Source: Caulobacter sp. Root655
GTDB taxonomy: Bacteria > Pseudomonadota > Alphaproteobacteria > Caulobacterales > Caulobacteraceae
Reading direction: 5' to 3'
Assembly (NCBI RefSeq): GCF_001427665.1
Contig: NZ_LMHC01000001.1
Coordinates: 169,364 to 233,363, forward strand
Length of the DNA stretch: 64,000 nt
Shown: in pieces, positions 1 through 64,000 of the stretch
How the letters are laid out: each line of letters opens with the position of its first letter
How positions within the stretch are numbered: position 1 is the stretch's first letter
Made by a program: the position numbers and the translations under genes
Notes under the pieces: generated by a model
What the model was told of the DNA's origin: nothing
Database searches by the model: none
What the model saw: the letters and a program-made list of their open reading frames with translations, nothing else

Positions 1-204
1 AGGAAGTCGCCGCTCTGGGTCAGCTGGCTGTGGTCGTAGCCGTTGAGCACGATGCAGTCGCCGTTGGAGAACTGCACCACGGTGTCGCCGAACAGCTGGC
101 CCGTGGTCCAGGTCACGCCGGTTCCGGCATAGGCCGACAGGTCGATCGTGTCGTGGCCGTTCCCGAAGTCGGTGATCTGGTCGCGGCCCGAGCCCAGGCC
201 GAAC
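1..204 (-). pseudogene. Detached 3' end of the RTX protein gene, running off the window
   Basis: Read leftward, this stretch encodes the RTX C-terminal sequence from FGLGSGRDQITDF through TGQLFG, then DTVVQFSNGDCIVLNGYD and on to the window edge. It is the natural continuation of the RTX gene at 312-2777, which stops early after TGQLFG because of an insertion. The phase is kept: the extra DNA (118-bp repeat plus 119-bp foreign piece) is 237 bp, or 79 codons. This end resembles the C-termini of type I secreted RTX proteins, which carry the export signal, so the truncated upstream product probably lacks that signal. It has no start of its own and should be untranslated. The true stop lies outside the window. 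Confidence 0.8.
87..204. repeat. 118-bp direct repeat, copy 1
   Basis: This block is identical, base for base, to 324-441 (constant offset 237 bp). It encodes the RTX segment FGLGSG to QLFG. Identity stops abruptly at both ends: before gccgaac on the left and after gaac on the right. Confidence 0.95.
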
Positions 205-323
205 CGTTCAGCGGCGCGGAGTCGCCGGGACCTCACCGATCCGCTCGGCGAGGAAGTCGATCAGCAGCCGGACCCGGGCGACGCCCCCGCGCTCGGGGAC
301 GATCAGCATGTTCAGCGGCACGG
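205..323 (-). pseudogene. LysR-type regulator C-terminal fragment inserted in the RTX gene
   Basis: The 119 bp between the direct repeats do not encode RTX sequence. In another leftward frame they encode VPLNMLIVPERGG, then a helix with LLIDFLAERI, ending PATPRR and a stop at 208-210. This pattern (P-rich strand, then a final R-x-F/LIDFLAERL-like helix) is typical of the last ~37 residues of LysR-family effector-binding domains. No other part of a LysR gene is present here. A 10-bp word, gttcagcggc, occurs near both edges of the fragment (206-215 and 310-319). Assignment rests on the motif by eye. Confidence 0.65.
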
Positions 324-2777
324 GCCGAACAGCTGGCCCGTGGTCCAGGTCACGCCGGTTCCGGCATAGGCCGACAGGTCGATCGTGTCGTGGCCGTTCC
401 CGAAGTCGGTGATCTGGTCGCGGCCCGAGCCCAGGCCGAACACGAAGGTGTCGTCGCCCGCCCCGCCGGTCAGGACGTCATCGCCGCCGCGCCCGGTCAG
501 GGTGTCGTTCCCCGAGCCGGAGGTGATGGCGTTGCCCGCCGCGTCGCCGGCCAGCCAGTTGTCGTAAGTGGTGGCCGCGTAGAGGTGCTCGACGCTGGAG
601 AACGAGTCCAGGCCCGCGCCGCCGGTGTTCTGGTAGCCGGTCACCGCCAGGTCGATGGTCAGGGACCCGGTGGCGCCGACATAGATCGCCACGTCACCGC
701 CCTCGCCGCCGTCGAGGAAATCGCTTCCGGCTCCGCCGATCAGCACGTCGGCGCCCTTGAAACCGTACAGCGCGTCGTCGCCGCCGCCGCCGGACAGGGT
801 GTCGTTGCCCCGGTCGGCGATCAGCGTGTTGTTCGCCCCGTCGCCATAGAGACGGGCGTCGAAGATGGCCGTCAGCGTCACGTTCTCGATGTCGTGCACG
901 CTTTGGGCGCCGCCGATGCCGAACTGGAAGCCCGACACCGCCAGATTGAGGGTGAAGGAATTGTCGGGGGTGAAAAAGGCGGTGTCGACGCCCGCGCCGC
1001 CGTCGAGAATGTTGTTGCCGGTTCCCGCAAGGAGTTGGTCGTCGCCGCCGCCGCCGAACAGGGCGTCGTCGCCGCCGCGGCCGTCGATCACGTCGTTCGC
1101 CGAGCCGCCGGTGATCGAGTTGCCGGCCGCGTCGCCGCGGATGGTGTTGGCGAAGGCCGTGGCGGCGTAGATGTGCTCGATGCTGATCAGGTTGTCGTTC
1201 CCGCCGCCGCCGGTGTCCTGGAAGCCGGCCACCGCTAGGTCGATCGTCAGCGAGGCGAGCGCGTCCGAATAGATCGCCACGTCGCCGCCCGAACCGCCGT
1301 CCAGCACGTCGTTGCCGGCCCCGCCGCCCAGGACGTCGTTGCCCGCGCCGCCGCTCAGGATGTCGTCGCCGTCGCCGGCCAAGAGGACGTCGTCGCCATC
1401 GCGGCCGACCAGGGTGTCGCTGCCCGCGCCGGAGATGATCGCATTGGACTTGGCGTCGCCGAAGAGAAGGTTGTCGAAGGGGGTCAGGACTTCGAGATGC
1501 TCGATCCCGCTCAGCCAGTCGATCCCGCCGCCGCCGGTGTCCTGGAAGCCGGTGATCGTCAGGTCCACGGTCACGGCGAAGGTCGCGTCGGTATAGACCG
1601 CCGTGTCCGCGCCGTCGCCGCCGTCCAGGATGTCGTTGCCCGCGCCGCCGTGAAGCCGGTCTTCGCCGTCGCCGGCGTACAGGGTGTCGTCACCGCCACG
1701 ACCCGCCAGGATATCGTCGCCCTGGCCGTCCGACCGGATGGAGTTGGCCGCGTCGTCGCCGAGAATCCAGTTGTTGAAGGCGGTTTTCGCGTAGACGTAC
1801 TCGATGCTGCTCAGCCGGTGGACGCCGTCGCCGGTATCCTGGAATCCTGTGAGCGCCAGGTCCAGATTCACGGGGGCGGCGGTGTCCACATAGATGGCCA
1901 CGTCATTGCCTTCGCCGCCGTCGAGAATATCGGTTCCCGTATTGCCGAACAGGACGTCGTCGCCGCTGCCCGCGGTAAGGACGTCGTCGCCCGCGCCGCC
2001 GATCAGAATGTCATTGCCGCTGCCAGCGGTCAGGATGTCGTCGCCGCCGCGACCTTCCAGGGCGTCGTCACCCGAGCCGGTGAGGATGGTGTTGGCGTCG
2101 TCCGTGCCTTGCACCGTGTTGTCGAAAGCGTTCTGAATCCAGACGTTCTCGATCGATTCGATCCAGGTTGCGTCCGTGCCGATCCAGGACGAATTGCGGG
2201 CCCCCAGTATGATCGTGGCGTCGCCGTTGGCGAATTCGAAGACGGCGGTATCGATGCCATCGCCCCCATACAGCCAGTCGATCCCGCCACCGCCGTATAG
2301 CCTGTCGTCGCCGCCCTCGCCATAGAGCGTGGTCTTGCTCAGTCCGCCAGTCAGCGTATTGGCGAGGTCGTTGCCGCGCAGAAATACTGCCCCTGGTCCG
2401 GTCGTCACGGCCCGGAGGTTCTCGATGTTGATCAGAATGTCTCGGCCGGCCCGCAAGGTGAGCTGGCGGCCTTGATCGTCCAGGCCCACGAACCCCAAGC
2501 TTACCGCGAGGGGGACGTATAAACCCGGTTGATGCTCGTACTCGAGCACGGGGGCGTTGGAATAGTCCGCCGTGTCGATGCCGTCTCCGCCATCGTAGAT
2601 ATCGTTGCCGTCGACTTGGCCGCTGTCGACTAGGACGTCGTCGCCCGCGCCGCCGGAGACGGTATTGTTGCCGCCGCCGGCCTCCAGCCGATCGTCGCCG
2701 CCCAGTCCGCTGATCGTGTCGTCGGTGGGCGTGCCGGTCAGGGTCTCGCCGACTTCGGTTCCCACAATATCGGCCAT
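312..2777 (-). CDS. RTX calcium-binding repeat protein, C-terminally truncated
   Basis: The 821-residue product is made almost wholly of RTX nonapeptide blocks (GGxGxDxLx: GGDDRLEAGGG, GGAGNDVLDGG and dozens more), alternating with beta-strand spacers of the type AVYTDATFAVTVDL..GFQDTGGG. Such repeats bind calcium and fold into parallel beta-rolls outside the cell. There is no N-terminal signal peptide, as expected for type I secretion through a C-terminal signal. The ATG at 2775-2777 has an AAGGAT ribosome site. The frame ends abnormally: after TGQLFG it reads PCR and a stop inside the LysR-derived insertion, so about the last 30 or more residues are lost. No type I secretion ABC or membrane-fusion gene is in this window. 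Role (S-layer-like, adhesin, enzyme) cannot be told from sequence. Confidence 0.85.
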   Translation of the reverse strand: MADIVGTEVGETLTGTPTDDTISGLGGDDRLEAGGGNNTVSGGAGDDVLVDSGQVDGNDIYDGGDGIDTADYSNAPVLEYEHQPGLYVPLAVSLGFVGLDDQGRQLTLRAGRDILINIENLRAVTTGPGAVFLRGNDLANTLTGGLSKTTLYGEGGDDRLYGGGGIDWLYGGDGIDTAVFEFANGDATIILGARNSSWIGTDATWIESIENVWIQNAFDNTVQGTDDANTILTGSGDDALEGRGGDDILTAGSGNDILIGGAGDDVLTAGSGDDVLFGNTGTDILDGGEGNDVAIYVDTAAPVNLDLALTGFQDTGDGVHRLSSIEYVYAKTAFNNWILGDDAANSIRSDGQGDDILAGRGGDDTLYAGDGEDRLHGGAGNDILDGGDGADTAVYTDATFAVTVDLTITGFQDTGGGGIDWLSGIEHLEVLTPFDNLLFGDAKSNAIISGAGSDTLVGRDGDDVLLAGDGDDILSGGAGNDVLGGGAGNDVLDGGSGGDVAIYSDALASLTIDLAVAGFQDTGGGGNDNLISIEHIYAATAFANTIRGDAAGNSITGGSANDVIDGRGGDDALFGGGGDDQLLAGTGNNILDGGAGVDTAFFTPDNSFTLNLAVSGFQFGIGGAQSVHDIENVTLTAIFDARLYGDGANNTLIADRGNDTLSGGGGDDALYGFKGADVLIGGAGSDFLDGGEGGDVAIYVGATGSLTIDLAVTGYQNTGGAGLDSFSSVEHLYAATTYDNWLAGDAAGNAITSGSGNDTLTGRGGDDVLTGGAGDDTFVFGLGSGRDQITDFGNGHDTIDLSAYAGTGVTWTTGQLFGPCR
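324..441. repeat. 118-bp direct repeat, copy 2
   Basis: Perfect second copy of 87-204 in the same orientation, inside the 3' end of the RTX reading frame. Recombination between the copies would remove 237 bp and restore an uninterrupted RTX frame. Confidence 0.95.
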
Positions 2778-2826
2778 GGTCGTATCCTTAGAAACAAACG
2801 CGGGTTAGCGACGCGATCTGAACGGG

Positions 2827-3155
2827 TCAGCTGAACAGGATGTTCTCGCTGTCGTGCAATCGGGAGTAATCATCGCCGGCCGGAACCATGCCGTCGCCGT
2901 TCGAGAACGGCAATAAGGTATCGGCCGCGATCTGTAACACGCTCCGAGTCACGCCGGCGCCGGCATGGCCCGTGAAGTCGATGACGTCATCGCGGGTCCC
3001 AAAGTCGGAGATCCGGTCGCGGCGGGCTGGGCGAAGACGAAGGTGTCGTCCCGTCCGGTCAGGTGTCGGCGGCCGAGCCGGTCGCGATGGAATTGGGTGC
3101 GACGTCGCCGCCGTCGCACCGGCCAGGGCGTGCCACGGGGGTGTTGCGAACGAAG
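2827..3155 (-). pseudogene. Decayed C-terminal remnant of another RTX protein gene
   Basis: Leftward translation gives pieces of an RTX C-terminus spread over different frames: NSIATGSAADT, then LTGRDDTFVFAQPA, then RDRISDFGTRDDVIDFTG and finally PFSNGDGMVPAGDDY to a stop at 2827. These match, in order, the end of the neighbouring RTX gene (AITSGSGNDT, LTGRGGDD, DTFVFGLGSGRDQITDFGNG, VVQFSNGDC). At least two frame changes and a small deletion separate the pieces, so no intact protein can be made. It lies between the RTX start codon and the divergent cation-efflux gene. It is probably what remains of a tandem RTX copy. Confidence 0.7.
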
Positions 3156-3223
3156 ATAAGTCGCCCGCGCCCACCGCGGTCGTTCTTGCTGGGGCGACGG
3201 GCGCGGCCTTGCTAGACAGGCGC

Positions 3224-4174
3224 ATGTCCGCGACATCGAAACCCCCCACCGCCCTCACCGCCGCCGAGTCCCTGGCTCTGACCCGCCGGGTCACCACCCT
3301 GTCGGTGGGCGTGGCCGCGATCCTGATCGCCATCAAGGGCGCGGCCTGGCTGGCCGGCGGCTCGGTGGCCATGCTGGCCTCGCTGGCTGATTCCGGACTG
3401 GACCTGATCGCCTCGCTGGTGACCTTCTTCGCCGTGCGCTACGCCGCCGCCCCGCCGGACGCCGAGCACCGGTTCGGTCACGGCAAGGCCGAGGCCTTTT
3501 CCAGCCTGACCCAGGCGGGCCTGGTCTTCGCCTCCGGCGCCCTGATCGGCCAGGAGGCGATCAAGGGCCTGATCCATCCCAAGCCCATCGCCGCCGAGAC
3601 CCTGGGCGTCGTGGTGATGGTCGTCTCGATCCTGCTGACCCTGGCCCTGATCCGCGCCCAGGCCGAGGTGATGCGCAGGACCCGCTCGGTGGCGGTGTCG
3701 GGAGACAAGGCCCACTACGCCGCCGACCTGGCCGCCAACGCCGTCAGCCTGGTCGGCATCGCCGCCGCCGGCTTCCTGGGCCTGACCTGGGTCGACGCCG
3801 CCGCCGGGCTGCTGATCGCCGCCTGGCTGATCTGGGGCGCGACCGGGGTGTTCCGCGAGGCCTCCAACCAGCTGATGGACCGGGAACTGCCCGACGACGA
3901 CCGCGCCCGCATCCTGGCCCTGCTGACCGGCGACCCGCGCGTCCGGGGCGTGCACCAGCTGCGCACCCGGGCCTCGGGACCGAACATCCACGTCCAGGCC
4001 CACATGGATTTCGACGCCGACACTCCGCTGGCCCTGGCCCATACCCTGATGGTCGAGGCCGAGACCCGGGTATTGGCGGCGTTTCCGACCGCCGACATCC
4101 TGATCCACCCCGATCCGCGCGGTGTCGCCGAGCCGCACGCCGGGGCGGGCTGGACCGTCAGCGACGCCTCCTGA
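3224..4174 (+). CDS. Cation diffusion facilitator, FieF/YiiP-like
   Basis: A 316-residue inner-membrane antiporter that should export divalent metal ions (zinc, iron, cobalt or similar) in exchange for protons. Family marks are the ADSGLD metal site in TM2, the HRFGHGKAE loop after TM3, the HYAAD metal site (HxxxD) in TM5 and a cytoplasmic C-terminal domain from about residue 210. I chose the ATG at 3224 because an upstream in-frame extension would run through the RTX remnant and has no family likeness. It stands alone between two RTX genes, with no visible regulator. Which metal it moves cannot be read from the sequence. Confidence 0.9.
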   Translation: MSATSKPPTALTAAESLALTRRVTTLSVGVAAILIAIKGAAWLAGGSVAMLASLADSGLDLIASLVTFFAVRYAAAPPDAEHRFGHGKAEAFSSLTQAGLVFASGALIGQEAIKGLIHPKPIAAETLGVVVMVVSILLTLALIRAQAEVMRRTRSVAVSGDKAHYAADLAANAVSLVGIAAAGFLGLTWVDAAAGLLIAAWLIWGATGVFREASNQLMDRELPDDDRARILALLTGDPRVRGVHQLRTRASGPNIHVQAHMDFDADTPLALAHTLMVEAETRVLAAFPTADILIHPDPRGVAEPHAGAGWTVSDAS

Positions 4175-4290
4175 GGCTAGGCTCGGCCAAACGCCTCCCG
4201 CATCGCCCGAAAGCTTGACAATGGCGCCCGCCATCGTTCTGGTTGAGCGCTAGAGGCCAGCAGCAGTTGCTTGTTCCCGGGGGCGCGTTC

Positions 4291-7200
4291 ATGTCGATTT
4301 TCAACGGCGGCTCCGGCCTCGACATCTACTATGGCCAGGGCGACGCCGACACGATCAACGGCCAGGGCGGCGACGACTACCTGTTCGGCGGCGCGGGCGG
4401 CGACACCATTTCCGGCGGCGACGGCAACGATCTCATCTATGGCGAGGCGGGCGCGGACATTATCGACGGCGGGGCCGGCGACGACCGGATCATCGCCGAC
4501 CTGCAACCCGCCAGCTTCGACTACGACCGGGCCAGCGACATCCTGAAGGGCGGCACGGGCGCCGACACCTTCGCCTTCGAGTTCGGCTATCAGGACAAGC
4601 CCGGCAATCTGGCGGTCTACGACCACATCGTCGATTTCTCGCGGGCCGAGGGTGACCTCGTCAGCCTGTCCTTCAGAGGCATGGCCTACCGGTATCTGGC
4701 CTGGGCGGGCGCGGTCACCGCGCCGGGCTTCTCGCTGACCAGCGGCAAGGCCTTCGCGACCCAGGCGCTCTATAACGGCCCCCTGGGGGTCTACACGGCG
4801 ATGGGCGTGTACACTTGGCTGAACGCCGGCGTGACCTATCTGATGGTCGACGTGAACGCCAACAACCTGCTGGACGGCCCCGATTTCGTGCTGGCCCTGG
4901 ACGGCGCGCCCACGATCGACCGCTACGCCCTGCCGCCCAACGCGACGGGTCCCATCCAGGTCGTCCTGCTAGGCACGGCCGGAAACGACACCTGGACGGG
5001 CGACGCCCAGCCCAACGTCTATTACGGACTGGCCGGCAATGACGTGATCTCGGGCCTGGCGGGCAGCGACAGCCTCGAGGGCGGCGACGGCGACGACCAG
5101 ATCGAGGGCGGCGACGACGGCGACCTCATCGTCGGCGGGGCCGGCAACGACACCCTGCACGGCGGCGGCGGCACTGACACGATCTACGCCGGCGCCCAGT
5201 CTGGCGAGGCCTACGACCAGGGCTCGGTCAATGCCGTCTATGGCGAGGGCGGCGACGACACCCTGAGGGGCGGCGAAGGCCAGGACCTCCTCGACGGCGG
5301 GATCGGCAACGACACGATCAACGCGTCGTGGGGTTATCTCGGCCCCAGCGGCGGCGACACCGCCTATGGCGGCGAGGGCGACGACGAGATCCTGACCAGC
5401 GGCTCCACCGCCTATGGCGGAGCGGGCGACGACCGATTCATCCTGGGCGGCGGCTCGACCCTGACCGGCGGCACGGGCGCCGACCGCTACACGGTCACCT
5501 TGGGCTCCGACGGCAATATCGGCCGCTACGATACGATCACCGACTTCAACGCCGCCGAGGGCGATCGCCTGTTCGTCAGCATGAACACCGGCTACGGCCA
5601 AACCGCCGTGTTGCGCGGCGCGCTGAACAATCCGAACTTCTCGCTCGACTACGGCAAGGCCTTCTCGTCCGACGACTACGGTCCCGGTTTCCTGCAGGTC
5701 TGGACCTGGACCAGCGGCGGCTTCACCTACCTGATCTTCGACCACGACGGCAGCAGCACGCTGAGCAGCGGCGATTCCCTGCTGCGGTTCACCGGAACCG
5801 TCGCGCTGGACGCCACCGCCTTTTCGCCCACGCCCTTCGTCGTGACGCTCGGCGGCGGCGAGGGCGCGGACGTCTTCAACGGAACCTTCTATGGCGAGGT
5901 CTTCTACGGGCTCAACGGTGACGACCAGCTGCACGGGGCCGATGGCTCCGACACGCTGTACGGCAACAACGGCAAGGACCAGATCTGGGGCGACGGAGGC
6001 GAGGACACGTTGTACGGCGGCCAGGGCGACGACAAGCTGTACGGCGGCGCCAACAACGACATCCTCAAGGGCGGCGCGGGCGCCGACATCCTCGACGGCG
6101 GCGACGGTAACGACCGCCTTGACACCGCGGGCTACGAGCTCGGCGCCACGGACGATCCCGCCACGGTCAACACCGTCTACGGCGGGGCCGGCGACGATAC
6201 GATCACCGGCGGGCTGACCCGCGACTTCCTGTATGGCGGAGAGGGCTCGGATTCGATCTTCGGGTCGGGGGAACTCTATGGCGAGGCCGGCGCCGACGGC
6301 CTGTCGATCGCCTACCTCTACACGGCGGTTGGCTATCTCGGCAGCCTCGCCGACGGCGGCGCGGGCGACGACTACCTGACCGGCAACCTGGGCGGGGACA
6401 TCCTCGTCGGTGGCGCGGGCAAGGACACCCTCCTGGCCGGGGCCGGCAACGACGAATTGCGCGCCGACCTGGCCGACAGCGTCGTCAACGGCGAGTCCGG
6501 CGACGACCTGATCCTGATCGATGGCCTGGCGCCGGGCGACGCGCCCCTGGCGGGCGGCCTCTTCGTCTATGGCGGCTCCGACTATTCCGACGGCAACGAC
6601 GTCATCAAGATACTGACAGATCTCTCGGCCAGCCCGCTCGTCTCCATTTCGGGCGGCGCCGGCAAGGACCGGCTCGACCTGAGCGCCGCCACGGGCGCGG
6701 TGCAGGTCGACCTGCGTCTGACGGGCGCTCAGCAGACCGGCATGGGCGCCCTGAAGCTCAACAGCATCGAGAACGTGACCGCCGGCGATTTCGGCGCGAC
6801 CTTGATTGGCGACGACGGCGACAATGTGCTGGTGGGCGGCGCCGGTAACGACGTCCTGCGCGGACTTGGCGGATCCAACAGCCTGGTGGGCGGCGCTGGC
6901 GACGACAGGCTCTATGGAGGGAGCAACGGGGAAGCGCTGACCGGTGGGGCCGGGAACGACATCGTCGATGGCGGCGGCGGCGGCGATATCTACTTTTTCG
7001 GCCTGGGATCGGGGCCCATCACCCTGGACCTGACGATCACCGGGCCGCAGGACACCGGCGAAGGCCTGGACACCTTCACCAACATCTTCCAGTTCGACGG
7101 CAGCGACTCGAGCGATGTCTTCCGCGGCGACGACAACGTCAACGTCTTCTACACCTTCAACGGCGACGACCAGCTCTATGGCCTTGGCGGCAACGACGCG

Positions 7201-8424
7201 CTGATCGCCGGTTGGGGTGACGACCACCTCCACGGGGGTCTCGGCGACGACAATCTCTACGGCCAACAGGGCAACGACACGATCGACGGCGGCCGGGGCT
7301 TGGACACCGCCATGATCGACGGCCTGCGGGCCGACTATGTGATCACCACGGTCGACGGCGTGACGACAGTAATCGGCGGCGGCTTCACCGACACCCTGAC
7401 CAACGTCGAATACGTCGGTTTCAACGATCAGACCGTCTACATCCCGCCACTCAGCCTCACCGTGACCGCCAGCGCCGCCGGGGGGCTTCTGGAAGGCGCT
7501 GACGGCGCCGACGTACTGATCGGCGGCGTTGGCGACGACATTTTCGACGGCGGCGTGGGGAGCGACACGATCGCCTTCGACAACGCCGCCAACGGCGTCG
7601 TCGTCGACCTCGGCCTGATCGGCGCGCAGGACACCGGCGCGGGCCACGACACCTTTATCGGCATCGAAAACCTCAAGGGCGGCGCCTTTTCCGATCTCCT
7701 GATCGGCGACGGCGGGGCCAATGGCCTGCTGGGCGGCGAGGGACAGGACTGGCTGAAAGGCGGCGGCGGGGTCGACGCCCTGGTCGGCGGCGAGGGCGCC
7801 GACAGCGTCTGGGGCGAGGCGGGTGACGACGTGCTTGACGGGGGAGCGGGCAACGACACCATCGATGGCGGCGCGGGGTCCGACACGGTCACCTATCTGC
7901 TGGCCGGGTCCCGCGTCGAGGTCGATCTGTCGATCGTCGAGGACCAGCTGACACGCGGCGGCGGCATCGACACCCTGATCTCGATCGAGAACGTCACCGG
8001 GTCGAACTATGACGACCTGCTGACCGGCTCGAACCTGTCCAACATCCTCCAGGGCGGCGCGGGCGACGATGTCCTTCGCGGCGGCGGCGGGACGGATATC
8101 CTGACCGGCGGGGCGGGCGACGACACCTTCGTGTTCGGCCCGATCTCCGGCTCCCGGCTATCGGCGGCGGGCCGCATCACGGACTTCTCGGCCGGCGACC
8201 TGATCGACCTGTCGGGAATCGACGCCGACCTGACGCAAGCCGGCGACCAAGCCTTCATGCTGAACAATCTCTACGGTCATGCAGGAGACCTGTCCGTGAC
8301 CTACGATGCGTTCTTCGATCAAACCTATGTAACGCTGTCCGTCGACAATAGCGGCTACGGCGCGGCCCAGCTCATCCTCACCGGTAACCATGCCGCGCTG
8401 ACGGCGTCCGACTTCTTGCTGTGA
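4291..8424 (+). CDS. Large RTX calcium-binding repeat protein
   Basis: The 1377-residue product is dominated by RTX nonapeptides (GGDDYLFGGAGGDTI, GGDGNDLIYGEAG, and so on) in blocks along the whole length. Two related segments of about 80 residues without repeats recur near residues 100-210 and 400-510 (phrases such as ..FSLTSGKAFAT and ..FSLDYGKAFSS). Spacer strands like VDLRLTGAQQTGMG link later blocks. The C-terminus (DDTFVFGPISG..ITDFSAGDLIDLSGIDAD, ending ALTASDFLL) is typical of type I secretion substrates. I prefer the ATG at 4291 (MSIFNGGSG) to a TTG at 4243, since RTX homologues begin with such a short lead. It lies opposite to the first RTX gene and is intact. No enzyme domain was recognised. 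Confidence 0.85.
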   Translation: MSIFNGGSGLDIYYGQGDADTINGQGGDDYLFGGAGGDTISGGDGNDLIYGEAGADIIDGGAGDDRIIADLQPASFDYDRASDILKGGTGADTFAFEFGYQDKPGNLAVYDHIVDFSRAEGDLVSLSFRGMAYRYLAWAGAVTAPGFSLTSGKAFATQALYNGPLGVYTAMGVYTWLNAGVTYLMVDVNANNLLDGPDFVLALDGAPTIDRYALPPNATGPIQVVLLGTAGNDTWTGDAQPNVYYGLAGNDVISGLAGSDSLEGGDGDDQIEGGDDGDLIVGGAGNDTLHGGGGTDTIYAGAQSGEAYDQGSVNAVYGEGGDDTLRGGEGQDLLDGGIGNDTINASWGYLGPSGGDTAYGGEGDDEILTSGSTAYGGAGDDRFILGGGSTLTGGTGADRYTVTLGSDGNIGRYDTITDFNAAEGDRLFVSMNTGYGQTAVLRGALNNPNFSLDYGKAFSSDDYGPGFLQVWTWTSGGFTYLIFDHDGSSTLSSGDSLLRFTGTVALDATAFSPTPFVVTLGGGEGADVFNGTFYGEVFYGLNGDDQLHGADGSDTLYGNNGKDQIWGDGGEDTLYGGQGDDKLYGGANNDILKGGAGADILDGGDGNDRLDTAGYELGATDDPATVNTVYGGAGDDTITGGLTRDFLYGGEGSDSIFGSGELYGEAGADGLSIAYLYTAVGYLGSLADGGAGDDYLTGNLGGDILVGGAGKDTLLAGAGNDELRADLADSVVNGESGDDLILIDGLAPGDAPLAGGLFVYGGSDYSDGNDVIKILTDLSASPLVSISGGAGKDRLDLSAATGAVQVDLRLTGAQQTGMGALKLNSIENVTAGDFGATLIGDDGDNVLVGGAGNDVLRGLGGSNSLVGGAGDDRLYGGSNGEALTGGAGNDIVDGGGGGDIYFFGLGSGPITLDLTITGPQDTGEGLDTFTNIFQFDGSDSSDVFRGDDNVNVFYTFNGDDQLYGLGGNDALIAGWGDDHLHGGLGDDNLYGQQGNDTIDGGRGLDTAMIDGLRADYVITTVDGVTTVIGGGFTDTLTNVEYVGFNDQTVYIPPLSLTVTASAAGGLLEGADGADVLIGGVGDDIFDGGVGSDTIAFDNAANGVVVDLGLIGAQDTGAGHDTFIGIENLKGGAFSDLLIGDGGANGLLGGEGQDWLKGGGGVDALVGGEGADSVWGEAGDDVLDGGAGNDTIDGGAGSDTVTYLLAGSRVEVDLSIVEDQLTRGGGIDTLISIENVTGSNYDDLLTGSNLSNILQGGAGDDVLRGGGGTDILTGGAGDDTFVFGPISGSRLSAAGRITDFSAGDLIDLSGIDADLTQAGDQAFMLNNLYGHAGDLSVTYDAFFDQTYVTLSVDNSGYGAAQLILTGNHAALTASDFLL

Positions 8425-8521
8425 TCCCCGCCATGTGACGTCGCCGCGCTCTGCGGGCTTGCTCCGGCGGCCGCGCGGGGCCAAATGGCCCTCTTCTTCT
8501 CCGAGACGAGCGCCGATCCCG

Positions 8522-9979
8522 ATGGACGACACCCTGGCCAAGCTGCCGAGAGCCTTCGCGGGCGCCACCGTGCTGGTGCTGGGCGACGTCATGCTGGACC
8601 GCTTCGTCTATGGCGCGGTGGAGCGCATCTCGCCCGAGGCCCCGGTGCCGGTGATCGCCGTGGAGCGCGAGACGGTGATGCTGGGCGGGGCCGGCAACGT
8701 GGCCCGCAACGTCGCGGCCCTGGGCGGCCGGGCGGTGCTGGTGGGGGTGGTCGGCGACGACGACGCCGGCCGGGTCCTGGCCGGACTGATCGACCGCGAG
8801 CCGAGCCTGGACTCGGCCCTGATCGTCGATCCCAAGCGCCGGACCACCGAGAAGACCCGCTACATTTCCGGATCGCACCAGATGCTGCGCGCCGACCGCG
8901 AGGACTGCGGCGACGTCGACGACGCGGCCTTGCTGGCGGCGTTCAACGCTCATCTGCGGCAGGTCGACGTGGTGGTGCTGTCCGACTACGCCAAGGGCGT
9001 GCTCGGCGCGCCGGTGCTGCGCGCCGCCATCGCCGCCGCCAAGGCGGCCGGCAAGCCGGTGATCGTCGACCCCAAGAGCCGCGACCTGTCACGCTATGAC
9101 GGCGCCACCCTGATCAAGCCCAACCGCCGCGAGGCCGCCGAGGCCACCGGCGTGACCGGGGCGGGGGACGAGGCCGCCGCCGAGGCCGCCAACGCCATCC
9201 TGGCCGCCGCGCCCAACCTGTCGTCCGCCCTGGTCACCCGGGGCGGGGCGGGCATGACCCTGGCCATCCGTGGTCAGGCGCCGGTCCACCTGCCGGCCAC
9301 CGCCGTCGAGGTGTTCGACGTCTCGGGGGCCGGCGACACCGTGGCCGCCACCTTGGCGCTCGCGCTGGCCTGCGGCGCGCGTCCGCTGGACGCGGCCCGC
9401 CTGGCCAACCTGGCCGCCGGTCTGGTGGTGGCCAAGCTGGGCACCGACGTGGTCACCGCCGACGAGTTGACGGCCCTGAGCCTCGGGGCCCACGCCGATC
9501 CGGCCCAGGACAAGATCGCCGACCTGGACGGGGCCCTGGCCATCGTCGCCGGCTGGCGGGCTCGGGGGCTGAAGGTCGGCTTCACCAACGGTTGTTTCGA
9601 CCTGCTGCATCCCGGCCACGTTTCGCTGCTGGCCCAGGCCAGGGCCGCCTGCGACCGGCTGATCGTCGGCCTCAACACCGACGCCTCGGTGCAGGTGCTG
9701 AAGGGCCCGACCCGGCCGGTGCAGAAGGAGGGCGCGCGGGCCACCGTGCTGGCCTCGCTGTCGTCGGTCGACCTGGTGGTGCTGTTCGACGACGACACCC
9801 CTCGCGCTCTGATCGAGGCCTTCCGGCCCGACGTGCTGGTCAAGGGCGCCGACTACACGGTCGAGACCGTGGTCGGCTCCGACATCGTGCTAGGCTACGG
9901 CGGCCGCGTGTTGCTGGCCGATCTCAAGGCCGGCCAGAGCACCACCAACCTGATCGGCCGGATGAACGCCAAGGCTTGA
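8522..9979 (+). CDS. hldE: Bifunctional heptose-7-phosphate kinase / heptose-1-phosphate adenylyltransferase
   Basis: HldE (RfaE) catalyses two steps of ADP-heptose synthesis for the LPS inner core: it phosphorylates heptose 7-phosphate at C1 and later joins heptose 1-phosphate to AMP. The 485-residue length fits E. coli HldE (477). Residues 1-325 are a ribokinase-type domain (VLGDVMLDRFVYG, GGAGNVARN, DVSGAGDTVAATL with the catalytic Asp). Residues ~345-485 are a cytidylyltransferase-fold domain (TNGCFDLLHPGHVSLL, with the HxGH signature). The ATG at 8522 aligns with family starts. The bisphosphate phosphatase gmhB lies 40 kb away at 48662, but gmhA and hldD are not in the window. Confidence 0.95.
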   Translation: MDDTLAKLPRAFAGATVLVLGDVMLDRFVYGAVERISPEAPVPVIAVERETVMLGGAGNVARNVAALGGRAVLVGVVGDDDAGRVLAGLIDREPSLDSALIVDPKRRTTEKTRYISGSHQMLRADREDCGDVDDAALLAAFNAHLRQVDVVVLSDYAKGVLGAPVLRAAIAAAKAAGKPVIVDPKSRDLSRYDGATLIKPNRREAAEATGVTGAGDEAAAEAANAILAAAPNLSSALVTRGGAGMTLAIRGQAPVHLPATAVEVFDVSGAGDTVAATLALALACGARPLDAARLANLAAGLVVAKLGTDVVTADELTALSLGAHADPAQDKIADLDGALAIVAGWRARGLKVGFTNGCFDLLHPGHVSLLAQARAACDRLIVGLNTDASVQVLKGPTRPVQKEGARATVLASLSSVDLVVLFDDDTPRALIEAFRPDVLVKGADYTVETVVGSDIVLGYGGRVLLADLKAGQSTTNLIGRMNAKA

Positions 9980-10091
9980 GGCTGAATGCCCGCATTTTGA
10001 CCACGAACGCGGTGAATAAGCGGCGTTCAGCAAGCTGTTGTTAAGCAAAGCGGCGCATCGATCGAACGATGCAGCCTGAATGCGCGTGGGC

Positions 10092-10778
10092 ATGAGCGTC
10101 GAACGAACCCTTCATCACTTCCCCCTGGACCCGGCCTCCCGCCAGGTGCGGCTCGCCCTGGGCGAGAAGCGCCTGCCGTTCGTCGAGGCGCAGGTGCGCT
10201 ACTGGGAGTCGCCGCCGGAGTTCGCCAAGCTGAACCCGTCGGGCGTGACCCCGGTGCTGGTCGAGACCCGGCACCAGCGCACGGCGGTGATCTGCGAGAG
10301 CCGGGCCATCCTCGAGCATATCGAGGAACAGGAGCCCGAACCGGCCCTGCTGGGCCGCGAACCGGGCGAGCGGGCCGAGGCGCGCCGGCTGCTGCAGTGG
10401 TTCGACCGCAAGTTCGACAACGAGGTCAACGGCTTCCTGCTGCACGAGAAGATGGAAAAGCGCCTGCTGCGGCTGGGCGCGCCGGACCTGTCGTCGCTGC
10501 GCCGGGGCCGCGACGCCCTGCGCCAGCACCTGGACTATATCGAGGGCCTGCTGCAGGCCCGCGACTGGCTGGCTGGACGCCGCATGAGCCTGGCCGACTT
10601 CGCCGCCGCCGCCCACCTGTCGGTGATCGACTATTTCGGCGACGTGCCGTGGAAGGACTTCCCGGCGGTCAAGACTTGGTACATGAAGCTGAAGTCGAGG
10701 CCGGCCTTCCGGCCCATCCTGGCCGATCGCTGGCCCGGCCTCGCGCCGGCCGCGCATTATGACGATCTCGACTTCTAG
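10092..10778 (+). CDS. fzlA: Glutathione-transferase-fold protein, probable division protein FzlA
   Basis: A 228-residue protein with an N-terminal thioredoxin-like GST domain ([29 protein letters not shown]) and an all-helical C-terminal domain. In Caulobacter, FzlA is a GST-fold protein that binds FtsZ filaments and links the Z-ring to septal wall synthesis. Counting from the ATG at 10092, W38, E119 and D227 fall at positions I remember as functionally studied in FzlA, which supports both the identity and this start. An ATG four codons upstream (10080) is also possible. The gene overlaps queG by 20 bp. The identity rests on memory of published residues. A generic GST is the alternative. Confidence 0.7.
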
Positions 10779-11895
10779 CCATCCGAACCAAGCGCTGAGA
10801 GACGAAATCCGCGCCGAGGCCCTGCGGCTGGGTTTCGACGCCTGCGGTTTCGCCAGCGCCAGCGAGGCCTGGCCCAACGGCGGCTGGCTGCGCGAGTTCG
10901 TGGCCGAGGGCTTCCACGGGGCGATGGACTGGATGGAGGAGACGCTCGACCGGCGCGCCCATCCGACCGCCATGTGGCAGGACGCCCGGACGGCGGTGGT
11001 GCTGGGTGTCAACTACGGCCCCGAGCACGACCCGCTGATCGCCCTGGAGGACCCGTCGCGCGCCGCGATCTCGGTCTACGCCCAGGGCGACGACTATCAC
11101 GAGGTGATCAAGAAGCGGCTCAAGGCCCTGGCCCGCTGGATGCACGGCCGGTTCGGCGGCGAGGTGAAGGTGTTCGTCGACACCGCGCCGCTGATGGAAA
11201 AGCCGCTGGCCCAGCGCGCCGGCCTGGGCTGGCAGGGCAAGCACACCAACCTGGTGTCGCGCCAGTTCGGCTCGTGGCTGTTCCTCGGTTCGGTGCTGAC
11301 GACGCTGGACCTGCCGGCCGACCCACCGGAGGTCGACCACTGCGGCTCGTGCCGCGCCTGCCTGGACATCTGCCCGACCAAGGCCTTCCCCGGTCCCTAC
11401 CAGCTGGATGCGCGGCGCTGCATCTCCTACCTGACCATCGAGCTGTCGGGCCCGATCCCGGTCGAGTTTCGCGAGGCGCTGGGCAACCGCATCTATGGCT
11501 GTGACGACTGCCTGGCCGTCTGTCCGTGGAACAAGTTCGCGCGGCTGTCGAGCGAGATGGCCTTCCACGCCCGCGAGACCCTGAAGGGGCCCTCTCTGGC
11601 CGAACTGGCGGGGCTGGACGATCCGTCGTTCCGGGCGCTGTTCTCCAAGAGCCCGGTCAAGCGCATCGGCCGCGATCGCTTCGTGCGCAACGTGCTCTAC
11701 GCGATCGGCAACAGCGGTGAGGCGGACCTCATGGCGGCGGTCGAACCGCTGCTGACCGACCCGTCGCCGATGGTGCGCGGCGCGGCGGTGTGGGCGGCGG
11801 GGCGGCTGGGGCGGGTCGGAGGCCACGTCGCGGGGCCGCCCGCGACCGAACAGGACCCCGACGTCATCGAAGAGTGGCGGGCCCTTCGAGCCTAG
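10759..11895 (+). CDS. queG: Epoxyqueuosine reductase
   Basis: QueG reduces epoxyqueuosine to queuosine in the wobble base of GUN tRNAs, using cobalamin and two 4Fe-4S clusters. The 378-residue product has the N-terminal DUF1730-type region ([23 protein letters not shown]) and two cysteine clusters, [12 protein letters not shown] and CDDCLAVCP, with the family-typical [19 protein letters not shown] between them. The C-terminal ~80 residues look like a short HEAT-type helical repeat, as in long QueG proteins. The start lies inside the end of the preceding GST-fold gene, so the two are probably co-transcribed and translationally coupled. Confidence 0.93.
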
Positions 11896-11996
11896 AGCGT
11901 TTCCCGACCTGATTGCATCAGGCCGGACACTCTAGCTTTTTGTTTTGGCGCGTTTTCTTCACGCGAACCGGTGTCCACTTCGCTTGAAAACGCTCT
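11893..11996. repeat. Interspersed intergenic repeat with internal hairpin
   Basis: The element starts with a module bounded by tagagcg and cactctag that holds a near-palindrome (cctgat-tgc-atcagg). It continues with ctttttgttttggcgcg and gcgaaccggtgtccactt and closes with cgctcta. Related copies occur at 37159-37232 and, inverted, at 55273-55391. It lies between the converging queG and rmlA genes and could also end transcription. Confidence 0.7.
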
Positions 11997-12870
11997 AACC
12001 CGCCAACCGCATCAGGTACTGGCCATATTCCGTCTTGCCCATGGCCGCGCCGAGCGCCGCGAGTTGCTCGGCCGAGATCCAGCCCTGGCTGAAGGCGACC
12101 TCTTCTGGACAGCCGACTTTCTGGCCCTGACGCTTCTCGATGGCGCGGATGAAGTCGGTGGCCTCGGCCAGGCTGTCGTGGGTGCCGGTGTCGAGCCAGG
12201 CGTAGCCACGCCCCAGCTTGGACACCGACAACTGGCCCTTGGCCATGTAGAGCCGGTTGATGTCGGTGATCTCCAGCTCGCCGCGGGGCGAGGGCGCCAG
12301 GTTGCGCGCCATCTCGACCACCCGGTTGTCGTAGAAATAGAGTCCGGTGACAGCCCAGTGGGAGCGGGGATTTTCCGGCTTCTCCTCGATCGCGACCGGC
12401 CGGTCCTCGGCGTCGAAATCCACGACCCCGTAACGCTCGGGATCGGTGACATGGTACGCGAAAACGACCGCGCCCTCTTCGACGGCCGTCGCCCTGGCCA
12501 GTTCCTCGCTCAGGCCGTGGCCGAAATAGAGGTTGTCGCCTAGCACCAGGGCGCATCGGTTCTCGCCGATGAAGTCCGCGCCGACGATGAAGGCGTCTGC
12601 GAGGCCGCGCGGGGTCTCCTGCACCGCGTACTCGAAGCGCACCCCCCAGTCGGAGCCGTCGCCCAGCAGGTCCTTGAACAGCGGGACATCCTTGGGCGTC
12701 GAGATGATCAGGATCTCGCGGATGCCGGCCAGCATCAGGGTGCTGATTGGATAATAGACCATTGGCTTGTCGTAGATTGGCAGCAACTGCTTGCAGACGG
12801 CTCGGGTCAGGGGGTGCAGGCGGGTGCCGGACCCGCCTGCCAGGACGATCCCCTTCAGGGTTCCGTTCAT
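11995..12870 (-). CDS. rmlA: Glucose-1-phosphate thymidylyltransferase
   Basis: RmlA joins glucose 1-phosphate and dTTP to make dTDP-glucose, the first step towards dTDP-L-rhamnose. The 291-residue length is standard. It shows the nucleotide-binding [31 protein letters not shown], the catalytic [10 protein letters not shown] and the sugar-binding GELEITDIN and WLDTGT motifs. It is the last gene of a leftward rhamnose operon (glycosyltransferase, rmlC, rmlD, rmlA), 6 bp downstream of rmlD. The partner rmlB for this set is intact only at 49.2 kb. Confidence 0.96.
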
Positions 12871-12876
12871 GGGTGG

Positions 12877-13758
12877 CTAGAGCTCCATCTCGGTCATGCA
12901 GGACGCCAGGCTCTGGCGCCATGGACGACGGCGCCAGGTCAGCGCGGCTTCGATTTTCCCGCAGTCCAGCCGCGAGTTGGCCGGACGTTTGGCGGGGGTG
13001 GGATATTCCTCGGTGCTGATCGGGCGCACGCGAGCGGTCGGACCGCCGCGTCGCCCCGACTCGTCGAACACCGCGGCGGCGAGATCGGCCCAGGTCGCGT
13101 CGCCGTCCCCGCAGATGTGATAGACGCCGGCCAGGTCGGGCGCGTCGGCCAGGGCGTCCACCGCCAGCAAGGCGGCGTCGGCGCAATCGCGGGCCCAGGT
13201 CGGGCGACCGAGCTGGTCGGCGACGACGCTGATCTCGTCACGGGCGACGGCGAGGGCCAGCATGGTCTTCACGAAGTTCACGCCGTGGGCGCTGTAGACC
13301 CACGCGGTGCGCAGGGTGATCGCCGCCCCGCCGGCTCCGGCCACTGCCTGTTCACCGGCCAGCTTGCTGACGCCATAGACGCTGGTCGGGCCGGTGGGGT
13401 CGGTCTCGACATAGGGGCGCGGCAGGGCGCCGTCGAAGACGTAGTCGGTGGAGAAATGGATAAGCGGCAGGCCTCGGGCGGCGCAGGCCGCCGCGATGGC
13501 GGCGGGAGCGTCACGGTTCAAGGCCATGGCGGCGGCCGGCTCGCGCTCGGCGCGATCCACGGCGGTGTAGGCGGCGGCGTTGATCACCGCGCGGGGAGCG
13601 ACCGCCGCGATCAGGGGGGCGATCCGGGCGGGATTGGACAGGTCGAGGGTCTCGCGACCGGCGAAAACCAGGGCGCGCCCGGTGGCGGCGCCGCGACCGG
13701 CCAGTTCACGGGCCACCTGGCCATTGCGGCCGAAGACGAGGATGGGGTTCGGCGTCAA
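12877..13758 (-). CDS. rmlD: dTDP-4-dehydrorhamnose reductase
   Basis: RmlD performs the last, NAD(P)H-dependent step of dTDP-L-rhamnose synthesis. The ~293-residue product has the N-terminal ILVFGRNGQVARELA nucleotide-binding loop, the VINAAAYTAVDRAE motif, the STDYVFDG strand and the YGVSKLAGE catalytic Y/K pair. I chose the TTG at 13758 because it overlaps the stop of the rmlB remnant (TTGA) and places the Rossmann strand at residue 6. An ATG eight codons upstream (13782) with a GGGACGG site is also possible. The gene sits directly behind the rmlB remnant and ahead of rmlA. Confidence 0.93.
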   Translation of the reverse strand: MTPNPILVFGRNGQVARELAGRGAATGRALVFAGRETLDLSNPARIAPLIAAVAPRAVINAAAYTAVDRAEREPAAAMALNRDAPAAIAAACAARGLPLIHFSTDYVFDGALPRPYVETDPTGPTSVYGVSKLAGEQAVAGAGGAAITLRTAWVYSAHGVNFVKTMLALAVARDEISVVADQLGRPTWARDCADAALLAVDALADAPDLAGVYHICGDGDATWADLAAAVFDESGRRGGPTARVRPISTEEYPTPAKRPANSRLDCGKIEAALTWRRRPWRQSLASCMTEMEL

Positions 13759-13967
13759 GGTCGAAACAGGCCCAGGCGCCATTCGACCGTCCCGCGGATG
13801 TCGGTCTTCCGGGCCCGCCAACCGAGTTCGGTCTCCAGTCTGGCGGTGTCGATAGCGCAACGGCGGTCGTGGCCGGGCCGGTCGGTGACATGGGTGACCT
13901 GGTCGCCTGTCTCGCGACAGACCGCCGACCCGATGCGCCCCGCGCCGCCCGTGACGAGTATCTTCAC
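13755..13967 (-). pseudogene. Internally deleted rmlB (70 codons left)
   Basis: This short frame begins with VKILVTGGAGRIGSAVC, the exact start expected of dTDP-glucose 4,6-dehydratase, then jumps to VTHVTDRPGHDRRCAID and ELGWRARKTD, which belong near the RmlB C-terminus. The intact RmlB at 49207 has the same two ends ([14 protein letters not shown] and [17 protein letters not shown]) about 280 residues apart. The catalytic core, including the YxxxK motif, is missing, so it cannot be an active dehydratase. A good ribosome site (gagggagagc) precedes the GTG and its stop overlaps the rmlD start, so it may still be translated and may couple translation into rmlD. Confidence 0.85.
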
Positions 13968-14139
13968 GCTCTCCCTCTCGATCACGTATCGGCGCTCCGA
14001 GACAGCGCCGCCCCGAAGCATTCCATGGATACAAATACTCCGCGGGCGGGATATCATTTGCCGACTGGCTTCGATAGCCGTGCATCAAGGCGCGACAGTC
14101 TGGGCTGGCGCGCCGTCCCAGCAGCTATTCCATCGCCAC

Positions 14140-14262
14140 TCAGGCTTCCCCCTCGGGCGACACCGGCACGTGGCCGACATCCGAGACCTCGACATAGGCT
14201 ATGTCGGACGCGGCAAGACGCTTGCGCTCGACCATCGGGGCGATCACGTCGGTGAAGTTCAC
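14140..14262 (-). pseudogene. Short ORF resembling an alpha/beta-hydrolase C-terminus
   Basis: A 40-codon GTG-started frame overlaps the rmlC stop (GTGA). Its end, YVEVSDVGHVPVSPEGEA, resembles the strand, catalytic-histidine loop (GH) and tail of alpha/beta hydrolases. Nothing else of such an enzyme is present, so it is probably a leftover of a lost gene in the rhamnose operon. Likeness is by eye only, and a chance ORF is possible. The ~170 bp between it and the rmlB remnant show no clear coding. Confidence 0.3.
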
Positions 14263-14831
14263 CAGACCGTCTCTTGAACGAACGGTGTGACCAGATCGGC
14301 CAGCAGGGGGGCGGCGGCGTCGCGAGCGTTGGTGGTGATCTCTTCGGCCGGAATCCTCCAGTCGATGGCCAGAGCCGGGTCGTTCCAGCGCAACGCGCCC
14401 TCGGCCTGGAGGGCGTAGTAGCCGGTAACCTTGTAGAGCACTTCGCACTCTTGGGTCAGGGTGCAATAGGCGTGGGCGAAGCCCTTGGGCACCAACAGCT
14501 GCTGGGCGTTGTCCGCCGACAGTTCGGCCCCGACCCATTGGCCGAAGGTGGGAGAGCCGTCGCGGATGTCCACCGCGACGTCGAAGATCGCGCCGCGCAC
14601 ACAGCGCACCAGCTTGTCCTGCGCATGCGGCGGTTTCTGGAAATGCAGACCGCGCAGCACGCCGCGTTGGGTCGAGCGTACGTGATTGTCCTGCACGAAG
14701 GCTCCGCCGGTGAAGCCGGCCTCGTCCAGGGCCGATTGGCGGAAGGTCTCCGAAAACCAGCCGCGCTCGTCACCATACCGCCGGGGTGTGATCAGCAGGA
14801 CGTCCGGAATGGAGAGCCGGTCGATGTTCAC
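14259..14831 (-). CDS. rmlC: dTDP-4-dehydrorhamnose 3,5-epimerase
   Basis: RmlC inverts C3 and C5 of dTDP-4-keto-6-deoxyglucose in dTDP-L-rhamnose synthesis. The 190-residue cupin has the family core: FVQDNHVRS, RGVLRGLHFQ (catalytic His), the DKLVRCVRG Lys, VPKGFAHAY and VTGYYALQAEG with the catalytic Tyr, then WNDPALAIDW. Its ATG overlaps the stop of the upstream glycosyltransferase (ATGA). A second, diverged RmlC-like gene lies at 35631. Confidence 0.95.
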   Translation of the reverse strand: MNIDRLSIPDVLLITPRRYGDERGWFSETFRQSALDEAGFTGGAFVQDNHVRSTQRGVLRGLHFQKPPHAQDKLVRCVRGAIFDVAVDIRDGSPTFGQWVGAELSADNAQQLLVPKGFAHAYCTLTQECEVLYKVTGYYALQAEGALRWNDPALAIDWRIPAEEITTNARDAAAPLLADLVTPFVQETVW

Positions 14832-16087
14832 GGGCAGGTTCCTTCCGGCCGTCCGCGGGGTGTCGATGAGGGCGCCTCGCCCTCAAGTGCGTCGCGCATC
14901 AGGCTGGCGACGACCAGCGGCGCCAGGTGGCGGCGCACCATGGCTCTGGCCTTGTCGCCGATCGCCTCGCGTCGATCACGGTCGTCAATCAGTTCGGCCA
15001 GGGCCCGACCCGCGGCCTCGACGTCGGCCTCGGCCCACATGCCGCGGTGGTAGATGCCCTGGATGTCCTGGGCGGGGGTCAGGACGTAGGAGACCAGGAT
15101 CGCCGAGTTTTCATCCATGAAATCCATGTTGCCGGACCAGCCCGTGGCGACGACCGCCTTGCCGGCCGCCATCGCTTCGGCCAGCAGCAGGCCAAAGCCC
15201 TCGGCGCGATGGAGCGACAGCAGGATGTCGCAGCTGGCGAGCAAGCGGTCGCGATCGTCGGCGCTCATCGTCTCCGTCAGCAGAATGACGTCGGGCGCGT
15301 CGCCGATCGCCGCGACAAGGGCGTCCAAGGCCTCCGGAATCTCCACGCCGCCGACGGTCTTGAAGACCAGGGTGGCGGGGTGGCGCGCGCGGATCGCGGC
15401 CTGGCGAAACGCTTCCAGGGCCGCCAGGGGATTCTTGCGAGCGAAGGTGGAGCGAAAGTCGAAGGCGCATAGAATGATTACGCGGTCCGGCGGGAATCCG
15501 AACCGCGCGCGGTCCGACGCAACGTGGCTTTCGGGAACCGGGTGGGGAACGACCTTGACCGCAAGTCGGCGCGGCGCCGAGCGGCGTATGGCCTCCGCGG
15601 TGAAGGTCGAGGGCGCCCAAATCTCATCGACATAGCGGAACGCCGGCTTCCACAGCGCGGGGATGTCCGGCAGTTCCCAGGCCCAGTAGCCGATGACGTG
15701 CTTGCCCTCGAAAGGCGCCCGACCGGCGGTGTTGATCAGTTGGATCAACTCGGGAGGATTCATGTGGGCGATCAGCACGCCTGGACCGGCGGCGGGCGGA
15801 GCCTCGTCGCCGTAGTCCAGCCGTCGAGGATGGCCCAACCGCTCCGAAACGTCCCAGGCACGGGGCGGCGCGCCGGCCTTGGTCAGGGCCGAAACGGCGC
15901 CGCGGGCGGCTTCGCCCAGGCCCAGCACCGCGCCATGAAAGCCGGCGATGGTGACGGGTCCGCCGGGGCCCACGCGCCGACGCCGCCATCCATAGTGGCG
16001 ATAAGCTTGAACCGAGGGCAACCGGACGGAAATCGCTTGGCAGAGATCCGGCGCATGACGCCAGGCCAGAGCTCTGAGGTATTTCAT
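14828..16087 (-). CDS. Glycosyltransferase, GT4-type GT-B fold
   Basis: A 419-residue cytoplasmic glycosyltransferase. The C-terminal half has the GT4 donor site LHRAEGFGLLLAEAMAAGKAVVATGWSGN, including the E-x7-E pair. The N-terminal half has the acceptor-domain run GVLIAHMNPPE and YWAWELPDIP. It is first in the rhamnose operon and is coupled to rmlC by ATGA, so it may use dTDP-rhamnose, but donor and acceptor are inferred from position only. I chose the ATG at 16087 (MKYLRALAW), since upstream codons run into the divergent glycosyltransferase gene. Confidence 0.85.
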   Translation of the reverse strand: MKYLRALAWRHAPDLCQAISVRLPSVQAYRHYGWRRRRVGPGGPVTIAGFHGAVLGLGEAARGAVSALTKAGAPPRAWDVSERLGHPRRLDYGDEAPPAAGPGVLIAHMNPPELIQLINTAGRAPFEGKHVIGYWAWELPDIPALWKPAFRYVDEIWAPSTFTAEAIRRSAPRRLAVKVVPHPVPESHVASDRARFGFPPDRVIILCAFDFRSTFARKNPLAALEAFRQAAIRARHPATLVFKTVGGVEIPEALDALVAAIGDAPDVILLTETMSADDRDRLLASCDILLSLHRAEGFGLLLAEAMAAGKAVVATGWSGNMDFMDENSAILVSYVLTPAQDIQGIYHRGMWAEADVEAAGRALAELIDDRDRREAIGDKARAMVRRHLAPLVVASLMRDALEGEAPSSTPRGRPEGTCP

Positions 16088-16164
16088 CACGATCAGTGTA
16101 CCTCGGGACGCTCGGGCTGTGTTAGCCAGTCTTCCCATTCTCATTGAATCGAACTGTCGCGTCC

Positions 16165-17178
16165 ATGCGCTCGTCGCCACCGCTGCTCAGCATCATCATC
16201 GTCAGCTATCAGAGCGGACCGACGCTGGAGCGCTGCCTGGCCGGGTTGCGGGCCCAGACCCTCGACGATTTCGAAGTGCTGATGGTCGACAACGCCTCCA
16301 GCGACGGCGCCCCTCAGGCGGCTGTGGCCGCCAATCCGAGCATCAGGCTTCTGGAGCCTGGAGCCAATCTGGGCTTCGCGGCCGGCAACAACCTGGCGGC
16401 GCGCGAGGCGCGGGGCCGCTGGCTGGTGCTGCTCAACCCCGACGCCTATGCCCAACCGGACTGGCTGGAGGCGCTGATCGCCGGGACGCTGCGCCATCCG
16501 GAGGTGCGCTGCTTCACCTCGCTGCAGATGGTGGCCGACGAGCCGGACCTGATGGACGGAGCGGGTGACGTGATGACCTCGGCCGGCATCCCGTTCCGCG
16601 GCGGCTATCGCCGGCGCTTGCCGCCGAACCTGCGCGAGGGCGAGGTTTTCTCGGCCTGCGGCGCGGCGACCCTGATTGACCGCGATCTGTTCCTGAGCCT
16701 GGGCGGTTTCGACGAGCGGTTCTTCTGCTACTGCGAGGACGTCGACCTGGGCTATCGGCTGCGCCTGGCGGGCGAGGCGACGTTGTTGCTGCCGGCGGCG
16801 CGGGTCGAGCACGTGGGATCGGCCAGCACCGGGGTGCGTTCGGACTTCGCCGTCTTCCACGGTTCGCGCAACCGGATCTGGACCTTCCTGAAGAACACCC
16901 CGCCGCTGCTGCTGTGGCTGACCACGCCGTTGCACGTCGCGGTGACCGCCGGCCTGCTGCTGCTGCACGCCCGGCGGGGCGACGCCGCGCCGGTGGTGCG
17001 CGGCATCCGGGCGGCGCTCAAGCGCGAGGCCCTCGATCCGATCCTGGCCTCGCGGCGCGAGCTTCAGGCCAGCCGCAAGGCCGGTTCCTGGGATATCCTG
17101 CGGGCCATGGCCATCGATCCAGTGGCCTTCTTCGGTCGCCGGATCGTCATTCGGCGCTACCGATCCTTGGATCGGTAG
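16165..17178 (+). CDS. Glycosyltransferase family 2, rhamnosyltransferase-like
   Basis: A 337-residue GT-A enzyme: LLSIIIVSYQSG at the start, VDNASSDGA, NLGFAAGNNLA, LLNPDAY (DxD-like metal site) and GGFDERFFCYCEDVDLGYRLRLAG with the catalytic acidic residues. This layout is that of WbbL-like rhamnosyltransferases. A hydrophobic segment near residue 255 suggests membrane contact. It is transcribed divergently from the rhamnose operon (77 bp between starts), which supports an L-rhamnose donor by context. An in-frame TTG at 16144 is a less likely start. Confidence 0.88.
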   Translation: MRSSPPLLSIIIVSYQSGPTLERCLAGLRAQTLDDFEVLMVDNASSDGAPQAAVAANPSIRLLEPGANLGFAAGNNLAAREARGRWLVLLNPDAYAQPDWLEALIAGTLRHPEVRCFTSLQMVADEPDLMDGAGDVMTSAGIPFRGGYRRRLPPNLREGEVFSACGAATLIDRDLFLSLGGFDERFFCYCEDVDLGYRLRLAGEATLLLPAARVEHVGSASTGVRSDFAVFHGSRNRIWTFLKNTPPLLLWLTTPLHVAVTAGLLLLHARRGDAAPVVRGIRAALKREALDPILASRRELQASRKAGSWDILRAMAIDPVAFFGRRIVIRRYRSLDR

Positions 17179-17232
17179 GCACTTCCTAGAAGACGCGGGA
17201 CGGTCGCCGAAACCGGCTTCCACTTTCGGCTG

Positions 17233-18411
17233 TCACGCTTGGGAAAGGTCCTCGATCAGGCGTCGCATGAAGGCCGCGCCGCGCTGCATCTGGCTGACCT
17301 CGACATATTCGTCGGGCTGGTGGGCCTGGTCGATCGAGCCGGGGCCGCAGATCACCGTCGAGAAGCCCGCGCCCTGGAACTGGCCGGCCTCGGCGGCATA
17401 GGGCACGACGCGGGGCGGGCCGTTGTCGCCGGCGATGCGGCGGGCGAACACCTCGGCCGCGCCGTCGACCTCCGGCGCGAAGGCCGGGGTCATCGAGCGG
17501 GTCTCGACGCGCACGCCGCCCTCGGGGGCCTTGGCCTTGATCTCGGCGTCCAGCTTCGCGGCCAGGGCGAAGAAGTCGGCCAGGATCGCCTGGGCGTCCA
17601 TCCCCGCCGGCATGCGCAGGTCGAAAACGAACACGCATTCGCGGGCCAGGATGTTGAGCGCCGTACCGCCATTGACCTGGCCGATGGTCAGGGTCGCGCC
17701 CTTGGGGACGAACGGCGAGCCTGGGTCGGCCTCGCGCTCCAGCCGCTCCGACAGCTCGACCAGATGGCTCATCAGCTTGATGGCGACCATGTTGGCCGAG
17801 ACGCCCAGGTGGGTCAGGCTGGAATGGGCTTCGCGGCCCGTGACCGTGACGCGGAAGCTGGAGATGCCCTTGTGGCCGCGCACCGCGACCATGTCGGTGG
17901 GTTCGCCGACCACCACCAGGGCGGGGCGGGGCAACTCGTTGGCGATCACCGCGATCATGTCCGGCGCGCCCAGGCAGCCGATCTCCTCGTCATAGGAGAA
18001 GGCCAGGTGGACGGGGCGGTCGAGCGTGGCGGCGGCCAGGTCCGGCGCGGCGGCCAGGGCCAGGGCCAGAAAGCCCTTCATGTCGCAGGTTCCCCGTCCG
18101 TACAGCCGCCCGTCGCGCGGGGTCAGCACGAACGGGTCGCTGGTCCACGGCTGGCCGTCGACCGGCACCACGTCGGTGTGGCCCGACAGCACGACGCCGC
18201 CCGCAATGGCCGGGCCGATGCTGGCCAGCAGGTTGCTCTTGGTCCCGTCGTGGTTGGGCACCCGCCGCGAGGCGATCCCCAGGTTGGACAGATAGGCCTC
18301 GACCCATTCGATCAAAGCCAGGTTCGAAAGCCGCGAGGTGGTGTCGAAGGCCACCAGCGTGCCGAGAATGTCGACCGCGCGGGCGGAAAGCGTTTCGGAT
18401 GAGGAGACCAT
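17233..18411 (-). CDS. argE: Acetylornithine deacetylase
   Basis: ArgE removes the acetyl group from N2-acetylornithine in arginine synthesis. The 392-residue M20-family metallopeptidase shows SGHTDVVPVDG (metal ligand His and catalytic Asp), LYGRGTCDMKGF (bridging Asp), FSYDEEIGCLG (catalytic Glu pair) and the dimerisation domain around residues 180-295. Length fits the family. It stands alone, convergent with the glycosyltransferase. A related M20 deacylase cannot be ruled out. Confidence 0.88.
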   Translation of the reverse strand: MVSSSETLSARAVDILGTLVAFDTTSRLSNLALIEWVEAYLSNLGIASRRVPNHDGTKSNLLASIGPAIAGGVVLSGHTDVVPVDGQPWTSDPFVLTPRDGRLYGRGTCDMKGFLALALAAAPDLAAATLDRPVHLAFSYDEEIGCLGAPDMIAVIANELPRPALVVVGEPTDMVAVRGHKGISSFRVTVTGREAHSSLTHLGVSANMVAIKLMSHLVELSERLEREADPGSPFVPKGATLTIGQVNGGTALNILARECVFVFDLRMPAGMDAQAILADFFALAAKLDAEIKAKAPEGGVRVETRSMTPAFAPEVDGAAEVFARRIAGDNGPPRVVPYAAEAGQFQGAGFSTVICGPGSIDQAHQPDEYVEVSQMQRGAAFMRRLIEDLSQA

Positions 18412-18510
18412 GGCCAGACCCTAGCGCGGCCCCGCGCGCACGCCTACCGTCGGCGACGCGAACGGACCGCCGCGCGTTGTCCGTGCGCGTGGAACGAGCG
18501 GAGACACCCG

Positions 18511-19143
18511 ATGATCGACCTCTACACCTGGGCCACGCCCAACGGCCGCAAGATCTCGATCATGCTGGAGGAGCTGGGCCTGGACTATCGCGTCCACCCG
18601 GTCGACATCGGCCAGAACCAACAGTTCGCGCCCGATTTCCTGACGATCTCGCCCAACAACAAGATTCCCGCCATCGTCGACCAGGACGCGCCCGACGGCC
18701 CGCGGTCGGTGTTCGAGAGCGGCGCGATCCTGGTCTATCTGGCCGAGAAGACCGGCAAGCTGCTGGCGTCCTCCGGCCCCGCGCGGGTGGCGGCCATGGA
18801 ATGGACCTTCTGGCAGGTGGGCGGGCTGGGGCCGATGGCCGGCCAGCTGAACTATTTCGCCCTGCGCGCCTCGGAGCCCTCGGAACTGGCCATCGACCGG
18901 TTCGGCGACGAGGTCCGGCGGCTGCTGGGGGTGATGGAGGGGCGGCTGGAGAAGCACCCCTACCTGGCCGGCGACGCCTATTCGATCGCCGACATCGCCA
19001 GCTACGCCTGGACGCGGGCGGCGCTGGAGACCTTGGAGAAGATCCAGCCCGACAAGCCGGCCCTGCCGGCGGTGCGTCGCTGGCTGAAGACGGTCGGCGA
19101 GCGACCGGCGGTGGTCAGGGGCATGGCCGTCCCGAAGATTTAG
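18511..19143 (+). CDS. Glutathione S-transferase, YfcG/YghU-like
   Basis: A 210-residue GST. The N-terminal thioredoxin domain begins IDLYTWATPNGRKISIMLEELGLDY, with NNKIPAIVD (cis-Pro) and FESGAILVYLAEK (glutathione gamma-glutamyl contact). The TPNG start is that of the nu-class YfcG/YghU disulfide-bond oxidoreductases, which use a Thr/Asn site in place of Tyr/Ser. The C-terminal helical domain follows (YSIADIASYAW). It is divergent from argE (99 bp). The physiological substrate is unknown. Confidence 0.88.
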   Translation: MIDLYTWATPNGRKISIMLEELGLDYRVHPVDIGQNQQFAPDFLTISPNNKIPAIVDQDAPDGPRSVFESGAILVYLAEKTGKLLASSGPARVAAMEWTFWQVGGLGPMAGQLNYFALRASEPSELAIDRFGDEVRRLLGVMEGRLEKHPYLAGDAYSIADIASYAWTRAALETLEKIQPDKPALPAVRRWLKTVGERPAVVRGMAVPKI

Positions 19144-19151
19144 GGCGCGCC

Positions 19152-19673
19152 TTAGGCTGGGGCCCGCTCCTTGGGCGCCTGGATCTTGGTGGCCAGCACG
19201 TCGATCAGCTCGATGCGGAAGATCATCACGCTATTGCCGGGGATCTGGCCATTGTCGTGGGCGCCGTAGCCCAGGGCCGGCGGCACGTAGAGGGTCCATT
19301 CGTCGCCGGGCCGCATCATCACCAGGGCTTCCTTCCAGGCCGGCACCAGGCCCTGCAGCGGGAACGAGGCGGGCTGGCCGCGCTCGTAGGAGCTGTCGAA
19401 GATCTCGCCGTTCGTCAGCTTGCCCTCATAGTGGACCTTGACCTCGTCGATCGGTCCTGGCTTGGCGCCGGTGGCGGGGCCCGAGCGGACGATCTTGTAC
19501 TGCAGGCCGTCGGGCAGGGTGACCACGCCGGGCTGCTTGGCGTTCTGGGCCAGGAAGGCCTCGGCGGCGGCCAGGCTTTCCTGCTGCTTCTTGTTGGGCC
19601 CGCAGGCCGACAGGCCCAGGGCGACGCCCAGCGTGACCACGACGGCGAGGACGAAACGGGGGGCGCGGACCAT
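19152..19673 (-). CDS. FKBP-type peptidyl-prolyl isomerase lipoprotein
   Basis: A 173-residue proline isomerase for the periplasm. A signal peptide with lipobox LSAC (Cys ~24) predicts lipid anchoring. After a short helix-forming linker, an FKBP domain runs from about residue 55 to 165, with VKVHYEGKLTNGEIFDSS, GLVPAWKEALVMM, PALGYG and IPGNSVMIFRIEL. It probably helps fold outer-envelope proteins. It converges with the GST gene 8 bp away. The 150 bp upstream, towards galU, show no gene. Confidence 0.92.
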   Translation of the reverse strand: MVRAPRFVLAVVVTLGVALGLSACGPNKKQQESLAAAEAFLAQNAKQPGVVTLPDGLQYKIVRSGPATGAKPGPIDEVKVHYEGKLTNGEIFDSSYERGQPASFPLQGLVPAWKEALVMMRPGDEWTLYVPPALGYGAHDNGQIPGNSVMIFRIELIDVLATKIQAPKERAPA

Positions 19674-19844
19674 AAGGCGAAGCTCCGGAACAAATACGTG
19701 TCCGTGCTAGCCCATTTCTCGCCGCACGGCGCGGCGATTTTCGGCAGGCTGCGGTTTGAGACGAACCGTCATCGAACAGTGGTGGCGCGCCCTGGCGGTG
19801 CGCCCTAAAAACCGTCCCCATCAGTGACCGCTCACGAGGCTTCC

Positions 19845-20714
19845 ATGAAACCCGTTCGCAAGGCCGTTCTCCCCGTCGCCGGTTTCGGCACCCGGGTCCT
19901 GCCCGGCACCAAGACGACGCCGAAGGAGCTGCTCAACGTCGTTGACAGGCCGATCCTGTCCTACATCGTCGAGGAAGGCCGCGCGGCGGGCATCGAGCAC
20001 TTCGTCTTCGTGACCGGCCGCAACAAGGGCGCGATCGAGGACTATTTCGACCACCAGGTCGAGCTGGAAGCCGCCTTGGCGGCCAAGGGCAAGACCGCCC
20101 TGCTCGAGGAACTGCTGGGCGAGCTGCCCAGGCCCGGCGAGATGAGCTTCGTGCGCCAGATGGCCCCGCTGGGCCTGGGCCACGCGGTATGGTGCGCCCG
20201 CGACATCGTCGGCGACGAGCCGTTCGCGGTGATGCTGCCCGACATGGTGATGTCGGCCCAGGTCCCGGCCATGGCCCAGGCCATCGAGGCCTATGACCAG
20301 AAAGGTGGCAACATCGTCGTGGTCGAGCCGGCGCCCGAGGGCATGGCCCACCAGTACGGCATCGTGGCGCTGGACGGCCAGGACGGCCGCCTGAACCGCA
20401 TGACCGACATGGTCGAGAAGCCGGCTAAGGGGACCGAGCCCTCGAACCTGTTCATCTCGGGCCGCTACATCCTGCAGCCGGAAATCTTCGACCTGCTGGA
20501 GAAGCAGGGCAAGGGCGCGGGCGGTGAGATCCAGCTGACCGACTCGATGCTCAGCCTGCTGAAGAGCCAGGACTTCCACGCCCTCGAATATGACGGCGAG
20601 ACCTACGACTGCGGCGACAAGATCGGCCTGCTGCGGGCCAATGTGGCCCTGGCCCTGAAGCGTCCGGACCTGGGCGCGGCGGCGCGGGAGATGATCCTGG
20701 GGCTGCTGGGTTAA
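19845..20714 (+). CDS. galU: UTP-glucose-1-phosphate uridylyltransferase
   Basis: GalU makes UDP-glucose, a precursor for LPS, capsule and other glycans. The 289-residue protein has VLPVAGFGTRVLPGTKTTPKE, the conserved VDRPILSYIVEE, GLGHAVWCAR and PDMVM, and YDCGDKIG near the end. The ATG at 19845 has a fitting gagg ribosome site. A GTG seven codons upstream is less likely. A strong hairpin follows the stop directly. Confidence 0.95.
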   Translation: MKPVRKAVLPVAGFGTRVLPGTKTTPKELLNVVDRPILSYIVEEGRAAGIEHFVFVTGRNKGAIEDYFDHQVELEAALAAKGKTALLEELLGELPRPGEMSFVRQMAPLGLGHAVWCARDIVGDEPFAVMLPDMVMSAQVPAMAQAIEAYDQKGGNIVVVEPAPEGMAHQYGIVALDGQDGRLNRMTDMVEKPAKGTEPSNLFISGRYILQPEIFDLLEKQGKGAGGEIQLTDSMLSLLKSQDFHALEYDGETYDCGDKIGLLRANVALALKRPDLGAAAREMILGLLG

Positions 20715-20715
20715 T

Positions 20716-20761
20716 AACGTCCGTCATCCCTCGCACAATAAAGCGAGGGATGACGGACGTT
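20716..20761. terminator. Bidirectional hairpin terminator between galU and the sulfotransferase
   Basis: A perfect 19-bp inverted repeat (aacgtccgtcatccctcgc and its complement) with an 8-nt loop acaataaa lies between two converging genes. It has no long U tract in either direction. Its position right after the galU stop and before the sulfotransferase stop suits a shared terminator. Confidence 0.75.
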
Positions 20762-20764
20762 AGC

Positions 20765-22138
20765 CTAGCCGAGGGGCGTGAAACGAATCAGACGCACGCC
20801 GAGGCGTCGTTCGTCGGCGACCGGCTCTTCGTCGGCCGTCTTCGAATTGCCGATCTCAAGCCTGAGGTGCGCCGCCTCGCCAACGGGGATGCCCTGGTCA
20901 AATCGCAGCTCGATGTCATAGATCTTCGACCAGTCTTGGCTCTGGGGAAGCAGGCGAGTCGTCTTGATCCCGCAGAAATCGATCGTCAGTTCGGTAGGCT
21001 TCTCGCTTCCTATCCTGCGGGGTGAGATTTCGAGCCTGACTCCAAAACAGGGAGCGCCATAAACTCTCCATCCCACTGTCGCCGTGGGTTCGATGGTCCA
21101 GCGTCCTGTCTCTTCGCGGTCGCCGAAGCCGGGCAGGTCGATCGCACCGCTGTCGAGCAACGCCATCTCCACGACCCGGTCGGTTTTCAATGGCAGCTGT
21201 CGCACCGCCATGGTCGCGAGCAGCTCTTGGCGCGGGAGATCATGGGCGGCGGCGATTTTGGGAAAGGCGTATTCGACCAACGCCTGTTCCTCTGGATCGC
21301 TGAACGGCCTCTGTGGGCGGGCTGAGAAGTTGTTGACGAAGGAGTTCTGAACGCCGAGGAAGCTGGCGATTCCGGCCGAGACCTTGGCGAAGGCCGTGTC
21401 GTCGAGCAAGTCGTCATAATAGACGAAGTGGATCGCGTCGGGGTGCTCCTTGGCAATTTCCAGGGCCATCAGGGCGTCGTTGCGCCAATCGCCGTAGGCA
21501 TGCTCGATGCTTGTCACATGCCATTGGTCCTCTCCTGCCAGCGTATCGTCGCGGCGTTTCAGAGAAGACGCGAGCACTTCCATCGGATCGCGGAAAATGT
21601 AGAGCACCTTCAGTCGTGGCAAGCGCGTCCGCAGATTCGCGAAGTGATCCTCCCACTTGAGCAGATCCGGGGTCTTGTCGCCGATAACGCTCAAAACCTT
21701 GTCGGGAAACACGGCCGAGAAGAAACCGGTGACGACCCGGTCGAAGTGCAGGGCGGGACAAGGCATGGTGAGCTCGGGCAGGCGCACCGCCACCTCGTCC
21801 ATGATCTCCTCGGTGATCTCCGCCAGGGGAAGCGCCAGATGAGCATCTACGAGTTCATCATCGTCCATGGTGTCGAGCGGATCGATGTATTCACGCAGCG
21901 TCAGTTGCTTGAGCGGGCGCTTCAGACGCCCGATCGCTTCTTCGTGAGCCTTGAAGAAGACGTCCGTCGTTTCCAGGATTCGCGCCCAACCGAATTCCGC
22001 CAGTATGCCGATCCGTGGATGGGAATTGAGTAGGCTGGTGAGAGCGGTCGTCCCGCTTCTCCCGCATCCCGTAACAAGCAGGTGCGCGGGCCCGCGGGCT
22101 GCGTTTTTTTGGAATTTTTGGAAGAAATCATTCGTCAT
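20765..22138 (-). CDS. Sulfotransferase with an extra C-terminal domain
   Basis: The 457-residue protein begins with a PAPS-dependent sulfotransferase domain: the 5'-phosphosulfate loop LLVTGCGRSGTTALTSLL near residues 20-37 and the 3'-phosphate site YIFRDPMEVLASSLKRRDD near residue 185. Such enzymes move sulfate from PAPS to a hydroxyl, often on a sugar. From about residue 330 there is a separate beta-rich domain (RWTIEPTATVGWRVYG..LTIDFCGIKTTR..DERRLGVRLIRF) like domains attached to polysaccharide enzymes. The substrate is unknown. The surrounding glycan genes suggest surface polysaccharide, but no cysDNC genes for PAPS are in this window. Confidence 0.75.
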   Translation of the reverse strand: MTNDFFQKFQKNAARGPAHLLVTGCGRSGTTALTSLLNSHPRIGILAEFGWARILETTDVFFKAHEEAIGRLKRPLKQLTLREYIDPLDTMDDDELVDAHLALPLAEITEEIMDEVAVRLPELTMPCPALHFDRVVTGFFSAVFPDKVLSVIGDKTPDLLKWEDHFANLRTRLPRLKVLYIFRDPMEVLASSLKRRDDTLAGEDQWHVTSIEHAYGDWRNDALMALEIAKEHPDAIHFVYYDDLLDDTAFAKVSAGIASFLGVQNSFVNNFSARPQRPFSDPEEQALVEYAFPKIAAAHDLPRQELLATMAVRQLPLKTDRVVEMALLDSGAIDLPGFGDREETGRWTIEPTATVGWRVYGAPCFGVRLEISPRRIGSEKPTELTIDFCGIKTTRLLPQSQDWSKIYDIELRFDQGIPVGEAAHLRLEIGNSKTADEEPVADERRLGVRLIRFTPLG

Positions 22139-22275
22139 CGGTTAAGCCACTCGCCTGTCGGTGAACGACTGACGTTGCAACTGGAGCGCAAGTGAGATCG
22201 TTCAGAAGCTAGAGTTGAGCATTCCTCGCGCGATGTGTCACCAAAGGGTGAGGTTTTCCGGCCTGAATGTCCATT

Positions 22276-23478
22276 TCAGACCGCTCTCGGCGGGTAGCCG
22301 TTCTCCCGCAGGGCATTCATGACGTCCTGGGTATGGCTGGCGTCTCTCGTCTCGATCGTGATGTCGAACTCCGCGCCCTTGGCCGGAACATCGAGCGCCA
22401 GCCGGTTGTGATTCACCTCGATGATGTTGGCGCCCATCGAACCGATGATGTGAGCGACCGTGGAAAGCAGGCCCGGACGGTCGTCGCCAATGATCCGCAA
22501 GGAGACCAGTCGCTGAGCGCGAACCAGTTCCCGGGTCAACACCGAGGCCAGCAGGCGCGTGTCGATGTTGCCGCCGCAGAGGATGAGGCCGCACTTCTTG
22601 CCGCGGAAACGCTCGGGATAGGCCAGAAGGGCGGCCAGCGAGGCCGCGCCCGCACCTTCGGCGATGGTCTTCTCGACATTGCAATAGAGGGCCACCGCTT
22701 GCTCGATGTACGACTCTTCCAGCAACAGGACGTCTTCGATCAGCGGGCGCGCAACGCCGTAGGTCAGGTTGCCGACCACCTTGACCGCTACGCCCTCGGC
22801 GATGGTCTGGCCGCCGGCATGGGCGGTAACGCCACGCATCCGGGCGGTGAATGACGGATACATCGCCGGTTCGCAACCGATGATGCGGATGTCGGGCTTG
22901 ATCGACTTGGCTGCTGTGGCGACGCCGCTGATCAGCCCGCCCCCGCCGATTGGCACGGGCAAGATCTCCAGATCCGGCACGTCCTCGAGCATTTCGAGAG
23001 CGATCGTCCCTTGGCCGGCCATGATGTCGTAGTCGTCGAATGGGTGGACGAAGGTCAGGTTCTGTTCGGCCTGCAGTTTGGACGCGTGCGCCGAAGCCTC
23101 GTCATAGCCTTCGCCCTCGATGACCACGGTCGCGCCGAAGTCGCGAGTGTGCTGCACCTTTATGAAAGGCGTGCTCTTGGGCATCACGATGGTGACCGGC
23201 ACCCCCAGGCGGGCGCCGTGATAGGCGAGACCCTGGGCGTGGTTTCCGGCGCTGGCGGCGATCACGCCGCGGGCCTTTTCTTCCTCGGAGAGCAGGATCA
23301 GCTTGTTGAGCGCCCCGCGCTCCTTGTAGGCGGCGGTGAACTGCAGGTTCTCGAACTTCACCCAGACCTCGGCCCCGGTGATCTTCGAGAGCGTTCGAGA
23401 ATAACGGCAGGGCGTGCGCTCAATGTGGCCCGCCAATCGCGCGGCTGCGGCTCGGATTGTGTCGATCGTCAGAGTCAT
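22276..23478 (-). CDS. ilvA: Threonine ammonia-lyase (catabolic-type, ACT domain)
   Basis: A 400-residue PLP enzyme that deaminates threonine to 2-oxobutanoate, a precursor of isoleucine. The PLP lysine lies in FTAAYKERGALNKL, followed by SAGNHAQGLAYH and the phosphate-binding glycine run PIGGGGLISG. The C-terminal ACT domain (SLRIIGDDRPGLLSTVAHIIG) probably binds an amino-acid effector. The length and single ACT domain fit the short TdcB/IlvA-like class rather than the 514-residue E. coli IlvA. It is a single gene. The ~135 bp down to the sulfotransferase start show no gene. Confidence 0.9.
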   Translation of the reverse strand: MTLTIDTIRAAAARLAGHIERTPCRYSRTLSKITGAEVWVKFENLQFTAAYKERGALNKLILLSEEEKARGVIAASAGNHAQGLAYHGARLGVPVTIVMPKSTPFIKVQHTRDFGATVVIEGEGYDEASAHASKLQAEQNLTFVHPFDDYDIMAGQGTIALEMLEDVPDLEILPVPIGGGGLISGVATAAKSIKPDIRIIGCEPAMYPSFTARMRGVTAHAGGQTIAEGVAVKVVGNLTYGVARPLIEDVLLLEESYIEQAVALYCNVEKTIAEGAGAASLAALLAYPERFRGKKCGLILCGGNIDTRLLASVLTRELVRAQRLVSLRIIGDDRPGLLSTVAHIIGSMGANIIEVNHNRLALDVPAKGAEFDITIETRDASHTQDVMNALRENGYPPRAV

Positions 23479-23611
23479 GAATAGCAGGGCCTTGGGAAAC
23501 GGACGCGGAACTTAGCCCCCGCGCCGCGCCGCGACAATGAAGCCCGACGACGCGCGCGAAAATCTCGATCACAATTGAGGGGGACAGCTCACAGCTGCCC
23601 GACCGCGCAGG

Positions 23612-23830
23612 CTATTGCCGCGGCGTCAGGTCGGGCTGGGGTTGAGTGGTCGCGTCGATTGGATCCGGGCGTACGCCGCCGCGCGTGTGAAGCACGCCTC
23701 CGACGATCAGCGCCAGCAGCAGGATCATCAAGCAACCCAGGAGGTCCCAGCGCCAGGGCGCGCGTTCTTCACGCGCGAGTTCATTGTCCAGACCTTGTCG
23801 TTCTTTCTGCGTCAGATGCCTGTCGGACAT
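23612..23830 (-). CDS. Small single-pass membrane protein
   Basis: A 72-residue protein with a charged N-terminus (MSDRHLTQKERQGLDNELAREER), one predicted membrane helix (LLGCLMILLLALIVGGVL, residues ~30-47) and a proline- and glutamine-rich tail. It has an ATG start. The hydrophobic pattern and charge layout look like a real protein, but the family is not recognised and no function can be given. Confidence 0.6.
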   Translation of the reverse strand: MSDRHLTQKERQGLDNELAREERAPWRWDLLGCLMILLLALIVGGVLHTRGGVRPDPIDATTQPQPDLTPRQ

Positions 23831-23909
23831 GATGAAACAACGGCCGATATTCGCGGATGTTCCGGGAAAATGGGGCCGGACGGTTCGCGATCCGCCCAGC
23901 CCCCGACGA

Positions 23910-24881
23910 CTAGTGCAACGCGATGGTCGAGGTCGGGGCCCCGTTGGACGTGTTGCCTTCCAGAATGTTGGTGCCGTACGAGATAATCTGGCCGCTCGAG
24001 ACGGACTGCAACCCGGTTACATTGCTGGTGAAGGTGTTGTTGTTGATCCGCACGACGCCACCCGAACCCTCTACATACAGGCCCGTCAGGTTGTTCGTCG
24101 AAGAGCTGTTGGTGATCGTCGTGTTCACCGCCGTGGCTCCGGTGATGATCGCGACACCAGATCGGGTGTTGTTGGCGATCGTGGAGTTGTCCACGACCAT
24201 CAGAACTGCACCGGTTGTGCCGGCGGCTTCGACGACCAGGCCGCGCGTGTTGTCCAGCAGCGAGACGTGATCCAGGGAGACCGTCGCGGCGCCGGAACCG
24301 GTTGGCTTGATCAGGATCGCGCCGCCGGTTGTACCCACACCGGTCTCGCTAATGGTGGTGTTGGCGATGTTCAACCGGGTCGTGCCGGCGGTGTTGAGCA
24401 ACCAGACGCCGTTGCCGTTCGGCGCGCCGGCCCGGTCGCCGTAGATGTAGCAGTTTTCGATATTGACGGTGTTCGCGTTGAGAATGCGGATACCGTTCAA
24501 GCCAGTGCTCCCCCCGATCGTCGGCGAACTGATCACCAGACCGCGGAGGTTAATCACGTCTGTCGCCGCGGCGTTGATGACCACGCCATTCGAGGCGGCG
24601 CCAAGTATCCCGCCAAGGGCGGGATCGGTGCCAATGGTGATCGACTTGGTGATGGTGACCGCGCCGAAACCGCCCGGATCCAGAACGTTGATTTCACCAC
24701 CTGCGGCGGTCTTCGAGATCGCGCCAGCGAAGGTTTTGCACGGCGCCGTTCGGCTACATGGATTGGCGTCATCCCCTACGCCCGAGACCCAGGTTCTGGT
24801 GGCTTGTGCGCTCGCCAACGTAGGCGCCGCCGCACTGCATGCGACGGCGATCACGCCCGCGACAATTGCGAGTATCTTCAT
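23910..24881 (-). CDS. Secreted right-handed beta-helix protein
   Basis: A 323-residue exported protein. A signal peptide ends in LASA before QATRTWVSGVGDDANPC. The mature start, with ANPCSRTAPCKTFAGAI and INVLDPGGFG, is a conserved opening of a secreted protein group I know from alphaproteobacteria. The rest is Asn/Thr/Gly/Ile-rich with short strand-turn repeats (NTVNIENCYIYGD, NSTIANNTRSGVAI, LTGLYVEGSGG, VRINNNTF), typical of a parallel beta-helix like those of pectate-lyase-fold proteins. No catalytic site was recognised, so it may be structural or sugar-binding. An aaaaggggc ribosome site precedes the ATG. The ~140 bp upstream are AT-richer and probably hold the promoter. Confidence 0.82.
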   Translation of the reverse strand: MKILAIVAGVIAVACSAAAPTLASAQATRTWVSGVGDDANPCSRTAPCKTFAGAISKTAAGGEINVLDPGGFGAVTITKSITIGTDPALGGILGAASNGVVINAAATDVINLRGLVISSPTIGGSTGLNGIRILNANTVNIENCYIYGDRAGAPNGNGVWLLNTAGTTRLNIANTTISETGVGTTGGAILIKPTGSGAATVSLDHVSLLDNTRGLVVEAAGTTGAVLMVVDNSTIANNTRSGVAIITGATAVNTTITNSSSTNNLTGLYVEGSGGVVRINNNTFTSNVTGLQSVSSGQIISYGTNILEGNTSNGAPTSTIALH

Positions 24882-25020
24882 GGTCAGCCCCTTTTGGATA
24901 CGTTGAAGAACATTGATCTCCGACGTGGATGGGAATTCTTAATCCTCTTGACGGCTGGGGCCAATGGCTAAGTTAAATAGGCGCAAAAGCACTGAAATTT
25001 CTGGCGTGTAACCTGGGATT

Positions 25021-28000
25021 CTAGATCAAGGGTCCTGGCGTGGTCTTGGCCGGGACGCCGATCGAAGTCAGAATCCCGTCCCAGGCTTCGAGGTAGCGAC
25101 GCCGGCTGGCGATGTTGCGATAAAAGTCGAGACCCTTTCGGGCCCGAATAGCCGCCTTGGCTGGATTCTTGAGTAGGGCGATGATGTCCTCGGCCATCTC
25201 GATGCCATTGCGAGATACGGGGAAGTCCTTCGGCAGATCCATCGCCGGCGCTGGAAAGTCCATCATCGAGAACGGCAAGCCTTGCGAGAAGGCGTCCAGC
25301 ACCTTGATCGGGACGCCAGCGCCCGTGACGATCGGCAGGGTCACGACGCGGGTGGCGAGATAGTACTCCCGCAGATCGCCGACCCAGCCGACATAGTCGA
25401 TCTGGTCAGCGAGAAAGCCTGTGTCGAGCGCCGAGCAAACCTTGCCCACGATCCTCAATGTGACGCCCTGATCATAGAGCATCGGCTTGTAGACGGTGTT
25501 GATGAACCACGCGGCCGAGGCGACGTTGGCGTCATGCAAGCTGCCGACCAGCAGCAGATCCGTGACCTCCAGGGGCGGAGCTGGCTCGGCGTCGGCGTCA
25601 TCGACGCCAATCTCCGGGACAACGATCGATACCCTCGGCTCGGCGATGAAAGGCATCCGCCAACTGACCTTCTTCGGGTCGAGCGTGGCGGAGATCTCGT
25701 CCGCCTCGCGCTTGCTGATGCTCACCACATGGGCGAAGTCCTTCAGCGCCTCGAACTCATGAGCGACTTCAATCGGATCAGCCGGTCGTTGCTGCTGGAT
25801 CGCGTATTGATAGGCCTGGATATCGTGCGCCTCGCAGATCATCGGGAGATCGGAAAGATTGAGCGTCTCCAGGACCGCCGAATGGTGAGCGTAGTTGACC
25901 ACGGCGAACTCGAGGTCGGCGTGAAGCAGGATCCGCTTCAGTTCCTCGGGAAACTCCAGTTCGCGCCAGGCCCGTTGGAAGTTGAGGTAGCTGTTTCCAT
26001 CTTGGGCGAAGGCGTCGAGCGTGGCTTGAAACCTCGGCGTGTCCGCGAAGGACGGCGTCCACTGCAGTGTGTCCAAGAACTCGCCGTGATCGAAGTCCGC
26101 GCCGGTGACGCGGTGGATGTTCGGATAAGGGATGACCAACTTGATCGAGGTGAAGCCCGCCTCGTCCAGGTAGGACAACTGGCTATCATAGACGACGCCC
26201 GAACCCTCGCCGCGGGTGTCATTGGAGATCCAGAGAACCAGGCGGCCGCGGGGCGGGACGGTCGAATCGAGCTTCGCGACGATTTGCGCGACAAACGACG
26301 CTTCATCGCCAAACAGTCGGGCGTTACGCGCCCTGTAGTCCAGGGACTGAGCTTCCAGTTCCTTGAAGCGGCGCGCGGCCTCGGCGCAGGCCTGGGCCAG
26401 GCCGAGCTCATTCTGCACGCGAGGTTCGACGATACCCGCGCCAGCATAGGTGCCGGCGATGTCCAGACCACGTGAAACCACCAAGGGTTTGCCGGCCGAA
26501 ACCGCTTCCGTGGCGACGCCGGATCCGCGGCGCGTGTAGTCGCCGGGGCCGTAGGGCAGCATCAGGATGTCGATATCGGCGATCGCCGAGGCATACTCGT
26601 CTTCGGAGAGGAAGCCTTTGAGGACCAGGCGATCGTCATTCAGCGCTCGACGCTCGAGCTGTTGACGCGCGCTGATCACCAGGGGCTGCTCGTTGACGGG
26701 GTTGGCGCCGGTTTGGATGAAGAACCGCACTTTGTCCCGGAGGTCATCCTGCGCCAGCAGGTACTCGACAATGAACGGCAGGACCTGGAAGCCCTTCTCC
26801 ACCCGGGCCTCGCCCAGATAGCCCAGGCACAGACGCCCGTCCTGCTTGCTCCCCGCCTGGCCGGCGCTGGGAAGCGGGTTGAAGAGCAGCGGGAACACCT
26901 CGCCGCAGATGTCCTCGAAATAATCCTGAAGGCCCTTCGACTCGACGAAGAAGCTGAAAGAGGAGCGAAGGCCCAAACCGTTTAGGCGAGCAAACGCCTG
27001 CGCATAGCTCAGTCGCGCCTTGGGGGTCCGCTCCTCCGAACGGTCGAAGCGGATCACGATGCGCGGTCGCTGATCGGGCTTTCGTTCCAAGAGGAACGGC
27101 AGGGCGCCGGCCAGCATCGCCGGGGTCGCGCAAAACAGGGTGATTACGTCGTCGGGACCGGCGGCGGCGAACTCGGCCATCAAGCGGAATTCGTGAGTGA
27201 ACAGGCCGATGTCGGCCACGTTGCCGTACAGGAAGTCCGAGAACGCGCCGTAGGTGTCGACTTCCGGCGCCAGAAGTCCCCTCGGACAAGCGTGGTTGCC
27301 GAACACCAGCGGGGTGAGGCCGTTCGCATGCGCGCCCCGCGCCATCCAGTCGGCGACCGCCGCGTGGTGGCCGACCTTGTTGCTCAGGGCGGGGTCGCAG
27401 ATGATCAGCTTGGGTCCGGCGCAGACCGCCGGCTCGACCAGACGTTGCCGCATGGTCTCGGCCAGCAGCGTGGGCGTGGCGCCGAAACCGTCCACGAAGG
27501 CCGCCACCGAGACCATGCGACCCATTAGCATCATGGCCACGTCGCCGGCGATCCTGGGCGGAAGGGCTGGGGCGACGCGGATCGCGTTGATCGACTTGCC
27601 TTCAGCCAAGAGCCTGACGGAACCGGCCAAGACCTTGACTTTGAGGTCCGCCAGAGCATCGGGAGCCAGAACCAGAACCTGAGCGCGACGGCTCATCACC
27701 AGTTCGTAGACCAGCGCCGTATCGAGACTCTTGGTCGATCCATTGTGGCAAGCGCGGGCCAGGCCCGAGAAATCGGCCTCCGTCTGGCCGAAGGGCATGA
27801 GCACCACCGCTTCGACCTGCCCGTCGTCAGCGCCGACAAGCTCGCGCAGGGTCGCGAGTTGTTCTTGAGTCGGCGCTGTCTCGCAGACCAGCACGATCTT
27901 CAGACCGGGCTTGCGCTGGACCACCTTGGGCCAGGCAGGCTTGACACCGATCGGGGTCCTGATGCGACGGCTGCTCACCGCTCTGTGACCGATTTCGCGA

Positions 28001-29103
28001 ATCTTTTCGCGGAACGGGGCGACGAACGTCTCGCGCGGCCGAGGTTGCAAGCGAGGCGGCGGATTCAGCACGAACTCGCGGAGGTCGTTGGCGATCTGCT
28101 GAGCGTCGAGAACGTTCTTGAACTGACGGATATTGGCCGGTGGCGGATTGAGCGCCTCGGCGGAGGGGGAGTTCGACGTCAGCAACGGCAGACCGTTGAG
28201 GGCCGACTCCGTGACCGGGACGCCCCAGCCCTCATACAGCGACGGATAGACCATGCCGAGCGAGTTGTTCAGCAGGCCCGCGAAGTCCGGCGTCGAAAGA
28301 TAGGGAATCGGGCGGATGCGCTGGCCCAGGCGCGCGTCGGTGAGCAACTGGTGATGTAGTCGCGTGTTCGCCTCGATGGGGAAGACTCGCGAAAACAGCA
28401 AATCGACATCGTCTGGGAGCTGTTCAGTTTCGATCAGGTGAATGAAGGCCTGAAACAGTCGATAGTGGTTCTTGTGGTTCCACTGCACGGCCGGGAAGAT
28501 CAGGTTTCGCCGCTCGGCGACGGTCGGCGAGGCTTCCTGGTCGAGCAGCGAGAAGTAGGGAGGTTGCGGAATCCAATCGACGGCCTTCTTGCCGAAGTGG
28601 CGCTTGATCTTGTCCACTTCGTTGCTGCTGACGGTCAGCACCAGATCGGCCCGGTCGATGGCCGAGCCGTAGTGCTCCCGCCGGAAGTCGAGCTCGCATT
28701 GATCAAAGAACTGCGGTTCTTCGAGGAACAGCATGTCGTGGATGACGGGAACCGCGAACGTCGAAATCTCATACGGCTCCAGGCCGTTCAGGGGATCGAC
28801 ATAGAGGTCGAGCGCGCTCGAGGCGTTGGTCAGCGCCAGCTCCGGGCGCTCCAGCTTGACCACCTGGCCACGCGAGTCCTTCCCCAGGAACTTGCGCACG
28901 ATCGCTTCGTTCTCGGGCCTGACGAAGATATCGACGTCGAAAAGTTCACTCGCGACGCGCGCGAACTCAAGCGCGAACAGACCAGCTCCGCCTGCACCCT
29001 TGCCGCCCGACTGCAGTCGCGTGAGATTAATACCTGCCCGCACCCGCGAAACATCACGATGATCGATCAATCGCCGTCCCCCAATATTCACTTCCACAAT
29101 CAA
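25021..29103 (-). CDS. Multi-domain glycosyltransferase with three GT-B-like modules
   Basis: A 1360-residue cytoplasmic protein. Module 1 (about residues 20-365) has VIHDMLFLEEP, FPAVQWNHKNHYRLFQAF and the GT4 donor site MVYPSLYEGWGVPVTESALN. A poorly marked segment (370-570) follows. Module 2 (about 580-930) has LGYLGEARVEKGFQVLP and MLPYGPGDYTRRGSGVATE. Module 3 (about 945-1345) has GSLHDANVASAAWFIN and VVTLPIVTGAGVPIKVLDAFSQG. It could add two or three sugars in turn to a growing chain. It is the last gene of the FAAL-ACP-WcbI operon. The TTG start overlaps the preceding stop (TTGA); GTG codons two and four codons on are alternatives. Confidence 0.85.
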   Translation of the reverse strand: MIVEVNIGGRRLIDHRDVSRVRAGINLTRLQSGGKGAGGAGLFALEFARVASELFDVDIFVRPENEAIVRKFLGKDSRGQVVKLERPELALTNASSALDLYVDPLNGLEPYEISTFAVPVIHDMLFLEEPQFFDQCELDFRREHYGSAIDRADLVLTVSSNEVDKIKRHFGKKAVDWIPQPPYFSLLDQEASPTVAERRNLIFPAVQWNHKNHYRLFQAFIHLIETEQLPDDVDLLFSRVFPIEANTRLHHQLLTDARLGQRIRPIPYLSTPDFAGLLNNSLGMVYPSLYEGWGVPVTESALNGLPLLTSNSPSAEALNPPPANIRQFKNVLDAQQIANDLREFVLNPPPRLQPRPRETFVAPFREKIREIGHRAVSSRRIRTPIGVKPAWPKVVQRKPGLKIVLVCETAPTQEQLATLRELVGADDGQVEAVVLMPFGQTEADFSGLARACHNGSTKSLDTALVYELVMSRRAQVLVLAPDALADLKVKVLAGSVRLLAEGKSINAIRVAPALPPRIAGDVAMMLMGRMVSVAAFVDGFGATPTLLAETMRQRLVEPAVCAGPKLIICDPALSNKVGHHAAVADWMARGAHANGLTPLVFGNHACPRGLLAPEVDTYGAFSDFLYGNVADIGLFTHEFRLMAEFAAAGPDDVITLFCATPAMLAGALPFLLERKPDQRPRIVIRFDRSEERTPKARLSYAQAFARLNGLGLRSSFSFFVESKGLQDYFEDICGEVFPLLFNPLPSAGQAGSKQDGRLCLGYLGEARVEKGFQVLPFIVEYLLAQDDLRDKVRFFIQTGANPVNEQPLVISARQQLERRALNDDRLVLKGFLSEDEYASAIADIDILMLPYGPGDYTRRGSGVATEAVSAGKPLVVSRGLDIAGTYAGAGIVEPRVQNELGLAQACAEAARRFKELEAQSLDYRARNARLFGDEASFVAQIVAKLDSTVPPRGRLVLWISNDTRGEGSGVVYDSQLSYLDEAGFTSIKLVIPYPNIHRVTGADFDHGEFLDTLQWTPSFADTPRFQATLDAFAQDGNSYLNFQRAWRELEFPEELKRILLHADLEFAVVNYAHHSAVLETLNLSDLPMICEAHDIQAYQYAIQQQRPADPIEVAHEFEALKDFAHVVSISKREADEISATLDPKKVSWRMPFIAEPRVSIVVPEIGVDDADAEPAPPLEVTDLLLVGSLHDANVASAAWFINTVYKPMLYDQGVTLRIVGKVCSALDTGFLADQIDYVGWVGDLREYYLATRVVTLPIVTGAGVPIKVLDAFSQGLPFSMMDFPAPAMDLPKDFPVSRNGIEMAEDIIALLKNPAKAAIRARKGLDFYRNIASRRRYLEAWDGILTSIGVPAKTTPGPLI

Positions 29104-29954
29104 ACCGAAGAATTTTCTAAACGTTCCCGACGAATCTTGTAGTATTCTTCAATGTACTCTTGTTCTGAAAGGTAAAGGTCAAGATACTTATATTTTAGCG
29201 ACGGCCCCCACCAGATTAGTCCGAGCTTTTCGGCGACGACTTGCGGGATTGGTACGTGTTGATGGTCGAAAGGTTCCCACCCCCGGAAGGCGTCGGCGAC
29301 GACTCGCCCCATTTCGACGTTCGGATCGCCAGCCTCGGGCCAGGTCGCCACGGCCAGCCTGATGAACAGTTTGCCCAGTAGGATAGAGGTGGGGTGATTG
29401 TAGGCCCAATAGAGACGTTCGACACGGAAGCTCGAGAAGATAAAGGCCGCGATCTTAACGTCCGCGTTGGCCTCTCGGCGCTGCAGCCGGTGCAATTCCA
29501 GGTCCAGCGACCGATCGATATTGCCCAGACGCTCGTTGGCGAGCGCGTGGTAGGCGGTGGTGGTGTCTTCCGGAGGCGGCGTGCGCTGGCTTAGCTCGAC
29601 CACGACCCGATCGCCGTAGGGATAGCGGCCAAAGGGAAATTCGGGTTCGGGCCCAAACAGCGGATCGTGGGTCTGGAAGGGCCAGTAGAGACCAAGGTCC
29701 ACGGCTGGGAACGTGATCCTCCGCGCCTGGGCCAGCTGTTCATCGGGATTGAAGCGTGCATGCTCGTCGACCTGCCGCCAGTAGATCTCGCAGCGCGCCG
29801 CCTGGTCAGGGGTAATGTCGGGTCGATCGTCTTCGTCGCCGAAGCTCTGGATATAGACGACCTCATAGCGCTCATTGATCGCCGGCACTCGACGCAACGC
29901 ATGGCAGAACACCCCGGCCTGGCAGTTGCCGTAGACCGCTAGAACAGGCTTCAT
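29100..29954 (-). CDS. WcbI-family putative polysaccharide acyltransferase
   Basis: The 284-residue product starts with the strand VLAVYGNCQAGVF. The GNCQ motif at the N-terminus is the mark of the WcbI family, first met in Burkholderia capsule clusters and thought to transfer an acyl group to polysaccharide. Other visible features are a long middle segment rich in Trp/Phe/Pro and a charged C-terminus. I chose the ATG at 29954 because GAAGGACG lies at the right distance; an ATG nine codons earlier lies inside the ACP gene. The gene follows an acyl carrier protein by 4 bp, which fits an acyl-ACP donor. The last ~70 bp are clearly AT-richer than the neighbours. Confidence 0.7.
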   Translation of the reverse strand: MKPVLAVYGNCQAGVFCHALRRVPAINERYEVVYIQSFGDEDDRPDITPDQAARCEIYWRQVDEHARFNPDEQLAQARRITFPAVDLGLYWPFQTHDPLFGPEPEFPFGRYPYGDRVVVELSQRTPPPEDTTTAYHALANERLGNIDRSLDLELHRLQRREANADVKIAAFIFSSFRVERLYWAYNHPTSILLGKLFIRLAVATWPEAGDPNVEMGRVVADAFRGWEPFDHQHVPIPQVVAEKLGLIWWGPSLKYKYLDLYLSEQEYIEEYYKIRRERLENSSV

Positions 29955-29958
29955 TTCA

Positions 29959-30195
29959 CTAACGTCCTTCGATGACGGCAATCAACTGGCCAACATCATC
30001 CACATCAAACAGTCGGTCGATCGGCAGGGTCTTGCGAAGTCGCGTCTCCAGTTCGAGGATCAATTGTCCATGAGCGAACGAGTCCCATCCTGGAACCTCC
30101 TCCGCTTTCGTCTGATCAACGATGGCGCTTTCGGGCAGATGGAAGAAATTCGCGATGATTTTTCGGACGGAGGTTCCGACGTCTTCCGTGCTCAT
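29959..30195 (-). CDS. Acyl carrier protein
   Basis: A 78-residue protein of ACP size with acidic helices and the phosphopantetheine site GWDSFAHGQLILELE, where the Ser should carry the prosthetic arm. The last helix (LFDVDDVGQLIAVIE) is also typical. It is coupled to the upstream ligase gene (ATGA overlap at 30192-30195), which is the probable loader of its acyl group. It is distinct from housekeeping AcpP, which has a DSLD site. I infer that it passes acyl chains to the WcbI-like protein next door. Confidence 0.88.
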   Translation of the reverse strand: MSTEDVGTSVRKIIANFFHLPESAIVDQTKAEEVPGWDSFAHGQLILELETRLRKTLPIDRLFDVDDVGQLIAVIEGR

Positions 30196-31868
30196 TGCGC
30201 GCCCTCTTTGAATGCCTCAAGCGATCGCTCGAACTCGGCTCTGTTTAGCGACCGGCTGATTTTTCCGCTCGTGGTTTTTTTCAGCGATCCTAACGGAGCG
30301 ACCTCGACATAGCGCGGCAGGAGACCGGCGGAGGCGTCAATCGCGCGGCGCACGGCCGCCACCGCGGCCGTCGGCTCCGTGCCGTCGAGCAGTTCGAACA
30401 GGACGGCCATCTCGCGTCCGCTGGCGCCCGGCGTGTCGAGCCCGAACGCGACCACGCGGCCGGGCTTGATCCCGTCGACCGCGCTGACAGTCGCCTCGAT
30501 CTCATGGGCCATGAAATTCCGGCCATAGGCGATGATCAGATCATCGACGCGCCCCAGCACGAACAGTTCGTCATCGACGACGAAGCCGAGGTCGCGCGTA
30601 TGGTAACCGTCATCGTGCAGCACTTCGGCGGTGCGCTCCGGCAGGGCTAGATAGCCCTCGAAGAGCGATGGCCCCGCGATCACGATTTCGCCGGCCTGTC
30701 CTTCGCCGACGTCCCGGCCCTGGTCATCGACGAGTCTGATCCACATGTCGGAAAGCAGGCGACCGCACGACATGACGTCGAGGCCGGGTTCGTCTTCCGC
30801 CACGAAGCGCACGGTGTTTCGCTCAATCGCCTTACGGTCGATCCGGACGGCTCGGGCTGGAGACCCGGTCGGGGTCTGGCTGACGGCGAACACGTTCTCC
30901 GCCATCGCGTAGCAAACCTGAACGGCTTCCGGCCGCAGGGCCGAGGGCGCGAAGTGAGCGGTGAAGGCCTCGTGGACGGATAGTTTGCAGGGCTCCGAGC
31001 AGTTCCCGATCATCCGCAGGCTCGACAGGTCGTGCGCGCCGGTGTCGACAACCACGTTCACGAGATGGGCGAAGGCGAAATTCGGCATCCAGCTGAAGCC
31101 CGCCCGATGGTCGCGGACCGCCTCGAGCAGCATGGCGGGCCGGACGAGCCACTCGAACGGATCAATCGACACGACGGTCGCGCCAGCGACCAGCGGCATG
31201 AGGAAACTCGTGATCAAGCCCATGTCGTGATAGAGCGGCAGCCACGACGCGACCAGATCCTGCGGCTCGAAGCCGATGGTCGCACCATAGCGGTCCAACT
31301 GCGCGAACACCCGCTCGTGGGTCAGCATCACACCCTTCTTTAGCGCGGTCGTTCCCGACGAGTGCTGAAGGAAGGCGACATCCGCGGCCTTGAGGATGGG
31401 CAAGGCCGTGGTCGGGATCGGCGCGCCCGCCGCCGCGACGTGCAGATCCACCAGCCGATCCGCCCATGCTCCGCAGCGGTTCGAGAACACCGGAATGAGG
31501 CTGGAGTTGACGAGCAGGGCGGCCGGCCCGATCCGCTCGAACAGGCGGACGTGCGACGACCAGTAGAGCTCTTCCTTCTGCTTTGGCGTGGGCGGCGGCA
31601 TGATCGCGGGCACGGCCCCCAACGCCATGGCGCCCCAGAATGCCGCGAACAACTGCGGCGAGGTTTTTTCAAAGATCAGTACTGGCTGACCCGGCTGGAC
31701 ACCGAAGGCCGCTAAGGCGGCCGCCACCGCGAGCGAATCGCGACGCAGGTCAGCGTAGGTGTAGGGCGTCTCGCCGCGGATCGACTTGAAGATCGCGCAA
31801 GGTTTCTCGCCCTGCGAAAGGCCATGCGTCAGGACGGTGTCGCTCAAGACGCGTTCACTGGAGTTCAT
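30192..31868 (-). CDS. AMP-dependent acyl ligase, fatty-acyl-AMP-ligase-like
   Basis: A 558-residue ANL-superfamily enzyme: phosphate loop HSSGTTALKKGVMLTH (residues ~170), PLYHDMGLI as in fatty-acyl-AMP ligases, the adenine region CYAMAENVFAV, DGYHTRDLGF and the hinge GRVDDLIIAYGRN, with a C-terminal SGKISRSLNR catalytic Lys region. It should activate a carboxylic acid as its AMP ester and load it on a carrier protein. The ACP gene starts within its stop codon, which makes that partner likely. The acid is unknown. It is the first gene of a four-gene leftward operon and diverges from the pyruvyltransferase gene. The 31869-32114 gap shows no other gene. Confidence 0.88.
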   Translation of the reverse strand: MNSSERVLSDTVLTHGLSQGEKPCAIFKSIRGETPYTYADLRRDSLAVAAALAAFGVQPGQPVLIFEKTSPQLFAAFWGAMALGAVPAIMPPPTPKQKEELYWSSHVRLFERIGPAALLVNSSLIPVFSNRCGAWADRLVDLHVAAAGAPIPTTALPILKAADVAFLQHSSGTTALKKGVMLTHERVFAQLDRYGATIGFEPQDLVASWLPLYHDMGLITSFLMPLVAGATVVSIDPFEWLVRPAMLLEAVRDHRAGFSWMPNFAFAHLVNVVVDTGAHDLSSLRMIGNCSEPCKLSVHEAFTAHFAPSALRPEAVQVCYAMAENVFAVSQTPTGSPARAVRIDRKAIERNTVRFVAEDEPGLDVMSCGRLLSDMWIRLVDDQGRDVGEGQAGEIVIAGPSLFEGYLALPERTAEVLHDDGYHTRDLGFVVDDELFVLGRVDDLIIAYGRNFMAHEIEATVSAVDGIKPGRVVAFGLDTPGASGREMAVLFELLDGTEPTAAVAAVRRAIDASAGLLPRYVEVAPLGSLKKTTSGKISRSLNRAEFERSLEAFKEGAQ

Positions 31869-32114
31869 CGACAGGTCTTTCAGGAGGCGTGCTCCAACGA
31901 ATCATAAGCAAGCCCAGCAGCGTTCGCGCTTCCCATGGCGGGCGCTGGGATTTCTAGCCTTGAGAGTTGGCAACCGCAACGGGTGCAACCGTTTATGCCG
32001 ATCGTCACCGCCAGGGAATGACGTTGCCGGTCTTGCCTGATAGGCGTGTGCCCGCGCCGGGCGTCGAACGCCGCGCCGGCGGTCGATGAAGACCTGTGTC
32101 CTGGAGCTGGCGTG

Positions 32115-33848
32115 ATGTCTTGTCCCTTAACCGCGGTGCTTAAGTACGATCGGCCGTTCGCCGACGAGACGAATGTCGGGGACGCGATGCAGTCGCTGGG
32201 CGCGGTGCGCCTGTTGGGCGGCGTTGATATGTATCTGGACCGCGAGGGGCTGCACGACATCGTCGCCTCGCGCGAAGTGTTGCTCGTCGCGGCCGGGAAC
32301 CTCTCGGAGGAGATGCCCATCGGCTGGGGGCCGCAACCGCCCATCCGGCCGTTGTACATCGGCACGCGCCTGAGTCCGCACCTGATGACTCCAGAGTTCG
32401 TGGCTCACCTGAAGGCCCAGGGGCCAATCGGGGCCCGCGATCCCGCGACGCTCGAACTGTTGCGGGCCCACGGAGTTGAAAGCTACTTTTCCGGCTGCCT
32501 GACGCTGACCCTTCAGACGTCGCCGCCGGTCAAAAGACAGGGCGTGATCCTGGTCGATCTTTCCGACGCGGCGATGGCCGGTCTGCCGGAGCACCTCTCG
32601 CGCGACGCACTGCTGGTCGACCACGTCAGGGCGCCCGGCGGCGGGATGTTCGTCCGTCCGCTGAACGCCGCGCGCCACGCCGACGAGCCTTCCCGCTGGG
32701 AGGCGATGGTTGGGCCCCGCAGCGGTTGGAAGGGCCTCTCCACGATCGAAGATCTGGCGCATGCGCCGGAAAGCGCTCCGGCAATGCTGTTTCCGCGGCT
32801 CGACCGTTGGGAAGATAACCTCAGAGCGGTTCACGAACTCTCTCACGCCCAGGCGCTGCTCGAGCTCTATGCCGGCGCCGAACTGGTGGTGACCAGCCGT
32901 CTGCATTGCGCTCTGCCCTGCCTGGCCCTCGGCACGCCCGTTGTTCTGATCACCGCGGACGACGTCTACGCGCCGTCGCGATACGGCACGTTCACCCATT
33001 TCCAGCGCCGCTGGTCGGATTCAGAGATGGCGTCGATTGATTGGTCGCCCGCGCCGCCCGATCTTGCTCCCCATGCCCAATGGCTGCGCGGCATGCTGCA
33101 CGATCGGTTGCGCGAGCGAGGCGTCGCCGTATCCGCCGAAAACTCAACGGCACGATCAAGCCCGCCAGCGATTTCATCAGTTCCGCCCGTCAGGACGACG
33201 GCCGACGACGCCTCGCCGGCCTTCCGCAATACGCTTCGCAACCCGCAGTTCGACGAGTGGACCCGAGCGGATTCGCCGATAGTCTACGCTGGACAGACCC
33301 CGGCGGCCGACCACTGGCGCTACTTCCTCCACAGCAGCGGCGTGGTCGCCGATCAATCGCGGCGTCCCTTCAAGCTGGGCCAGGTGGATGTCGAGGGCGC
33401 GCCGCGTCACTACGCCCGTGTCCACGTCCGCGAGGCGGCGAACGCCGCCGTCAACATAGACCTTCTCCAGCGGCTTGAGCATCTGGAACTGCTGGCGGGC
33501 GAGCCGGCCACGTTCTCCATCTATCTGCGCGCCAGCCGTCCCTGCGATGCGCGCTTCTTCTTGCTCCGATTTTTCGGCGAAGGCGGAGATCCGCCTTACT
33601 ACGACACGCCAGAGGAGCCGTTCGTTCAGATCGACACCGTCTGGCGTCGTTATGCCTGGCGATTGAAGGGGCGCGGCCTGGAAGGGCGCGTCGCGGGGCC
33701 GGGCGCCCACGTGGACTTGACGCTGAGATTGCGCGAACTCGGGGCCGATACGGTCGTCGATCTAGCCTGCGCCCAACTGGAGGCCGGGGGGCGCATGACC
33801 CGGTTCGACACCGGCGCTCGGGACCTTCGCCGCATGCTGGGAGGCTGA
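32115..33848 (+). CDS. Polysaccharide pyruvyltransferase fused to a phage-tail-like carbohydrate-binding domain
   Basis: A 577-residue two-part protein. Residues ~1-335 look like a polysaccharide pyruvyltransferase, which moves pyruvate from PEP to a sugar as a ketal: ADETNVGDAMQSLGAVR near the start and VVTSRLHCALPCLALGTPVVLI near residue 260. After a Ser/Pro-rich linker, residues ~370-577 begin NPQFDEWTRADSPIVYAGQTPAADHW and end ACAQLEAGGRMTRFD, the pattern of beta-sandwich domains at the ends of phage tail and capsid-decoration proteins. It may hold the enzyme on its polymer. I chose the ATG at 32115 (MSCPLTAVLKY); a GTG at 32046 is possible. Confidence 0.75.
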   Translation: MSCPLTAVLKYDRPFADETNVGDAMQSLGAVRLLGGVDMYLDREGLHDIVASREVLLVAAGNLSEEMPIGWGPQPPIRPLYIGTRLSPHLMTPEFVAHLKAQGPIGARDPATLELLRAHGVESYFSGCLTLTLQTSPPVKRQGVILVDLSDAAMAGLPEHLSRDALLVDHVRAPGGGMFVRPLNAARHADEPSRWEAMVGPRSGWKGLSTIEDLAHAPESAPAMLFPRLDRWEDNLRAVHELSHAQALLELYAGAELVVTSRLHCALPCLALGTPVVLITADDVYAPSRYGTFTHFQRRWSDSEMASIDWSPAPPDLAPHAQWLRGMLHDRLRERGVAVSAENSTARSSPPAISSVPPVRTTADDASPAFRNTLRNPQFDEWTRADSPIVYAGQTPAADHWRYFLHSSGVVADQSRRPFKLGQVDVEGAPRHYARVHVREAANAAVNIDLLQRLEHLELLAGEPATFSIYLRASRPCDARFFLLRFFGEGGDPPYYDTPEEPFVQIDTVWRRYAWRLKGRGLEGRVAGPGAHVDLTLRLRELGADTVVDLACAQLEAGGRMTRFDTGARDLRRMLGG

Positions 33849-34019
33849 CCGTGGCTTCTATTTGGGCATCTCATGCGCGTCCCGCCCTCATGAGGCCACA
33901 GTCGCGCGAGAGGAAACTGACCCTTGCGGGTTGCCAACCTCGCCGTGTAGATACGCCCACGGGCCGGCGCTCCGAAATGCTGTGCGGTACGTCTGGCCGC
34001 GCAAGAACGTAAGGTAGAT

Positions 34020-34811
34020 ATGGCCCTGAGCATCCCATTTGGCGTCATGGACTTCTTCCGTGGCGTGAAGCAAATCAACATCGCCTGGTATCTTGCGTTC
34101 ACGGACATCGGCAGCCGCTATCACAGAACCGCGCTGGGCCCCTTGTGGGTGGTCGTGGCGCAAGGTGTATGGGTGCTTGGCCTCGGCTATGTGCAGAGCC
34201 AGGTCTTTCACGTCGATTTCAGCAAGATGACGATCTATCTGGCCGCGGGCCTACCGGTATGGGTGTTTCTGACCGCGAATGTGACTGACGGGGCCGCCGC
34301 GCTTCTGCGCGCCAAGGGCATGGTGACGAGCTTCCCGTTGCCGCTGTCTCTGTATCCTATCGGCAAGATGCTGGAACAGATGATCCTTCTGTTCCACCAG
34401 ATGATCATTTTCGTCGTCGCCTGCCTGCTTTACCGGTTCGTCCCCAACTGGCGGATCATCGAGTTCATTCCGGCCCTGCTTATCGTCAGTGTTGGCATGC
34501 TCGGCCTCAATCTCGGCCTGGGCGTGCTCGGCGCGCGCTTTCGTGACGTCCGCCCAGCCCTCGCCAGCCTGATGACCCTTGGTTTCGTCGTGACCCCGGT
34601 GTTCTGGTTCACCGAGTCCGTTGGACGTCACAGCCTGATCGTCAAGTACAACCCGTTCTACTATATGCTGGAACTCATGCGGGCGCCGTTGATGGGCGTG
34701 ACCCCGCCTCTGGAAATCTGGGTCACCTCAAGCTTGCTCAGCGCCGTATTCCTGGTCAGCGGCCTATGGGCCTTCGCATCCACCCGAAAAACCGTCGTGA
34801 GTTGGCTCTAG
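34020..34811 (+). CDS. wzm: ABC-2 type polysaccharide export permease
   Basis: A 263-residue inner-membrane protein with about six hydrophobic segments (ALGPLWVVVAQGVWVLGLGY, IYLAAGLPVWVFLTANV, LIVSVGMLGLNLGLGVLGARFRDV, LMTLGFVVTPVFWF). The FRDV loop and the PxxPLG-like arrangement are those of Wzm/KpsM proteins, which move complete lipid-linked O-antigen or capsule chains across the inner membrane. The ATP-binding partner follows after 4 bp. An AAGGT site precedes the ATG. The 170 bp upstream, after the pyruvyltransferase, hold no clear gene. Confidence 0.9.
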   Translation: MALSIPFGVMDFFRGVKQINIAWYLAFTDIGSRYHRTALGPLWVVVAQGVWVLGLGYVQSQVFHVDFSKMTIYLAAGLPVWVFLTANVTDGAAALLRAKGMVTSFPLPLSLYPIGKMLEQMILLFHQMIIFVVACLLYRFVPNWRIIEFIPALLIVSVGMLGLNLGLGVLGARFRDVRPALASLMTLGFVVTPVFWFTESVGRHSLIVKYNPFYYMLELMRAPLMGVTPPLEIWVTSSLLSAVFLVSGLWAFASTRKTVVSWL

Positions 34812-34815
34812 GTCC

Positions 34816-35634
34816 ATGACCGCACCCTTTCCCCCCCCCAAGCATGCGTCCGTCGCGAGCCCGGTGTCGCTGAACGGCCACGCCTCGATCGAGCTCCTGC
34901 ATGCCTCGGTCTGGTTGCCCGTCTTCGCGCAGGCTCAGCAGATTTCGCTTTTCGCGGGCCTGGCCAAGACGCTCTCGATGGGCAGGATCGCGCGCAACGG
35001 CGGTGGGGCGCTCTATGTGAACCCGCTGAACGGCGTCAGCCTATCCATCAACGAAGGTGAGCGCGTCGGGCTGGTCGGTCGCAATGGCGCGGGCAAGACG
35101 ACGCTGCTCAAGTTGTTGGCGGGGGTGCACCACGCCTCCAGCGGTCGCGTACAGATCAATGGTTCGGTGGCCTCGCTGCTGGAGATCGGCGGCGGCATGG
35201 ACCTTGAGCGCACCGGCCTGCAGAACATCGAGTACGTCACCCGCCTCCTGGGATTCGACAAGCGCGAACGCGCGCGCATCCGGGATGAGATCGTCGAGTT
35301 CGCGGAGTTGGGCCAATTCATCGCCCTTCCCGTGCGCACCTATTCCGCCGGTATGATGACCCGGCTGTCCTTCGGCCTGGCCACCGCGCGCCCGAAGGAT
35401 ATCCTGGTTCTTGACGAGGTCATCGGCGCGGGCGACGCCTTCTTCATCGAAAAGGCGGGTGACCGCATCCGATCTCTTGTCCAGCAAGCGCGGATCATGG
35501 TGCTGGCCACCCATTCGGCCGATATTCTGGTGAACTTCTGCAACCGGGCGGTCTGGGTCGATCAGGGCGTCATCCGGGCGGACGGCGACCCGGCCGAGGT
35601 CTGGCACCTGTACATGAACTCCGAACCGGCTTGA
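34816..35634 (+). CDS. wzt: ABC transporter ATP-binding protein for polysaccharide export
   Basis: A 272-residue ATPase that drives the Wzm channel: Walker A GRNGAGKTTLLK, ABC signature YSAGMMTRLSFG, Walker B DILVLDEVIGAGD and switch His in ATHSAD. The GAGDAFF segment is typical of Wzt/KpsT. There is no extra C-terminal carbohydrate-binding domain as in O9a-type Wzt, so chain-end recognition, if any, must lie elsewhere. About 60 residues precede the core nucleotide-binding fold. It is in an operon with wzm and the following epimerase-like gene (TTGA overlap). Confidence 0.92.
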   Translation: MTAPFPPPKHASVASPVSLNGHASIELLHASVWLPVFAQAQQISLFAGLAKTLSMGRIARNGGGALYVNPLNGVSLSINEGERVGLVGRNGAGKTTLLKLLAGVHHASSGRVQINGSVASLLEIGGGMDLERTGLQNIEYVTRLLGFDKRERARIRDEIVEFAELGQFIALPVRTYSAGMMTRLSFGLATARPKDILVLDEVIGAGDAFFIEKAGDRIRSLVQQARIMVLATHSADILVNFCNRAVWVDQGVIRADGDPAEVWHLYMNSEPA

Positions 35635-36182
35635 CGTCCTTGAGCTACGCCTTCGAACCGGTGCGCGATATGGGGTGCATCATTCGGGCGGAGCGCAATG
35701 GCGACCCGCGAGGGTGGCTGGCCGAAATCTACAACGCCGAGATCTTCGCCGCCGCGGGCGTTCCTGGATTCGTCCAGGACAACATCTCGCGCTCGAGCGA
35801 GGCGGGGACTGTCCGCGGTCTGCATTTCCAGTTCCCGCCGCATCAACAGGGCAAGCTCTTTCGGGTCGCCCGTGGCGCGGTGTTCAACGTCGCCGTCGAT
35901 CTCCGCGGCCCCGGCTTTGGCCAGGTCGACCAGAGGGTGCTCGACGATCCAACCGTATGGATCTACCTGGAGCCAGGCGTGGCCCATGGTGTCCAGACGC
36001 TGGAAGCAGAGGTGGAGCTTCACTACAAGCTGACCGCTCGTTTCGAGCCTCGCGCGCTGGGCGCGCTAAGATATGACGATTCCGCCCTGGGCATCGCCTG
36101 GCCTATCACGCCCGACCGGAGTCGGTTGTCGCCGCGGGATCTGGCGGCGCGATCACTGGCCGACCTCGAAGGCGCGTTCTAG
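35631..36182 (+). CDS. RmlC-like dTDP-sugar epimerase paralogue
   Basis: A 183-residue cupin of the RmlC family: FVQDNISRSS, VRGLHFQFPPHQQGKLFRV (catalytic His and the nearby Lys kept) and EPGVAHGVQTLE. At the place where RmlC has the catalytic Tyr pair (VTGYYALQAEG in the copy at 14259) this protein reads LTARFEPRALG, so the Tyr is replaced by Phe. It may therefore epimerise only one carbon or act on another keto-sugar. The TTG at 35631 overlaps the wzt stop; a second TTG lies three codons on. Confidence 0.78.
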   Translation: MTSLSYAFEPVRDMGCIIRAERNGDPRGWLAEIYNAEIFAAAGVPGFVQDNISRSSEAGTVRGLHFQFPPHQQGKLFRVARGAVFNVAVDLRGPGFGQVDQRVLDDPTVWIYLEPGVAHGVQTLEAEVELHYKLTARFEPRALGALRYDDSALGIAWPITPDRSRLSPRDLAARSLADLEGAF

Positions 36183-36222
36183 CGCCTTCGAGGGGGCTGA
36201 GGCGCTTTAGAGCCTCCTGCGA

Positions 36223-36951
36223 TCAGACCAGCGAGATGATGTCGTGGCCGAAGAACTTCGTCCGCCACATTGTCATGTCGGGATAGGCCGCCGCCAACCG
36301 GGCATGCAGGTCTTCCAGATAGCGGCGGTGATAGCTCAGGCCGACCATGATCAGTTTGTTGTGCCCCAGCAGCAGCGGCGCGAAACGAGGCGCGCCCTGC
36401 AGGAACAGACGGGCGACGCCCTCGATCACGCCGGGGAAGCCGCCGTTGAGGATGTCGTCGATGATGATCGCCCCACCGGGCGCCGTGACGTTTTCAGCGA
36501 AATGGTAGTCGTTGACCAAGTGCTGGTGCATGTGTCCGCCGTCCACGCTGAACAGCTGGAAGGGGCCAAACCGGCCCAGGATGTGCGCCGTGTCCAACGG
36601 GTTCAGCGCCAGGGAATCCTTGACGATTTCGGAGACGTTCTCCGGGTACGGCGCGTACTTCTGAACATTGGCCTTGAAGCCGGCCAGCATGTCGTTGATG
36701 CCGCCGCCGGAGTGGTCGATGTTGAGGCTCTGGTGGTCGAAGATGTCGATGGCCAGAGACTGCCGCCCGTTCACCGCGTTGACCAGGCCCAGGAAGAACT
36801 TGCCCTGGTGGACGCCGATCTCGCAGGCCCCGCCGATGACACCGGCTGCGGTCGACATCTCCGTGAAGTGGCCCATGATCTCGACGATCCGGCGACTGCA
36901 CCAACCCTCCACGTCGTCGAAGCCGCTGTCGAGATAACTGTCGATGCTCAT
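36223..36951 (-). CDS. SAM-dependent methyltransferase (class I)
   Basis: A 242-residue protein with the SAM-binding motif I GGACEIGVHQGKFFLGL, an acidic motif II (SLAIDIFDH) and FSVDGGHMHQHLVNDYHFAENVTAPGGAIIIDD, which resembles the metal-assisted O-methyltransferases acting on sugars in glycan clusters. Methylation of a polysaccharide sugar or chain end is inferred from context only. It converges with the epimerase gene. The ~275 bp upstream contain the repeat at 37159-37232 and nothing else I can name. Confidence 0.78.
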   Translation of the reverse strand: MSIDSYLDSGFDDVEGWCSRRIVEIMGHFTEMSTAAGVIGGACEIGVHQGKFFLGLVNAVNGRQSLAIDIFDHQSLNIDHSGGGINDMLAGFKANVQKYAPYPENVSEIVKDSLALNPLDTAHILGRFGPFQLFSVDGGHMHQHLVNDYHFAENVTAPGGAIIIDDILNGGFPGVIEGVARLFLQGAPRFAPLLLGHNKLIMVGLSYHRRYLEDLHARLAAAYPDMTMWRTKFFGHDIISLV

Positions 36952-37158
36952 ATGAACCGATGCCCCTAGCCCTACGTGTTGTTGGCTCCGCGCCTAATGG
37001 CGCGAGGCGGCCTGATCGGCGGGACAGCGTCATGCGGTCCGTTCGATCAGACGCTAGCGCGGCGCCGGCGCAGGGCTTACCGCGTAACGGTATGCGGTCA
37101 AAATCGCAAACCGATATTGGGGAGATCGTCGTTCTTTGGGCTGGCGGGCCCCGGTTAG

Positions 37159-37232
37159 GCGCTCCAAGTTTTTGTTTTCGAGCTTTTTCTTCACGCGAAC
37201 CAGTATCCACTTCACTCGAAGATGCTCTAGCG
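37159..37232. repeat. Interspersed intergenic repeat, second copy
   Basis: Holds agtttttgttttcgagc, cttcacgcgaaccagtat, ccacttcactcgaaga and a terminal tgctctag, all close to the element at 11893-11996, but it lacks that element's leading hairpin module. It overlaps the 3' end of the glycosyltransferase gene by a few bases. Confidence 0.65.
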
Positions 37233-38465
37233 GCGGACCGCCATGAACAGTCGCGCCAGCACGATCTTCACGCGGGAGGGCAGCAGGGCGCGCAAGCGAC
37301 GCCAGCCGGGTATTCTTCCGAGGCCCTCGCGCAGAGACTCAAGGTGCTGCCGAGCCACGCCCATCGCCTGTCGCTCGGCCGCACGGGCCAGATCCTCGGG
37401 TCCGCGGGATGCTTTCAGGGCGCGCGCCATGGCGGGGTTGCCGGCGACCAGGCCGCTCGCCAGTTGCCGGTACAGTTCCATATCCTCGAAATAGCTACGA
37501 ACAAGCCGCAGCGCCGTGGCGGGCGTCAGGGAGGGCGGGCGCTTCAGCGTCGCGCAGGCGGCGACGAACGCCGGCAGGGCCTTGAGGTCCTCCTCCCAGC
37601 GCAGACGCCCGGCCTCGACACCCTTGCGGGCCATGGTCCCCAGGCGTTCTGCGTCGGAAAGGTCAAGCGCGCCGTAGGAGCCCGGATCGAACAACATGCC
37701 ATTGATATTGTTGGCGATGTACTCGTTGTGCACCGGCCAGGAGGAACCGATGACGCACATCCCCCGCGCCATCGCTTCCAACATGAACATGCCGATGCCT
37801 TCGGAGAACCTCGGGCACACCGCGACGTTGCAGCTGTCGATCACGTCCGACAAACCCTTGGGGTCGTCGAACCAGCGCGAGCTGGTCACGCCGTAGCGCG
37901 ACGCCCACGACGGCAGGGTGACCTCCTCGTCGGGGTCATCGGGGGCGATATGGACGTGGATCGACTCGAAATTGCCGGGCAGCAATCGAAACACCGTTTC
38001 CAGATCGAGCTGGTCGCCCCGTCGGTGCCAGAAGAACACCCGCGGTCGCTCGAAGTCCTTGGCGAGCGCGAACGGTTTCGGATCGGGAAAATATTGCACG
38101 ACCTTGGCGCTGGCCATCAGCTCTCGGGTGGCCACGTGCAGGTTGTATGAGAAGTTCAGGATGCTGGCGTCCGACAGCGCCGCCCAGTGCTCGGCGGGCT
38201 GAGCGCCGCTGCCGTCGTACATCGGTATGACCAGGACGCTGGCTCCAACCGAGATGGGCAGGAAGGCCAGGGCTTCCAGCTGCCAGACGACGACCAGATC
38301 GAAGTCCGTGAAGTTCAGCGCGACCAGACGCTCGATTTCGCTGTCGGCTATCAGTGGGTCGAAGAACTCCAGCGTGACGTCGCTGAAACCTTTTAGGAAA
38401 TCCAGAAAGAACCGCGAAGAACCGGTCTTGCGGTGGAAGGCATGATCGAGAAAGAGAATCCTCAC
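37227..38465 (-). CDS. Glycosyltransferase, GT-B fold
   Basis: A 412-residue enzyme. The N-terminal half has RILFLDHAFHRKTGSSRFF, and the C-terminal half has the GT4-like donor site CPRFSEGIGMFMLEAMARGMCVIGSSWPVHNEYI with its E-x7-E pair. A basic helical tail (WRRLRALLPSRVKIVLARLF) may touch the membrane. I chose the GTG at 38465 because AGGTGAG lies just upstream and it overlaps the previous stop (GTGA), whereas the TTG at 38483 lies further inside that gene. Sugar donor unknown. Confidence 0.82.
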   Translation of the reverse strand: MRILFLDHAFHRKTGSSRFFLDFLKGFSDVTLEFFDPLIADSEIERLVALNFTDFDLVVVWQLEALAFLPISVGASVLVIPMYDGSGAQPAEHWAALSDASILNFSYNLHVATRELMASAKVVQYFPDPKPFALAKDFERPRVFFWHRRGDQLDLETVFRLLPGNFESIHVHIAPDDPDEEVTLPSWASRYGVTSSRWFDDPKGLSDVIDSCNVAVCPRFSEGIGMFMLEAMARGMCVIGSSWPVHNEYIANNINGMLFDPGSYGALDLSDAERLGTMARKGVEAGRLRWEEDLKALPAFVAACATLKRPPSLTPATALRLVRSYFEDMELYRQLASGLVAGNPAMARALKASRGPEDLARAAERQAMGVARQHLESLREGLGRIPGWRRLRALLPSRVKIVLARLFMAVRR

Positions 38466-39646
38466 GCGCTCACCTCGGTCCAAACTGAAGCCATCTGAGT
38501 CCGGGCGAGTTCGGCGTAGCGGGCGGCCGTTCTATCCGTCAGGGGTGCGACGTCGGACACGGTCATTTGGCTGAAGCGACGGATGGTGTGGACGAAATCC
38601 TCGTCGCCCGGACAATTGAACGCGGCTTCCAGTTGGGTGACCAAGGGGTGAAATCCGGTTCCGGACGCGATGGCGAACGGGCGATGCTTGGCAACGCCTT
38701 CCATGAATACCGCTGACCCGCGGAACCGGTAGGTTTCGTAGTCGTAGGGCATGATCAGGAAGCTGCAACGTGCGTATTGGGCCTCGAGTTCGTCGTCGGA
38801 CAGGCGCGCGGGCAGCAGGTCGATGTTCGGCGCGGCATAGAGCTGGGAAACATAGTGCGTCTGGTGTCGTTCCTCGGCGACCGGAACGTTCTGAACCACG
38901 AACTGGACATTGTCTTTCGGATAGGTCTTGGCGTACAGGCGCGCGATGTTCAACAACCGGAAGAAGCCCTTGTCCCCGCGCCCCGCGCCGGCGGAAAATA
39001 CCCGGTAGGACCCGGTGGCCGGCAACGGCGCGGGGGCTGACTCCAGGGGATAGAGCGTCCAGCCTACCTCTCGCTTGAACGTGTCCCGCAGGTTGTCGGA
39101 GTAGACGGGGCTTTCGGCGGACAGCGTGACACGATCGGTCTGACCCAGGCTTTCGAGGAGCTTGCCGATGTGGGCCAGGGGTTTGTTCGTCGAACGTGTG
39201 GCGTTCTCCATTACCCCGATGAACCGCAGATGTATCCGTGGGATGTTCTGCGCGCCTCTCGCGATCAGCGCCCGCAGCAGACCGCAGACGCCGTAGAAAT
39301 CGACACTCGGATAGAACAGATGGTCGTCGGCGCCGATCGCATCGTCGTCCAACCATTGGCTAAACTCGGCGAAGGACAGCGCTTCGAGCGGATCGAGGCA
39401 ATCGCCGGAGCCCTTGGGCGGCGGAGCCGGCGCCGTCTTGATCGGTACGAACTGCTGGTAATAGTAGTCGAACCGGCGCTCGAACTTGGCATACTCGCCC
39501 GTCAGCAGCGGAAAGTACCGGCAGACGACCGGGATCGGCTCGTAACCCGCTGAAGCGAAATAGTCCGAAAAATACAGGAGCGATTTCGGGTTGTGACCAA
39601 AGTCGAGCACGCACATGGGATCGATGAGAAAGACTCGCTTGATCAC
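38462..39646 (-). CDS. Glycosyltransferase-like protein, GT-B fold
   Basis: A 394-residue protein. It starts VIKRVFLIDPMCVLD and has GAGRGDKGFFRLLNIARLYAK (second Rossmann domain) and LIMPYDYETYRFRGSAVFMEGVAKHRPFAIASGTG, a donor-site region typical of GT-B enzymes in glycan clusters. I chose the GTG at 39646, which has GGAGGA at the right distance, over the TTG five codons earlier. It is translationally coupled to the next glycosyltransferase. Specific activity unknown. Confidence 0.75.
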   Translation of the reverse strand: MIKRVFLIDPMCVLDFGHNPKSLLYFSDYFASAGYEPIPVVCRYFPLLTGEYAKFERRFDYYYQQFVPIKTAPAPPPKGSGDCLDPLEALSFAEFSQWLDDDAIGADDHLFYPSVDFYGVCGLLRALIARGAQNIPRIHLRFIGVMENATRSTNKPLAHIGKLLESLGQTDRVTLSAESPVYSDNLRDTFKREVGWTLYPLESAPAPLPATGSYRVFSAGAGRGDKGFFRLLNIARLYAKTYPKDNVQFVVQNVPVAEERHQTHYVSQLYAAPNIDLLPARLSDDELEAQYARCSFLIMPYDYETYRFRGSAVFMEGVAKHRPFAIASGTGFHPLVTQLEAAFNCPGDEDFVHTIRRFSQMTVSDVAPLTDRTAARYAELARTQMASVWTEVSA

Positions 39647-39727
39647 TCCCAAATCCTCCAAAACAGACGGGAGCTAGACGCGTCGATGGTCGCCGCCCCA
39701 TCAAGGTGACGCATCGTCGAGCGATGC

Positions 39728-40627
39728 CTAGACGCGACGCAACCAAAGAGACGAACCGACCTGACGCGTCTTGAGATAGCGCGGAACCGCGGCTCCGAAG
39801 CGTTCATCACCCTCGCGGATGAGATGATACATCGGCAGTAGGATTTCCAGGTCACGGTTGCCCTGCAGCAGCAGCATCAAGGCGAGGCTCTCATTCCACA
39901 CCGCGGCGTATCGCGACATCTCATGCTCCCTGAAGAGCGTCGCATAAGGCCAGTAGATGTCGTGGAAATGGATCAGCGAACCCTTGGGCAGCGCCGGGAT
40001 GATCCGAAGCAGCAGATTCGGCAGCTCGGAGTCGGCCCGCAGGACGTGGGTGGTGTCGATTGAAACCACGACGCGACCGTCGAGCGGCCCCGCGTCCTCC
40101 AGCTTGAAATCCTGGGCCGACCAGTTCTTCAGATCTATGCCTTCCGCGGTGCAGAAGGTCACGAGGTTGGCGCTGGGATAGGGTTCCACCGCCACCATGC
40201 GGCCAGAGCCGTTACGCTTGAGCGCCTCGTTGAAATAGAAGGTCGAGACGCCCGCGCCGAACTCCAGCACCACGGACGGCTTTACGTGACGCACCACGCT
40301 ATAGGCGACGTGCCCCTCGACTTCGCCGAAACCCAGACCCAGCGTGTTGATGCGCGGATCGAAGTAGTCGGGCAGCTCGCCCTGCTCGGCCGCCGTCTCA
40401 CCGATGGCCTGCAATGTAACGCCAACCAGGGCATCATCGAGAAAGGAGTCCGGATCGACCGCGGGAAGACGGTCGATGTCCCGGTTCACGATGTTCTGGA
40501 AGTTCGCCACGGGCATGTAGAAATGCCCGGGCGGATAGGGCAGCTGATAGTGGCGCATCGTCCAGCGCTCGAGGCGAGCGCGAAGGCGCTCTTCGAGGGC
40601 TGCGGGCAGGCGGAGCTTGAAGGGCAT
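39728..40627 (-). CDS. SAM-dependent methyltransferase
   Basis: A 299-residue protein with the SAM motif VVLEFGAGVSTFYFNEALK, an acidic strand (MVAVEPYPSAN) and VVVSIDTTHVLR followed by GSLIHFHDIYWP. The His-Asp pair in the last motif resembles the metal site of Methyltransf_24-type sugar methyltransferases. An amphipathic N-terminus precedes the fold. It is 3 bp downstream of the epimerase gene, so both are probably in one operon. The methylated group is unknown. Confidence 0.75.
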   Translation of the reverse strand: MPFKLRLPAALEERLRARLERWTMRHYQLPYPPGHFYMPVANFQNIVNRDIDRLPAVDPDSFLDDALVGVTLQAIGETAAEQGELPDYFDPRINTLGLGFGEVEGHVAYSVVRHVKPSVVLEFGAGVSTFYFNEALKRNGSGRMVAVEPYPSANLVTFCTAEGIDLKNWSAQDFKLEDAGPLDGRVVVSIDTTHVLRADSELPNLLLRIIPALPKGSLIHFHDIYWPYATLFREHEMSRYAAVWNESLALMLLLQGNRDLEILLPMYHLIREGDERFGAAVPRYLKTRQVGSSLWLRRV

Positions 40628-40630
40628 CGA

Positions 40631-41599
40631 CTAGGCCGCGTTTCTACGGACTTGTTGTTCGACCCAGGCGTAGGTGCGTTCCATTCCCGCCCGAAGGGTC
40701 TGCGATGGCGCCCAACCCAGGCGTTCCTGGATCAACTGGTTATCGGAATTGCGGCCCCGCACGCCGGTCGGGCCCGGAATGTGGTTCATCTCGATGGACT
40801 TGCCGGCGATGTCGGCGACCATGTGAACCAGTTGGTTGATGGTGACCATTTCGTTCGACCCAATGTTGACCGGGCCTTCGAAGTCCGAGCGCAGCAGGCG
40901 GGTGGTGCCTTCGACGCACTCGTCGACGAACAGGAATGAGCGGGTCTGCAAGCCGTCGCCCCAGATGTCGATGGTGTCGTTCGAGGCGGCCAAGGCGATC
41001 TTGCGGCAAACGGCGGCCGGAGCCTTTTCCTTGCCGCCTTGCCAGGTGCCTTCCGGACCGAAGATGTTGTGGTATCGGGCCACGCGGTTACGCATGCCGT
41101 AGTTGCGATTGTAGGCCAGGAACAGGCGCTCGGAGAACAGCTTCTCCCAGCCATACTCGCTGTCCGGCGCGGCCGGATAGGCGCTGTGTTCGGCGCAATT
41201 GGGGTTGTCTGGGTCTTCCTGATTGTAGGCCGGGTACATGCAGGCCGACGACGAATAGAAGACTTGCTTGATCGTGCGCTTGTGGCAGGCATCAGCGACA
41301 TTCAGGTTGATGGTCGCCGAGTTGTGCATGATGTCCGCATCATGCTCGCCGGTGAAGATGTAGCCAGCGCCACCCATGTCGGCGGCCAGTTGGTAGACCT
41401 CGTCGAACCGACGATCGACCACATTACGCACGACGTGAGAGTCGCGCAGGTCCGCCACGACAAAATCGTCGGCTTCGGTCTCGGCGTACTCATGAAGCTT
41501 CAGGTCGACACCGCGCACCCAGAAGCCTTCTGACTTCAAACGCTTCACAAGGTGGCCACCGATGAACCCACCCGCTCCGAGAACCAACGCTGTTTTCAT
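40631..41599 (-). CDS. GDP-mannose 3,5-epimerase-like SDR enzyme
   Basis: A 322-residue extended short-chain dehydrogenase: Rossmann loop LVLGAGGFIGGHLVKRL, YQLAADMGGAGYIF, YSSSACMYPAYNQ, catalytic SEYGWEKLFSERL (YxxxK) and NRVARYHNIFGPEGTWQGG followed by KEKAPAAVCRK. These phrases match plant GDP-mannose 3,5-epimerase very closely. That enzyme turns GDP-D-mannose into GDP-L-galactose or GDP-L-gulose. The GDP-mannose supply gene manC is at 46109. I chose the ATG at 41599 (MKTALVLG) over one six codons upstream. Confidence 0.85.
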   Translation of the reverse strand: MKTALVLGAGGFIGGHLVKRLKSEGFWVRGVDLKLHEYAETEADDFVVADLRDSHVVRNVVDRRFDEVYQLAADMGGAGYIFTGEHDADIMHNSATINLNVADACHKRTIKQVFYSSSACMYPAYNQEDPDNPNCAEHSAYPAAPDSEYGWEKLFSERLFLAYNRNYGMRNRVARYHNIFGPEGTWQGGKEKAPAAVCRKIALAASNDTIDIWGDGLQTRSFLFVDECVEGTTRLLRSDFEGPVNIGSNEMVTINQLVHMVADIAGKSIEMNHIPGPTGVRGRNSDNQLIQERLGWAPSQTLRAGMERTYAWVEQQVRRNAA

Positions 41600-41773
41600 A
41601 TGACTCCATCCCTGCACGTTGCACCCCTCTAGCCGATGGGCGTAGACGTGCCAAGGACCAGAGAGGCTTGGACGCCCTTAAGTTGTTGACGCCACGGGGT
41701 AACGACCCGCCGCGGCCAGAGCGAAGGCGTCTGCTTCATCGTGTCGCCGAGCAATTGCGGAGTGGGCCGGGGC

Positions 41774-43735
41774 TTACGCCGCCGCCGCCGCCACGGCCTC
41801 GGCGGTGATGCCGAATTCCTTGTACAGGCGCTCGAACGGCGCTGACGCTCCGAAGCTCGTCATGCCGATGAACTTGCCGTCCTCGCCGATGAAGCGCTCC
41901 CAGCCCATGCGGACGGCGGCTTCGACGGCGACGCGGGTCGGGGCGGTTCCGATCACCGCCTCGCGGTACGCGGCCGGCTGCTGCGCGAACAGCTCCCAGC
42001 AGGGGGTCGAGACGACGCGGGTCGGCTTGCCCTGGGCCTGCAGGATGTCGCGGGCCGCCACGGCGATCGAGACTTCCGTGCCCGACGAGAAGATCGTCAC
42101 GACGGCGTCGCCGCCCTCGGCGGCCAGCAGCTCGTAGGCGCCCTTGGCGGACAGGTTCTGGCTGGCGTCGCCGCGCACGCCCGGGACCTTCTGGCGCGAC
42201 AGGCACATTACCGACGGGCTGGATTGGTGCTCCAGAGCGATCTTCCAGCACTCGGCGGTCTCGACCGCGTCGGCCGGGCGGAAGACCAGCAGGTTGGGCA
42301 TGGCGCGCAAGGACGCGATCTGCTCGACCGGCTGGTGGGTCGGACCGTCCTCGCCCAGGCCGATGGAGTCGTGGGTCATCACGTGGATCACACGGGCCTG
42401 CATCAGCGCGCCCAGGCGGATGGCCGGGCGGCTGTAGTCGGCGAAGGCCAGGAAGGTGCCCGAATAGGGGATGACGCCGCCGTGCAGGGCCATGCCGTTC
42501 ATCGCCGCGGCCATGCCGAATTCGCGCACGCCGTAGTGGACGTAGCGGCCGGCGTAGTCGGGGGCGTCGAAGGGCTGCATGCCCTTGACGAAGGTGTTGT
42601 TCGAGCCGGTCAGGTCGGCCGAGCCGCCGACCATCTCCGGGATGGCCGGGATCAGCTGGTCGAGGGCGGCGCCGGAGTGGACGCGGGTGGCGTTGGCGGG
42701 CTTGGCCTCGGCGGAGGCGGCGATGTGGGCCGTCAGCCTGTCGAAGGCGTCGGTCGGCAGCTGGCCGCTCATGGCGCGCTCGAAGTCGGCGGCGTGGGCG
42801 CTGGCCTTCAGGCCGGCTTCCCAGGCCTTGCGGACGCGGGCGCCGCGACGGCCGACGCTCTTCCAGGCCTTGGCGATGTCGTCCGGCACGGTGAACGGCG
42901 CGGCGTCCCAGCCCATGGCGACCCGCGCGGCGGCGATCTCGTCGTCGAACAGGGAGTAGCCGTGGCTGTGGTGGTCGCCTTCCTTGGGGCCAGCGCCCTT
43001 GGAGATCAGGGTCTTGCAGGCGATCAGGGTCGGGCGGTCCTGCCTGGTCGCCCAGCGCAGGGCGGCGGCGATCTTGCCGTGGTCGTGGCCGTCGACGGCC
43101 TTGACCGCCCAGCCGGCGGCCTTGAAGCGCAGCAGTTGGTCGCCGGTCTCGGCGATGGTCGCCACGCCGTCGATGGTGGTGTTGTTGTCGTCGAACAGCA
43201 CGGTCAGCTTCGACAGCTTCAGGCGGCCGGCCAGGCTGATCGCCTCATGGCTGACGCCCTCCATCAGGCAGCCGTCGCCGGCGACCACCCAGGTGCGATG
43301 GTCGACGGTATCCTTGCCGAAGCGCGAGGCCAGATGGGCCTCGGCCATGGCCATGCCGACCGACATCGCCAGGCCCTGGCCCAGCGGGCCGGTGGTGCAT
43401 TCGACGCCCGGCGTGTGGTGCGCTTCGGGGTGGCCGGGGGTCATCGAACCCCATTGGCGGAAGTTCTCGATCTCCTTCATCGTCACGGCCTTGAAGCCGG
43501 TCAGGTGAAGAAGGGAATAGAGTAGCATCGAGCCGTGGCCGGCCGACAGCACGAAGCGGTCGCGGTCGGCCCAGTTCGGCTGGCTGGCGTCGAACTTCAG
43601 AAACTTGCTCCACAGCACCGTCGCGACATCGGCCATGCCCATCGGCATGCCCTGATGGCCGGACTTGGCCTTGTGAACCGCGTCCATGGAAAGGACGCGG
43701 ATCGCGTCGGCCATTTTGATGGGCGAAACGGGCAT
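41774..43735 (-). CDS. tkt: Transketolase
   Basis: Transketolase moves two-carbon units between sugar phosphates in the pentose phosphate pathway, with thiamine diphosphate. The 653-residue length is normal. It has [27 protein letters not shown], the TPP motif [13 protein letters not shown] ending [23 protein letters not shown] and the final transketolase domain. I chose the ATG at 43735 ([13 protein letters not shown]); an in-frame ATG 19 codons upstream adds a non-family lead. It stands divergent from nadE. The ~155 bp downstream and ~220 bp upstream show no further gene. Confidence 0.95.
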
Positions 43736-43954
43736 GAGCTTGGCTCTTATCTTTTGATGTGTAGGCGTATCTGCGCCGGGCGCAGGTGGCATGGACCTCC
43801 TGTCGGGTCAAGCATGACGGGCGGTCTTCGGGCTCCAACGGCTCTGGGCGCTTTGCATCGCGGGCGTGAGCGGCTATATGAAGTCGGCGACTTATGCTCA
43901 TTTTCAGCATAACAGCGGCCCCCGTCTGGCGCCGCGCATCGGAAGGCTTCGACC

Positions 43955-46003
<2,049 letters not shown>

Positions 46004-46039
46004 ACGCGGGACGAGGTTCAGGACGCCATCGCCTCTGTT

Positions 46040-46061
46040 TTGATCAACTTGATGTGCTAAC
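46040..46061 (+). promoter_or_regulatory. Possible housekeeping promoter upstream of manC
   Basis: TTGATC and GCTAAC are 10 bp apart in the 105-bp gap before manC. This is close to the Caulobacter sigma-73 pattern as I recall it (TTGAC, 10-14 bp, GCTANA). The match is not perfect. Confidence 0.3.
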
Positions 46062-46108
46062 TGAAATCGCTTAGCGCGAGTTGTACGTTACCTCCTGAGG
46101 GGAATTTT

Positions 46109-47425
46109 TTGACCGCCATCTATCCTGTGATCCTCTGCGGTGGCTCGGGCACTCGTCTCTGGCCCGCCTCGCGTCCGGACCGTCCCAAGCAATTCCTCAA
46201 GCTGATCGGTGACCGCTCAAGCTTCCAGGACACGATCCTGCGGGTCATGGACCTGCCTGGCGCCGACGAGATCGTGGTGGTCACCGGCAAGGCCATGGCT
46301 GAGTTGGTCGAGCGCCAGGCGCTCGAACTCGGCGTCAAGTTGACGGTGATCATCGAGCCTGAAGCCCGCGATTCCGCGCCGGCCATCGCCGCCGCGGCGG
46401 CCTATGTTCACGCGCAGACGCCCGACGGCGTCATGCTGATGTTGGCCGCGGATCACCACATCGCCGAACCGGAGATGTTCAGGGAGGCGGCGCTGGTCGC
46501 GATCAAGGCGTCGCGCACGGGCCTGATCGTCACCTTTGGCGTCAAGCCAACCAATCCGGCGACCGGTTTCGGCTACATCAAGCCCGGCGAACCCTTGCCC
46601 GGCGGCGTGACCTCGGTCGCCGCCTTTGTCGAGAAGCCGGACCTGGAAACGGCGCGTCGCTATCTGCAGGAAGGCTACTACTGGAACAGCGGCAATTTCG
46701 CCTTCATGGCCACAGCCCTGCTTGAGGAACTGGCGACCTTCGAACCCGAGATTGGCGAGTGGGCCATCGAGTCCGTCGCCCGGGCCAATCGCGACGGGGT
46801 GCGCCTCTATCTCGACGCCGAGGCGTTCTCCAAGACGACCAAGAAGTCGCTCGACTACGCGATCATGGAGCGCACCCTTCGCGCCGCCGTCGCGCCGGCG
46901 GTCTTCACCTGGTCAGACCTGGGAGCGTGGGACGCGATCTGGGAAGCGTCCGTCCAGGACGCCGAGGGAAACGCGGCCAGCGGCGACGTTCATCTGATCA
47001 ACGCCAAGCGCGTGCTCGCGCGCTCCACCGGGCCCTTCGTGGGGGCGATCGGCGTCGAGGACCTGCTCATCGTGGCCGAGCAGGACGCCGTGCTTGTCTG
47101 CCGTCGAGACGACGCCCAGGCCGTCAAGACACTGGTCGATCTGCTCAAGGCCGGCGGGCGCGACATCGCCCACCGCCATGTCGTGGCCTTCAGCGGCGGG
47201 GTCGAGCGCCAACCCTTGACCAAGACTCTCAAGGCGGAAGTTCAGGTCTGGCGCATGGAAGCCGGCGCGTTTGTCACCCTTCCGGCCAGCTCGATCCAGG
47301 TTCTGGATGGCGAACTGGTCGCCGAGGCCGCCACGTTCCGGGGCGGCGCGCGCGAGGACCTGCATTCGCCGATCGTGGTCAAGGCTCCGATCGCGACCTC
47401 CGTGCTGGTCACGACGTGGCTTTGA
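46109..47425 (+). CDS. manC: Mannose-1-phosphate guanylyltransferase
   Basis: Makes GDP-mannose from mannose 1-phosphate and GTP. The 438-residue product has VILCGGSGTRLWPASRPDRPKQFL, the EPEARDSAPAIAAAA strand, LAADHHI, GFGYIKPGE, FVEKPD and YYWNSGNFAF. The C-terminal region after ~350 is short and weakly like the cupin isomerase part of bifunctional type II enzymes, so it is probably only a guanylyltransferase. The TTG at 46109 follows a gagggg ribosome site. Its 3' end overlaps that of the convergent AGE-family gene by 17 bp. Its product may feed the GDP-mannose epimerase at 40631. Confidence 0.93.
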   Translation: MTAIYPVILCGGSGTRLWPASRPDRPKQFLKLIGDRSSFQDTILRVMDLPGADEIVVVTGKAMAELVERQALELGVKLTVIIEPEARDSAPAIAAAAAYVHAQTPDGVMLMLAADHHIAEPEMFREAALVAIKASRTGLIVTFGVKPTNPATGFGYIKPGEPLPGGVTSVAAFVEKPDLETARRYLQEGYYWNSGNFAFMATALLEELATFEPEIGEWAIESVARANRDGVRLYLDAEAFSKTTKKSLDYAIMERTLRAAVAPAVFTWSDLGAWDAIWEASVQDAEGNAASGDVHLINAKRVLARSTGPFVGAIGVEDLLIVAEQDAVLVCRRDDAQAVKTLVDLLKAGGRDIAHRHVVAFSGGVERQPLTKTLKAEVQVWRMEAGAFVTLPASSIQVLDGELVAEAATFRGGAREDLHSPIVVKAPIATSVLVTTWL

Positions 47426-48563
47426 CCGCCCGGTCCAGCTCCAGGATCGCGCAGACGATGTGATAGAATGAGCTGGCGGGGGCGGCTTCCTCGATGAAGG
47501 TCCCGTCGGCTTGGAGCTTGTCCCGCCAAAGGCCCTGCACGGGTGTGTTGAAGTATTGGAACAGGCTTTCGGCGCCTCTCGCCGCCGTGGCCCACCAGGC
47601 CGGATCGCCGGTCACCAGGGCCGCCAACGCCCCGGCCTTGATCCGCTCGGTCTGGGCCCAGAGACGAGCCACGTCGTCATGCACGCTCATGTCGTCGAGC
47701 AAGGCGAAGATCGCCACGCCTCGGGCCGGGTCCACGCCCGGCCCATCGCCGATCCGGATCATGCGCAGCGCCGCCTCGATCGCGTCGTCGCGACCGGCCA
47801 TCACGCCCCAGCGCAGCAGCAGCCATGCCCACTCGAACTGGTGGCCGGGCTCGACGATCCGGCCCGCCACGCCCGGCGCCGGATTCCAGTCGCCGTCATA
47901 ATATTCCCGCAACCCGCCGCTGACCGGGTCGATGAACTTGGAAAGCGCCAGGTCGGCGATCTCGTCGGCCATTTCCCGCCAGCGGGTGTCGCCGCCGGCC
48001 TCGATCCAGGCCAGACTCGCCTCGAACAGGTGCATGTGGGGATTGGACAGCAGGGGCAGAGTACGCGGCGCGCTTTCCTCGAAGCCGGCGACCGGATGCT
48101 TTAGCTGGAGGTAGAGCTGGTCGCGCAACGCGGCGGCGCGTTCGGATAGATCGGTGCGTTCGGGCAGGACCTGAGCGGCCATGGCCAGCCCGAAGAGGCC
48201 GAAGGCCTGGTCGTAGAGGTCGACCTTGTCGTCGAGCGGCGCGCCGTCGGCCGCCACCAAGGTGCGGATGAAGCCATCGGGACGGACGTATTTGGCCAGA
48301 TAGAAATCCAGGCCGTGATTCAAGGCCTCCCTCCAGGGTCCGTTCCAGCCCAACAGGCCGGCCACGGCGTAGGCGTAAATCTGACGAGGCTGAACCCGCG
48401 CCCGACGTGGCGCGTCCACCGGGACGCCGTCGAGGGCGATTTTCTCGAAGAAGCCTCCGTTCGCGTGATCGGCGCCGACGAACCACCAGAGTGGGAAGGC
48501 GTGATCCAGGGCCCAAGACTTGAGGGCGTCGTTCAGGCGGACGACGTGTGCGAACTCGGTCAT
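47409..48563 (-). CDS. AGE-family sugar epimerase/isomerase
   Basis: A 384-residue (alpha/alpha)6-barrel protein of the N-acylglucosamine 2-epimerase family: WWFVGADHANGGFFEKI, DKVDLYDQAFGLFGLA, NPHMHLFEASLAW, GRIVEPGHQFEWAWLLLRW with the catalytic His residues. Members act on N-acetylglucosamine, cellobiose, or mannose and its 6-phosphate. Its place beside manC favours a phosphomannose-isomerase role giving mannose 6-phosphate, but that is inference. It overlaps manC tail-to-tail. Confidence 0.85.
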   Translation of the reverse strand: MTEFAHVVRLNDALKSWALDHAFPLWWFVGADHANGGFFEKIALDGVPVDAPRRARVQPRQIYAYAVAGLLGWNGPWREALNHGLDFYLAKYVRPDGFIRTLVAADGAPLDDKVDLYDQAFGLFGLAMAAQVLPERTDLSERAAALRDQLYLQLKHPVAGFEESAPRTLPLLSNPHMHLFEASLAWIEAGGDTRWREMADEIADLALSKFIDPVSGGLREYYDGDWNPAPGVAGRIVEPGHQFEWAWLLLRWGVMAGRDDAIEAALRMIRIGDGPGVDPARGVAIFALLDDMSVHDDVARLWAQTERIKAGALAALVTGDPAWWATAARGAESLFQYFNTPVQGLWRDKLQADGTFIEEAAPASSFYHIVCAILELDRAVKATS

Positions 48564-48661
48564 GGGCGCTCCTTCGTGCGCGGTGTTTTAGGCGGGGAGC
48601 CCGGGCTTCGCCAACCCCTCTACTTGTAGCTCGCTCCGGGCTCGCGTAATCCCATGGGCCC

Positions 48662-49210
48662 ATGTCACCCCAGCCGCCCATCGAAGCCGTTTTTCTAGAC
48701 CGAGACGGGGTCCTCAACATCGACCACGGCTATGTTCACGACCCCGCCGACCTCGAATGGATTCCGGGCGCGCGCGAGGCGGTGAGTCTGTTGATCCGAG
48801 CCGGCGTCAAGGTGCTGGTGGTGACCAACCAGTCGGGCGTGGCGCGGGGCTATTTCGACGAGACCGCGGTGCATCGGCTGCATCGGGTGATGCGGGACGA
48901 ACTGCGCGCGGTGGGGGGCGACATCACCGCCTTCTACCACAGCCCCTATCACAAGGACGCCACGGTCGAAGCCTTCCGACATCCGGACCATCCGACGCGC
49001 AAACCCAATCCAGGCATGATCCTGAGCGGCCTGACCGACCATGGACTGGACGCCAGTCGCTGCGTTCTGATCGGCGACAACGCCTCCGACATGGAGGCCG
49101 CGCGACGGGCGGGCGTGGAGGGTTTCCTGTTTCCAGGGGGCGATTTGCTGGCCTTCATGCGGCGAGCGCTCGGCTCACGTATCCCCACATTGATCGAGAA
49201 TGCGACGTGA
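48662..49210 (+). CDS. gmhB: D,D-heptose 1,7-bisphosphate phosphatase
   Basis: GmhB removes the C7 phosphate of heptose bisphosphate during nucleotide-heptose synthesis. The 182-residue HAD phosphatase has FLDRDGVLN (nucleophile Asp), [20 protein letters not shown] and [11 protein letters not shown]. The loop where E. coli GmhB binds zinc with three Cys has none here ([18 protein letters not shown]), though several His are in place. Its stop overlaps the rmlB start (GTGA). HldE at 8522 would use its product. Confidence 0.88.
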
Positions 49211-50256
49211 AAATCCTCATCACCGGCGGCGCTGGCTTCATCGGCTCCAGCCTGATCCGTTCGGCGCTGGAGGCTGGCCACGCCGTGGTCAATCTGGACG
49301 CCCTGACCTATGCGGGTGATCTCGCCAACCTGGCGGCGGTGGAAGACGCGCCCGGCCTTGCGTTCGAGCACGCCGACATCGCCGACGCGGCGAAGGTGGC
49401 CGCGATCTTCGCGCGTCACCGTCCCGACGCGGTTTTGCATCTGGCCGCTGAATCCCACGTCGATCGGTCGATCGACGGCCCGCTGGCCTTCGTCCGCACC
49501 AATGTGCTGGGGACCGCCGTCCTGCTGGAAGCGGCGCGCGCCTACTGGCGGGCGCTGGAGCCGGAGCGTGCGGCCGCCTTCCGTTTCGTCCATGTCTCGA
49601 CCGACGAGGTCTATGGCGCGCTCTCGCCGAACGACCCTCCGTTCAGCGAGCATTCGCCGATCGATCCGACCTCCCCCTATTCAGCCAGCAAGGCCTCGTC
49701 GGACCTGCTGGCCCGCGTTTGGCAGCGCACCTATGGCCTGCCCGTGATCGTCACCTCCTGTTCGAACAACTATGGGCCACGTCAGTTTCCCGAGAAGCTG
49801 ATTCCCACGGTCATCCTCAACGCCCTCGCCGGTCTGCCCATCCCCGTCTATGGCGACGGCGGCCAGATTCGAGACTGGCTATTCGTCGGGGATCACGCCG
49901 ACGCGCTTCTGCGCATCTTGGAGTCTGGTGTCCCTGGCGAAACCTATTTGATCGGCGGCGAGGCCGAGCGGACCAACCTGGATTTGGTGCGGACAATCTG
50001 TGACGTCCTCGATCGCCTGTCACCGGCCGACGCGCCGCGCGCCAACCTGATCACCCATGTGGTCGATCGGCCAGCCCACGACCGTCGTTACGCGATCGAC
50101 GCTGGCAAGCTGCGCGACGCTCTGGGCTGGCGGCCGCGGACGTCTTTCGCCACCGGCCTGGAACGGACGGTGCGCTGGTACCTCGACAACGAAACCTGGT
50201 GGAAGACGATCCGCGCCCGCGGCTTTTCCGGCCAACGGCTCGGCACGGAGTTGTAG
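49207..50256 (+). CDS. rmlB: dTDP-glucose 4,6-dehydratase
   Basis: RmlB converts dTDP-glucose to dTDP-4-keto-6-deoxyglucose, step two of dTDP-rhamnose synthesis. The 349-residue enzyme has [36 protein letters not shown], the catalytic [11 protein letters not shown] and [21 protein letters not shown] start it at the GTG at 49207, which overlaps the gmhB stop; a longer frame upstream is only a shadow of gmhB. It is the only intact rmlB in the window, 35 kb from rmlA, rmlC and rmlD. It is followed at once by an rmlD stub. Confidence 0.95.
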
Positions 50257-50259
50257 GCC

Positions 50260-50313
50260 TTGCCTGTTCTCCAGTTCGGCCGGACGGGACAGGTCGCCCG
50301 CCGGATCGTCTGA
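50260..50313 (+). pseudogene. rmlD start fragment behind rmlB
   Basis: Three bases after the rmlB stop a TTG opens LPVLQFGRTGQVARRIV and a stop. This matches the first residues of RmlD (here PILVFGRNGQVARELA at 12877-13758) and nothing after it does. It is probably the head of a deleted rmlD. The rest of the gap to 50489 holds one more open stretch ending LWQLADSEL at 50423, whose origin I cannot name. Confidence 0.7.
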
Positions 50314-50489
50314 AGCCCTCGGCAGGGGGTGAACTGGAGATCACCGCCTACCTCGAGGCTGGAGGCGGCCCCAAGACCGACGGCTACCGCTATCTGTGGC
50401 AATTGGCCGATAGCGAACTCTGAGCGCTGGCCCTGGGCGCGCTTACGGGATAGACGCGTAAAATCTCATTAGAATACGCGCGCGGGCCC

Positions 50490-51143
50490 ATGCAGATCTT
50501 CCTCGACAGCACCGACACCAAGATCATCGCCGACCTGGCCTCCACCGGCCTGGTGGACGGGGTGACCACCAACCCGACCCTGATCGCCAAGTCGGGCCGT
50601 CCGATGCTCGAGGTGATCGCCGAGATCTGCGACCTGGTGCCCGGTCCGATCAGCGCCGAAGTCGCCGCCACCACGCACGAGGCGATGGTCGCCGAGGGCC
50701 GCAAGCTGGCCGCGATCGCGCCGAACGTGGTGGTGAAGATCCCGCTCACCCGCGACGGCCTGATCGCCTGCGCGGCTTTCGCCGGCGAGGGCATCTCGAC
50801 CAACGTCACCCTGTGTTTCTCGCCGACCCAGGCCCTGCTGGCCGCCAAGGCCGGCGCGACCTACGTCTCGCCGTTCATCGGCCGCCTGGACGACTACGGC
50901 TTCGACGGCATGGACCTGATCCGCGACATCCGCGCCATCTACGACAACTACGGCTACGAGACCGAGATCCTGGCCGCCTCGGTGCGCAACGTCGCCCACG
51001 TCAAGGACGCGGCCATCGTCGGCGCCGACGTGGTGACCATCCCGCCGGCGGTGTTCGCCGACCTGTTCAAGCATCCGCTGACCGACAAGGGCCTGGAGCA
51101 GTTCCTGAAGGATTGGGCCGGCACCGGCCAATCGATCCTCTAG
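50490..51143 (+). CDS. tal: Transaldolase, short (TalC/Fsa-like) class
   Basis: Moves a dihydroxyacetone unit between sugar phosphates in the pentose phosphate pathway. The 217-residue single-barrel protein has [27 protein letters not shown], the Schiff-base lysine in NVVVKIPLT (about residue 83), [23 protein letters not shown] and ILAASVRNV. The short length places it with bacterial transaldolase/fructose-6-phosphate aldolase proteins. With transketolase at 41774 it completes the non-oxidative branch. A hairpin terminator follows. Confidence 0.93.
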
Positions 51144-51169
51144 AAGGCCAAGCCTGTTGAAACACCGCG

Positions 51170-51202
51170 CGACCCCGGAGTGATCCGGGGTCGTTGCATT
51201 TT
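51170..51202 (+). terminator. Hairpin terminator after the transaldolase gene
   Basis: A 10-bp perfect stem (cgaccccgga / tccggggtcg) with a GTGA loop is followed by ttgcatttt. It starts 27 bp after the stop codon and fits a rho-independent terminator. Confidence 0.8.
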
Positions 51203-51273
51203 GCGACCGCGAAGTTTGTTCGCAATTGCGAGTTCGTGCGTTAGGGTCTTGGTAACCCACGCGGAGCGCGCCC

Positions 51274-51507
51274 ATGAACGCCGCTGATATCGCCGTCGAG
51301 ATCTGTATCGCCTCCGCCGAGGAGGCCCTGCGCTTTTCCGGTTTCGTGCAGGCCTTCCTGTCGCGCAATGGCTTTCCGTTCGTGATCATCCACAACGCCC
51401 CGGAACTGGGCGGCGAGCGCCGCAAGGTGGTGTTCGAGGACGCTTCGGTGAGCCGCAAGTTCGCCCGCGAGTGGCGGCTGGACCGCCTGGCGGCCTGCGG
51501 AGCCTAG
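51274..51507 (+). CDS. Small conserved-looking protein of unknown function
   Basis: A 77-residue soluble protein (MNAADIAVEICIASAEEALRF..., ending RLDRLAACGA) with a cggag ribosome site before the ATG. The mixed alpha/beta pattern with a central strand FPFVIIHNAPEL and a basic C-terminal helix suggests a folded protein. No family is recognised. It lies between the transaldolase terminator and the cystathionine beta-synthase gene. Confidence 0.6.
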   Translation: MNAADIAVEICIASAEEALRFSGFVQAFLSRNGFPFVIIHNAPELGGERRKVVFEDASVSRKFAREWRLDRLAACGA

Positions 51508-51548
51508 GCTCGCCCAACGACGTTGGCGCTTTCGCGAAACCAGCCTAA

Positions 51549-51571
51549 ACAGAGAGATCATTTCTCTCTGT
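51549..51571. promoter_or_regulatory. Hairpin / palindrome upstream of cystathionine beta-synthase
   Basis: A perfect 9-bp inverted repeat (acagagaga, 5-nt loop, tctctctgt) lies 14 bp before the start codon. It could be a regulator's operator or a leader hairpin controlling translation. It fits no riboswitch that I know. Confidence 0.4.
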
Positions 51572-51585
51572 CGCCGAGTTGCGCC

Positions 51586-52989
51586 ATGAACAACCCCAAA
51601 TATGCCCTGCCTCCGGTCGCCGATTCCGCGCTCGACCTGATCGGCCGCACGCCGATGATCGAGGTCCGCAACCTCGACACCGGACCGTGCCGGCTGTTCC
51701 TCAAGCTGGAAAACCAGAACCCCGGCGGCTCGATCAAGGACCGGGTGGCCCGCTCGATGATCGAGGCGGCCGAGGCCGACGGCAGCCTCAAGCCCGGCGG
51801 GACGATCATCGAGGCCACGGCCGGCAACACCGGCCTGGGCCTGGCTCAGGTGGCCACCCTCAAGGGCTACAAGCTGATCCTGATCGTTCCCGACAAGATG
51901 GCGCGCGAGAAGATCCTGCACCTGCGGGCCATGGGCGTCGACGTGCGCCTGACGCGTAGCGATGTCGGCAAGGGTCACCCGGAATACTATCAGGACATGG
52001 CCCAGACCCTGGCCCAGTCGATCCCCGGCTCGATCTACGTCAACCAGTTCGAGAACCCGGCCAATCCCCGGGCCCACGAGACCACCACGGCGCCGGAGAT
52101 CTTCGAGCAGATGGGCGGCGACATCGACGCGGTGGTGGTCGGCGTCGGCTCCGGCGGCACCCTGACCGGCATCGGCCGCTACATGGCCAGGCACTCGCCC
52201 AAGACCCGGATGGTGCTGGCCGACCCGGTCGGCTCGATCCTCTGCGAGTACGTGGCCACCGGCAGCTATGGCGAGGCCGGCTCATGGATCGTCGAGGGCA
52301 TCGGCGAGGATTTCATCCCGGCCGTGGCCGACATGAGCCTGGTGCGCGAGGCCTATTCGATCAGCGACCGCGAGAGCGTCGACACCGCCCGCCTGCTGCT
52401 GCGCAAGGAAGGCATCCTGGCCGGCTCGTCCTCGGGCACCCTGCTGGCCGCCGCCCTGCGTTACTGCCAGGCGCAGACCGAGCCCAAGCGGGTGGTGACC
52501 CTGGTCTGCGATACCGGCTCCAAGTACCTGACCAAGATGTTCAATGACATGTGGCTGGCCGCCCATGGCTTCGACCAGCGCGAGCTGCATGGCGACCTGC
52601 GCGACCTGATCGCCAAGCGCTACGCCGACGGCGGCGTGGTGGCGATCGGTCCGGACGACACCCTGCTGACCGCCTACAACCGCATGCGCAACGGCGACAT
52701 CAGCCAGCTGCCGGTGGTCGATCACGGCAAGCTGGTCGGCATCCTCGACGAGAGCGACATCCTGGCCGCCGTCGAGGGCGTCGACGACGACGCCCGCGGT
52801 CCGAAGTTCAAGACCCTGGTCGCGGCGGCCATGACCAGGGCGGTCAACACCCTGCAGTCCACCCAAGGCGTGGACGCCCTGCCGGAGGTGTTCGACCGCG
52901 ACGAGGTGGCCCTGGTCTGCGACGGCGACGAGTTCGTCGGGGTGATCACCCGCGTCGACCTGATCAACCACTTGCGGATGAGCGCCTAA
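51586..52989 (+). CDS. Cystathionine beta-synthase
   Basis: Condenses serine (or an activated serine) with homocysteine to cystathionine. The 467-residue PLP enzyme has the lysine motif NPGGSIKDRVARSM, EATAGNTGLGLA, VGVGSGGTLTGIGRY and GILAGSSSGT, followed by two CBS domains (residues ~340-465: ISQLPVVDHGKLVGILDESDIL and DEFVGVITRVDLINHL) that may sense adenosyl compounds. The CBS pair separates it from ordinary cysteine synthase. The ATG at 51586 is the family start. With the next gene it forms a reverse transsulfuration pair. Confidence 0.9.
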   Translation: MNNPKYALPPVADSALDLIGRTPMIEVRNLDTGPCRLFLKLENQNPGGSIKDRVARSMIEAAEADGSLKPGGTIIEATAGNTGLGLAQVATLKGYKLILIVPDKMAREKILHLRAMGVDVRLTRSDVGKGHPEYYQDMAQTLAQSIPGSIYVNQFENPANPRAHETTTAPEIFEQMGGDIDAVVVGVGSGGTLTGIGRYMARHSPKTRMVLADPVGSILCEYVATGSYGEAGSWIVEGIGEDFIPAVADMSLVREAYSISDRESVDTARLLLRKEGILAGSSSGTLLAAALRYCQAQTEPKRVVTLVCDTGSKYLTKMFNDMWLAAHGFDQRELHGDLRDLIAKRYADGGVVAIGPDDTLLTAYNRMRNGDISQLPVVDHGKLVGILDESDILAAVEGVDDDARGPKFKTLVAAAMTRAVNTLQSTQGVDALPEVFDRDEVALVCDGDEFVGVITRVDLINHLRMSA

Positions 52990-52997
52990 GAGTCTCT

Positions 52998-53112
52998 GCG
53001 TCCTTCGAGGCCCTCCTGCGAAGGGCGCCTCAGGATGAGGATTTCACATGACGAGCAAGCACTGAACCCCTCATCCTGAGGCGCTCGCGCAGCGAGCCTC
53101 GAAGGACGCAGG
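52998..53112. repeat. Long imperfect inverted repeat
   Basis: Left arm tgcgtccttcgaggc..gcctcaggatgagg (52998-53042) and right arm cctcatcctgaggcgctcgc..gcctcgaaggacgca (53070-53111) are largely complementary, with a ~30-nt loop. It lies between the two transsulfuration genes and could fold in the joint transcript. Confidence 0.75.
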
Positions 53113-53130
53113 GCGCGCCAAGGACAACCG

Positions 53131-54309
53131 ATGACCCAAGACATCCCCGGCAAGAACCGCCTGGCCTTCGCCACCCGCGCCATCCATGGCGGCCAGTTCC
53201 CCGACCCGACGACCGGGGCGGTGATGGTGCCGATCTACGCGACCTCGACCTATGTCCAGTCGAGCCCGGGCGAACACAAGGGCTTCGAATATAGCCGCAG
53301 CCACAACCCGACGCGGTTCGCCTTCGAGCGCTGCATCGCCGACCTGGAGAGCGGCACGGCGGGCTTCGCCTTCGCCTCGGGCCTGGCGGCGGCCTCGACG
53401 ATCCTGGAGATCCTCGACAGCGGCGCGCACGTGATCGCCAGTGACGATCTCTATGGCGGCTCGTTCCGGCTGTTCGACAAGGTGCGCAAGCGCTCGGCCG
53501 GGCTGAAATTCAGCTTTGTCGACATGGGCGACCTGGCGGCGATCGAAGCGGCCATCACCCCCGAGACCAGGATGATCTGGGTCGAGACCCCGACCAATCC
53601 GATGCTGCGCCTGGCCGATCTCTCGGCCATCGCCGCCCTGGCCAAGACGCGGGGCCTGATCACCGTGGCCGACAACACCTTCGCCAGCCCGTTCGTGCAG
53701 CGGCCGCTGGAGCTGGGCTTCGACGTGGTCATGCACTCGGCCACCAAGTACCTGAACGGCCACTCCGACGTGGTGGCGGGGGTGGCGGTGGTCGGCGACA
53801 ACGCCGAGATCGCCGAGAAGCTGAAGTTCCTGCAGAACGCGGTCGGCGCGGTGCTGGGCCCGTTCGACAGCTTCCTGGCCCTGCGCGGCGTCAAGACCCT
53901 GGCCCTGCGCATGCAGCGGGCCTGCGACAGCGCCCTGGCCATCGCCAAATGGCTGTCGACGCGGTCGGACATCGAGCGGGTGATCTATCCCGGCCTGCCC
54001 AGCCACCCGCAGCACGACCTGGCCCGTCGCCAGATGCTGGGCGGTTTCGGCGGCGTCATCTCGGTGGAGCTGAAGGGTGACGTCAACACCGCCCGGCGGA
54101 TGCTGGAGCGCACCCGGCTGTTCACGCTGGCCGAAAGCCTGGGTGGGGTCGAAAGCCTGATCGAGCATCCGGCGATCATGACCCACGCCTCGATCCCGGC
54201 CGATCAGCGCGCGGCGCTGGGCATCTCCGACACCCTGATCAGGCTTTCGGTGGGGATTGAGGACTGCGAAGACCTGATTGCCGACCTTTCCGAGGCGCTC
54301 TCAGCCTGA
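53131..54309 (+). CDS. Cystathionine gamma-lyase/gamma-synthase family PLP enzyme
   Basis: A 392-residue Cys/Met-metabolism PLP enzyme: FATRAIHGGQ, the tyrosine-bearing YSRSHNPTRFAFE, FASGLAAAS, WVETPTNPMLRLAD, ADNTFASPF and the PLP lysine in VMHSATKYLNGHSD, then SLGGVESLIEHPAIMTHAS. Lyase and synthase forms share these marks. Next to a cystathionine beta-synthase the lyase role (cystathionine to cysteine) is more likely. Its last 71 bp are shared antisense with the 3' end of the MscS gene. Confidence 0.88.
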   Translation: MTQDIPGKNRLAFATRAIHGGQFPDPTTGAVMVPIYATSTYVQSSPGEHKGFEYSRSHNPTRFAFERCIADLESGTAGFAFASGLAAASTILEILDSGAHVIASDDLYGGSFRLFDKVRKRSAGLKFSFVDMGDLAAIEAAITPETRMIWVETPTNPMLRLADLSAIAALAKTRGLITVADNTFASPFVQRPLELGFDVVMHSATKYLNGHSDVVAGVAVVGDNAEIAEKLKFLQNAVGAVLGPFDSFLALRGVKTLALRMQRACDSALAIAKWLSTRSDIERVIYPGLPSHPQHDLARRQMLGGFGGVISVELKGDVNTARRMLERTRLFTLAESLGGVESLIEHPAIMTHASIPADQRAALGISDTLIRLSVGIEDCEDLIADLSEALSA

Positions 54310-55222
54310 ACAGGTGGTGGTCCTTGTCGCCGGGCATCACCGGCGACGGGTCGGGGGCCTTGGACGGACGCGGCGGCGGCAGGATCCGGGTCGGGTCCTC
54401 GGCCAACAGGTGGGCGGCCAGCATCAGGTCGGTCCTGACCGGGCCGAAGTCCTCCTTGGCCGTCCAGACGCGGATCGCGGCCTGGGCGAACACCTCCGAC
54501 AGGTCGACCACCTCGATCATCGGGGCCGGGTCCTTGCGCACCCGCGGATCGTTCTCGGCCCGTTCGCGCATCTTCTGCAGCACGGCCACCAGGTCGGTCT
54601 TCAGGGGCACCTTGAACAGCACGTCGGCCCGTCGGTTGCGGTGGGTCGAGTAGTTGAGGATGACGTCGCCGAACACCTTGCTGTTGGGGATCATCACCTT
54701 GACGTTGTCGGGGGTGGCGATCTCGGTGAACAACAGGTCCAGCGACTTGACCGTGCCCTGGCGGGTGACCGTCTCGATGACGTCGCCGACCTTGTAGGGG
54801 CGGAACAGCAGGATCATCACCCCGGCCGCCACGTTCGACAGCGCGCCCTGCAAGGCCAGGCCGATGGCCAGGGAGGCCGCGCCCAGCACGGCGATGATCG
54901 AGGTGGCCTGCACGCCCAGTTGCTGCAGCACGGCGACCAGGCCCACGGCGACGATGGCGTAACGCACCAGGGACGAGACGAAGCTTTCCAGGGTCGGATC
55001 GGGATTGGTGCGATGCACCCGGCCCAGGGTTCGGCGCGCCACGCCCGCCAGCCAGCCGGCCACCCAGAAGGTGGCGACCAGGATCAGGGCGGCGACGACC
55101 AGGTTGACGGCCACCTTGCCCAGCCAGTCGATGAAATGGCCCAGCATGGTCTCGTCGGCCTTCATGTTGGCGAGCGCGGGCAGCTTGGCGTCCGGCGGGA
55201 TCAGGGTCGGTTTGGTCTGCAT
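54239..55222 (-). CDS. Small-conductance mechanosensitive channel family protein
   Basis: A 327-residue MscS-type inner-membrane channel that relieves turgor on osmotic downshift. About three membrane helices lie in residues 25-125, the last being the pore helix VLGAASLAIGLALQGALSNVAAGVMILLFRPYKVGD. The beta domain and C-terminal alpha/beta domain (IATPDNVKVMIPNSKVFG, VPLKTDLVAVL) follow. The last ~40 residues are Pro/Arg-rich and overlap the opposing gene. I chose the ATG at 55222 (MQTKPTLIPP) with a GAGAGA site. Confidence 0.9.
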   Translation of the reverse strand: MQTKPTLIPPDAKLPALANMKADETMLGHFIDWLGKVAVNLVVAALILVATFWVAGWLAGVARRTLGRVHRTNPDPTLESFVSSLVRYAIVAVGLVAVLQQLGVQATSIIAVLGAASLAIGLALQGALSNVAAGVMILLFRPYKVGDVIETVTRQGTVKSLDLLFTEIATPDNVKVMIPNSKVFGDVILNYSTHRNRRADVLFKVPLKTDLVAVLQKMRERAENDPRVRKDPAPMIEVVDLSEVFAQAAIRVWTAKEDFGPVRTDLMLAAHLLAEDPTRILPPPRPSKAPDPSPVMPGDKDHHLFRLRAPRKGRQSGLRSPQSPPKA

Positions 55223-55272
55223 GGGTCTCTCGATGGCGCCCCCGCGTCCGCCGGTCAACGATCGCGGCCCCG

Positions 55273-55391
55273 GAGCGTTCCGCCAGAGCATCGTGCGGAA
55301 AAGTGGAGGCCGGTTTTCCGCAAGAACGATGCGAAAACAAAAATCTAGAGCAAGCCGTGCGATTCCTAATATCGCGAGGCTTGCTCTAGCC
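55273..55391. repeat. Interspersed intergenic repeat, inverted third copy, plus hairpin
   Basis: Read leftward this is ctagatttttgttttcgcat, then gaaaaccggcctccactt and gatgctct, the same family as 11893-11996. Next to it a perfect 12-bp inverted repeat (ctagagcaagcc, 55345-55356, and ggcttgctctag, 55378-55389) forms a hairpin, matching the hairpin module of the first copy. It lies upstream of both the MscS and aminotransferase genes. Confidence 0.75.
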
Positions 55392-55469
55392 GCCGCTTCG
55401 TCATCCGGAAACAGTCGGTTACATCAATTGGCTCGAACTCGCCGCCATCCGTCTCTATGAGCGCCGCCC

Positions 55470-56630
55470 ATGAGCATGCCCTTCATCGACCTCGCCGCGC
55501 AGCAGCGCCGGATCCGCAGGCAGATCGACGCCGCCATCGCCGGCGTCCTCGACAGCGGCGCCTATGTCATGGGCCCGCAGGTGCGCGAGTTCGAGGCCAA
55601 GCTGGCGGCGTTCGGCCAGGCCAGGCTGGCCTTGTCGTGCGCCAACGGCACCGACGCCATCGCCCTGCCGCTGATGGCCTGGGGGATCGGACCCGGCGAC
55701 GCGGTGTTCTGCCCGTCCTTCACCTTCGCCGCCACGCCGGAAGTCGTGCCGTGGGTCGGGGCGACGCCGGTGTTCGTCGACGTGCTGGCCGACACCTTCA
55801 ATCTCGACCCGGCCAAGCTGGAAGCCGCCATTGCCGACGTGAAAGCCAGGGGAGAGCTGGCGCCCAAGGTGGTGATCGCCGTCGACCTGTTCGGCCAGCC
55901 GGCCGACTATCCGGCCATCAAGGCGATCTGCGACCGCGAAGGCCTGAAGCTGATCTCCGACAGCGCCCAGGGCTTTGGCTGCACGCTCAACGGCCATCAC
56001 CCGCTGCATTGGGCCGACGTGGCCACCACCAGCTTCTTCCCGGCCAAGCCGCTGGGCTGCTACGGCGACGGCGGGGCGGTGCTGACCAACGACCAGGAAC
56101 TCTGGGACCTGATGGACAGCTTCCGGGTGCACGGCAAGGCCGTGGCTCCCGACCTGGTCGGTCGCACCTTCGACCACGACACCAAGTACCTGAACACCCG
56201 CATCGGCATGAACTCGCGGCTGGACACCATCCAGGCGGCGATCCTGATCGAGAAGCTGGCGATCTTCCAGGAGGAGATCGACCTGCGCCAGGTCGTGGCG
56301 AACCGCTACGCCGAGGGCCTGGAGGGCGCGGTGCTGGCGACGCCCCGGGTGATCGACGGCGGCGTCTCGGTCTGGGCCCAGTACGTGATCGAGCACGCCA
56401 ACCGCGACGGCCTGGCCGCGCACCTCAAGACCCAGGGCATCCCGACGGCGGTCTATTATCCCGTGCCGATGCACATCCAGGCGCCCTATGCCGGTTTCCC
56501 GCGCGGGGCCGGCGGCCTGCCGGTCACCGAGGCCAAGGCCGAGACGGTGCTGGCCCTGCCGATGCACCCGTATCTGGACAAGGTTGATCAACAAAGGGTC
56601 ATCGAGGCGATCCTGGCCTTTAACGGTTAA
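55470..56630 (+). CDS. DegT/DnrJ/EryC1-family sugar aminotransferase
   Basis: A 386-residue PLP aminotransferase that adds an amino group to a nucleotide keto-sugar. Motifs are FIDLAAQQ, SGAYVMGPQVREFE, CANGTDAIALPL, VDLFGQPADYPAI, ISDSAQGFG and the PLP lysine in TSFFPAKPLGCYGDGGA, then NTRIGMNSRLDTIQAAIL. This wording is closest to WbpE-type enzymes that make UDP-diaminouronic acid precursors for O-antigens. No matching dehydrogenase or acetyltransferase is nearby, so the exact sugar is open. The 247 bp upstream hold only the repeat. Confidence 0.88.
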   Translation: MSMPFIDLAAQQRRIRRQIDAAIAGVLDSGAYVMGPQVREFEAKLAAFGQARLALSCANGTDAIALPLMAWGIGPGDAVFCPSFTFAATPEVVPWVGATPVFVDVLADTFNLDPAKLEAAIADVKARGELAPKVVIAVDLFGQPADYPAIKAICDREGLKLISDSAQGFGCTLNGHHPLHWADVATTSFFPAKPLGCYGDGGAVLTNDQELWDLMDSFRVHGKAVAPDLVGRTFDHDTKYLNTRIGMNSRLDTIQAAILIEKLAIFQEEIDLRQVVANRYAEGLEGAVLATPRVIDGGVSVWAQYVIEHANRDGLAAHLKTQGIPTAVYYPVPMHIQAPYAGFPRGAGGLPVTEAKAETVLALPMHPYLDKVDQQRVIEAILAFNG

Positions 56631-56693
56631 GCTGCGCCGCAATCACGCCTCACGTCTGGGTAATGTGGCGGCGAAGTTGATTCGAAGGTTCAG

Positions 56694-57458
56694 ATGCACG
56701 ATCCGGTGACGTCGTTCGTAGTCGCGGTGTTCAGCACGCCCGGCGCCGCCCTGATGATGGCGGGCGCCATCCTCGTCTTCGCTGTCGGGCTGATCCTTCA
56801 GTCGGGCCATTTCGAATACAGCCCTCTGCGCGACGATTTTCGCCGGCGCACCGATCTGTTGGAGGACCTGCGCGGTGATCGCCAGAAGGCCTTCTCCGAG
56901 GCCTTCGACGCGATCGACAAGCGTTTCAGCAGCGTCGCGAACCCTGTGTTGGAGCTGGGCTGGGCGCACTACCGAAGCCAACTGACGCCGACCGACGACG
57001 GCCGGCTGGCGGCGGCGATCCACGCCGCCGACGCCTTCGACCATGCCGACGCGCCGGCCCGCACCTTGGAATGGTGGGCCAATATCATGGTCGCCATCGG
57101 CCTGGTCATCACCTTCATGGGTATCGTCGCGGCGCTGACCGAAGCCACCTCGGCCATGGGCCCTGGCGGCGGCGGGGCGATGCAGGGCGCCCTGGTCAAC
57201 CTGCTGACCATCGCCGCCACCAAGTTCTGGACCTCGATCGCCGGGGTCCTGGCCTCGATCATCCTGCGCCTGGCCGCGCGCCGGCGCCGCCATGTGATCG
57301 AGGCGCTGGAAGCCCATTTCTTCGCCCTGCTTGACGCCTGTGTCCGCTTCGCGCCGCCCGAGAAGGTGATGTTGGAGCAACTGGCCACCCTGGCCCGGAT
57401 CGAGGCGGCCCTGAACCGCTCTTCGGCGACGGCTCTGCCGCGGACGGGCGTGGCCTGA
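56694..57458 (+). CDS. MotA/TolQ/ExbB-like membrane protein
   Basis: A 254-residue inner-membrane protein with three hydrophobic helices (residues ~10-37, ~125-150 and ~163-195). The second and third (NIMVAIGLVITFMGIVAALTEA and LLTIAATKFWTSIAGVLASIILRL) resemble the stator helices of the MotA/TolQ family, including the small-residue TxxxG pattern. The partner gene starts within its stop (TGATG). It probably forms a proton-driven stator with that partner. It lacks the long cytoplasmic tail of the anti-phage protein ZorA. The process it powers is unknown. Confidence 0.75.
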   Translation: MHDPVTSFVVAVFSTPGAALMMAGAILVFAVGLILQSGHFEYSPLRDDFRRRTDLLEDLRGDRQKAFSEAFDAIDKRFSSVANPVLELGWAHYRSQLTPTDDGRLAAAIHAADAFDHADAPARTLEWWANIMVAIGLVITFMGIVAALTEATSAMGPGGGGAMQGALVNLLTIAATKFWTSIAGVLASIILRLAARRRRHVIEALEAHFFALLDACVRFAPPEKVMLEQLATLARIEAALNRSSATALPRTGVA

Positions 57459-58342
57459 TGCGCCGCAAGCGCGGCCGCACGGTCGATGTCGAGGAGGGCG
57501 AGAGCTACTACGTGTCGATGACCGACATGATGGTCGGGGTGATCTTCATCTTCATCATCATGCTCAGCTACTTCGCCTTCGAGTTCCGCTCGGCCACCAC
57601 CAAGCTGACCAGCGCCAAGCAGCCGGAAACGGCGGCTCTGTTACAGACCGCCGCCAACCTGACGCCGCGCCAGGCCGACCTGGAGGTCGACTACCAGGCG
57701 CGGGTGCTGTGCGTGCCTGAAACGGTGCTTAGCGAGACTGGCGGCGGGGCCTCGGGCGAGCGCCGCTGCTTCTCCTTCGCGCCGCCGTCCAAGGTTCCGA
57801 CCCAGAGCGTGTCGACGGCGGACGCCCAGCGGCTGCTGATGGACCAGCTGGAGGCCGACCTGCGCGACGCCGGCGCGCCGATCAACGGCGATCCCTCGAG
57901 CGGAACCCTGGCCTTCAAGGCCGACCAGCTGTTCCTGGCCGGTTCGGCCACCCTGTCCCCGGACGGCCAACGGATCGCCGGACAGGTCGCCCAAACCCTG
58001 GCGCGCCGCCTGCCCTGCCTGGGCTATGGCGCGCCGGCCGGCGCCGGTTGCGAGGCCGGCGGATCCAAGCTGGCGATGGTCAATGTGGTCAGCCAGACCA
58101 ACCTCGACGCCTTCACGCCCGAAGGGCAACGGGCCGCCAGCCTGGCCCTGCAGCGCGCCGCCGCCTTCCACCAAGGCCTGACCGCCGCCCAGCCCCTGCT
58201 GGCGGCCCTGCGCAACGCTCCGGTCGGCCAGGCGGGCTCCCAGCCCCTGCTGCGGGTGGCCAGTGTCGGCCAGTCGCAGGAGGCGGCCTCGAAGGTCGGC
58301 GACGACCAGACCGTCAGCATCCAGTTCCAGATGAACCCCTAG
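57458..58342 (+). CDS. MotB/OmpA-like protein, partner of the MotA-like protein
   Basis: A 294-residue protein with a basic N-terminus, then one membrane helix preceded by the key acidic residue (VSMTDMMVGVIFIFIIMLSYFAFEF), as in MotB and ZorB, where that Asp carries protons. A periplasmic region with two Cys (~85 and ~105) leads to an OmpA-like peptidoglycan-binding domain (LFLAGSATLSPDGQRIAGQVA, then NLDAFTPEGQRAASLALQRAAAF) that departs from the usual NxxLSxxRA pattern. It is coupled to the MotA-like gene. No flagellar or ZorC/D/E gene is nearby. Confidence 0.75.
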   Translation: MRRKRGRTVDVEEGESYYVSMTDMMVGVIFIFIIMLSYFAFEFRSATTKLTSAKQPETAALLQTAANLTPRQADLEVDYQARVLCVPETVLSETGGGASGERRCFSFAPPSKVPTQSVSTADAQRLLMDQLEADLRDAGAPINGDPSSGTLAFKADQLFLAGSATLSPDGQRIAGQVAQTLARRLPCLGYGAPAGAGCEAGGSKLAMVNVVSQTNLDAFTPEGQRAASLALQRAAAFHQGLTAAQPLLAALRNAPVGQAGSQPLLRVASVGQSQEAASKVGDDQTVSIQFQMNP

Positions 58343-58445
58343 ATCGAACGCGACGTTTGGCGCGCGCGCGACGGCTGCCTATATGGCGGCCATCGCGTCT
58401 CGCGCCCGCCGGCGCTTCGGCGTTTCCGGCCAGCGAAAGAGCGTC

Positions 58446-59714
58446 ATGCCCTCCACTTCAGCCGTCGCCCGTCCTGGACCCCATCCCGGCATGGGTTTCG
58501 GCCAGTTCGTCGCCCTGATCGCGGCGATGATGGCCACCAACGCCCTGGCCATCGACTCGATGCTGCCGGCCATGCCGCAGATCGGCGACGCCCTGGGCGT
58601 GGCGACCGACAACGAGCGGCAGTGGATCCTGACCGCCTATCTGCTGGGCTTCGGCGCGGCCCAGATCGTCTATGGTTCGCTGGCCGACCGTTTCGGACGC
58701 AAGCCGGTGCTGCTGGTCGGCCTGGCGATCTATGTGGTGTTCGCCGCCGCCTGCGCCTTCGCCACCTCGTTCGAGATGCTGCTGACCGCCCGCGTCCTGT
58801 GCGGGGTCGGGGCGGCGGCGACGCGGGTGCTGTCGGTGTCGATCGTCCGCGACTGCTACAGCGGCCGGCAGATGGCCCGGGTGATGTCGCTGTCGTTCAT
58901 CGTCTTCCTGGGCGTGCCGATCATCGCGCCGTCGGTGGGCCAGGCCATCCTGCTGGTCGCGCCCTGGCCATGGGTGTTCGGCGTCCTGTCGATCTTCGGT
59001 CTGGCGGTAATCGTCTGGTCGGCGATCAAGTTGCCCGAAACCCTGCACCCCGAGGACCGCGTGCCCCTGACCCCCGGTCCGGTGCTGGCGGCCTTCAAGG
59101 AGTGCCTGACCAACCGCGTGGCCGTGGGCTACACCATCGCCGCCACCCTGGTGCTGGGCGGGCTGTTCGGCTTCCTCAACTCCGCCCAGCAGGTGTTTGT
59201 TGATGTTCTGGGGGCGGGCAAGACGTTCACCCTGATCTTCGCGGCGATCGCCGGGGGCATCGCCGTCTCGTCGCTGATCAACGCCCGCATCGTCGACAAG
59301 CTGGGCATGCGACTGGTCTCGCACACCGCCCTGGTCGGCTACATCGCCTTCGCGGTGGTCCACGCCCTGGTGGCCCTGAGCGGCCATGAGACCCTTTGGA
59401 CCTTCTCGCTGCTGCAGGCGGGGATGATGTTCTGCTTTGGCCTGGTGATGTCGAACTTCGGCTCGATCGCCATGGAGCCGTTGGGCCACCTGGCCGGCAC
59501 GGCGGCCTCGGTGCAGGGCTTCATCACCACCATTGGCGGGGCGCTGTTCGGCTTCTGGATCGGCCAGCTGTTCGACGGCACGACCGTGCCCCTGACCCTG
59601 GGCTTCGCCGGCTTCGGCATCGCCGGCCTGCTGGCCGTGCTGGCCACCGAGAAGGGCCGGATGTTCCACGCGGGGGCGGGCAGTGCGGCGGTCGAAGGGA
59701 CTGGGGTTCACTAA
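58446..59714 (+). CDS. Bcr/CflA-family multidrug efflux MFS transporter
   Basis: A 422-residue, 12-helix major facilitator that should export drugs or metabolites with protons. Motifs are TNALAIDSMLPAMPQIG in TM1, QWILTAYLLGFGAAQIVYGSLADRFGRKPVLL (the DHA1 loop 2-3 motif) and TRVLSVSIVRDCYSGRQMARVMS, as in Bcr/CflA proteins. I chose the ATG at 58446 (MPSTSAVARPG); an ATG 21 codons earlier adds only an Arg-rich lead. It follows the MotB-like gene by ~100 bp without clear co-function. Confidence 0.88.
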   Translation: MPSTSAVARPGPHPGMGFGQFVALIAAMMATNALAIDSMLPAMPQIGDALGVATDNERQWILTAYLLGFGAAQIVYGSLADRFGRKPVLLVGLAIYVVFAAACAFATSFEMLLTARVLCGVGAAATRVLSVSIVRDCYSGRQMARVMSLSFIVFLGVPIIAPSVGQAILLVAPWPWVFGVLSIFGLAVIVWSAIKLPETLHPEDRVPLTPGPVLAAFKECLTNRVAVGYTIAATLVLGGLFGFLNSAQQVFVDVLGAGKTFTLIFAAIAGGIAVSSLINARIVDKLGMRLVSHTALVGYIAFAVVHALVALSGHETLWTFSLLQAGMMFCFGLVMSNFGSIAMEPLGHLAGTAASVQGFITTIGGALFGFWIGQLFDGTTVPLTLGFAGFGIAGLLAVLATEKGRMFHAGAGSAAVEGTGVH

Positions 59715-59716
59715 CA

Positions 59717-59828
59717 GTTGTCATCCCGGCCGCAGCGAAGCGAAGAGCCGGGACCCAGGTGAACCGCACCGCATCAGCCCAGTCCCCTGGGTCCCGGACA
59801 GCCTCTGCGAGGCTTCCGGGATGACAAC
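59717..59828. repeat. Inverted-repeat intergenic element
   Basis: Perfect 13-bp ends gttgtcatcccgg and ccgggatgacaac enclose two inner arms (gccgggacccaggtga / cctgggtcccgga). It fills the gap between the converging MFS and DNA ligase genes and may act as a terminator for both. Confidence 0.75.
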
Positions 59829-59848
59829 GATTTGAGTGAACTCCCGAT

Positions 59849-61473
59849 CTAGTCCAGCATCCGCTCCAGGGTCGCCAGCTCGTCGGCTTCGCGCGACGGC
59901 TTGTCCCAGCGGATGCGGTTGATGCGCGGAAAGCGCATGGCCAAGCCCGACTTGTGCCGGGTCGAGCGCTGCAGCCCCTCGAACGCCACCTCGAACACCA
60001 GGCCGAAGTCCCCGTCGGCGCGCACCGAGCGCACCGGGCCGAAGCGCTCGACGGTGTGGTCACGGACGAACCTGTCGATCCGCTTCAGCTCCTCGTCGGT
60101 GAAGCCGAAATAGGCCTTGCCCACCGGGGTCAGGTGGCGACCGCCGGTCTCGTCCTCGCGCCAGACGCCGAAGGTGTAGTCGGAATAGAAGCTGGACCGC
60201 TTGCCGTGGCCGCGCTGGGCGTACATCAGCACCGCGTCGATCAGGCGCGGGTCGCGCTTCCACTTGAACCACGGCCCCTTGGGGCGACCGGGTTCGTAGA
60301 CGCTGTCCCAGCGCTTGAGCATCAGGCCCTCGGCGACGGCGGGGTCGCCTTCCGGCGGCTGGGCGCGCAGGGCGGCCAGCGCCGCCCAGGTGACGAAGGG
60401 CTGAATCGGCGACAGGTCGATGCGCGGACTGGCGGCCTTCCCGGCCGGAATTTGGGCGACGAAGGCCTCCAGGCGCTTGCGACGCGCGGCGAAGGGCAGG
60501 TCGCGCAGGTCGGTCTCGCCTTCCAGCAACAGGTCATAGGCGCGAATCCCGGCCGGGAAGGCCGCCAACTGCCTGGCGTCGACGGTCTTGCGATTCAGCC
60601 GCTGCTGCAGGTCGCCGAAACTGGCCACGGCGCCATCCCGCATGACCAGCAACTCGCCATCGATCGCCCCCTCGAAGGTCAGGGCCTCCAGCACGTCGGG
60701 AAAGGTCGCCGAGATGTCGTCGCCGGTGCGGGTGTAGAGCCGCCGCTGACCGCGCTCGCTGACCGCCTGGACGCGAATACCGTCCCATTTCCACTCGGCG
60801 GCGTAATCGGCCGGGTCGAGCCTGGCGAAGTCCGCGGCCTCGTCGATCGCCTGGGCCAGCATCACCGGCCGGAAGCGTCCCGGCGCGTCGGGCGAGGGCT
60901 GCTCCGAGCGCCCCTCCAGCCAGGCGAACAGGTCGCCATAGGGCGGGGTCATGGCGTGCCAGACCTCCTCGACCTGGCCGATCTCCACTCCGCCGAAATC
61001 GGCGCAGGCCTGTTTGGCCAGGCGCGACGACACGCCGACCCGCAGGCCGCCGGTCATCAGTTTCAGCAGCGCCCAGCGGCCGTCGGCGTCCAGGGCGTCC
61101 AGCCAGCTCTCGATCAGCCGCTGGACCTCGGTCCGCGAGGCGGCGCGCAGGACCTCGACCACCTCCGACAGGTCCGGCTCGCGGTTGGCGCCGGGCCGGG
61201 CCTGGCCGGCCAGACCAGGGCCACGGTCTCGGCCAGGTCGCCGACATAGTCGTAGGACCAGGCGAACAGCTGGGCGTCCATCCGCGCCTCGACCGCCTTG
61301 CGGATGAAGGCCGGCTTGGCGACGCTGAACGACAGGGTCCCGGTCAGGGCGGCCAGCACCCAGCCGCGCTCGGGGTCGGGGGTCTCGCGCAGGAAATCCT
61401 TGATCAGGGTGAGCTTGGCGTTGCGCGCGCTCGTCAGGGATAGCCGGTCGAGAAGATGGGCGAAGGCGCGCAT
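59849..61473 (-). pseudogene. ATP-dependent DNA ligase, frameshifted near its N-terminus
   Basis: An ATP-dependent ligase that would seal DNA nicks. The main frame holds EWKWDGIRVQ (adenylation Lys of KxDG), GAIDGELLVM, EGLMLKRWDSVYEPG, FKWKRD and a C-terminal OB domain. The true N-terminus (MRAFAHLLDRLSLTSARNAK, LRETPDPERGWVLAAL, SYDYVGDLAETVALVWP) is in a different frame, from 61473. The two join near 61195-61215, in a GC-rich run of ggcccggcccgg type, just before ANREPDLSEVVEVL. This is either a real frameshift or a sequencing error of one base. Family members of this type are about 530-540 residues. The exonuclease and helicase genes that often accompany it are absent. Confidence 0.8.
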
Positions 61474-61506
61474 GGTCGCCATTCAACGCGCGAGACGCGT
61501 TTGGCG

Positions 61507-62394
61507 CTACTCCGGCGTCTTCGGAGGTTTGCGACCCAGGCGGGGCAGACGCTTGCGCAGCGCCCAGATCAACAGGCCGAACACCAACACCCAGGGGGCC
61601 GCCCAGGCGATGACCAGCACCAGGCCGGCCAGGGATCGCGCCAGGATCGCGCCGACATCCGCAAAGGCCTGGGCCAGGGGCGCCCAGGCGCCGGTGGGCC
61701 GCGTCACCGCGCCGGATTCGTAACGCAGGGTCAGGGCCGAGGTCGCCACCCGGGTCTTCATCACGGCCAGGGTCGATTGGGCGGAGTCAATCTCGCCCTG
61801 CACCCGCGCCAGTTCCCGCTCGACCTCCAGCAGTTCGGCCAGCTTGCCGGGGCGCTCGGCCAGCAGTTTCTGCAGCCGATCGCGCAGGGCGGTCTGGGCG
61901 CGCAACCGGGCCTCGCCGTCGACGATGGAGCGGGTCAGGTCCTCGCTGGTGACCTGGGAGTCGGTGACCCGCCCGCCCGCCGCCTTGGCGTCGGTGTCCA
62001 GGCCGCCGCGCAGCTTGGCGATCCAGGCCGGAGAAGCGCGCAGCGACAACACCGCCGTCGTTACGCCGCCGTCGGCGCCGCTGCGGCTGGAGGCGATCAC
62101 CTGGCAGGCGGCGGGTCCGGCCGTGGCGCAGGCTTTCTGGTGGGCGTCCATCAGCGCCTTGATCCGCCCGGACGGAGCCCAGATCGTGTCGACATAGTCG
62201 TAGGCGATCATCAGACCGGCGGGCGTGGATGGCGCGTTCTGGGTCGCCGACGTCTCGGAGCTTCTGGCCGCCTTGGCCACGGAAGGCGGCGCTTCCATCA
62301 TGACGGTCGCGTCGGAATAGTTCTCGGCCGGTGCGTTCATGCGGCTGCAGCCGGCCAGGACGACGCTCATGATCACCAAAGTGACAGCACGCAT
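61507..62394 (-). CDS. DUF4349 domain lipoprotein
   Basis: A 295-residue lipoprotein: signal peptide with lipobox VLAGC (Cys ~15), then a domain with AYDYVDTIWAPSGRIKALMDAHQKAC and VLSLRASPAWIAKLRGGL..AGGRVTDSQVTSEDLTRSIVDGEARLRAQ. It is followed by a coiled coil (KLLAERPGKLAELLEVERELARVQGEID) and a C-terminal membrane helix (AWAAPWVLVFGLLIWALRKRL) with a basic tail. This is the standard DUF4349 layout. Function is unknown. I chose the ATG at 62394 over one 11 codons upstream. Confidence 0.82.
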   Translation of the reverse strand: MRAVTLVIMSVVLAGCSRMNAPAENYSDATVMMEAPPSVAKAARSSETSATQNAPSTPAGLMIAYDYVDTIWAPSGRIKALMDAHQKACATAGPAACQVIASSRSGADGGVTTAVLSLRASPAWIAKLRGGLDTDAKAAGGRVTDSQVTSEDLTRSIVDGEARLRAQTALRDRLQKLLAERPGKLAELLEVERELARVQGEIDSAQSTLAVMKTRVATSALTLRYESGAVTRPTGAWAPLAQAFADVGAILARSLAGLVLVIAWAAPWVLVFGLLIWALRKRLPRLGRKPPKTPE

Positions 62395-62496
62395 GACGGT
62401 TCCACCCCTTGCGGTTCTTGAGGTCACGCTAGCAGGTCGCGGGTCTCGCGCCAGTAAAAAATTGACAGATGTAATCTGAGCGTTCGCGCGGCCGAC

Positions 62497-63222
62497 TCAG
62501 GACGCCCGGGTCTCATCCAGCTGGCCCAGGATCATGATCTTCTGCCAGATCTTGCGGCCGAGATCGGAGGTCAGGGTCTCGATGTCGTTGACGGCGGCGA
62601 TCACCACCGAGTCGTTGCTCTCGCCGGCATAGAGCGCCGCCAGCTTGGCGGTCAGGGCCAGCATCTCGGCGCAGTAGTCGAGATAGCGGGCCAGTTCGAA
62701 GCGGTTCATCTCGCGCGCCGGCGACGAGGCCGTTCGCGGGCCCAGCACCAGGGTCGGGTCCTTGGTCAGCTGGTGCATGTCGATGACGTGGGCGAACGAC
62801 CGCAGCTCGTGCAGGGCCTTCTGGACGCGCGAGCGCTTCCAGCGTGACTCCAGCGACATGAAGAACCAGATGGCCGCGCCCGACAGCAGCACCAGATTGA
62901 CCGCCGGTTCCAATCCCTGGGCCAGGCTGAGGGTGCTGGCGCCGCGCAGGCTGGCCAGCCAGTCGAGCCGGGCGATCAGCGCCGTCTCCAGCCCGACCGC
63001 GACGACGACGATCGCCGCCACCAGGGCGCGCAGGAGGAGATAGGGTCGCGACAGCCGCCGGGCGCGCTGGGCCGTGACCCGGGCGGTGGCGGTCAGCTGG
63101 CCGCAGACCTCGGCCAGGCCCGAGGCCGGGAACCGTTCGGCGACCCGGGCGCGCAGGTGATCCAGGGTCTCGACCACCTTGTCGTCGTCGAGCTTCAACG
63201 CGCTGTTCGATCGCCTGGCCAT
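62497..63222 (-). CDS. Membrane protein of unknown function
   Basis: A 241-residue protein with two predicted membrane helices (about residues 63-85, LLLRALVAAIVVVAVGL, and 105-125, PAVNLVLLSGAAIWFFMSL). A basic juxtamembrane stretch RWKRSRVQKALHELRSFAHVIDMHQLTKDP follows, then a helical C-terminal domain with NRFELARYLDYCAEMLALTAKLAALYA. No catalytic motif was recognised. It is divergent from the thioesterase gene and shares the palindromic region at 63270-63299, so both may be under one regulator. Confidence 0.7.
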   Translation of the reverse strand: MARRSNSALKLDDDKVVETLDHLRARVAERFPASGLAEVCGQLTATARVTAQRARRLSRPYLLLRALVAAIVVVAVGLETALIARLDWLASLRGASTLSLAQGLEPAVNLVLLSGAAIWFFMSLESRWKRSRVQKALHELRSFAHVIDMHQLTKDPTLVLGPRTASSPAREMNRFELARYLDYCAEMLALTAKLAALYAGESNDSVVIAAVNDIETLTSDLGRKIWQKIMILGQLDETRAS

Positions 63223-63269
63223 GCCGCTCCCCCGTTCGTGGCGAACGCTAGCATGGGCTTTCCGCTTGC

Positions 63270-63299
63270 GGTCAATTCAAACATCTGTTTGAATTGACC
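63270..63299. promoter_or_regulatory. 30-bp perfect palindromic operator
   Basis: ggtcaattcaaaca and its exact complement flank a 2-bp centre. The core CAAAC-ATCT-GTTTG fits the G/CAAAC-N2-4-GTTTG/C sites of PsrA-type TetR regulators as I recall them. It lies 20 bp before the thioesterase start and 48 bp before the divergent membrane-protein start, where a repressor would block either promoter. No regulator gene is adjacent. Confidence 0.65.
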
Positions 63300-63319
63300 T
63301 TGCCCGGAGAGGACAGATC

Positions 63320-63736
63320 ATGACCTTCCAGCCGCCCGTCCCCTTCACGCCCCATACGCGCAGGAGCCCGCTGACCACGCCGTGGGAGCCGATCTACGCC
63401 GACATTCGCGACGATCGCTGGGTGCTGGCCGTGGAGGTGCGCGAACCGCACACCAATTCCCGGGGAAATCCGCACGGTGGCCTGATCGCCGCCCTGGCCG
63501 ACAACGCCATGGGCCTGTCCTGCGGCGTGCTCCTGAAGCGCGAGGGCATCGCGTATGGCGGCTTCATTACCGTCTCGCTCGGCGTCGATTATCTGAACAC
63601 GGCGAAACTGGGCCAATGGCTGGAGTTCGACACCGACTTCATCAAGCCCGGCAAGAGCCTGTGCTTCGCCGAGGCCACGGTGCGGGCCGACGGCAAGCCG
63701 GTGGCCCGGGCCCGGGCGACGTTCAAGGTGGCGTGA
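63320..63736 (+). CDS. PaaI-like hotdog-fold thioesterase
   Basis: A 138-residue acyl-CoA thioesterase-like protein. The motif NSRGNPHGGLIAALADNAMG (Asn and the HGG turn, then the helix with the catalytic acidic residue) and the strands FITVSLGVDYLNTAK and LCFAEATVRADGKPVARARATFKV are those of the PaaI/YbgC-like hotdog group. A ggagagga ribosome site precedes the ATG. It may release acids from acyl-CoA, perhaps under fatty-acid-responsive control by the palindrome upstream. Substrate unknown. Confidence 0.88.
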   Translation: MTFQPPVPFTPHTRRSPLTTPWEPIYADIRDDRWVLAVEVREPHTNSRGNPHGGLIAALADNAMGLSCGVLLKREGIAYGGFITVSLGVDYLNTAKLGQWLEFDTDFIKPGKSLCFAEATVRADGKPVARARATFKVA

Positions 63737-63753
63737 GGGGCGGTCTTCCTCGC

Positions 63754-63923
63754 ACCCTCTCCCAGCGGGAGAGGGAGGGGCCCAAGCGAAGCTTGGGAGG
63801 GTGAGGGATTACGCCCTCACCGTTTTCCCTGAGCGCCCTACCGGCACGCCGTCCGACGTTTTACCCCCTCACCCTCCCACCGCTGCGCGGCGGGCCCCTC
63901 CCTCTCCCCATGGGAGAGGGTTT
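63754..63923. repeat. Inverted repeat of the ccctctccc type
   Basis: A left arm (ccctctcccagcgggagagg, then aggggcccaagcg and gggagggtgaggg) is followed, after ~60 bp, by its complement-like right arm (cccctcaccctcccac, cgggcccctccctctccc, atgggagaggg). Each arm also holds a small hairpin of its own. It fills most of the gap between the thioesterase gene and the gene entering from the right edge. Confidence 0.7.
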
Positions 63924-63931
63924 CGCTAATC

Positions 63932-64000
63932 CTACTCCCCCTCCTCCTCGTCAAACCCCACCAGCCGCAAGGCCCGCGCCGGTATCCCCTCCAGTTCGCA
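63932..64000 (-). CDS. C-terminal end of a gene entering from the right edge
   Basis: The last 22 codons of a leftward gene are present: CELEGIPARALRLVGFDEEEGE and a stop at 63932-63934. The rest is outside the window. The acidic tail gives no family clue. Confidence 0.45.
   Translation of the reverse strand, partial: CELEGIPARALRLVGFDEEEGE

Follow-up and report, generated by a model that had tools for sequence, protein, structure and literature searches.

A recurrent FAAL–ACP–WcbI gene set as a candidate carrier-protein-fed acylation module for bacterial surface glycans

In the 64,000-nucleotide stretch of Caulobacter sp. Root655 DNA analyzed here (the window), a fatty-acyl-AMP ligase (FAAL), a free-standing acyl carrier protein (ACP) and a WcbI-family protein are encoded side by side, and this trio is found together in other genomes as well. 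The interpretation that we favor, and consider reasonably likely, is that they form a module that acylates a surface glycan with groups supplied by the carrier protein. An initial annotation had already proposed a flow from acid to ACP to WcbI to sugar, and this order of events is best supported by the recurrence of the set, a natural ACP–WcbI fusion, exchanges of individual parts and a polysaccharide exporter encoded nearby.

The annotated arrangement of four minus-strand genes at 25021–31868, joined by two 4-bp overlaps and one 4-bp gap, agrees with the coordinates and junctions that we find (Table 1). The FAAL and ACP genes overlap by 4 bp (ATGA), with ATG 29954 as the WcbI start a 4-bp gap follows the ACP stop codon, and the WcbI and glycosyltransferase (GT) genes overlap by 4 bp (TTGA). 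A longer WcbI reading frame starting at TTG 29981 would overrun the ACP gene, and the ATG is preferred; the TTGA overlap makes a TTG start for the GT plausible, though unproven. Third-position GC is of coding type in all four genes (FAAL 0.82, ACP 0.62, WcbI 0.70 and GT 0.80). The gene identities given earlier also hold, on Pfam matches for three of the proteins and, for the ACP, on its Asp-Ser site together with weak matches.

Table 1. Positions of the proposed module and of neighboring polysaccharide genes in the window
Feature	Coordinates	Strand	Evidence
Large glycosyltransferase (GT), three GT-B/GT4-like modules, 1360 aa	25021..29103	-	Glyco_trans_1_4 x3
WcbI-family putative acyltransferase, 284 aa from ATG	29100..29954	-	PF18588, conserved Cys11 + His187
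Acyl carrier protein (ACP), free-standing, 78 aa	29959..30195	-	Ser39 in GWDSF, weak ACP matches
FAAL (fatty-acyl-AMP ligase), 558 aa	30192..31868	-	Pfam AMP-binding, FAAL-type insertion
Polysaccharide pyruvyl-transferase-like domain protein, divergent neighbor	32046..33848	+	Pfam PS_pyruv_trans E 5e-13
Wzm-like polysaccharide ABC exporter permease	34020..34811	+	NCBIfam galactan export Wzm E 4e-48, below cut-off
Wzt-like polysaccharide ABC exporter ATPase	34816..35634	+	NCBIfam galactan export Wzt E 1e-64, below cut-off

The annotation had treated all four genes as one unit, and here only part of the claim stands: FAAL–ACP–WcbI recurs in 10 other genomes, whereas the gene downstream does not belong to the conserved set. 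The GT contains three stretches of PF13692 (Glyco_trans_1_4), that is, three glycosyltransferase group 1 domains. Module 1 carries an E-x7-E motif whose first Glu is absent from modules 2 and 3 as read from the sequence, and the catalytic competence of these two modules is doubtful. The GT was weighed as a possible fourth member of the core but discarded, since in the other sets the downstream glycosyltransferase is different or absent; it is a local partner outside the conserved core.

The module lies inside a region of lower GC (about 0.60–0.67 at 20–42 kb, versus mostly 0.66–0.71 elsewhere in the window), and this block also holds sulfotransferase, glycosyltransferase, methyltransferase, epimerase, RmlC-like and Wzm/Wzt-like genes. 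The company of these genes places the module within a surface-polysaccharide locus with ABC-type export. The window permease is 29% identical to the permease adjoining the module in genome G064. Pyruvyl-transferase-like (PS_pyruv_trans) proteins are encoded both in the window and at locus L100, but show no detectable kinship and are therefore not counted as a common part.

The ligase belongs to the ANL adenylating family (Pfam AMP-binding PF00501, E 5e-57). Its best NCBIfam model is the fatty acyl-AMP ligase PRK09192, at 299.9 bits against a cut-off of 600 that is not reached, and, judged from its sequence, it is a divergent FAAL that falls beyond the curated subfamilies. The closest solved relatives in the PDB are also FAALs, and a FAAL-type insertion of ~25 residues after YAMAE...SQT is seen in the alignment of the window ligase and most module ligases, while the corresponding region is gapped in nine AMP-binding paralogues from the same genome (those that could be aligned). 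On the insertion and the PDB relatives, we rejected the alternative identity of a CoA ligase. We predict with considerable confidence that the enzyme adenylates a carboxylic acid and loads it onto the ACP. The phosphopantetheine site is kept in the window ACP (Asp38-Ser39, in GWDSF); an alignment of the module ACPs shows a GWDS-x-x-H motif, and the Asp-Ser site is conserved among them. Matches of the window ACP to known families are weak (NCBIfam ACP, E 0.001; PDB ACP 2lml, E 0.0013), with none in Pfam at E 0.001.

Recurrence of the set was assessed by a primary search that used WcbI, irrespective of the presence of ACP or FAAL. At E 0.001, WcbI matches were obtained in 7 of 299 genomes of the order and, within the genus, in 3 of 75 (the window's own genome, G1114 and G1119). 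The two closest WcbI proteins of the order, from G100 and G064, both have a FAAL and an ACP as well. In G100 (L010/L011) the FAAL gene is followed by a single open reading frame holding ACP and WcbI, a natural fusion; in G064 (L009) FAAL–ACP is divergent from WcbI and lies beside a Wzm/Wzt pair and glycosyltransferases. The same-genus genome G1119 (L188) has FAAL–ACP–WcbI in the order of the window, preceded by genes for a LegC/PseC-like sugar aminotransferase (E 6e-109) and an acetyltransferase of the NeuD/PglD-like kind, and with an 840-aa protein bearing two glycosyltransferase matches near the module. No ACP was found within the stretch read near the WcbI of G1114 (L187), which carries the Trp-Pro pair described below.

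Wider scans extended this distribution. A FAAL-led scan of a genome contig collection of 84,980 species located FAAL–ACP–WcbI, in the window order, in a different phylum (Candidatus Eremiobacterota, L014). Scanning two samples (385 genomes of the class and 398 of the phylum) for the family, plus a follow-up in the order of G482, gave full sets in G482 (L100), G735 (L136), G785 (L138), G680 (L142) and G1094 (L182), and G485 (L097) has the set with a weak ACP. G1094 was the sole genome added from the nine-row WcbI profile A3, whose TPR tails produced many weak spurious TPR matches in one class (E 4e-5 and worse) that were ignored. In total there are 11 full FAAL–ACP–WcbI sets including that of the window (one with the weak ACP), and the neighbors in the 10 other genomes are mostly different. 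ACP–WcbI occurs without FAAL in two genomes, G725, where the order is ACP–WcbI–WcbI, and G472. Recurrence of the three genes in ten other genomes makes their co-location more than chance, although the loci share ancestry and the counts are thus not independent trials. Glycosyltransferase, sugar or export genes lie near L009, L014, L100 and L188; no clear polysaccharide genes were found close to L136, L138, L139, L142 or L182 in the stretches read, and no ACP is annotated near the closest plasmid relatives of WcbI (Azospirillum, Leisingera).

Two loci show the parts of the module being exchanged. At L099 (G472) an FkbH protein (E 5e-91, over the cut-off) replaces FAAL before ACP–WcbI, and a MaoC/short-chain-dehydrogenase protein follows, all closely spaced on one strand. 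At L012 the protein encoded after the FAAL–ACP pair instead has an AlgX-like SGNH acetyltransferase domain and adjoins a WsaF-like glycosyltransferase. Replacement of the loader with ACP–WcbI retained, and of the transferase with FAAL–ACP retained, is the pattern expected of a chain of loader, carrier and transferase.

The window WcbI matches PF18588 with E 5.5e-18 and 65.8 bits, exceeding the gathering cut-off of 29.2. Its Cys11 and His187 are 97% conserved and correspond by alignment to Cys14 and His201 of 4bqn, which contact the thiol/acyl-thioester end of CoA. In an AF2 model of the protein (pLDDT 65, from a three-row alignment), the only Foldseek matches with E < 0.001 are 4bqo and 4bqn, with TM values of 0.5–0.55 for a model of moderate quality. 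The same two WcbI structures are the top matches of an AF2 model of the G100 fusion (pLDDT 70), whose N-terminal part matches many ACPs. As predictions, these models confirm the family and do not address the mechanism. No relatives of the window WcbI were found among viral contigs.

What is known of the family comes from Burkholderia pseudomallei WcbI, for which a crystal structure with bound CoA (apparent Kd 58 uM) is available and which, alone, showed no acetyl-CoA-dependent activity in three assays (PMC4104973). In the authors' proposal it is the acceptor, rather than the donor, that a partner brings to WcbI (PMC4104973), and this published model counts against reading the ACP as the donor. 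In the literature searched, we found no demonstration of acyltransferase activity for any WcbI member.

A sequence signature accompanies the ACP link. In a 35-row WcbI tree, 14 of the 19 rows with Trp-Pro at positions 91–92 of the window protein are ACP-linked, versus 0 of the 16 others; the corresponding Fisher values (p 1e-5 by row, 4e-5 by genome) are descriptive, since the rows are related and L014 was found via its FAAL. No ACP was detected nearby in the remaining 5 of the 19 Trp-Pro rows, two of which are on short or cut contigs. The deepest split of the tree has modest support (92/67) with a few long branches, and an earlier 34-row tree placed one ACP-linked row (L100) on the opposite side of the split. 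Most ACP-linked WcbI proteins also have Asp-Arg at 115–116. The window protein, with W91-P92 and D115-R116, falls in the ACP-linked lineage.

We propose the following sequence of events: (i) as expected from its family, FAAL would adenylate a carboxylic acid and attach it to the 4'-phosphopantetheine arm carried by ACP Ser39; (ii) as the comparative evidence suggests, the acyl-ACP would dock on WcbI with its pantetheine arm in the cleft that holds CoA in B. pseudomallei WcbI and the thioester placed between Cys11 and His187, and WcbI would pass the acyl group on, either directly or via an acyl-Cys intermediate; and (iii) to judge from the gene neighborhood, the acceptor would be a hydroxyl or an amino group on a sugar of a polysaccharide that the neighboring glycosyltransferases assemble and the Wzm/Wzt-like transporter exports. 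That WcbI receives its acyl group from the ACP is, in our assessment, quite probable, and a surface-glycan sugar is the likely acceptor, with slightly less assurance. The initial annotation had the acid moved during chain assembly, but acylation may take place on a nucleotide sugar, on the growing chain or on the finished chain.

The first of these stages leads to the best-surviving alternative, in which the module acylates a soluble sugar nucleotide before chain assembly, for example by N-acylation of a 4-amino-4,6-dideoxy sugar. The aminotransferase and NeuD/PglD-like acetyltransferase that precede the L188 module fit such a role, as does the O-polysaccharide pathway of Flavobacterium psychrophilum, where a dedicated ACP is predicted to donate to UDP-Qui2NAc4N (PMC6519341). 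However, the PglD-like enzyme of L188 is already present for that step, and no sugar aminotransferase was seen closer than about 20 kb to the module of the window, where the nearest one lies at 55470–56630. We regard this alternative as unlikely.

The identity of the acyl donor raises a second alternative. B. pseudomallei WcbI binds intact CoA and was at first proposed to use acetyl- or acyl-CoA, and some family members may therefore use acyl-CoA; FAAL–ACP might then do a separate job in the glycan locus, for example on a lipid part. The CoA-bound structure and its measured affinity favor such a division of labor, as do the WcbI proteins with no ACP link in the other half of the tree. Against it stand the confinement of every ACP link to the Trp-Pro lineage, the repeated co-occurrence with changing neighbors, the fusion in G100 and the FkbH–ACP–WcbI locus; the acyl-CoA reading is improbable. 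The ACP suggests a protein-bound acyl donor for WcbI, in place of or beside an acceptor-presenting partner. A broader generalization, which could equally prove right or wrong, is that a large WcbI lineage consists of acyl-ACP-dependent glycan acyltransferases, with acyl-ACP as the missing partner whose lack left WcbI without measurable activity and with interchangeable loaders (FAAL, FkbH) as a modular means for bacteria to attach different acids to surface polysaccharides. A product of another kind, an acylated small molecule or a lipid with no relation to polysaccharide, is very improbable: FAALs are familiar mainly from lipopeptide and polyketide paths (PMC11837247), and clear polysaccharide genes are missing close to L136, L138, L142 and L182, but glycosyltransferases, sugar genes or exporters surround the module in the window, L009, L014, L100 and L188, and PKS/NRPS genes are absent among the window neighbors scanned.

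A CoA-bound WcbI structure has been available since 2013 while activity is still lacking and a missing partner was proposed by its authors; the recurrent ACP and the one ACP–WcbI fusion now provide a concrete, testable candidate for the donor. If acyl-ACP-dependent glycan acylation by WcbI is correct, it would (i) represent an additional route for non-acetyl acids onto bacterial surface polysaccharides, (ii) explain puzzling FAAL–ACP pairs in glycan loci and (iii) make Trp-Pro a sequence mark that separates ACP-type from other WcbI proteins.

The overall logic of an adenylating ligase, a small carrier protein and transfer to an envelope polymer or lipid resembles that of DltA–DltC–DltB/D in teichoic acid D-alanylation and AlmE–AlmF–AlmG in lipid A glycylation. 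Those systems differ in having amino-acid ligases and transferases of the MBOAT or lysophospholipid-acyltransferase types, which are not known to be related to WcbI. The B. pseudomallei capsule protein (4bqn/4bqo) has family and fold in common with the window WcbI (Pfam, Foldseek), and both proteins keep the Cys and His that lie at the acyl-thioester end of CoA. The window protein is nevertheless distant from it, belongs to the Trp-Pro lineage and is accompanied by ACP and FAAL, whereas the B. pseudomallei protein was studied with CoA in a paper that does not mention acyl carrier protein (PMC4104973). JamA/JamB-type pairs likewise place a FAAL beside its cognate ACP but feed PKS or NRPS lines, and the text of a FAAL review nowhere mentions polysaccharide, glycan or sugar (PMC11837247). 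The nearest described logic is the R-group pathway of the F. psychrophilum O-polysaccharide, in which a dihydroxyhexanoyl group is predicted to move from the dedicated ACP WfpD to the PglD-like WfpG (PMC6519341). There too a dedicated ACP in a surface-polysaccharide locus is predicted to feed a sugar acyltransferase, but the acid is predicted to come from FAS-II-like enzymes, not a FAAL, and a PglD homologue takes the place of WcbI as the transferase. The initial annotation did not know the set as a described unit, and literature searches gave no description of FAAL–ACP–WcbI. Carrier-protein-fed glycan acylation as a kind of process is already known.

Parts of the FAAL, ACP and WcbI module occur in other arrangements elsewhere. 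In loci L136, L139 and L140–L142, from one class of the same phylum, the WcbI proteins carry TPR-like C-terminal extensions, the gene order is ACP–WcbI–FAAL, and a genome often has two copies of WcbI. The WcbI of L187, a locus from the same genus, bears the Trp-Pro and Gly-Asp-Arg marks, and neither an ACP nor a FAAL gene was found near it in the 14 kb read. At L012 the FAAL–ACP pair precedes genes for an AlgX-like/TPR protein and a WsaF-like glycosyltransferase, and the locus possibly represents a sister module that uses a different transferase.

Features of the window and of loci L187 and L012 (locus coordinates where a handle is given)
Feature	Coordinates	Strand	Remarks
L187 WcbI	8060-8911		
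L012 possible sister module	9593-11364		FAAL-ACP pair, then AlgX-like plus TPR protein, WsaF-like glycosyltransferase
Large RTX protein	312-2777	-	15 HemolysinCabind repeat stretches
Large RTX protein	4243-8424	+	17 HemolysinCabind repeat stretches
RmlC-type, first	14259-14831	-	
Sulfotransferase-family protein	20765-22138	-	border of low-GC polysaccharide region
RmlC-type, second	35631-36182	+	low-GC region, after Wzm/Wzt-like genes
399-aa protein	38462-39661	-	gene tightly joined to glycosyltransferase gene

The second RmlC-type gene scores under the curated RmlC cut-off, and the 399-aa protein has no match in Pfam or NCBIfam. The two RTX genes lie ~12 kb from the polysaccharide locus. Their products are possibly S-layer or secreted RTX proteins.

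Follow-up and report, generated by a model that had tools for sequence, protein, structure and literature searches.

Zorya motors are described as ZorA5B2 assemblies (PMC11890865), and several parts of the type I motor are reported to be required for defence. Deletion of the cytoplasmic tail of ZorA (delta237-696) abolishes Zorya I defence, as do the ZorB substitution D24N and changes at ZorB residues H186, L199, R203, R254 or R259 (PMC11890865). ZorAB alone is reported not to be sufficient for defence (PMC8565338). The role of the tail and of the grip on the cell wall is a question in the Zorya field, and here we describe a natural pair that has neither, nor effectors. We found no description of a tail-less ZorAB in the parts of the literature on Zorya, motor families, exaptation and Caulobacter that were available to us.

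The pair lies in a 64,000-nucleotide stretch of the genome of Caulobacter sp. Root655 (the window; Table 1). An earlier note, made from the sequence alone, had described two coupled genes, encoding a three-helix protein and a protein with a stator Asp and a diverged OmpA-like domain, and had offered a stripped-down relative of Zorya as one reading. Both reading frames are confirmed, on the same strand and overlapping by 1 base, and the features assigned to each product hold in the models and alignments described below. We exclude chance, a frameshift or an assembly artefact, because the tail-less pair, with its short ZorA, recurs across many genomes at a ZorA identity of about 55-95%. Within the genus, the genome closest to that of the window carries the copy of Caulobacter sp. 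AP07, at 96%.

Table 1. Features of the tail-less zorAB locus and its flanks (window positions; row counts refer to aligned tail-less and tailed relatives)
Feature	Position	Strand	Details
DegT/DnrJ/EryC1/StrS aminotransferase	55470..56630	+	conserved left neighbour; context, not claimed as part
zorA-like gene, tail-less	56694..57458	+	254 aa, ATG to TGA; PADLOC ZorA1, AlphaFold2 model
ZorA T140, pore threonine, kept	57111..57113	+	T in 16/16 tail-less and 29/29 tailed rows
ZorA S181, pore serine, kept	57234..57236	+	S in 16/16 tail-less rows; S in 28 and T in 1 of 29 tailed rows
ZorA residues 222-254	57357..57455	+	tail-base helix (222-247) and last residues; relatives' long tail absent
zorB-like gene	57458..58342	+	294 aa; ATG overlaps zorA stop (TGATG); PADLOC ZorB1, OmpA-like fold
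ZorB D23, ion-carrying Asp, kept	57524..57526	+	D24 of published type I ZorB; alignment
ZorB residues 50-118, insert with C85 and C104	57605..57811	+	between membrane helix and OmpA-like domain
ZorB Q213-T214-N215	58094..58102	+	replaces H-T-D of the EGHTD peptidoglycan motif; H and D in 16/16 tailed, 0/16 tail-less rows
ZorB QTVSIQ	58307..58324	+	replaces RRIDLR; R254, R255, D257 and R259 substituted
MFS transporter	58383..59714	+	conserved right neighbour; context, not claimed as part

Profile searches place both proteins close to type I Zorya. ZorA matches the PADLOC ZorA1 model at 2.1e-39, limited to positions 15-256 of its 639, and ZorB matches ZorB1 at 2.1e-35; against NCBIfam ZorA_1 the first protein scores 85.8 bits, below the cut-off of 190. 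Neither has a Pfam match above cut-off, and PF01618 (MotA_ExbB) was not listed for the zorA product at E<=10. The same family matched three other genes of this genome, where TolQ, ExbB and MotA genes, identified by eye on the basis of their sequences and neighbours, are located separately, the host's own TolQR and ExbBD being adjoined by TolA- and TonB-like genes (also named by eye). The AlphaFold2 monomer model of ZorA (pLDDT 92.1) has three long helices, at residues 18-57, 120-154 and 160-216. Its top PDB match is the ZorAB structure 8qyd (7.5e-07); all six matches at E<=0.001 are ZorA, and the next is TolQ (1.3e-02). The ZorB monomer model, of moderate confidence (pLDDT 77.3, pTM 0.56), combines a membrane helix with an OmpA-like domain, and its structural matches are to ZorB, MotB and YfiB-type proteins. 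The proteins are thus relatives of ZorA1 and ZorB1, and membership of MotAB, TolQR or ExbBD is ruled out by profile, fold and tree. The phylogeny proposed in the earlier note did not place the pair with TolQR or ExbBD; it falls inside type I ZorAB, and profiles, fold and two trees all agree with a stripped-down Zorya from which the tail and ZorC are missing.

Described type I Zorya (8VVN from Shewanella ANA-3; 8QYD) is the closest known system, the top profile and fold match for the pair. Both have the pore residues, the overlapping zorA-zorB order and an OmpA-like ZorB domain with a C187/C198 cysteine pair. In contrast to type I Zorya, the pair lacks the cytoplasmic tail and ZorC, full-length ZorD was not found, and its ZorB is without the EGHTD and NRRIDLR peptidoglycan motifs and has a new two-cysteine insert. 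TolQR and ExbBD resemble it as small motors with a short cytoplasmic part that could energise an envelope partner, but are separate families by profile and tree. The MotAB flagellar stator has a motor Asp and an OmpA-like periplasmic domain in common with it, whereas the MotA_ExbB family does not match the pair and this genome's own MotA lies elsewhere.

The long tail of a type I ZorA is absent here, the protein stopping where the tail should start. Its length is 249-259 aa in ten full-length Caulobacter copies and 239-249 aa in three other Caulobacterales, and every Caulobacterales member read from the tail-less branch of the ZorA tree is tail-less. Tailed relatives extend roughly 185-550 residues beyond the core, with a few rows having a short or poorly placed core. 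The natural protein ends at nearly the same point after the last membrane helix as the reported delta237-696 construct; the laboratory form is defence-inactive (PMC11890865), whereas the natural one is conserved and accompanied by matching changes in ZorB. The ion-path residues of the type I core, the ZorB Asp and the ZorA Thr and Ser, are all retained in the alignment. A Glu pair that may correspond to a calcium site is not retained: each position is Glu in 18/29 tailed and 0/16 tail-less rows. Since tailed rows also vary here, the loss of this putative site weighs little. The title of 8QYH gives E86 and E89, which we matched to the pair by spacing; when a tailed relative was searched against PDB sequences to map the site on a solved ZorA, no match was returned, so the equivalence stays presumptive.

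Some ZorA homologues are irregular. Locus L079, grouped with tailed ZorA in our counts, has a 304-aa ZorA followed by zorB after about 1.5 kb, and resembles a broken tailed gene, with a likely frameshift. Loci L119 and L120 (genomes G782 and G818) encode ZorA-like proteins of 398 and 363 aa whose ends are of low complexity, adjoined by very long ZorB-like frames without EGHTD, possibly another variant. Genomes G710, G731 and G835 have ZorA-like matches within open frames of about 2,100-3,300 codons, these being frame and not gene lengths.

Tail-less ZorB retains the motor Asp and has lost most of the wall site. D23 is Asp in 16/16 tail-less rows and in 15/15 tailed rows that reach the column, and residues 12-40 are identical across 12/12 Caulobacter rows. 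C85 and C104 of the insert are both present in 15/16 tail-less and 0/16 tailed rows. Internal duplication as the origin of the insert had no overall support from hhalign and shuffles; in 2 of 10 rows, at most 20 of 500 shuffles attained the score. Among the residues of the peptidoglycan site (numbered after PMC11890865 and mapped by motif order), H186, D188, R254 and R259 are present in 16/16 tailed and 0/16 tail-less rows, so that three of the five named for peptidoglycan binding (H186, L199, R203, R254 and R259) are replaced. L199 and R203 are kept in all 32 aligned rows, and some wall binding may therefore remain. The 16 tailed rows are a chosen subset; further tailed loci that we read also have the motif, except for L107, which holds the L116 gene as a cut copy, and for the irregular loci L119 and L120.

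The effectors are missing as well, as the earlier note had proposed for ZorC and ZorD along with the ZorA tail. With PF15611 as proxy, none of the 22 distinct tail-less genomes gave a ZorC match (27 entries, five of them judged from contig coordinates to be second entries for the same genomes), and the window's own genome has none. The match is present in 19/20 genomes with tailed ZorA, at most a few kb from ZorA. The single tailed genome without a match, G559 (L076), has a 469-aa ZorA and a normal ZorB motif. A ZorD query from L067 found full-length ZorD in 3/3 tailed genomes, one of them that of L067 itself, in 0/13 tail-less genomes, and gave no match in the window's own genome. Partial ZorD matches occur in two tail-less genomes: G005 has a broken fragment, and G1055 has a match at 33%. 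The G005 fragment (L155, G005:C1:2104500-2120500) lies near recombinase- and ParB-like genes, 765 kb from the tail-less pair, and is likely what remains of a complete Zorya at a distance from that pair. PADLOC found nothing among the ten proteins neighbouring the pair in the window, in keeping with its description as lying away from defence genes.

The trees address how this reduced form arose. The ZorA tree has 63 rows, 61 ZorA with TolQ and ExbB as outgroup and no MotA; 21 of 82 loci had been removed because they were duplicated, cut or odd. All 19 tail-less rows from Caulobacterales group in a single branch (100/100), which has the tailed ZorA of genome G163 as its sister (99/95) and lies within tailed Caulobacterales (95/89), and ZorA is split from TolQ and ExbB at 100/100. 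A tree of ZorA and ZorB together (40 rows) gives the same nesting. The nearest tailed loci, L066, L067 and L068, look like complete zorABCD operons. Given the nesting among tailed Caulobacterales ZorA, we read the pair as a type I Zorya descendant formed through loss, that is, a Zorya motor minus its defence parts.

Another tail-less ZorAB pair, divergent from the first, occurs in a different alphaproteobacterium, next to a dTDP-rhamnose (rml) cluster (L112, positions 8580-10153 of G881:C1). It has lost the features that the Caulobacter pair has lost and is placed elsewhere in the tree. A single origin of all tail-less pairs is not rejected with ZorA alone (AU p 0.181) and is rejected with ZorA and ZorB (p 0.0047), for a group named after the first tree had been seen and with a very long L112 branch; for these two reasons we regard independent origins as probable and go no further. 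Pairs of the L112 type were absent from the 36 other genomes of the G881 genus sample and from 24 further genomes, and since it was found in 1/37 genomes of that sample, the L112 pair may be recent or decaying.

Within Caulobacter the pair is not universal. ZorA has matches in 12 of 61 genomes (that of the window, 36 others from its genus and 24 from its order), all in the genus (12/37); in one of these, G021, zorA is split across two contigs, and close relatives such as G002 have no pair. Searching with the alignment gave 12 matches in 299 genomes of the order (seven tail-less Caulobacter and five with long frames), 12 in 385 of the class (that of the window and 11 grouped as tailed, L079 included) and 53 in 398 of the phylum, where, among the matches read, open frames below 300 aa occur only in the window's genome and G881. 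Named carriers retrieved with the ZorA alignment comprise 18 loci, of which 15 are from Caulobacter, two from Asticcacaulis and one from an uncultured Caulobacterales bacterium. Plasmid and phage sequences gave no match to the pair, and the single viral-contig match is a tailed ZorAB; we therefore exclude carriage by a mobile element or phage. In Caulobacter the gene order tal, CBS, CGS, MscS, DegT, zorA, zorB, MFS, ligase is kept as far as the contigs and stretches read reach. Median dN/dS (Nei-Gojobori, 11 sequences per gene) is 0.262 for zorA and 0.373 for zorB, with 55 pairs each and none above 0.60. The neighbours have medians of 0.186 (DegT), 0.408 (MFS, 45 usable pairs), 0.163 (CGS) and 0.228 (MscS). 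The zorA and zorB values indicate that the pair is maintained by purifying selection.

We interpret the locus as a type I Zorya motor stripped of its defence parts, retained chromosomally in Caulobacteraceae and exapted to a task in the cell envelope, and give this reading a probability of roughly 0.6. It draws on the published findings that the tail and peptidoglycan binding are both needed for defence and that ZorAB alone is reported as insufficient (PMC8565338). Because many Caulobacter relatives retain the disarmed form, a new envelope job is probable, and zorAB is likely a domesticated, non-defence machine. A ZorA pentamer around a ZorB dimer, a predicted 5:2 complex, would stay in the membrane as the motor. 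With an ion path that is intact by sequence, ions would still pass the pore and make ZorA rotate against ZorB. The periplasmic domain of ZorB, with its two-cysteine insert, could then grip an envelope partner other than peptidoglycan, and the pair would serve as a small energiser, much as TolQR or ExbBD do. We would give even odds to a broader proposal, that domestication happened at least once and probably twice, with ZorAB shedding tail, effectors and wall site in step to become a general motor, driven by ions and serving an envelope task outside defence, of a new 5:2 class. Such a motor, kept by selection, is a ready test that separates the defence-specific parts from the plain motor parts, and points to defence systems as a possible source of new machines for ordinary cell biology.

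Alternatively, the pair could still act against phages, as a minimal ZorAB that needs neither tail nor effectors to kill or depolarise infected cells, or that relies on effectors encoded elsewhere. Arguing for this are its ancestry in a defence system in both trees, the intact ion path and the patchy presence in the genus (12/37). Counter to this, tail-deleted ZorA, peptidoglycan-site mutants (PMC11890865) and ZorAB alone (PMC8565338) are all reported to fail in defence, no tail-less genome tested has ZorC, none of the ten neighbours matches a PADLOC model, the Caulobacter position is fixed amid housekeeping genes, and plasmids and phages have no match. We consider continued defence unlikely. 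A decaying, functionless remnant of a Zorya operon is less likely again: several parts have been lost, presence is patchy and G005 also carries its distant broken ZorD fragment, but both frames are open in every complete copy, the dN/dS values are low, ZorB 12-40 and the pore residues are invariant, and the pair persists across genera at 43-57% identity.

Two further possibilities strike us as very improbable. The tail-less form could be the older, with Zorya gaining tail and effectors later, and the root does rest on two outgroup rows, TolQ and ExbB, with long branches; yet in both trees the tail-less branch is nested, at several levels, among tailed rows, and the base of the tail (the PPE..EQL helix) is still present. 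The pair could also interfere with an incoming complete Zorya by forming mixed, inactive motors, as the kept membrane core would allow, but the core shares just 24-30% identity with its closest tailed rows. An ordinary TolQR- or ExbBD-like pair, suggested by size, general fold and the TolQ match that comes next in the PDB, is the least credible of all, given a ZorA without PF01618, separate TolQ, ExbB and MotA genes in the same genome, PDB matches that are all ZorA at E<=0.001 and a tree that refutes it at 100/100.

If the motor has been exapted, its neighbours might include a partner, and we found none. DegT is present in 13/13 tested Caulobacter genomes without the pair. In three of these (G002, G033 and G027) MFS directly follows DegT, and in G030 it lies further on; the other nine have no MFS homologue in the stretch, with ligase after DegT, in some cases with a gap or other genes. 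The stretch before MFS (CTATAT...) is similar by eye in the window and the three pair-less genomes, so MFS probably has its own promoter, and we reject it as an operon partner. Outside Caulobacter the settings differ: the Asticcacaulis pair is flanked by a lipoprotein-like hydrolase gene and purL (named by eye), and that of the uncultured Caulobacterales (L065) by other genes. Across four genomic settings no partner gene is common to the junctions. All-against-all BLASTP of the reading frames around the window, L020, L063, L064, L065 and L112, leaving out the comparisons window/L020 and L063/L064, found zorAB alone shared, besides an rmlB common to the window and L112. Because DegT and rml genes are common, we do not count such sharing as evidence. 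A role in glycan or RTX export, raised in the earlier note, thus finds no real support, with DegT kept where the pair is absent and no partner shared among settings.

Two other regions of the window deserve mention. Positions 34816-50256 hold genes for an ABC transporter, an NAD epimerase, a transketolase, a nucleotidyl transferase/ManC-like protein and a GlcNAc 2-epimerase, together with an rmlB-like gene (by eye), which suggests a polysaccharide cluster. At 62497-63222 on the - strand, adjoining ligase and DUF4349 genes, a 241-aa protein with no Pfam match is conserved in several Caulobacter loci.
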